This document shows, one piece after another, positions 1-22,202 of a DNA stretch of 22,202 bases. The translations under genes and the position numbers were made by a program. The notes beneath the pieces are model-generated. The model was not told where the DNA came from and ran no database searches. It worked only from the letters and a program-made list of their open reading frames with translations. Source of the DNA: a virus. The stretch is taken from positions 1 to 22,202 of IMG/VR virus record IMGVR_UViG_3300010354_007201; one strand, written 5' to 3'. How positions within the stretch are numbered: the stretch's first letter is position 1; each line of letters begins with the position of its first letter.

Positions 1-150
1 ACTCGAGATGCTTTTATACCTCCGCAGCCCTATCCATCTTGGACATTGGATGAAGATACCTGCCAATGGCAACCACCAGAGCCCTGCCCGGCTCCGGGAT
101 ATGGTTGGGACGAGAACACACGTACCTGGGTCAATCTAATTCCTACCTAA
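1..150 (+). CDS. C-terminal end of a phage structural-type protein (partial)
   Basis: An open frame runs from the first base of the window to a TAA at 148-150, giving 49 residues with no start inside the window. The tail contains PYPSWTLDEDTCQWQPP and YGWDENTRTWVNLI. Alternating Trp-rich segments of the type PSWTLDE...W.PP...YxWDExTxxWV are, from memory, a recurring ending of structural and tail-associated proteins in marine T4-like phages. The position before a late promoter and the late-type block fits a virion role. Exact identity cannot be set because most of the protein lies upstream of the window. I infer structural rather than enzymatic; no catalytic motif is visible in this tail. Confidence 0.7.
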   Translation, partial: TRDAFIPPQPYPSWTLDEDTCQWQPPEPCPAPGYGWDENTRTWVNLIPT

Positions 151-160
151 AATAAAGGTC

Positions 161-168
161 TATAAATA
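161..168 (+). promoter_or_regulatory. T4-type late promoter (TATAAATA)
   Basis: The octamer TATAAATA at 161-168 equals the T4 late-promoter core read by the gp55 sigma factor with the gp45 clamp. It lies in the 36-bp gap between the partial structural gene and the first glycosyltransferase. Transcription would start about 174, leaving a very short leader with AAAGGAAA before the ATG at 187. The match is sequence-only. Confidence 0.6.
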
Positions 169-186
169 ATCCTGTAAAGGAAATTT

Positions 187-1236
187 ATGGAATCTTTGAA
201 AATAGCTGTTTATACTATCTGTAAAAACGAAGAACAGTTTGTTGAACGTTGGTCAAATAGTAATTTAGATGCAGATTATAGATTAGTCTGCGATACAGGC
301 AGCTCAGATAATACAGTAAAATTATTACAATCACTGAATATTCATGTGATTCCAATTTCCGTCATGCCATGGAGATTTGATACTGCAAGAAATACTGTGT
401 TGAATCTACTACCTAGTGATATTGATATTTGTATCAGCCAAGATCTAGACGAAGAACTTTTGCCGGGATGGAGACCTCAATTAGAAAATCAATGGCATAA
501 AGATACAACCATTGCTTATCATAGATATCGTCATAATAACAATTCCTGGCAATGGCATTCAAAAATACACGCTAGACACGGTTGTCGGTGGACTGGTATC
601 GTGCATGAAACTCTGTCATGGGATCGATCGGATAACATAATATGGATAGAAAATTTATTTCTAGACGAACATCAAGATATCAACAAATCTCGTTCTAATT
701 ATCTTGATCTTATTTTGAAAAAGATAAATGAAGGAGATAACCATTGGAGAACCTATTATTTTCTAGCCAACGAATACGAAAATATAGGTGATATAGAAAA
801 ATCTATCACTTCTAGAAAAATTAGTTATGATCACTGCGATGACGGAAATACTGTTTTATCATACATCGCTAAAAATATCGCCAGACAATATTCTTCACTG
901 AACGATCAACTATCTGCTGAAAAATGGTTTAGAATATCTGTCAATGACAGCGACGAAAGAGAAAGTTGGTTTTCTTACTGTCAGTATCTTTATAATAAAA
1001 AAGATTGGGAAGGTTGCTATATAGCAGCAAAAAAATGTATATCAATATCCGAAAAAAGAACAGGGTTCACTTACGATGCAGCGGCTTGGGATTGGCACAT
1101 CTATGACTACGCAGCCTTGAGTGCATACAATCTAGGACTAAACAGTCAAGCATTTATCTATGGAAAATTATCTGTTGAAAAAAATCCCGACGATCAAAGA
1201 TTACGAACAAATTTAAAATTTTATGAACAAAGTTAA
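187..1236 (+). CDS. Glycosyltransferase family 2-like with TPR-like C-terminus (copy 1)
   Basis: A 349-aa protein. Residues 5-90 form a GT-A nucleotide-sugar domain: an AVYTICKNEE start strand, VCDTGSSDNT at 34-43, and a metal-binding DxD in SQDLDEE (D86, D88). The PWRFDTARNT stretch at 61-70 is typical of this group. The second half is helical and repetitive, with segments such as WHIYDYAALSAYNLG that resemble tetratricopeptide repeats. The role is probably transfer of a sugar to a virion protein or host surface glycan in the cytoplasm; the substrate cannot be read from sequence. The start is ATG 187 after an AAAGGAAA Shine-Dalgarno and a late promoter. The gene overlaps the next, paralogous one by 14 bp, so the two are probably co-translated. 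Confidence 0.8.
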   Translation: MESLKIAVYTICKNEEQFVERWSNSNLDADYRLVCDTGSSDNTVKLLQSLNIHVIPISVMPWRFDTARNTVLNLLPSDIDICISQDLDEELLPGWRPQLENQWHKDTTIAYHRYRHNNNSWQWHSKIHARHGCRWTGIVHETLSWDRSDNIIWIENLFLDEHQDINKSRSNYLDLILKKINEGDNHWRTYYFLANEYENIGDIEKSITSRKISYDHCDDGNTVLSYIAKNIARQYSSLNDQLSAEKWFRISVNDSDERESWFSYCQYLYNKKDWEGCYIAAKKCISISEKRTGFTYDAAAWDWHIYDYAALSAYNLGLNSQAFIYGKLSVEKNPDDQRLRTNLKFYEQS

Positions 1237-2344
1237 GACCTGTGTGTATGCCATAGCATTGAACGAAATTAAATTCGTTGATCAATTTATGGATCATTGT
1301 GCTGAAGCAGATTTAGTTTTAGTCTGCGATACAGGCAGTACCGATGGAACCGCTGAAAGATTGAAACAGCGAGGAGCAACTGTATACAATGTCACACAAA
1401 AACCTTGGAGATTTGACATCCCAAGAAACACTGCGCTGAATCTAATACCCAACGATATAGATATATGTCTTTCTATTGATCTAGACGAATTTTTACAGCC
1501 TGGTTGGAGTAATCATATAAATCAGGCCTGGCAGCAACACCAAGGTGCTATCTCAAGAATCGCCTATGATTACATATGGAACTGGAAAGAAGATGGTGTA
1601 ACTCCAGATATAAGGTTCTATGCAGATAAGATACACAGCAGAAAAAATTACAGATGGCGGCATCCCTGTCACGAAACATTATATTATGAAGGAGACGGTC
1701 AAGAATGTAGAATAACTATTCCTGAAGTTGTTTTACACCATCGTGCGGATCGCGATAAAAGCCGCGCTCAATATCTTCCATTATTAGAAATGGCAGTAAA
1801 TGAGGATCCGGAGAACGACCGCATGTCTCATTATTATGCAAGAGAACTTATGTTTAGAGCACAGTATGAAGATGCTATCATCGAATTTCAAAGGCATTTA
1901 TCATTAGAAACTGCTCGCTGGGCCGAAGAACGTGCTTCTAGTTTAAGATACATCTCAAGATGTTATAGGTATTTAGGAAAACTATTGGATAGTCAACAAT
2001 GGGCTATTAAATCTACTTTAGAATGGCCTTGGAGTAGGGAACCGTGGTTAGAGTTAGCCAGAGCTGCACACGTAAATAAAGATTGGAATACTTGTTTTTG
2101 GGCATCAGAAAAATGCCTGTCTATAACAGAAAGAAAAATGACCTATATCTCTGATAGTAGTTGCTGGGGCTCTGAACCTTACGATCACGCTGCATTAGCA
2201 GCATATAACTTAGAATTATATGATCGCGCCTTGCTATATGGGAAGAAAGCCTTGGATTTAGACCCCGATAACAAAAGATTGTCGGATAATCTTAAATTTT
2301 ACATAGAAAAACAAGAGTCAATCCATTATAACAACCAAGGATAA
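1223..2344 (+). CDS. Glycosyltransferase family 2-like with TPR-like C-terminus (copy 2)
   Basis: A 373-aa paralogue of the preceding gene. The first 90 residues align without a gap: VCDTGSTDGT at 34-43, PWRFDIPRNTALNLIP at 61-76, and the DxD in SIDLDEF at D86 and D88. An HETLYYEG segment matches HETLSWDR in copy 1. The C-terminal half again looks like TPR helices (YDHAALAAYNLELYDRALLYG), and both proteins end in a NLKFY motif. ATG 1223 lies inside the 3' end of copy 1, a 14-bp overlap that suggests translational coupling. The pair is a tandem duplication that has diverged, so the two copies may act on different acceptors or sugars. The glycosyltransferase fold is clear; the target is inference. 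Confidence 0.8.
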   Translation: MNKVKTCVYAIALNEIKFVDQFMDHCAEADLVLVCDTGSTDGTAERLKQRGATVYNVTQKPWRFDIPRNTALNLIPNDIDICLSIDLDEFLQPGWSNHINQAWQQHQGAISRIAYDYIWNWKEDGVTPDIRFYADKIHSRKNYRWRHPCHETLYYEGDGQECRITIPEVVLHHRADRDKSRAQYLPLLEMAVNEDPENDRMSHYYARELMFRAQYEDAIIEFQRHLSLETARWAEERASSLRYISRCYRYLGKLLDSQQWAIKSTLEWPWSREPWLELARAAHVNKDWNTCFWASEKCLSITERKMTYISDSSCWGSEPYDHAALAAYNLELYDRALLYGKKALDLDPDNKRLSDNLKFYIEKQESIHYNNQG

Positions 2345-2349
2345 ATATA
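2340..2349 (+). promoter_or_regulatory. Probable late promoter embedded in a stop codon (GATAAATATA)
   Basis: GATAAATATA overlaps the TAA stop (2342-2344) of the second glycosyltransferase and lies 22 bp before the ATG at 2372. It matches the ATAAATA form of the T4-like late promoter. The same ten bases recur at 6599-6608, again overlapping a stop codon and before a virion-type gene. Confidence 0.5.
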
Positions 2350-2371
2350 GTATCACCTCACGGAAGATACT

Positions 2372-3454
2372 ATGAGAGACTTATTAACAAAATTAGACGC
2401 TATAGTTAGCGAAACAGCACTGCGAGATCAAGGTGATCTCGATGCCAAACGCAAAGCATTACAGGATCTAGCATCGGACCCAATTGCTTCAAAAGATCCA
2501 GAAATTTCCCAGGCTATCACACAGCGTAAAGCAGATCTAGAAAAAGAAGCCAAAGCCAAGGGATTTGAAGAAGAAATCGACTTTGATAAAATCCGCAAAG
2601 ATGCTGCTGACAGTCTTAAAAAAGACATAGACAAACAAAGTGATGATAGGATCGCTAAAATGAAGTCTGGGGACAGCGACGATGAGCCATTCATGAGTCA
2701 AGTAGGTCGCAAAATCATAGGAGGAGTAAAAGGTGCTGTCAAAGGCGCTGCCAAAGGTTTTTCAGGTAAAGAATCACTTGACGAAGACATCTATCAAATA
2801 GGAGACGATTTCGGTCTCAGTTTTTCGGAAGATTTTGAAATAGCAACAGAAATAGTAGATATATTAGAAGATGGTATAGTTATTGAATTAGATGATTATG
2901 CCTATGACTATCTTGCTAATGAAGGTTTTTCGTTTGAAGAAATACAAATAGACGAAGAAAAACAAAAAGGTGTTGATGGTAAAGCCTGTTGGAAAGGTTA
3001 TAGACGTATGGGCACTAAACAAAAAGGCGGTAAGACTGTAGACAACTGTGTAAAAGTAGGCGAAGATACAGATATAGAAGAAGGAAAATATCCTTTCGCT
3101 GGCGCCAAAGTAGGTCAGAAAGAAGGCCCAGCAGGACAATTAAAAGGAAAGGATCCAGCAGGCTATCCCAAAGGTAAATTAGTAGGTGGCGAAAGCATAG
3201 ATCAAGATGTAGACGAAGCCAAATATCGTGGCAAAGAAGTTCCGCTGGGCAAAAAACTGCCAGGAGATGTTAAAAAATCTAAAGTCTACGTTCGTAAGCC
3301 AAACGGTAATATCGTCAAGGTAAACTTTGGCGATAAGAATATGCGTATTAAGAAATCTAATCCCAAGCGCAGGAAATCTTTCCGTGCAAGACATAATTGC
3401 AAAAATCCAGGACCACGTTGGAAAGCACGTTATTGGAGTTGTAGGAGCTGGTAA
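2372..3454 (+). CDS. Virion-associated protein with basic Cys-rich C-terminus
   Basis: A 360-aa protein with no enzymatic motif. The N-terminal 100 residues are charged and helical (coiled-coil-like). A GGVKGAVKGAAKG stretch follows at about 117-129. An acidic middle section then contains ESLDED and ESIDQDV, and GKACWKGYRRMG lies near residue 204. The last 50 residues are very basic with NFGDKNMRIKKSNPKRRKSF and KARYWSC. The KSNPxRRKSFRARHNC...KARYWSC ending is, to my knowledge, a recurrent module in virion proteins of marine T4-like phages. The position behind a late-type promoter agrees. It overlaps the next gene by one base (TAATG). I infer a capsid-associated or DNA-binding role from composition and context only. 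Confidence 0.65.
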   Translation: MRDLLTKLDAIVSETALRDQGDLDAKRKALQDLASDPIASKDPEISQAITQRKADLEKEAKAKGFEEEIDFDKIRKDAADSLKKDIDKQSDDRIAKMKSGDSDDEPFMSQVGRKIIGGVKGAVKGAAKGFSGKESLDEDIYQIGDDFGLSFSEDFEIATEIVDILEDGIVIELDDYAYDYLANEGFSFEEIQIDEEKQKGVDGKACWKGYRRMGTKQKGGKTVDNCVKVGEDTDIEEGKYPFAGAKVGQKEGPAGQLKGKDPAGYPKGKLVGGESIDQDVDEAKYRGKEVPLGKKLPGDVKKSKVYVRKPNGNIVKVNFGDKNMRIKKSNPKRRKSFRARHNCKNPGPRWKARYWSCRSW

Positions 3455-3789
3455 TGTTACTTAAAGAAATGTTTAGTGCCATCGGCGCTCCTAAGGATGA
3501 AAATCAAGATATAAACTGGTTAGATGATTTAAAATTTTTCATCGATAACGATGATACTATGTTAAATCAACTTTTTTTTCCTGCTATCAAGAAGCACAAG
3601 GAGCATAAAGGCAATCCTAACGTCTATAAAATTTATATTCATCCGTTACAAAAATGTAAAGAAGCATACTGCGAAAAATTTGAAATAGATCACCCCGAGC
3701 AAAAATTTCCAAAAGAGAAAATAATAGAACTAGCAAAATATATTGCAAGCGAACAAGAAAAATTTATCAGCAAAGGTGATTATCAATAA
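3454..3789 (+). CDS. Conserved phage protein with MLLKEMF leader
   Basis: A 111-aa protein starting MLLKEMFSAIGAPKDE. The body contains INWLDDLKFFIDND and VYKIYIHPLQKCKEAYC and is mixed alpha/beta in character with no known catalytic motif. The start codon overlaps the preceding stop (TAATG) and has AGGAG upstream, so expression is likely coupled. The first residues match those of the next gene (MLLKELFEAE), which suggests a shared leader rather than chance. Related small proteins seem familiar from marine T4-like phages, but I know of no assigned function. A virion or prohead role is inferred from the leader and the neighbourhood. Confidence 0.65.
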   Translation: MLLKEMFSAIGAPKDENQDINWLDDLKFFIDNDDTMLNQLFFPAIKKHKEHKGNPNVYKIYIHPLQKCKEAYCEKFEIDHPEQKFPKEKIIELAKYIASEQEKFISKGDYQ

Positions 3790-4394
3790 TGTTGTTAAAA
3801 GAATTATTTGAAGCAGAAAGCAAACATGCCACGTTCTGCTTCGGTAGAATGAATCCTCCCACCATTGGACATGCTAAAGTTTTTGAAACTATGGCCAGTC
3901 AAGGCGGAGATTATTTTATATTTGTTAGCCAAAGCCAAGATAAAAAAGAAAATCCTTTAGATTACAGCACTAAAATCAAATTTATCAAAGAAATCCATAA
4001 AGAATACGCTGATCATGTCATAGAAGACGGCAGTATTAATACAGTAGTCAAAGCAGCCAGTTATCTTTATGATCAAGGATATAGAGACGCAACATTTGTA
4101 GCAGGCAGTGATAGAATAGAACAATTTAAAAAATTACTGACTCAATATAACGGAGTTGAAGGTAAGGCACATGGATTTTACAAATTTGAAGTTTTAGATT
4201 TTGTCAGCAGTGGAGAACGTGAAGACGGTGCCGAAGGTGTGGCAGGAGTAAGCGCATCGGGGGCTAGATTAGCAGCAGCAAATAATGATCTAGAATCATT
4301 TAAAAAGGCTACAGGTGCTGGCGATATGTCGCAGACAATGTTCGATGCTGTTCGTAAAGGAATGGGTATTTCGGAAAGTTTAGAAACTAAATGA
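3789..4394 (+). CDS. Nucleotidyltransferase, NMN adenylyltransferase/cytidylyltransferase-like
   Basis: A 201-aa protein of the HIGH-type nucleotidyltransferase superfamily. Residues 15-30 read TFCFGRMNPPTIGHAK, where TIGH (25-28) is the (H/T)xGH nucleotide-binding signature. Near the C-terminus GVSASGARLAAA corresponds to the SxTxxR-type second signature. Such enzymes join NMN, CTP or similar substrates to nucleotidyl groups with release of pyrophosphate; NMN adenylyltransferase (NAD synthesis) is the commonest phage annotation. The N-terminus before the fold, MLLKELFEAESKH, resembles a T4 capsid-targeting leader with an LFE cleavage site. It lies among late-type genes, so the enzyme may be packaged. 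The start overlaps the previous stop (TAATG). The exact substrate is uncertain. Confidence 0.75.
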   Translation: MLLKELFEAESKHATFCFGRMNPPTIGHAKVFETMASQGGDYFIFVSQSQDKKENPLDYSTKIKFIKEIHKEYADHVIEDGSINTVVKAASYLYDQGYRDATFVAGSDRIEQFKKLLTQYNGVEGKAHGFYKFEVLDFVSSGEREDGAEGVAGVSASGARLAAANNDLESFKKATGAGDMSQTMFDAVRKGMGISESLETK

Positions 4395-4768
4395 AAGCAA
4401 AAGAATTTATACCACCAAGCAGACCACGCAATCCTGTAGTTCGCCAACAGCAAACTTCTGGTGCCGGCGCACATCGGGATAAAAAGAAAGAACAAAAGCA
4501 AGGCTACGAAAAGCATAAAGGAAAGGTAGACGAAAGAGTGAGAGATCCTGAAGATTGGGATGAAGGTAATACAGAACCCGGAAACAACTTTGCTGTCTAT
4601 ATAAATGGTAAGAAGTGGAAAGTATTCCCTGGACCTTACGGTGCTTATGCCGACAGTCCCGAAGAAGAAAGAGAATTCTACAGATTAAAAGACATGGCCC
4701 GCAGAAAATCAGATCAAACTGGTAAGAAGTGGGAAGTTTATAAGACCGGCGAGCCGGCTACAAAATAA
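4391..4768 (+). CDS. Conserved phage protein, basic, with KKWEVY C-terminal module
   Basis: A 125-aa protein with an N-terminal MKAKEFIPPSRPRNP leader and a basic linker (SGAGAHRDKKKEQKQGYEKH). A compact C-terminal module at about 61-122 contains NFAVYINGKKWKVF, YADSPEEE and TGKKWEVYKTGE. The module looks like a small folded domain with paired Trp-Lys strands; similar endings seem familiar from T4-like phage structural and hypothetical proteins. No enzymatic residues are evident. The ATGA overlap with the nucleotidyltransferase stop implies coupled translation. Position and leader suggest a virion-associated protein; this is inference. Confidence 0.6.
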   Translation: MKAKEFIPPSRPRNPVVRQQQTSGAGAHRDKKKEQKQGYEKHKGKVDERVRDPEDWDEGNTEPGNNFAVYINGKKWKVFPGPYGAYADSPEEEREFYRLKDMARRKSDQTGKKWEVYKTGEPATK

Positions 4769-4986
4769 TGGAACTGTCTGAATTAAAACGTCTTGCTGGT
4801 ATAACAGAATTTAAAGGCTATCAACCCTATGGCGGTAGCAATATTAGTATTACAGGCAACGAGAAAGGTGAACTTATGAAAAAACATAATATCAAACCAG
4901 GAACACCCGAGTGGTTTCAATTATGGTTTAGTTTACCTTATCTCACCGGAGAGAAGCCTGTAGGGGACAAAAAATGGTTGAGATAA
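4768..4986 (+). CDS. Small conserved phage protein with LAGITE motif
   Basis: A 72-aa protein starting [21 protein letters not shown] at 12-14 is a possible (L/I)xE prohead-protease site. The C-terminal half, [18 protein letters not shown], is rich in aromatic residues and probably forms a small fold. The ELKRLAGIT string resembles ELRVLAGVT in the 332-aa protein at 6634, which suggests a shared peptide module within this gene block. The start overlaps the preceding stop (TAATG). The gene overlaps the next one by 13 bp. Function is unknown. Confidence 0.55.
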
Positions 4987-5300
4987 CCAAAGACGCAAAA
5001 ACAAAGATCATAGATCTCTTGATTGATGAAAACAATCCCAAGTTATTTCTACGTACATTTGTACAAGGTGGTGGATGTAGTGGTTTCAGTTATGGTTTTA
5101 CTTTTGATGAAGAAATCAATGAAGATGACTTTGAATTTCCCTTAGACGAAAAATTTAAATTTGTAATTGATTCTATGAGTATGCAGTATATGACAGGCGC
5201 TACTATTGATTACAAAGAAGAATTGACGGGAAGTCAATTTACTATTCAAAATCCTAATGCACAAACTACCTGTGGTTGTGGGAGTAGTTTCAGTGTTTAA
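4974..5300 (+). CDS. A-type iron-sulfur cluster carrier (IscA/ErpA-like)
   Basis: A 108-aa protein of the HesB/IscA family at full family length. The three conserved cysteines are present: C35 in [12 protein letters not shown], and C100 and C102 in [10 protein letters not shown]-type carriers bind a [2Fe-2S] or [4Fe-4S] cluster between subunits and pass it to apo-enzymes in the cytoplasm. ATG 4974 lies inside the preceding gene and is preceded by AGGGGA, so a 13-bp overlap is likely real. The phage also encodes a radical-SAM QueE, which needs a [4Fe-4S] cluster, and a CDGSH-like mini-protein. Helping load phage Fe-S proteins is therefore a reasonable but unproven role. Its place inside a late block is unexpected. 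Confidence 0.9.
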
Positions 5301-5370
5301 CGAATATCCAATATATCCAGAACAACAAGGCGAAGAAGATCGCCCACTTAATCCTTATTCACCAGTATGA
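5293..5370 (+). CDS. Possible 25-aa micro-ORF bridging two genes
   Basis: GTG at 5293 opens a 25-codon frame ending at TGA 5368-5370: [16 protein letters not shown] followed by RPLNPYSPV. It overlaps the end of the Fe-S carrier gene by 8 bp and its stop overlaps the ATG (5367) of the next gene as ATGA. It thus fills the only gap in an otherwise gapless run, with the spacing style of the real neighbours. The peptide is acidic and Pro/Tyr-rich with no domain. It may encode a tiny protein or serve only to couple translation; chance is possible. Confidence 0.3.
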
Positions 5371-6413
5371 GATCCTACGAATTTATAACGGAAAAAAAAC
5401 GCAAACGTAGACCTCGCTGGGCGGCTTACGGCCCAGGTCCCTACGGTGGTTATGGTTATGCTGTAGGATATAGTGGCGATGGCGGGGCTTCTGGCGGTGA
5501 CGGTGGTGGCGGAGTAGGTGAAGATCAACACCCTAACGAAAAACCAAAAGGTCCGGAAAACAAACCAACGATGCCTAAAGGCACTGTTAAAGTCGATGTA
5601 AGCGATGTTTACGATTGGTATAAGTTGGGACAGCATATCAGTGACTTAAAAGGTTTAGGTAAGCACGATTTTGGCAAGGGACCCCCTAGTGCGATATTAT
5701 CTTTTGGCGATGAAGACGAAGAACACAAATATATCAAAAATCTTAAAAAAACTGGATTAGACACTACAGATATTGATCCTAAATCTCATGAAAAGAAAAA
5801 GGGTCAAAAAACAGATCCTACTTATAATGTAGAAGCATCTTATCCTGGCAACTTAGGAATGATGGAACTGGCTAAGTTTTTTCAACTAGCCGATGATAAA
5901 CAGAAAGAAATATTCAAACAATTATTAGAAAAAGGCAAGAAGGGTCTTGCTTGGAAACTAGTACAAGATACTGTGGGTGTAAAATTACAAGGAAAAGAGT
6001 TTGAAGAAGATATTGTAACAGAATTGAAAATTACAGACAAAGATGTACAACGAATAATAAAAGATAAATTAGCCATCGATGCTGATTCTGGAGTCGAGGC
6101 CATGAGATTGGCTATAGAAAAAATGTCCTCACTTCCTGATACTCCTTATGTTAGATCTCAATCTGCTCAATTGATGATGTTATATAAACAGGCAAAAATG
6201 AGCGTGGGGGGAGACTATTATAGAAAATTATACAAGTTGGCTGAAAATTTCGCTGACGGTAAAAAACCTGGACGCAAAGGTCTAGCAAAACGTTCAGGTG
6301 TAAATTGTAAGGCCAGTGTAACTAGTCTTAGGAAAACCGCAAAAAATTCATCGGGCGAAAAAGCCAGAATGGCACACTGGTGTGCCAATATGAAATCAGG
6401 ACGCAATAAATAA
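5367..6413 (+). CDS. Virion-associated protein with MRSYEFITE leader
   Basis: A 348-aa protein. It starts [16 protein letters not shown], close to the T4 internal-protein leader type (MKTYQEFIAE) with an ITE site at 7-9. A Gly/Tyr-rich, low-complexity segment follows (YGPGPYGGYGYAVGYSGDG, then Gly/Asp repeats) to about residue 52. A folded middle part contains VYDWYKLGQHISDLKGLGKHDFG and a helical stretch around LAKFFQLADDKQKEIFKQLL. The C-terminus, with KRSGVNCKASVTSLRKTAK and KARMAHWCANMKSG, is a module I associate with structural proteins of marine T4-like phages. No catalytic motif is evident. A mature capsid-internal or head-associated protein, cut after the leader, is the best inference. 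Confidence 0.65.
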   Translation: MRSYEFITEKKRKRRPRWAAYGPGPYGGYGYAVGYSGDGGASGGDGGGGVGEDQHPNEKPKGPENKPTMPKGTVKVDVSDVYDWYKLGQHISDLKGLGKHDFGKGPPSAILSFGDEDEEHKYIKNLKKTGLDTTDIDPKSHEKKKGQKTDPTYNVEASYPGNLGMMELAKFFQLADDKQKEIFKQLLEKGKKGLAWKLVQDTVGVKLQGKEFEEDIVTELKITDKDVQRIIKDKLAIDADSGVEAMRLAIEKMSSLPDTPYVRSQSAQLMMLYKQAKMSVGGDYYRKLYKLAENFADGKKPGRKGLAKRSGVNCKASVTSLRKTAKNSSGEKARMAHWCANMKSGRNK

Positions 6414-6417
6414 CAAT

Positions 6418-6603
6418 ATGAAAATCCGTGAATTATTAGAAACAGCCACAGCAGGATCTACATCTGCAGCAAACGTATCTGTAGGCGTATTTTATCCTAA
6501 TAAATCAGGTAAACAGCCCAAGAAGAAAAAGGACGGCACTGCGCCTAATGCCCTAGATATCAAAGGACTGAGCCTATTTGGCGGCTCGACGATAAAAAGA
6601 TAA
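6418..6603 (+). CDS. Small phage protein with MKIRELLE leader
   Basis: A 61-aa protein starting MKIRELLETATAGST, a leader like those of its neighbours with a possible LLE cleavage site at 6-8. The rest is basic and of low complexity (KSGKQPKKKKDG) and ends LDIKGLSLFGGSTIKR. Four bases separate it from the previous stop. There is no clear Shine-Dalgarno, so it may be read by re-initiation. A short late-type promoter sequence overlaps its stop codon. Composition suggests a small DNA- or capsid-associated peptide; function unknown. Confidence 0.55.
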   Translation: MKIRELLETATAGSTSAANVSVGVFYPNKSGKQPKKKKDGTAPNALDIKGLSLFGGSTIKR

Positions 6604-6608
6604 ATATA
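6599..6608 (+). promoter_or_regulatory. Probable late promoter embedded in a stop codon (GATAAATATA)
   Basis: GATAAATATA at 6599-6608 overlaps the TAA (6601-6603) of the small leader gene and precedes the ATG at 6634 by 25 bp, with AAGGAAG at 6621-6627 as ribosome-binding site. It repeats exactly the ten bases at 2340-2349 and matches the T4-like late-promoter core ATAAATA. Confidence 0.55.
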
Positions 6609-6633
6609 TTATAAACCACTAAGGAAGTGTAAA

Positions 6634-7632
6634 ATGGACTTTAAATCACTGATCAGCAAAATCGAAAGCATCGATGGACCTATTGATACACCCAAAGCCC
6701 CAGAAAAGGCAGAACCCATACGTTTAGATGAAGACACAGAATTACGTGTCCTTGCAGGCGTAACTCCGTTGACTGAAAGCATTATCGCTGAAAAAGCAGT
6801 TAGCAAAGCGCAACAGAAATTTATGGGAATGGTACACGCTGCTCAGAAAGGTGAACCGGCCGCTAGCAAGGAAGTAGCCAAAGTAGCTAAAGATATGCCT
6901 AAGAAGGCTGCCAAGGATTATGCTGAAACCAAACACAAAGGTCTTCCAGAAAAGAAAAAGAAAGACGAATCTCTAGAAGTAGTAGAAGCAGATGATCGTG
7001 CTGCTGCTAAGAAAACAGAAAGAGAAGTAGAACTCCCAAGTGGTGCAAAAGTTAAAGCAACTAAAGTACAAGGTTGGCAAAGCCAGAAGGCTGATAAAGA
7101 ATCTGACAAAGAGAAAAAGAAAGACGAATCAATCGATGTAGAAGAATTTAAAGGCAAGTTTTCTAAGATGGTCGAAGCAAAAAAGGAAAAGATGTCTAAG
7201 AAAGATAAAAAGATGGACGAAGGATCTAAGCCAGACTTTTTAGATCTAGATAAAGACGGCAATAAAAAAGAGCCGATGAAAAAAGCCGCAGCAGACAAAG
7301 GTGGTGATAAAAAAGACGGCAAAAAAGGCATGAGTGAAAAACAGAAAAAATATTTCGGTAAGAAAGACGAATCTGTTAAAAAGGATAAAGCGGTGGTGGC
7401 CGAATCCGTTGAGCAAAAATTAACATTGAAAGATATGTTAAAAGTTGTACAAGAGAGCGGAGGCCAGCAAGCCATAGATCCTATGGATAAAGAACTTTGG
7501 ACTTGGGCCAATCGAGTTGCAAGTTCTAAAATTCAAGAAAGCCAAAAAGCAGAAATATTTGCTGCAATGATTTATGAGCGTAACGGCGGACGTTTCGAAA
7601 TGTATGATGTTTTAGCTGAAGATCAAAAATAA
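6634..7632 (+). CDS. Lys-rich virion-associated protein with DUF3008-like domain
   Basis: A 332-aa protein, extremely rich in Lys, Glu and Asp. Residues about 28-50 contain ELRVLAGVTPLTESIIAE, with LTE and IAE as possible prohead-protease sites. Directly after, SKAQQKFMGMVHAAQKGE to KDYAETKHKGLPEKKK (about 53-109) matches the small bacterial/phage family DUF3008 as I recall it. KKDES recurs at 109-113, 162-166 and 243-247. PDFLDLDKDGNKKEPM near 201-216 resembles an EF-hand-like DxDxDG loop. The C-terminal 70 residues form a more ordered domain (ELWTWANRVASSKIQES, MYDVLAEDQK). It has its own late-type promoter and good AAGGAAG site, and is followed by a terminator. A scaffold or capsid-internal role is inferred. 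Confidence 0.65.
   Translation: MDFKSLISKIESIDGPIDTPKAPEKAEPIRLDEDTELRVLAGVTPLTESIIAEKAVSKAQQKFMGMVHAAQKGEPAASKEVAKVAKDMPKKAAKDYAETKHKGLPEKKKKDESLEVVEADDRAAAKKTEREVELPSGAKVKATKVQGWQSQKADKESDKEKKKDESIDVEEFKGKFSKMVEAKKEKMSKKDKKMDEGSKPDFLDLDKDGNKKEPMKKAAADKGGDKKDGKKGMSEKQKKYFGKKDESVKKDKAVVAESVEQKLTLKDMLKVVQESGGQQAIDPMDKELWTWANRVASSKIQESQKAEIFAAMIYERNGGRFEMYDVLAEDQK
6958..7373 (+). repeat. Three in-frame copies of AAGAAAGACGAATC (KKDES repeats)
   Basis: The 14-mer AAGAAAGACGAATC occurs at 6958-6971, 7117-7130 and 7360-7373, always in the reading frame of the 332-aa protein, where it encodes KKDES. Each copy is followed by Leu, Ile or Val and an acidic or basic stretch. The identity at the third codon positions suggests recent internal duplication or selection. 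Confidence 0.7.
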
Positions 7633-7652
7633 TTTTACATTTTGGTTAAAAG

Positions 7653-7682
7653 AAGCCAGTCCTGAGTTGACTGGCTTTTTTT
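7653..7682 (+). terminator. Rho-independent terminator
   Basis: AGCCAGTC (7654-7661) pairs perfectly with GACTGGCT (7669-7676) around a 7-nt loop, extendable by an A-T pair, and is followed directly by a T run (7676-7682). It closes the late-type block 20 bp after the stop of the 332-aa protein. Confidence 0.85.
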
Positions 7683-7695
7683 ATGACTATATAAT
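7667..7695 (+). promoter_or_regulatory. Sigma-70-type promoter overlapping the terminator
   Basis: TTGACT (7667-7672) and TATAAT (7690-7695) are separated by exactly 17 bp, a near-consensus host sigma-70 promoter. The -35 box lies in the loop and 3' arm of the terminator hairpin. It would start transcription about 7702 for the DsbA-like gene, the membrane protein and gp43, an early or middle pattern. Confidence 0.7.
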
Positions 7696-7715
7696 TGTCG
7701 TACAAGGAGATTACA

Positions 7716-7982
7716 ATGGCGAAAATGTATGGGCCTGAAGAAAAAGCGAAATTAGAACGTTTAATCAATGAAGGATCTAATGTTCTTAGAGAAGTTGAAG
7801 ATCTACAGGAAGGTCTCAAAGAAACAGTAAAGGCTGTTGCCGAAGAATTACAAGTTAAACCTAGTATCATCAATAAAGCAATTAAAATTGCTCATAAAGA
7901 TAACTGGAAAGCACATGAAGAAGAATGGGATGAGATTGAAATGATTCTCGGTGTTACTAAACATTTGCCTGAAAAAGAATAA
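7716..7982 (+). CDS. Small DsbA-like dsDNA-binding protein (T4 type)
   Basis: An 88-aa helical, charged protein, MAKMYGPEEKAKLERL to LGVTKHLPEKE. The middle, GLKETVKAVAEELQVKPSIINKAIKIAHK, has the look of a helix-turn-helix-like segment (a conserved VKPSIINKAI turn) after an N-terminal coiled coil. This resembles the phage DsbA family, small double-stranded-DNA-binding proteins that bind near late promoters in T4. ATG 7716 is preferred over the in-frame TTG at 7695 because AAGGAG (7704-7709) stands correctly before it and the TTG would overlap the -10 box. It is the first gene behind the 7667 promoter and abuts the next gene (TAAATG). The name is a resemblance from memory, not a proven match. 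Confidence 0.5.
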   Translation: MAKMYGPEEKAKLERLINEGSNVLREVEDLQEGLKETVKAVAEELQVKPSIINKAIKIAHKDNWKAHEEEWDEIEMILGVTKHLPEKE

Positions 7983-8270
7983 ATGGAAAAAATCTATGCA
8001 ATCTTTAACTGGATCCGACAAGATTATTCAACTAATACAATACGTTTTTGTCTTGAGGTCTTTGCTTGGGTTCTTTCTATTGGCTGCGCTGTCACTATGG
8101 CATTCACCGTTCCAACACCACCTTTCATGGTTCTTTACCCTGTTTGGATATTTGGGTGTATTATATATGCTGGGTGCTGTTATAGTCGTGGTTCCTTTGG
8201 TTTGCTTGCTAATTACCTGCTTATGGTCACGATCGACAGCATCGCCCTAGCAAGGTTGATAAGTAATTAA
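7983..8270 (+). CDS. Small membrane protein, about three transmembrane segments
   Basis: A 95-aa hydrophobic protein. Likely membrane segments are residues about 23-42 (LEVFAWVLSIGCAVTMAF), 47-66 (PFMVLYPVWIFGCIIYAG) and 73-91 (GLLANYLLMVTIDSIALA). The N-terminus MEKIYAIFNWIRQD is charged. The ATG directly follows the TAA of the DsbA-like gene, so translation is probably coupled. A second frame at 7951-8250 overlaps it but has no independent support. Proteins with a GxLANYxLxVTID ending seem familiar from marine T4-like phages, with no known role. Nothing marks it as a holin apart from size and hydrophobicity. Confidence 0.6.
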   Translation: MEKIYAIFNWIRQDYSTNTIRFCLEVFAWVLSIGCAVTMAFTVPTPPFMVLYPVWIFGCIIYAGCCYSRGSFGLLANYLLMVTIDSIALARLISN

Positions 8271-8310
8271 TGTAGATGGTAGGCGAGGCCATAAGCCGCA
8301 TATTTGGTAT

Positions 8311-8335
8311 TTGCAAGCCTTAAATTGCAAGGGAG
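8311..8335 (+). promoter_or_regulatory. Hairpin at the gp43 ribosome-binding site, probable translational operator
   Basis: TTGCAA (8311-8316) and TTGCAA (8325-8330) are self-complementary and can pair as a 6-bp stem around the 8-nt loop GCCTTAAA. The Shine-Dalgarno GGGAG follows at once (8331-8335), with the gp43 ATG at 8340. In T4, gp43 represses its own translation by binding a hairpin with an 8-nt loop that overlaps its ribosome-binding region. The layout here is the same although the bases differ. Confidence 0.5.
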
Positions 8336-8339
8336 AAAA

Positions 8340-11009
8340 ATGAGTTACGTTGATGCATTCTATGATCGCGACGATGACATGATTCGTGTCGTTGAGCGTG
8401 ATGACAAAGGCAATAGGCATTACAAAGACTATCCTGCCAAACACTTATTCTATTACTATGACCCCCGAGGAAAATATCAATCCATCAAAGGAGAACCTCT
8501 ATCAAAAGTCAGTTGTAAAAACGTAAAAGAATTAAGAAAAGAACTAGCAATACACTCAAACAAAAAACTTTACGAATCAGATATTAATCCTATCTATCGT
8601 TGCCTCGAAGACCATTATCTTAATACAGATGCGCCAAAACTTAATGTAGCATTTTTCGATATTGAAGTAGATTTTGATCCGGAGAGGGGTTATGCATCTC
8701 CCGAAGATGCTTTTATGCCAATAACTGCTATAGCGATTCATCTACAATGGTTAGATACTCTTATATGTCTCGCCATTCCTCCAAAGACTATGTCTATGGT
8801 TGAAGCTAAAAAATCTGTGGAAGAATTTCCTAATACAATGCTGTTTGAAAATGAAGCAGAAATGCTAGATAATTTTTTGCATTTGATCGAAGACGCAGAT
8901 GTATTGAGCGGATGGAATTCGGAAGGATTTGATATACCATATACTGTTAATCGTGTTACTAAAGTTCTAAGCAAGGAAGATACTCGCAGATTCTGTCTTT
9001 GGAATTGTTATCCTAAGAAAAGAGAATACGAGAAATATGGAAAGACTGCTGTCACCTACGATCTCATCGGACGAGTACACCTAGACAGTCTCGAAATGTA
9101 TAGAAAATATACCTATGAAGAGCGACATACATATAGATTGGATGCTATTGGGGAAATGGAAGTTGGTGAGAGTAAAACTGTATATGAAGGAACCCTTGAT
9201 CAACTCTATAACAACGACTTCCGTAAGTTCATCGAATATAATAGACAGGATTGTGCGCTACTAAACAAGTTAGATCAAAAACTTAAATTTCTAGATCTAG
9301 CAAACAAACTAGCACATGATTGCACTGTGTTGTTGCAAACAACAATGGGTGCCGTGGCTGTAACAGAACAGGCTATCATTAATGAAGCACATCGCAGAGG
9401 TATGATCGTTCCTAATCGTAAAAAGATGGAAGAACACGGTGATACACAGGCTGCAGGTGCGTATGTTGCATATCCCAAGAAAGGCATCCATGAATGGATT
9501 GGTTCGTTAGATATTAATTCACTATATCCTTCGGCAATTCGTGCTTTAAATATGGGGCCGGAGACCATTGTTGGACAACTAAGGCAAGATGGAACTAAAG
9601 ATTATATTTCTGCAGAAATGGCTAAAGGCAAATCATTTGCTGCTGCTTGGGAAGGTATTTTCGGATCATTAGAATATACAGCAGTAATGAACAAAGAAGT
9701 TGGTAGAGATATTACTATAGATTGGGAAGATGGTGGTAGCGATACTCTTAGTGCTGCACAAATTTATGATTTAATTTTTGAAAGCAACCAACCTTGGATG
9801 CTTTCGGCTAATGGTACTATCTTTACATATGAAAAAGAAGGAATTATTCCCGGCTTGCTAGCTCGTTGGTATAAAGAGCGTAAAGAGATGCAGTCTAAAC
9901 TACGTGAATGTATACAGGCAGGTAATAAAATCGAAGAAGAATATTGGGACAAGCGACAGTTAGTTAAGAAAATTAATCTTAACAGTTTATATGGTGCTAT
10001 TCTCAATCCTGGTTGTAGGTTTTTTGATAACAGAATTGGTCAATCTACCACACTTACAGGTAGAGCAATCGCCAAACATATGGCTTCAAAAGTAAACGAA
10101 ATTATCACTGGAGATTATGATCACATAGGTCGTGCTATTATCTACGGTGACACAGACTCTTGTTACTTCTCTGCATATACAACGCTAAAGAAGGACATTG
10201 AGAAAGGTAACCTTCCTTGGTCTAAGGAATCGGTTATTGAACTTTACGATACCATAGGAGAAGAAGTAAATGGCACGTTTGTTAAATTCATGCAGGACGC
10301 CTTTCATTGCCCCAAAACCAGAGCCGAAGTTATCAAAGCAGGTCGCGAGATTGTTGCAAGCAAAGGACTTTTCATCACCAAAAAACGATACGCAGTCCTC
10401 TACTTCGACAAAGAAGGAAAAAGAACTGATATCGAAGGAAAATCAGGAAAAATAAAAGCCATGGGATTGGATCTTAAGAGATCAGATACTCCTGTAATAA
10501 TTCAAGATTTCTTAAGTGAAGTTCTTGAGATGGTACTCAAAGGCGCTGTTAAAGATGAAGTGTTAGAGTATATTACAGATTTTCGTACAGAATTTAAAAC
10601 TAGGCCAGGGTGGGAGAAAGGTTCACCCAAACGTGCTAACAACATTACTGAATATGCTTCCAAAGAAAAGAAACAGGGTAAGGCCAATATGCCAGGACAC
10701 GTTCGTGCGTCTTTAAATTGGAATACCTTAAAGCGTATGTTTGACGACAAGTATAGTATGGGTATTGTAGATGGTGCTAAAGTCATAGTATGTAAACTAA
10801 AAGATAATCCTATGGGCTATACCAGTGTTGCGTATCCTGTGGACGAACTGCGTTTACCACAATGGTTCAAGGATCTGCCTTTTGACGATAGTGAAATGGA
10901 AACTACAGTTATCGATGAAAAGTTAGAAAATCTTATTGGTGTTTTGGAATGGGACATCAGTTCAACAAGATCGGATAATACATTCAGCAAACTATTTGAT
11001 TTTGAGTGA
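8340..11009 (+). CDS. 43: Family B DNA polymerase (T4 gp43 type)
   Basis: An 889-aa replicative polymerase, close to the T4 gp43 length (898). The N-terminal proofreading 3'-5' exonuclease shows FFDIEVDFD (Exo I, D107/E109), GWNSEGFDIPY (Exo II) and YNRQDCALL (Exo III). The polymerase domain shows motif A SLDINSLYPS (D391), motif B KKINLNSLYGA and motif C IYGDTDSCYF (D604, D606). All catalytic acids are present, so the enzyme should copy and proofread phage DNA with the gp45 clamp. ATG 8340 is chosen over the upstream in-frame TTG 8304 because GGGAG stands 4 bases before it. The TTG extension would encode the operator hairpin. It must tolerate the deazaguanine-modified templates implied by the downstream genes. 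Confidence 0.97.
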   Translation: MSYVDAFYDRDDDMIRVVERDDKGNRHYKDYPAKHLFYYYDPRGKYQSIKGEPLSKVSCKNVKELRKELAIHSNKKLYESDINPIYRCLEDHYLNTDAPKLNVAFFDIEVDFDPERGYASPEDAFMPITAIAIHLQWLDTLICLAIPPKTMSMVEAKKSVEEFPNTMLFENEAEMLDNFLHLIEDADVLSGWNSEGFDIPYTVNRVTKVLSKEDTRRFCLWNCYPKKREYEKYGKTAVTYDLIGRVHLDSLEMYRKYTYEERHTYRLDAIGEMEVGESKTVYEGTLDQLYNNDFRKFIEYNRQDCALLNKLDQKLKFLDLANKLAHDCTVLLQTTMGAVAVTEQAIINEAHRRGMIVPNRKKMEEHGDTQAAGAYVAYPKKGIHEWIGSLDINSLYPSAIRALNMGPETIVGQLRQDGTKDYISAEMAKGKSFAAAWEGIFGSLEYTAVMNKEVGRDITIDWEDGGSDTLSAAQIYDLIFESNQPWMLSANGTIFTYEKEGIIPGLLARWYKERKEMQSKLRECIQAGNKIEEEYWDKRQLVKKINLNSLYGAILNPGCRFFDNRIGQSTTLTGRAIAKHMASKVNEIITGDYDHIGRAIIYGDTDSCYFSAYTTLKKDIEKGNLPWSKESVIELYDTIGEEVNGTFVKFMQDAFHCPKTRAEVIKAGREIVASKGLFITKKRYAVLYFDKEGKRTDIEGKSGKIKAMGLDLKRSDTPVIIQDFLSEVLEMVLKGAVKDEVLEYITDFRTEFKTRPGWEKGSPKRANNITEYASKEKKQGKANMPGHVRASLNWNTLKRMFDDKYSMGIVDGAKVIVCKLKDNPMGYTSVAYPVDELRLPQWFKDLPFDDSEMETTVIDEKLENLIGVLEWDISSTRSDNTFSKLFDFE

Positions 11010-11017
11010 TTTGAAGG

Positions 11018-11046
11018 TTGATTTTCATTCCAGATCTAAATATAAT
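11018..11046 (+). promoter_or_regulatory. Sigma-70-type promoter for the sliding clamp gene
   Basis: TTGATT (11018-11023) and TATAAT (11041-11046) are separated by 17 bp in the gap between gp43 and gp45. The start would be near 11053, before GGAG (11059-11062) and the ATG at 11072. The overlapping CTAAATATAA also resembles a late-promoter core, so dual early and late use is possible. Confidence 0.6.
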
Positions 11047-11071
11047 CTTAAAATACATGGAGACTCTCTAA

Positions 11072-11809
11072 ATGAAAGACATTTTACAAGACATCGTGAG
11101 CCACACACAAAACCTAGGCTTCTTAACCACAGTTAAAATCACAGGCTCTGAAAATAAAACAGAAATTTTTTCTATGGCAGACGATCGTTCGGTCATTATG
11201 ACTGCTGAAACAGCAAATGCATACCCCGATATGATTGGAACATTTGGTATGCCTCAGTTGCAAAAATTAAAATATTTACTAGATGGCGCCGAATATAAAG
11301 AAGATGCTAAAATCAGTATCACTACAGCAGAACGCAATGGAGAAACTATTCCTGTTGGTATCCACTTTGAAAATAAAGACGGAGACTTCAAGAACGATTA
11401 TCGTTTTATGAATCAAGAAATCATTAACGAAAAGATGAAGACTGTCAAGTTTCGCGGTGTTAAGTGGGATGTAGATATTGAACCCACTGTGGCTGCTGTG
11501 CAGCGTTTCAATTTTCAAGCAGGTGCTAATAACGAGCATCCGACTTTCTTAGCAAAAACAGATGGCGGAAACTTGAAGTTCATCTTCGGCGATGCATCAA
11601 CACACGGCGGCGAGTTCGTATTTGCACAGAATGTAGCAGGCAAACTTGATCGTGGTTGGACTTGGCCAGTACTACCAATCCTTAGCATTCTTAAAATTGC
11701 GGATGTCAACAACACAACAATGTCTTTGAGTAACGAAGGTGCTATCCAGGTCACTCTAGACAGCGGACTTGCTACTTACAAATACATCATTCCTGCACAG
11801 GCGGCCTAA
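11072..11809 (+). CDS. 45: Sliding clamp (T4 gp45 type)
   Basis: A 245-aa protein, slightly longer than T4 gp45 (228). It starts MKDILQDIVSHTQNLGFLTTVKI and has the all-beta/alpha alternation of clamp proteins, with FKNDYRFMNQEIINEKMKTVK in the middle and SNEGAIQVTLDSGLATYKYIIPA at the end. Such endings (weak-interaction strand, then a YxIP tail) fit trimeric clamps. The ring holds gp43 on DNA and, in T4, also activates late transcription by contacting gp33 and gp55, which matches the late promoters seen on the left. The gene follows gp43 directly behind its own promoter. No clamp-loader genes (44/62) are adjacent, unlike the T4 order. Confidence 0.85.
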   Translation: MKDILQDIVSHTQNLGFLTTVKITGSENKTEIFSMADDRSVIMTAETANAYPDMIGTFGMPQLQKLKYLLDGAEYKEDAKISITTAERNGETIPVGIHFENKDGDFKNDYRFMNQEIINEKMKTVKFRGVKWDVDIEPTVAAVQRFNFQAGANNEHPTFLAKTDGGNLKFIFGDASTHGGEFVFAQNVAGKLDRGWTWPVLPILSILKIADVNNTTMSLSNEGAIQVTLDSGLATYKYIIPAQAA

Positions 11810-11817
11810 ATATCCTT

Positions 11818-13362
11818 ATGAAAAAACCAGTCGATTTGACACCGTTACAGAAAGACTATGCAGTCTACTTACCTGCAATTAGTTCTTTCTATTCTACATA
11901 CATAGCAAAACAAAGGCTAGAAGAATTTATTCCTAACGATCGCATTCCTAAAGGTTTTGATCAAGGAATTGAAGGTATGAACTTTCTCAATCCTGAACAG
12001 GGTTATTTCTACTACAAATATGCTTTGTATTCAGCAGGACACGCACAATTAGACATAACTAAATCTATGACACAAGAATCTATGATCCAGCAACGTGATC
12101 GTAGCAAAACGATGATCTTAGGTGACTCGGGTGGATATCAGATCGGTAAAGGTGTTATTAAATTCGATTGGCAAAATTTTGAAGGCACAGAAGCAAATAA
12201 AGTTCGTGAAAAGATTTTAACTTGGTTAGATGTTACAGCAGATTGGTCTATGATGCTAGACGTTCCGACTTGGGCCTGTGATCATATCCATAGTCCAAAG
12301 ACAGGATTAAAAACATTTGAAGATTGTCTAGACAAAACTCGATTTAATAATGAGTACTTTATTAATAATCGTCTAGGTGTAAAAGAAGGTGGTACAAAAC
12401 TTTTAAATGTATTGCAAGGTTCTAATTGGGAAAATGCTGAAGCATGGTACCAGGGTGTAAAAGAATATTCTGACACAACTAAGTATGGGGACAAAGCCGC
12501 AGAAGGTTGGGCCATGGGTGGTGCTAATATGTGCAAGATGCCTATTACACTACGCAGACTGATCACTATGCGATTTGATGGTATGTTGGAAGGCAAAGAT
12601 TGGATGCACTTCCTAGGTACCGCGCAATTAGATTGGAGTTGCTATCTAACTTCTATACAACGTCAAATTAGGAAACATATCAATGAACAATTCACAATCT
12701 CTTTCGACTGTGCGTCACCTTTCATCGCAACAGCTCACGGACTGGTATACACTAATGCCCAACACACCTCTAAGCGATTCAGTGTTATCATGGATAAAGC
12801 CCCGGACAATAAGATGCTTGCCGGACGGCACAATATTCCTTTTCCTTTCGAAAGCGATTTTGGTCGAAGACTTACGATCGCGGATATATGCCACTACGCA
12901 CCAGGAATGTTAAACAAAATTGGCAAAGAAGGTAAAACATCTTGGGATTCATTTGCCTATGCCTTAATGATGGGTCATAATGTAGAATGCCATATTCGTG
13001 CTGTTCAACGAGCCAATAATTTAATGGACATTGAAACTACAAAACATCGTCCAGATTGGAGGCATTGGCGCAAGGTCAAAGACGCTGACAAAAGTGATGA
13101 AATTAGTGAATGGGTTCCAAGAAATATTTTATATTTTAATCGATTTATCGAAGAATTGTTTGAAATTAAAAGCAAGGAAGAAGCATTCGCAATGATTGCC
13201 GAAGCCGAGCGTCTTGGATTCTTACAGAATTTAGAAGGTGCTAGGCTACGTGGTGGTGTGACAAATATTGCAGATACACTATTCTATGAAGAATCCGAAG
13301 ATGAAACTTCTTGGATTGATGACAGAGAAGATGAGGCGTTGGATAACCTAAAAGTCGAATAA
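11818..13362 (+). CDS. dpdA: DpdA-like tRNA-guanine transglycosylase homologue (DNA base exchange)
   Basis: A 514-aa protein with a complete TGT catalytic set: GDSGGYQ (D103) for the base pocket, MMLDVP (D148), NVLQGS (Q200), MGGANMC (G234-G235), HFLGTA (264-269) and SFDCASP (D297) in the position of the nucleophilic Asp. TGT enzymes exchange a guanine for a 7-deazaguanine. The CxCxxC...H zinc site of tRNA-acting TGTs is not visible after residue 300, and there is a 200-residue divergent C-terminus. These traits fit the DpdA branch, which inserts preQ0 or related bases into DNA. folE, a queD-like gene and queE downstream supply such a base. It starts at ATG 11818, 9 bp after the clamp gene. 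The preferred DNA target sequence cannot be read. Confidence 0.8.
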   Translation: MKKPVDLTPLQKDYAVYLPAISSFYSTYIAKQRLEEFIPNDRIPKGFDQGIEGMNFLNPEQGYFYYKYALYSAGHAQLDITKSMTQESMIQQRDRSKTMILGDSGGYQIGKGVIKFDWQNFEGTEANKVREKILTWLDVTADWSMMLDVPTWACDHIHSPKTGLKTFEDCLDKTRFNNEYFINNRLGVKEGGTKLLNVLQGSNWENAEAWYQGVKEYSDTTKYGDKAAEGWAMGGANMCKMPITLRRLITMRFDGMLEGKDWMHFLGTAQLDWSCYLTSIQRQIRKHINEQFTISFDCASPFIATAHGLVYTNAQHTSKRFSVIMDKAPDNKMLAGRHNIPFPFESDFGRRLTIADICHYAPGMLNKIGKEGKTSWDSFAYALMMGHNVECHIRAVQRANNLMDIETTKHRPDWRHWRKVKDADKSDEISEWVPRNILYFNRFIEELFEIKSKEEAFAMIAEAERLGFLQNLEGARLRGGVTNIADTLFYEESEDETSWIDDREDEALDNLKVE

Positions 13363-13371
13363 GGAGATTTT

Positions 13372-13551
13372 ATGTATGAAAATCGAATCAAACATTTGGA
13401 AGAAGCACATCATTTGTTAGATAAGAAAATTGACGGTTTAGAAACTACGGGCATTTTTGACGATTTAGAAATAGAAAAATTGAAAAAACAAAGGTTGCAA
13501 TTAAAAGATCAAATTGCTATACTAAAGAACAAGCAACAACACGAAAAGTAA
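13372..13551 (+). CDS. YdcH/DUF465-like small coiled-coil protein
   Basis: A 59-aa protein, MYENRIKHLEEAHHLLDKK to LKNKQQHEK, preceded by AAGGAG at 13361-13366. The pattern IKHLEEAHHLLDKKIDxLE...FDDLEIEKLKKQRLQLKDQI is the hallmark of the bacterial DUF465 (YdcH) family. These are short anti-parallel coiled coils often of unknown function. It lies 10 bp after the transglycosylase gene and is probably translated from the same message. It may be an accessory or oligomerising subunit, but nothing in the sequence proves a partner. Family resemblance is strong; role is unknown. Confidence 0.7.
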   Translation: MYENRIKHLEEAHHLLDKKIDGLETTGIFDDLEIEKLKKQRLQLKDQIAILKNKQQHEK

Positions 13552-13557
13552 AAAATA

Positions 13558-13977
13558 ATGTATTCCGAATCAGACTACGAAAATTTCAGCAATAAAATGG
13601 AAACTACATTTCCAAAAATGTTTTCTGATCGATATGGTGGTTTCGCTATCGGTCCCGGTTGGTGGCCTCTAATAGAAGAATTATGTAGCACGATCCAAAA
13701 TCATATTGATCATAGGAAAGGTCAATGTCAGCAGGTTATTATAGAGCAAATTAAAGAAAAATTCGGAACTCTGAGATTTTATTATAGAGGGGGCGATGAT
13801 TTCATAGACGGAGCAGTATTTCTTGCAGAAAATTTAACTAGTCAAATGTGCGAAGAATGTGGTGCTCCGGGACGAAGGACTAGCGAGGGTTGGATTAGAA
13901 CTCTTTGCGATTTTCATATTGCTGAACGCGAAACTCTAAAAATCAAGGACTTAGAAAAAAATGGATTTAAAGAATAA
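13558..13977 (+). CDS. Conserved hypothetical protein with C-terminal zinc-finger-like motif
   Basis: A 139-aa protein. The N-terminal part has the signature FAIGPGWWPLIEELC (29-43), then QIKEKFGTLRFYYRGGDD (64-81). The C-terminal part has C98xxC101 and C117xxH120 (MCEECGAPG, TLCDFH), spaced as in a CxxC-x15-CxxH zinc knuckle. Proteins of this outline occur in bacteria and phages and have no assigned function that I know. There is no obvious Shine-Dalgarno before ATG 13558. The gene overlaps the next small Cys-rich gene by 17 bp. It may bind nucleic acid via the zinc knuckle; this is inference. Confidence 0.65.
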   Translation: MYSESDYENFSNKMETTFPKMFSDRYGGFAIGPGWWPLIEELCSTIQNHIDHRKGQCQQVIIEQIKEKFGTLRFYYRGGDDFIDGAVFLAENLTSQMCEECGAPGRRTSEGWIRTLCDFHIAERETLKIKDLEKNGFKE

Positions 13978-14122
13978 ATGCGGGACCTGTGGACGAATAT
14001 ATACACCAGCCTGCGATTGGATGCAAGGTCGTTGTCCTCATCATCCCCCTTATATTAATCCTCATTCATTTAGATTTTTGCATCTAATTAATTCTATCAA
14101 AAAATTTTTTAAAATTAACTAA
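13961..14122 (+). CDS. Small Cys-rich zinc-binding-like protein
   Basis: A 53-aa protein starting MDLKNKCGTCGRIYTPACDW. Four cysteines (C7, C10, C18, C25) plus H27 and H28 in GRCPHHPP form a likely zinc knuckle in the first 30 residues. The rest is a basic tail (HLINSIKKFFKIN). ATG 13961 overlaps the preceding gene by 17 bp and the stop is 2 bp before the next ATG, the spacing typical of this operon. The conserved-looking CxTCGxxYTPACDWxxGRCPHHPP core argues for a real gene. It may be a small nucleic-acid-binding protein; function unknown. Confidence 0.6.
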   Translation: MDLKNKCGTCGRIYTPACDWMQGRCPHHPPYINPHSFRFLHLINSIKKFFKIN

Positions 14123-14124
14123 CT

Positions 14125-14658
14125 ATGAAAAGAGATTATTCTTCTGGTATCTCAGACTCTATTACTTTCTTCACAGGAGTAGAGATCGAACATACTCCTG
14201 CTCACGGAATGAAAACTCTATTTGTTGTAGGAGAACATGATCCATATGTTATTATGGAACTTGCTCGTGAACACAAGTGTAAACATATCTACTTTGGTGC
14301 TAATCAAAGTTTTCGAACCAGCGGAATCAACGACGTCGAAACTTGGCGTCCTTGGGAAGATATGATTCATGTATGTCTAGATGCTGAAGATGGTTTTTGG
14401 TGCACCTTAGACTTTGATGTACGCGAAACGGAAGGATTGCTGGAGAGCGGTCTTACCGAAAAGCGTAGATTTATTCCGCAGATTAGTGTAAAATTGCCTT
14501 ATATTAATCAACTAGGTTATAACGCTACACTAAAGATCGATGACAAAGATTTTTCAGCAACTAATCCTGGGGTTTGGTGCCATAACCTACAGGACCTTCT
14601 GGGAAGAGATCGCTTCACTGATTGGGATCAATATGGCAAAGATGAGATTATTAAATGA
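14125..14658 (+). CDS. Conserved phage protein adjacent to queD-like gene
   Basis: A 177-aa soluble protein. It contains SITFFTGVEIEHTPAHGM (13-30), LFVVGEHDPYVIMELARE, HIYFGANQSF, CTLDFDVRETEGLLE and FIPQISVKLPYI, a regular beta/alpha pattern like a compact barrel or Rossmann-type fold. I do not recognise a named family, but similar genes seem to sit near queD/queE in marine T4-like phages. It overlaps the queD-like gene by 4 bp (ATGA), which is the strongest clue to a shared pathway. A role in making or tailoring the deazaguanine base is possible but unproven. GVEIEH could hold a metal or acid-base residue. No Shine-Dalgarno is evident. Confidence 0.6.
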   Translation: MKRDYSSGISDSITFFTGVEIEHTPAHGMKTLFVVGEHDPYVIMELAREHKCKHIYFGANQSFRTSGINDVETWRPWEDMIHVCLDAEDGFWCTLDFDVRETEGLLESGLTEKRRFIPQISVKLPYINQLGYNATLKIDDKDFSATNPGVWCHNLQDLLGRDRFTDWDQYGKDEIIK

Positions 14659-15044
14659 TTATTCGCCAAGACGTTCGTCCAAACAAAATGATTTGGGTTA
14701 CTTTTCGCAAAGAAGGTATCCATAAATACCCTGCTGCTCTAACAGAGCCAGCATTAGCTACAGGAGATGAATATGATGTTTCGTTCCTTGGTTATCCTCA
14801 CCGTCATATCTTCCATTTCAGGGTGTGGATCTCTGTTATGCACAATGATAGAGACGTCGAGTTCATCCAATTCAAGCGCTGGCTCGAAAACCTGTACGGT
14901 GGAGGTACTATCTCGTTAGATTATAAAAGTTGTGAGATGATGTCGGACGAATTGTACGAAGTCATCAAAGCAAAGTATCCAGATCGCGAGGTTTGGATTG
15001 AGGTCTCCGAAGACGGAGAAAATGGTTCATTCATCAAATATTAA
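14655..15044 (+). CDS. queD: QueD-like 6-carboxytetrahydropterin synthase family protein
   Basis: A 129-aa protein with the length and order of the T-fold QueD/PTPS family. IHKYPAA (H23) aligns with the first zinc histidine of E. coli QueD (AAHRLPH), PHRHIFHF (H49, H51) with its LHGHSF zinc pair, VEFIQFKRWLENLY with the DFxxLK helix, and VWIEVSEDGENG (E119) with the VKET acid. QueD turns dihydroneopterin triphosphate into 6-carboxytetrahydropterin, the second step to preQ0. The catalytic Cys found four residues before the zinc pair in E. coli QueD is a Leu here (L45), so activity may differ. The start ATG overlaps the previous stop. folE and queE in the same operon support the assignment. It could be a non-canonical PTPS member. 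Confidence 0.55.
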   Translation: MIIRQDVRPNKMIWVTFRKEGIHKYPAALTEPALATGDEYDVSFLGYPHRHIFHFRVWISVMHNDRDVEFIQFKRWLENLYGGGTISLDYKSCEMMSDELYEVIKAKYPDREVWIEVSEDGENGSFIKY

Positions 15045-15055
15045 AGGAAACTAAG

Positions 15056-15301
15056 ATGAAAAACTACAAGGACTACAAATATTTTGAAAACCGTCCTGAT
15101 GTCGTTAAAGTGTGGGATGACCTTGAGGCCTACCACGATTGGTGCAGGTTTGAACTCTGCGATTTTAATCCTGCTGATCTATATCGCAAAGACAGCAAAA
15201 ATTATCAATCTTACTTAGCAAGTAAGCGTGGTAGAAGATCAAACCAGGGTAACAGACCAAGGTTTGAAAAGAGACGCAATGAGCAAAATATTTCTCATTG
15301 A
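15056..15301 (+). CDS. Small hypothetical protein, aromatic and basic
   Basis: An 81-aa protein starting MKNYKDYKYFENRPDVVKVW, preceded by AAAGGAAA 6 bases upstream. The first half is acidic and aromatic (DLEAYHDWCRFELCDFNPADLY). The last 25 residues are strongly basic (SKRGRRSNQGNRPRFEKRRN), as in nucleic-acid-binding tails. It overlaps the glycosyltransferase ATG at 15279 by 23 bp. I do not recognise a family. The good ribosome-binding site and the operon spacing make it a probable gene. Confidence 0.6.
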   Translation: MKNYKDYKYFENRPDVVKVWDDLEAYHDWCRFELCDFNPADLYRKDSKNYQSYLASKRGRRSNQGNRPRFEKRRNEQNISH

Positions 15302-16355
15302 TCTAGAGGCTGTAGAAACAAGGTATACAGGCCAGTGGAAAACCCACTTGCCTGCCTTGTTGCGAAAGAGAGGACATGATGTTCAAGTTATATCTGGCCC
15401 TGAAGATATTCCTAAGGCCACTACTCCTGGCGCCTTTCTTAATTTTGGCGGGACTAATATCTATAAGTCTCGTCAAGTTGAAGAATTTAGTAGGCTTTTT
15501 ACATCCGGATCAGTTAGCCCTGGCGATCATTTTTTGTTTACTGATGCTTGGCACCCTGGCATCATAAACTTAAAATATATGAGTGAATTATTACAGATTC
15601 CTGTAAAGATTCATGCACTGTGGCATGCTGGCAGTTACGATCCTCAAGACTTTCTAGGTAGGCTCATTGGAGATACTCCGTGGGTTAGACTCGCAGAAAA
15701 ATCATTTTTCGCTGCTATAGATCACAATTATTTTGCTACAGAATTTCATATTGAAATGTTCTGTAATAATCTTCTCACCGAAACATTTGACGATACGATC
15801 AAAGAATTTCGAGATGAAGGAAAAATTATAAGGTCCGGTTGGCCAATGGAATATATGACAGATACTCTGTTGATGTACAACAATATGCCTAAACGAAATC
15901 TTATACTCTTTCCGCATCGCATTGCTCCTGAAAAACAACTAGATATTTTCTTAGATTTAAAAGAACATCTTACACAATATGAATTCAAAGTTTGTCAAGA
16001 ATATCCGTTAACTAAAAACGAATATCATAATATGCTAGGTGAGGCTAAACTTGTGTTTAGTGCTAACCTACAAGAAACATTAGGTATTAGTTGGTATGAA
16101 GGTGCATTAGTTGGTACTATTCCTATGGTGCCTAATCGGTTAAGTTATTCAGAAATGTCTTTAGATGAATTCAAATACCCGTCAGAGTGGACTGAAAGTT
16201 TTGAGTCATACAAAATACATAAAAAAGAAATTTGTCATAAGATTATCCAGTACATTGAAAATTATGAAAATTTTTTGCCAGGCCTAAATAAACAAGTAGA
16301 TACATTGACTAAAAACTATTTTAGTTGCGATAATCTATTAAAGATGTTAAAATAA
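15279..16355 (+). CDS. GT-B glycosyltransferase (GT4-like)
   Basis: A 358-aa protein. The N-terminus SKIFLIDLEAVETRYTGQW and a central HALWHAGSYDP fit an acceptor-binding Rossmann half. The second half carries FPHRIAPEKQLDIF (a donor-binding loop with K219) and QETLGISWYEGALVG, where E266 and E274 form the EX7E motif of GT4-type enzymes. It should transfer a sugar from a nucleotide-sugar donor. ATG 15279 is preferred to the in-frame GTG 15228 because MSKIFLIDLE is a natural first strand, although the Shine-Dalgarno is weak. Placement between queD-like and folE raises the possibility that the acceptor is a modified DNA base, as with T4 glucosyltransferases. A surface glycan acceptor is equally possible. 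Confidence 0.75.
   Translation: MSKIFLIDLEAVETRYTGQWKTHLPALLRKRGHDVQVISGPEDIPKATTPGAFLNFGGTNIYKSRQVEEFSRLFTSGSVSPGDHFLFTDAWHPGIINLKYMSELLQIPVKIHALWHAGSYDPQDFLGRLIGDTPWVRLAEKSFFAAIDHNYFATEFHIEMFCNNLLTETFDDTIKEFRDEGKIIRSGWPMEYMTDTLLMYNNMPKRNLILFPHRIAPEKQLDIFLDLKEHLTQYEFKVCQEYPLTKNEYHNMLGEAKLVFSANLQETLGISWYEGALVGTIPMVPNRLSYSEMSLDEFKYPSEWTESFESYKIHKKEICHKIIQYIENYENFLPGLNKQVDTLTKNYFSCDNLLKMLK
16325..16353 (+). promoter_or_regulatory. Weak sigma-70-like promoter before folE
   Basis: TTGCGA (16325-16330) and TAAAAT (16348-16353), 17 bp apart, lie inside the 3' end of the glycosyltransferase gene and would start transcription about 16360, ahead of the FolE GGAG site at 16382. It has four and five matches of six to consensus, so it is only a candidate. 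Confidence 0.3.
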
Positions 16356-16393
16356 AAAAATGCGATCCACCGCTTAAACTCGGAGAACTAAAA

Positions 16394-17233
16394 TTGACAA
16401 ATGAATTCAAACCAGATCCTCTTCTTAATGCAGAGATCGATAAAACTTTTGTAAAAGATACGTATGAGCCACTAGGCAAACCAGTCTACGTTAAAAAAGA
16501 AACCGCGATAGACGCTATGGCGGGAGAAGGTGGTTATAAAGAAGCATATCTAGCAGACGTTATCCGCTTCAAAATGAAACGTGATAACAAACGTTTTTGG
16601 GCTGGAGATAATATTTCAGAATATATCTATGATCATAGAATGAAAGATCAACTAATCGATGAGGCTGCAGAAGCATTTGAAACTGTTCTCGATCGACTGT
16701 TAATTGATCGTGAAAACGATCCTAATAGTAAAGGCACAGCACGTAGGCTTGCCAAAATGTACTTTAATGAAATAATGGCGGGGAGATATGAACCAGCACC
16801 AGACGCAACAGCCTTTCCAAATGATTCAGAGGATCGCTACGAAGGTATGTTAGTTGTTCGTAGCGAATTGCGTAGTATGTGTAGCCATCATCATCAACCT
16901 GTGGTTGGTGTTGCTTATATTGGCCTGTTGGCTGCTGAGAAACTCATTGGGCTCAGTAAGTATACACGTATCGCCCAGTGGTGTGCCAGACGAGGTACTC
17001 TCCAGGAGGAACTTTGTAATGACATTGCTAGGGAAATCGAAAAGGCCACAGGCGCAAAAGACCTAGGTGTATACATTCAGGCCACACACGGTTGCTGTGA
17101 GAATCGTGGTATAATGGCGCACAGCAGTTTAACGCAGACTACAGTGCTTAAAGGTGCGTTTAAAGATGATTCTGGAACAAAGAAAGAATTTTTTGATAAT
17201 ATTAAAATGCAACAAGAATTTGCACCAAGATAA
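16394..17233 (+). CDS. folE: GTP cyclohydrolase I (FolE)
   Basis: A 279-aa enzyme that converts GTP to dihydroneopterin triphosphate and formate, the entry step to pterins and 7-deazaguanines. The core shows SMCSHHHQPVVG (C163 and H166 as zinc ligands), EKLIGLSKYTRIAQWCARRG (the GLSK...RR phosphate-binding region) and YIQATHGCCENRG (third zinc ligand, C234 or C235). All key residues are present. The protein is about 57 residues longer than E. coli FolE (222), the extra being an N-terminal extension. The start is TTG 16394 with GGAG 8 bases before; no in-frame ATG occurs until residue 42. With the QueD-like protein, QueE and DpdA it forms a base-modification set. Confidence 0.93.
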   Translation: MTNEFKPDPLLNAEIDKTFVKDTYEPLGKPVYVKKETAIDAMAGEGGYKEAYLADVIRFKMKRDNKRFWAGDNISEYIYDHRMKDQLIDEAAEAFETVLDRLLIDRENDPNSKGTARRLAKMYFNEIMAGRYEPAPDATAFPNDSEDRYEGMLVVRSELRSMCSHHHQPVVGVAYIGLLAAEKLIGLSKYTRIAQWCARRGTLQEELCNDIAREIEKATGAKDLGVYIQATHGCCENRGIMAHSSLTQTTVLKGAFKDDSGTKKEFFDNIKMQQEFAPR

Positions 17234-17245
17234 TGGAGATTAGAA

Positions 17246-17446
17246 ATGCAAATTAAAGTACAAGAAAATGATGACAATTTTGGCAAATGTGGTTGCGGAC
17301 GGTCGCCAACCGGAAAATGCATTGGATGGCATTCATTGCCCGAAGAGGAATACAGAGAAAAATTGGCAGTATGGGAATTAGAAGACTATAAACGTAGATC
17401 TCAAGAAATCTGGAATGATAGTTGTACAAGCGGAAGATCTAAATGA
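17246..17446 (+). CDS. CDGSH-like iron-sulfur or zinc mini-protein
   Basis: A 66-aa protein with KCGCGRSPTGKCIGWH at residues 14-29. The ligands C15, C17, C25 and H29 give a three-Cys one-His pattern, CxCx7CxxxH. CDGSH iron-sulfur proteins use CxCx8CxxxH, so it is one residue shorter, and the CDGSH string is replaced by CIGWH. A [2Fe-2S] cluster or zinc is plausible. A helical tail follows (LPEEEYREKLAVWELEDYKRRSQE). The start has GGAG 8 bases upstream and the stop overlaps the next ATG by 4 bp. Function unknown. Confidence 0.6.
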   Translation: MQIKVQENDDNFGKCGCGRSPTGKCIGWHSLPEEEYREKLAVWELEDYKRRSQEIWNDSCTSGRSK

Positions 17447-17862
17447 TAAAAGAATTACGTGATGATTTAATGGTACAACAACAGATTTCTAATTCTTGGG
17501 AGCACATGGTCGGCGTAATAATGCTGAATCAAACAGGAAGGAAAATTGTAAAATCTACACTACCGGAATTTTTATATTGGTTTCCAACTCCTCAAGTTTT
17601 AATTAATGCTGACCAGGAGTTTGTCAAAAGTATTATAGAACCGTTAGGTATGGTTAATGTTAGATATCAACGATTAATTAAAATGAGTCAAGATTATTTG
17701 ACTTGGGACGGTAATGATGCTACAATGTTATATGGCATTGGCAAATACGGTTCAGATAGTTATGAAATCTTTTTCAAACAGAACTATACCGTCGAGCCTA
17801 CGGATAAAGAATTGAAACGATACCTCTCAGAGGAGATTTTTAATGTTGCTGAAACTGCTTGA
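17443..17862 (+). CDS. MBD4-like HhH-GPD DNA glycosylase
   Basis: A 139-aa protein resembling the catalytic domain of human MBD4 (a thymine/uracil DNA glycosylase). VGVIMLNQTGRKI (23-35), ADQEFVKSIIEPLGM (56-70) and QRLIKMSQDYL (76-86) follow its helices. The hairpin-helix-hairpin LYGIGKYGSDSYEIF (96-110) matches MBD4 LHGIGKYGNDSYRIF, and VEPTDKELKRY gives D121 in the place of the catalytic Asp. It would cleave the glycosidic bond of a damaged, mismatched or modified base. It is short and single-domain, without an Fe-S cluster. ATG 17443 overlaps the previous gene by 4 bp. The target in this phage is unknown. Confidence 0.8.
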   Translation: MIKELRDDLMVQQQISNSWEHMVGVIMLNQTGRKIVKSTLPEFLYWFPTPQVLINADQEFVKSIIEPLGMVNVRYQRLIKMSQDYLTWDGNDATMLYGIGKYGSDSYEIFFKQNYTVEPTDKELKRYLSEEIFNVAETA

Positions 17863-18313
17863 ACGACTAGGCCGTAAGCGTATTATTATGGATAGGGCTA
17901 GCGACGAGCCTTATCTAGAGCGTTATTATCTTTTTTTAAAAGAAAGAAATCGTTTTCCTTTCAATATTTTTTTACATAAATTCCTCAAAGGAGATCCAGA
18001 CGATGTTCATGATCATCCGTGGCCTTACGCAACTCTTATCCTTAAAGGCGGTTATTATGAGTGGGTACCAGAGTTTAACTCCCTTGGAGAAAAGATTGCT
18101 GAAATTAGAAAGTGGCGTGGTCCTGGCCATTTCCGTATATGTAAGCCTACTTCTTATCATCGTATCGAGTTAAAACCCGGAGTGACAGCTTGGACATTGT
18201 TTATGCCAGGGCCGCATAAACGAGAATGGGGATTTTTGGTTAACAACAAGTGGGTACAACATGAACAGTATCTTAAGGAGAGATATGAACAAGCTCGTAA
18301 TCAACCAGCATGA
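17843..18313 (+). CDS. Cupin-fold protein
   Basis: A 156-aa protein with cupin motif 1 in DDVHDHPWPYATLILKGGY (H56 and H58 as metal ligands), then a glycine turn and motif 2 in CKPTSYHRIEL with another His. The compact beta-barrel would bind a metal (Fe, Mn or Zn) and may act as a dioxygenase, isomerase or small-molecule sensor. AGAGGAG before ATG 17843 gives a strong ribosome-binding site, even though the start lies 20 bp inside the glycosylase gene. The 3' end overlaps the phosphoribosyltransferase gene by 29 bp. Proteins with HDHPWPYATLIL seem common in phages and lack a known substrate. Confidence 0.7.
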   Translation: MLLKLLERLGRKRIIMDRASDEPYLERYYLFLKERNRFPFNIFLHKFLKGDPDDVHDHPWPYATLILKGGYYEWVPEFNSLGEKIAEIRKWRGPGHFRICKPTSYHRIELKPGVTAWTLFMPGPHKREWGFLVNNKWVQHEQYLKERYEQARNQPA

Positions 18314-18872
18314 ATTGCATGGATTAGTGGGAAAAATTTGTAGAGATATTCTAATCAGCAATTGGCGACCGGATTATATTGTGGGAATCACTCGTGGAGG
18401 GTTGATTCCTGCTGTTATGATTAGTCAATATCTTAACATTCCTATGTATGCTTTAGGTGTTAGTCTTCGAGACGGAGAAGGAGGAGAAAGTAATCTATGG
18501 ATGGCTGAAGATGCACTAGGTCCTCATTCCAGAGATCGATTTGTAGAAAATCCGGTAGATGTAGCAGGTGTGCTAGAAGCCGCTGTTGATCTATTAGAAC
18601 AAGGTGACACTTATAAAAATATTCTCATTGTAGATGATATCAACGACACAGGTGCTACATTCAATTGGATTATGAAAGATTGGCCCAGTGGTTGCTTTCC
18701 GGAAGATCCTGCCTGGGATGAAGTTTGGAATAATAATGTCAAGTTTGCCGTGTTAGTCGACAATCTCGCTAGCAAATGCGATGTAAAAATGGACTTTGTT
18801 GGCAGAGAAATCAATAAAGCAGAAAATGACGTTTGGGTAGACTTTCCCTGGGAAGATTGGTGGGCTAAATGA
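18285..18872 (+). CDS. Phosphoribosyltransferase (type I PRTase fold)
   Basis: A 195-aa protein with the PRPP-binding signature NILIVDDINDTGATF (112-126) and the early VGITRGGLIPAVMIS loop (33-47) typical of purine phosphoribosyltransferases of the XGPRT/HGPRT group. It would join a base to PRPP to form a nucleotide in the cytoplasm. ATG 18285 is preferred to ATG 18261 because AAGGAG ends 4 bases before it. The C-terminus FVGREINKAENDVWVDFPWEDWW is typical of bacterial xanthine or guanine PRTases. Its place between base-modification genes might mean salvage of guanine, or of a deazaguanine base, but no base-specific residue can be read with certainty. Confidence 0.85.
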   Translation: MNKLVINQHELHGLVGKICRDILISNWRPDYIVGITRGGLIPAVMISQYLNIPMYALGVSLRDGEGGESNLWMAEDALGPHSRDRFVENPVDVAGVLEAAVDLLEQGDTYKNILIVDDINDTGATFNWIMKDWPSGCFPEDPAWDEVWNNNVKFAVLVDNLASKCDVKMDFVGREINKAENDVWVDFPWEDWWAK

Positions 18873-18988
18873 CTAAATTAAGAATAGCAATAGCTCGTTG
18901 GATTTTGGGAAAACATTGTACCTGTTACCAAACTGGTTATCATAAATTATGCGATTTTAGAAAAAGGATTAAAAATGATCGACGCTAA
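18869..18988 (+). CDS. Very small Cys/His protein
   Basis: A 39-aa frame, MTKLRIAIARWILGKHCTCY then QTGYHKLCDFRKRIKNDRR. It carries C17, C19, H25 and C28, a possible zinc or metal knuckle, flanked by basic residues. Its ATG overlaps the previous stop as ATGA and its end overlaps the next gene by 14 bp, the same style as confirmed neighbours. Size makes it easy to miss, and it could be chance. Confidence 0.45.
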   Translation: MTKLRIAIARWILGKHCTCYQTGYHKLCDFRKRIKNDRR

Positions 18989-19205
18989 AGTAAAAATCCA
19001 TTGTACTGATAATGGCAAGGATGTCGATGCTCACGTTCTTAATTATAAGCCTAAGGCATTTTTAGAAGTTGCTTTTCAAACCGTTAAACTTAGAATGGTA
19101 TACAAAGAAAATACTCGTGTATTTTTTGGCAATCTGATGGGCAGAGAATTTGTAATCAAAGAAGATTCTCTACCCCAGGAACATCGCAAGGAATATCAAA
19201 GATGA
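18975..19205 (+). CDS. Small hypothetical protein
   Basis: A 76-aa protein, MIDAKVKIHCTDNGKDVDAH to LPQEHRKEYQR, with a strong AAAAGG site before ATG 18975. It is predicted to be mostly beta strand (AFLEVAFQTVKLRMVY, TRVFFGNLMGREFVI), perhaps a small beta-barrel. It overlaps the tiny Cys/His frame by 14 bp and the HIT gene by 4 bp (ATGA). I do not recognise a family; similar phage proteins with PKAFLxVxxQTVKL seem to exist. Function unknown. Confidence 0.6.
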   Translation: MIDAKVKIHCTDNGKDVDAHVLNYKPKAFLEVAFQTVKLRMVYKENTRVFFGNLMGREFVIKEDSLPQEHRKEYQR

Positions 19206-19600
19206 AAATAAATGATACTGGCAAGGTGATGTTAGGGCAACCGATGTTCATAGAAGACTCGAAAGCACCTTGGACGGAATTAGTCGAAGAAGATTATCAT
19301 ATTAAAGTATTTGAAGACAAATATCCAGTGACGCCGGGGCATTTATTATTTGTGCCTAAATATAATACAGTTGCCGTTCTAATGGATTGTTTTGAAGCCG
19401 CTGTTGAAGACGGAATAAAAAGAGTACACGAAGGTGAATGGGATGGTTTCAATGTAGGATTTAACTATGGGCCAGCTGCTGGTCAGACCGTAGAATGGCC
19501 GCACGTTCATCTTATACCTAGACGTACAGGAGACATGGATGATCCCACTGGCGGTGTTCGTCACGTAATTCCAGAAAGAGGAAATTATCGTAAATGGTAA
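19202..19600 (+). CDS. HIT-family nucleotide hydrolase/transferase
   Basis: A 132-aa protein with the HIT signature GQTVEWPHVHLIPRRTGD (94-111). The central and last histidines of the HxHxH triad, H101 (nucleophile) and H103, are present, while the first is W99. TPGHLLFVPK (44-53) is the usual upstream strand. HIT proteins hydrolyse dinucleoside polyphosphates or nucleoside phosphoramidates. The Trp-Pro variant and the GGVRHVIPERGNYRKW tail seem frequent in phage members. It overlaps both neighbours, by 4 bp upstream and 7 bp downstream. Nucleotide clean-up or salvage is likely; the precise substrate is open. Confidence 0.85.
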   Translation: MKINDTGKVMLGQPMFIEDSKAPWTELVEEDYHIKVFEDKYPVTPGHLLFVPKYNTVAVLMDCFEAAVEDGIKRVHEGEWDGFNVGFNYGPAAGQTVEWPHVHLIPRRTGDMDDPTGGVRHVIPERGNYRKW

Positions 19601-19788
19601 GAATTACTGTTCCTTGGCAAAATCAAAGTAATTCTTGGTGGAATGAAACCTGTGCCGGAATAATAGAACATTTTGGATTACCCGGTGGTAAGTATGTAAC
19701 CGAAATCAGTGCAGAATGTATGCATTTTGATTTTAACGATGAAAAAGATGCTCTTTTATGCAAGATAATGATCAGCGATCAAATATAA
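19594..19788 (+). CDS. Small conserved phage protein with WNETCA motif
   Basis: A 64-aa protein, MVRITVPWQNQSNSWWNETC then AGIIEHFGLPGGKYVTEIS, ending FDFNDEKDALLCKIMISDQI. The WNETCAxxIExFGLPG...DEKDALLCKI outline seems conserved in phages, where it is encoded near nucleotide-metabolism genes. It appears a single compact alpha/beta domain. ATG 19594 overlaps the HIT stop by 7 bp. It overlaps the following membrane-protein frame by 31 bp. Function unknown. Confidence 0.6.
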   Translation: MVRITVPWQNQSNSWWNETCAGIIEHFGLPGGKYVTEISAECMHFDFNDEKDALLCKIMISDQI

Positions 19789-20000
19789 CAAAAGATAAAT
19801 GGCTATTAATATTAGTCATAATAATTGTTATTTTTTTATTGTTTTCTAATTTTGGAGAACAACGCGGTCGTATTTACGATTGTGGTATGGCAGAATGGCA
19901 TCCAGACATTCCATTAAAAGTAAAAGAGGAATGCAGAAAGAAAGCATTAGAACAATGGAAAAAAGATCAGGAAGTAATTCAAAAAAAGCAGATAATATGA
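19758..20000 (+). CDS. Single-pass membrane protein with cytosolic or periplasmic helix
   Basis: An 80-aa protein with one clear transmembrane helix at about 15-32 (WLLILVIIIVIFLLFSNF). A conserved-looking tail follows, YDCGMAEWHPDIPLKVKEEC, and an amphipathic Lys-rich end (ALEQWKKDQEVIQKKQ). The first 14 residues are hydrophilic. It overlaps the previous gene by 31 bp, an unusually long overlap, and the next by 4 bp. No Shine-Dalgarno is clear. A spanin-like or host-membrane-altering role is conceivable, but I see no lipobox or lysis gene nearby. Confidence 0.6.
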   Translation: MQDNDQRSNITKDKWLLILVIIIVIFLLFSNFGEQRGRIYDCGMAEWHPDIPLKVKEECRKKALEQWKKDQEVIQKKQII

Positions 20001-20161
20001 AATCGTGGACTTTACAAATTGAAGAAGATCCAGAAACTGGAGATGGTATTCTAACATTTCCTCCTGACTTACTAGAAGAAGCAGGATGGAAAGAAGGCGA
20101 TACTCTAGAATGGGTTGATTTAAATAATGGCTCTTGGCAATTAAAGAAAAAGAATGTATAA
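19997..20161 (+). CDS. AbrB/MazE-like swapped-hairpin protein
   Basis: A 54-aa protein starting MKSWTLQIEEDPETGDGILTF. The core ILTFPPDLLEEAGWKEGDTL then EWVDLNNGSWQLKKK has the strand-helix-strand outline (FPxDLLExxGWKxGDxL) of SpoVT/AbrB and MazE-type DNA-binding antitoxins. ATG 19997 is chosen because it lies in the ATGA overlap with the previous gene and is followed directly by the domain, whereas an upstream in-frame ATG at 19880 adds sequence unlike any domain. No toxin gene is adjacent, so it may be a regulator. The sigma-70-type promoter for queE overlaps its end. Confidence 0.65.
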   Translation: MKSWTLQIEEDPETGDGILTFPPDLLEEAGWKEGDTLEWVDLNNGSWQLKKKNV

Positions 20162-20162
20162 T
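20134..20162 (+). promoter_or_regulatory. Sigma-70-type promoter at the queE start
   Basis: TTGGCA (20134-20139) and TATAAT (20157-20162) are separated by exactly 17 bp. Transcription would start about 20168-20170, at the queE ATG (20168). queE has no recognisable Shine-Dalgarno, so the transcript may be leaderless. Confidence 0.5.
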
Positions 20163-20167
20163 AAATT

Positions 20168-21025
20168 ATGGAAAAAATAAAACTATCAGAATTATTTTAT
20201 AGCATACAAGGAGAAGGGCGTTACATGGGCGTGCCTTCTGTATTCATGAGAACATTTGGATGTAATTTTAAATGTGCAGGTTTCGGTCTTCCAAAAGGTG
20301 AAAACACTCAAGAAATTGATCCAATTGCTGCTAATGTGCAACTTTACAAAAGTTATAAAGATCTGCCATTGGTTAGTACAGGCTGCGATAGTTATGCTTC
20401 GTGGCATCCTGCTTTTAAACATCTTAGTCCTTTTTATTCACCAGACGAAATAGCAGAAAACATAATGAAGATTCTGCCATTTGGAGAATGGCGTGAAGAA
20501 CATCTTGTTATAACAGGAGGAGAGCCTTTGCTCAAATGGCAGAATCTTTATCCTGAATTATTAGATAATTCTAAGATGCAGAATCTTAAAGAGATCACCT
20601 TTGAAACTAACGGTACTCAAAAACTAACTACAGAGTTCGCTTCATATTTACATAAATGGAAAAGTCATCACAATTATGACTTCTGGAGAGAAGTAACATT
20701 TAGTGTTAGCGCAAAACTAAGTTGCTCGGGAGAAGAAAGACATATTGCCATACAACCAGAAACTGTATGCGAATACGAAGAATACGGATATACATATCTT
20801 AAATTTGTTATCGCAACCAACGATGATGCCGAAGAAGCTATTGAAACTGCGGACATTTATAGAGCTCATGGATTCTTAGGTCCAATTTATCTAATGCCTG
20901 TGGGTGGGGTAGAAAGTGTATACACATTAAACAATCGCCGAGTGGCAGAATTAGCAATGAAAAAAGGACTTCGGTATTCAGATCGGTTGCAGGTGCCGCT
21001 GTTTAAAAATGAGTGGGGTACCTAA
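20168..21025 (+). CDS. queE: 7-carboxy-7-deazaguanine synthase (QueE), radical SAM
   Basis: A 285-aa radical-SAM enzyme that rearranges 6-carboxytetrahydropterin to 7-carboxy-7-deazaguanine. The family start ELFYSIQGEGRYMGVPSVF (8-26) is clear. The cluster cysteines are C32 and C36 (FGCNFKC), with C73 in TGCDSYASW as the probable third, so the usual CxxxCxxC is split by an insertion of about 34 residues. TGGEP (116-120) and ETNGT (146-150) are SAM-binding motifs, and VSAKLS (180-185) is typical. It is longer than E. coli QueE (223 aa), partly because of the insertion. It has no Shine-Dalgarno and a promoter immediately upstream. It supplies the third step toward the base used by DpdA and abuts the next gene (TAATG). 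Confidence 0.9.
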   Translation: MEKIKLSELFYSIQGEGRYMGVPSVFMRTFGCNFKCAGFGLPKGENTQEIDPIAANVQLYKSYKDLPLVSTGCDSYASWHPAFKHLSPFYSPDEIAENIMKILPFGEWREEHLVITGGEPLLKWQNLYPELLDNSKMQNLKEITFETNGTQKLTTEFASYLHKWKSHHNYDFWREVTFSVSAKLSCSGEERHIAIQPETVCEYEEYGYTYLKFVIATNDDAEEAIETADIYRAHGFLGPIYLMPVGGVESVYTLNNRRVAELAMKKGLRYSDRLQVPLFKNEWGT

Positions 21026-21465
21026 TGAAAAAGTTTTTAAAAAAATTAATGGGTTTGGATACCATCGAATCAAACATTTTACAAGCTAAAAAATCGTTGG
21101 AAGAAACTGAAAAACTTAAAAACGAGGCTGAACAAAATTTAAAAGCAATTGCTCGAGAACAAGAATTGACTAAATTGAGCCCGAAAGATCGGGCTACTCG
21201 TAAGAAGGAACCTTGGGTAGGAGTGTTAAATACTCATATAAACAAAGACAACATTCGAAATGGCTTTTTTGAGCTTGACTGGAATGAGTATTTTGTGTTA
21301 CAATTAAAGCAAGAGGGTTATGGTGCAGACGGCGACAAAGATGAAGAAATCGTCGATCGTTGGTTTCGTGAACTTTGTGCTAATGTTGTGGTAGATGGCG
21401 ATTACGGCGGTCCTGTTGAAACAGGTACTTTAGACATACAGACTGTTAAAAAGAAAAATTTATGA
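21025..21465 (+). CDS. Conserved phage protein with N-terminal coiled coil
   Basis: A 146-aa protein starting MKKFLKKLMGLDTIES. Residues about 10-55 form a coiled coil (ILQAKKSLEETEKLKNEAEQ). A globular C-terminal part contains EPWVGVLNTHINKDNI, GFFELDWNEYFVLQL and DRWFRELCANVVVDGDYGG. I recall close relatives only as hypothetical proteins of marine T4-like phages. ATG 21025 is preferred to the in-frame GTG 21013 because it forms a TAATG overlap with queE. Its stop overlaps the nuclease start (ATGA), so it may be co-translated with replication proteins. Function unknown. Confidence 0.65.
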   Translation: MKKFLKKLMGLDTIESNILQAKKSLEETEKLKNEAEQNLKAIAREQELTKLSPKDRATRKKEPWVGVLNTHINKDNIRNGFFELDWNEYFVLQLKQEGYGADGDKDEEIVDRWFRELCANVVVDGDYGGPVETGTLDIQTVKKKNL

Positions 21466-22202
21466 CTTACATTCTAGTTGATACTGCTAACACATTTTTT
21501 CGTGCTAGACATGTTATTAACGGAGATGCTGATATAAAAATTGGCATGGCATTTCATATTACATTAAATTCTATACGCAAAGCCTGGCAGCAATTTAATG
21601 GTAGCCACGTAATTTTCTGTTTAGAAGGACGCTCGTGGCGTAAAGATTATTATGCACCCTATAAGCGTAATCGCGCAGAATCACGTGCTGCGCTAAACGA
21701 ACGCGAGCAAGAAGAAGATCGTGTATTTTGGGAAGCATTTGACACTTTCAAAGACTTCATTACAGATAAAACTAACTGTACAGTTCTCAGAAATGAACAG
21801 TTAGAAGCCGACGATCTGATCGCGGGTTGGATTCAGAATCATCCAAAAGATAATCATGTTATTATTTCAACTGATACTGATTTTGTACAATTAATAGCGC
21901 CAAATGTCAAACAATACAACGGTGTTATGGAACAGGTAATTACACATGAAGGAATTTTCGATGACAAAGGTAAACCAGTTATCGACAAAAAGACAAAAGA
22001 AGCAAAACCTGCACCCGATCCCGAATGGCTCTTGTTCGAAAAATGTATGCGTGGTGATACCAGTGATAATGTCTTCTCGGCGTATCCAGGTGTGCGTACT
22101 AAAGGCACAAGCAAAAAAGTGGGTCTTACTGAAGCGTTCGAAGATCGTAAAAGCAAAGGATTTGCGTGGAACAATCTCATGCTACAGAGATGGACTGATC
22201 AC
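21462..22202 (+). CDS. rnh: RNase H / flap 5'-3' exonuclease (T4 Rnh type), partial
   Basis: The gene starts at ATG 21462 (ATGA overlap) and runs 247 codons to the window edge without a stop. The FEN-like metal-binding acids are visible: TYILVDTANTFFRAR (D7), FCLEGRSWRKDYY with KRNR, LEADDLIAGW (E115, D117, D118), STDTDFVQL (D138, D140) and RGDTSDNV (the later Asp pair), followed by a helix-turn region (YPGVRTKG). T4 RNase H removes RNA primers and flaps from lagging strands after gp43/gp45 synthesis, which agrees with the replication genes in this window. The C-terminal part lies beyond the window. Confidence 0.9.
   Translation, partial: MTYILVDTANTFFRARHVINGDADIKIGMAFHITLNSIRKAWQQFNGSHVIFCLEGRSWRKDYYAPYKRNRAESRAALNEREQEEDRVFWEAFDTFKDFITDKTNCTVLRNEQLEADDLIAGWIQNHPKDNHVIISTDTDFVQLIAPNVKQYNGVMEQVITHEGIFDDKGKPVIDKKTKEAKPAPDPEWLLFEKCMRGDTSDNVFSAYPGVRTKGTSKKVGLTEAFEDRKSKGFAWNNLMLQRWTDH

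Follow-up and report, generated by a model that had tools for sequence, protein, structure and literature searches.

A predicted intrinsic terminator nested with the predicted sigma-70 promoter of a dsbA-polB gene block in relatives of jumbo phage PA5oct

Many related jumbo phages have a putative signal that ends one block of genes and a putative signal that starts the DNA-polymerase block sharing a few letters, and comparison of these relatives indicates that both jobs have been preserved. We describe this element from a 22.2-kb virus record, the whole length of which is the window analysed here, and consider it highly probable, from the comparison of related sequences, that the nested arrangement is a compact operon boundary in which an intrinsic terminator is fused with the sigma-70 promoter of dsbA-polB. 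RNA polymerase that has read the co-directional genes upstream would transcribe a GCCAGTC/GACTGGC hairpin and a U tract, and release its RNA at about position 7682; the same bases, as double-stranded DNA, would supply the -35 of a sigma-70 promoter of host type, TTGACT-17-TATAAT, from which transcription of dsbA, a small open reading frame (ORF) and polB would start at about 7702. We infer termination, initiation, the exact RNA ends and late upstream transcription from these features, and the overlap itself may be explained by compactness and by shielding of the replication operon against read-through from upstream. The case rests above all on two loci, two geometries, and the loss of either half in relatives.

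The element and its setting

The hairpin lies on the + strand, with a 5' arm at 7653-7661 (AAGCCAGTC), a CTGAGTT loop at 7662-7668 and a 3' arm at 7669-7677 (GACTGGCTT), and is followed by a tract of seven T at 7676-7682 that would place RNA 3' ends at about 7681-7684. The -35 hexamer, TTGACT (+ strand, 7667-7672), takes its first two bases from the end of the loop and continues into the 3' arm; the -10 hexamer, TATAAT (+ strand, 7690-7695), follows after a spacer of 17 bp, and is succeeded by the dsbA ribosome-binding site AAGGAG (+ strand, 7704-7709) and the ATG at 7716. The earlier note had proposed that a terminator and a promoter share these bases and had placed both correctly; it had also described a perfect 8-bp stem, and while the hairpin is indeed uninterrupted, its length is 9 bp, with A-U pairs beneath that can extend it into the T tract. 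The predicted RNA fold has a free energy of -21.1 kcal/mol (z = -6.0), which none of 200 shuffled sequences equalled. The structure combines the expected features of an intrinsic terminator: a stable, GC-containing hairpin, a T tract directly 3' of the stem that is conserved in relatives, and compensatory change in the stem, which is strong at a second locus, dnaJ, and concerns two pairs at dsbA. A simple scan of positions 1-20000 left this terminator unlisted, probably because a greedy stem swallowed the T tract.

The promoter has the properties expected of sigma-70, in that its hexamers fall within the 16-18 bp range of spacing (17 here) and it is conserved ahead of a gene with a ribosome-binding site. 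TTGACT-17-TATAAT ranks top among the promoter matches in positions 1-20000, matching 11 of 12 consensus bases and tied with one other. There are 72 such matches in this T-rich, AT-rich DNA, where 61.7 were expected, and this abundance might suggest a plain terminator with a promoter match by chance; we find that reading hardly credible, given that TTGAC-17-TATAAT persists before dsbA where the hairpin is absent, as in Pseudomonas phage MIJ3.

Both signals are held in an 83-base gap between the stop codon (7630-7632) of an upstream ORF (6634-7632; 332 aa, Lys-rich, with no assigned function) and dsbA (7716-7982), which encodes an 88-aa DsbA-type DNA-binding transcriptional regulator (PF11126, E = 1.1e-5, above the cut-off; phrog_639). 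A 95-aa ORF (7983-8270), hydrophobic and membrane-like by inspection and without a family match in profile comparison, separates dsbA from the family B DNA polymerase gene polB (8304-11009; phrog_262, E = 9e-200; PF00136), the start codon of which is uncertain; all four genes lie on the + strand. The DsbA and polymerase matches bear out the earlier description of the downstream genes as replication genes. Gene order and protein similarity identify the window as a cousin of the Pseudomonas jumbo phage PA5oct (Wroclawvirus): the polymerases are about 50% identical, and several genes further downstream are collinear. A DNA similarity search of isolated phages found nothing; the phages with the nested element are uncultured, and none was seen in the isolate collection searched. 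Beyond polB, at 11018-11046, a TTGATT-17-TATAAT promoter without a hairpin precedes the next gene (phrog_12062), and is conserved, with counterparts at G001:35984 and G002:31211.

At nested loci with enough upstream sequence, the preceding ORF is co-directional in 77 of 83 cases, ambiguous in six and divergent in none, which fits a terminator acting against upstream read-through; a divergent upstream gene is present at 5 of 39 un-nested loci. One upstream gene family is common to 66 distinct nested loci, in a clustering that used the wrong frame for some loci; other nested loci have different upstream genes, so the element is more than just the end of one particular gene. The earlier note had also called the upstream transcription late. 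Synteny with PA5oct, whose genes ahead of dsbA are for the most part annotated as virion-detected by mass spectrometry, supports without proving the arrival of late transcription at the element, and the upstream transcription that would end there is probably late; this part of the claim draws on that synteny and not on the two genes nearest the element in the window, which have no known function. Our search for transcriptomic data on PA5oct found none.

Immediately after the upstream stop codon lies an imperfect palindrome, TTTACATTTTGGTTAA (7634-7649), with the consensus TTWACC-N4-GGTWAA. Its centre is about 25 nt upstream of the -35 and near -61 relative to the predicted start, where class I activators typically bind, and we regard it as a candidate activator or operator site. 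A half-site occurs in 50 of 81 distinct nested upstream regions, either as TTGGTWAA (GG at 23 nt before the -35) or as TTWACCAA (CC at 29 nt before it), and half-sites are also present at the un-nested loci L388 and L375. There was no clear excess of the palindrome elsewhere in G001 or G002.

Conservation, constraint and loss at dsbA

Relatives were collected from IMG/VR by using DsbA proteins as anchors, so that the sample is independent of the element itself, and this yielded 248 loci with 129 distinct upstream regions. The canonical nested core is found in 81 of the 129; the spacer is 17 bp in all 81, the -10 is TATAAT in 79, and TTGAC is present in nested relatives without exception. TTGAC and the 17-bp spacer are retained even where the stem has diverged, as at L368 (AAGACAGTC..TTGACTGTCTT) and L259/L364 (AAGGCTGG..TTGACCAGCCTT). 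A pattern scan of IMG/VR viral contigs returned at least 120 matches and, among the matches listed, 119 of 120 were upstream of dsbA. The dsbA element occurs at most once per genome in the records searched, and a strict-terminator scan of G001 and G002 revealed no nested element beyond the one at dsbA. Local rearrangements are also seen: a small ORF is inserted between the element and dsbA at L094, L104, L106 and L110, the element remaining upstream of the insertion, and at L245 (about 180-290) there is a tandem duplication of the element's 3' half, in which the second copy lacks a 5' arm and its -35 (TTTACT) is weaker.

The two functions leave different marks on the shared bases. In an alignment of 38 distinct rows, where position in the -35 equals 12 minus the stem pair number, pair 6 contains the sixth -35 base and is A-U in 31 rows and G-C in seven, while pair 4 has gone from C-G to A-U in one row. 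Changes on both sides of the stem amount to eight cells against 1.3 in shuffled alignments, with none of 500 shuffles reaching this value, these cells being sequences counted and not events; along the best dsbA tree, built on 264 bases, the state of pair 6 changes eight times. The covariation at dsbA rests on two pairs because the lower stem is nearly invariant. Pairs 8 and 9 fall within the -35, and here variation affects the 5' arm only, even to the point of mismatch or U-G, and TTGA never varies. That only the 5' arm changes opposite TTGA is the mark of a second constraint on the shared bases. The sixth -35 base shows the converse influence, being T at 73, C at 12 and A at none of 85 nested loci, against A at 23, T at nine and C at two of 34 other loci, where TTGACA is the commonest hexamer; judged by these comparisons, it is dictated by the terminator stem, with T or C replacing A.

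An inverted repeat over the -35 could also be a DNA operator, bound by a repressor such as DsbA itself, and not an RNA terminator. The near-invariance of the lower stem, its coverage of the -35 (a usual position for a repressor) and the identity of DsbA as a DNA-binding regulator are in keeping with this suggestion; we nonetheless judge it very unlikely, since the T tract is retained, U-G pairs are tolerated, the stems at dnaJ vary in sequence yet retain complementarity, and a divergent upstream gene is found at no nested locus.

Either half of the arrangement can be lost. The dsbA promoter stands without a hairpin in the L329 group, the L269 group, L388 and phage MIJ3, and in Vibrio phage 2.275.O the terminator upstream of dsbA is instead succeeded by an extended -10 (TGTTATAAT). 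On the best tree the dsbA terminator has been gained or lost in 11 changes with the promoter staying, and there are four independent, well-supported contrasts; such contrasts are few (four for dsbA, one for dnaJ), and sign tests, which have low power here, were not significant. At dnaJ the reverse loss is seen, the terminator being retained and the promoter gone. Promoter-only relatives at dsbA, together with terminator-only relatives at dnaJ, indicate two separable functions that share bases, and the comparative evidence is that both signals are under selection, have bases in common and can be lost separately. Covariation, a fixed -35 and these losses thus sustain the dual role that the earlier note had assigned to the same bases.

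The same pattern bears on the mutual-interference switch proposed in that note, in which polymerase bound at the promoter would hinder read-through, and transcription reading through would shut the promoter down. Such interference is plausible given the physical overlap, but occlusion is expected at any tandem promoter, and the terminator has repeatedly disappeared from dsbA with its promoter persisting, with the converse at dnaJ. Since each half has been lost separately and repeatedly, neither depends on the other, which argues against an obligate switch, and we consider this explanation improbable.

A second nested class at dnaJ and the wider distribution

A looser terminator scan detected a second class of nested element at phage dnaJ, which in three related genomes is located about 10-12 kb upstream, outside the window. 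Its geometry is different: at dsbA the -35 lies in the 3' arm, whereas at dnaJ TTGAC is within the hairpin loop, with TATAAT 17-18 bp further on. Elements of this class occur at L208:116 (+), L404:15820 (-) and L407:12914 (+), and also upstream of dnaJ in L426-L487. Among 35 distinct dnaJ upstream regions, 20 are nested, with TTGAC or TAGAC inside the loop or overlapping it and a -10 after 17-18 bp, and nine keep the hairpin without a loop -35 or a correctly spaced -10; these nine include L453, where a weak promoter match is placed elsewhere, and three of them match TATAAT at 5 of 6 positions within the last 35 nt by a loose, unspaced count. The stem is 96.6% paired, falling to 20.6-58.6% in slid registers, and 26 cells are changed on both sides against 8.4 when shuffled (0 of 500 shuffles), where cells again count sequences. 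In many members the -10 is just 6-9 nt from the ATG, so that the mRNA may be nearly leaderless. A third candidate nested hairpin, AATGGGCTTGACAGGCCCATTTTTT, is present at L207:12851, with TAAAAT and a small ORF following it.

In five contigs of related jumbo phages, about 1.07 Mb in total, a T-tailed hairpin overlaps the -35 of 11 of 307 strong promoters and lies at or just upstream of it in 18, against 1.3 and 3.0 expected from positions shifted by 300-1100 nt; most of the 11 are the dsbA and dnaJ elements. Conservation in relatives is stronger evidence than these contig counts, and by that comparative standard the nested dsbA arrangement is not due to chance. On the - strand of G001, at 191000-208000 (L216, L217), there is a block of TTGACA-17-TATAAT promoters, probably an early region, in which several promoters are preceded, 7-11 nt away, by the end of a terminator and carry TTTTGG directly ahead of the -35. 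Adjacency of terminator and promoter thus appears common in the related contigs and G001, with nesting as its extreme form. Outside phages, the dsbA-type pattern is rare: a scan of 85,000 cellular genomes gave eight matches, four with a 17-bp spacer and none seen before dsbA; one, in a Lachnospiraceae MAG (L496:4836-4882), has TTGAC nested in a hairpin with a 17-bp spacer before an rpmH-like gene, which suggests that such elements have also arisen independently, as isolated cases, in bacteria.

An addition to the operon-boundary explanation, and not its opposite, is that termination feeds the promoter: a polymerase that has let go of its RNA near 7682 and keeps or regains sigma would re-initiate in place, such that dsbA-polB output would track upstream transcription. 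We regard this as possible though unlikely. Footprints suggest that a polymerase stopped near 7682 would sit roughly over the promoter, some 20 bp short of the start site, and in G001 several early-type promoters have terminators 7-11 nt before them, which is consistent with the proposal. In E. coli, most polymerase remains on the DNA once intrinsic termination has occurred, moves along it by one-dimensional diffusion and re-initiates at promoters nearby, after 37% of terminations or 55% with added sigma, the authors expecting a dependence on the distance between terminator and promoter (PMC6978380, PMC6978322). Against it, the overlap is dispensable in many relatives. The stronger idea that the overlap is itself functional, with released polymerase captured by the promoter underneath and termination feeding the replication operon as a natural re-initiation hub, seems to us a rather unlikely one. 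With respect to the operon boundary and this possible addition alike, the relatives offer a ready-made allelic series on the interplay of termination and initiation, including in-place re-initiation by a polymerase that has just terminated.

Comparison with known systems

Terminators and promoters are usually handled as separate parts, and in the phage clade described here the two have been kept with bases in common; for annotation, this means that a terminator call should not preclude a promoter call at the same bases. We found no published precedent for a natural promoter-terminator overlap in the open literature, our coverage of which was incomplete, and isolated precedents may exist.

The hairpin resembles other intrinsic (Rho-independent) terminators in its GC-rich stem, short loop, preceding A tract, following T tract and position at a co-directional gene end, but differs in that its 3' arm and loop end double as a -35. 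Likewise, TTGAC-17-TATAAT, with 11 of 12 consensus bases, matches a host-type sigma-70 promoter, with the difference that the sixth -35 base appears to be set by the stem, and is T or C instead of A. Attenuator and riboswitch terminators involve an antiterminator fold in a leader ahead of the gene they regulate. The dsbA element begins after the upstream gene's stop codon and runs into the promoter of dsbA itself, and no competing fold was noticed there. Bifunctional terminator-promoter elements engineered for yeast similarly assign both functions to one element, but these are engineered fusions for a eukaryote, whereas the dsbA element is a natural bacterial-type hairpin that has bases in common with a -35 (PMC10298055). 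There is also a likeness in position to the terminator-then-early-promoter order seen in G001 and reported for Kayvirus 515A1, with the early promoter p98 right after the terminator t97 (PMC7698491). These too mark a boundary between ending and beginning units; there, however, the two signals are adjacent, while here they interpenetrate.
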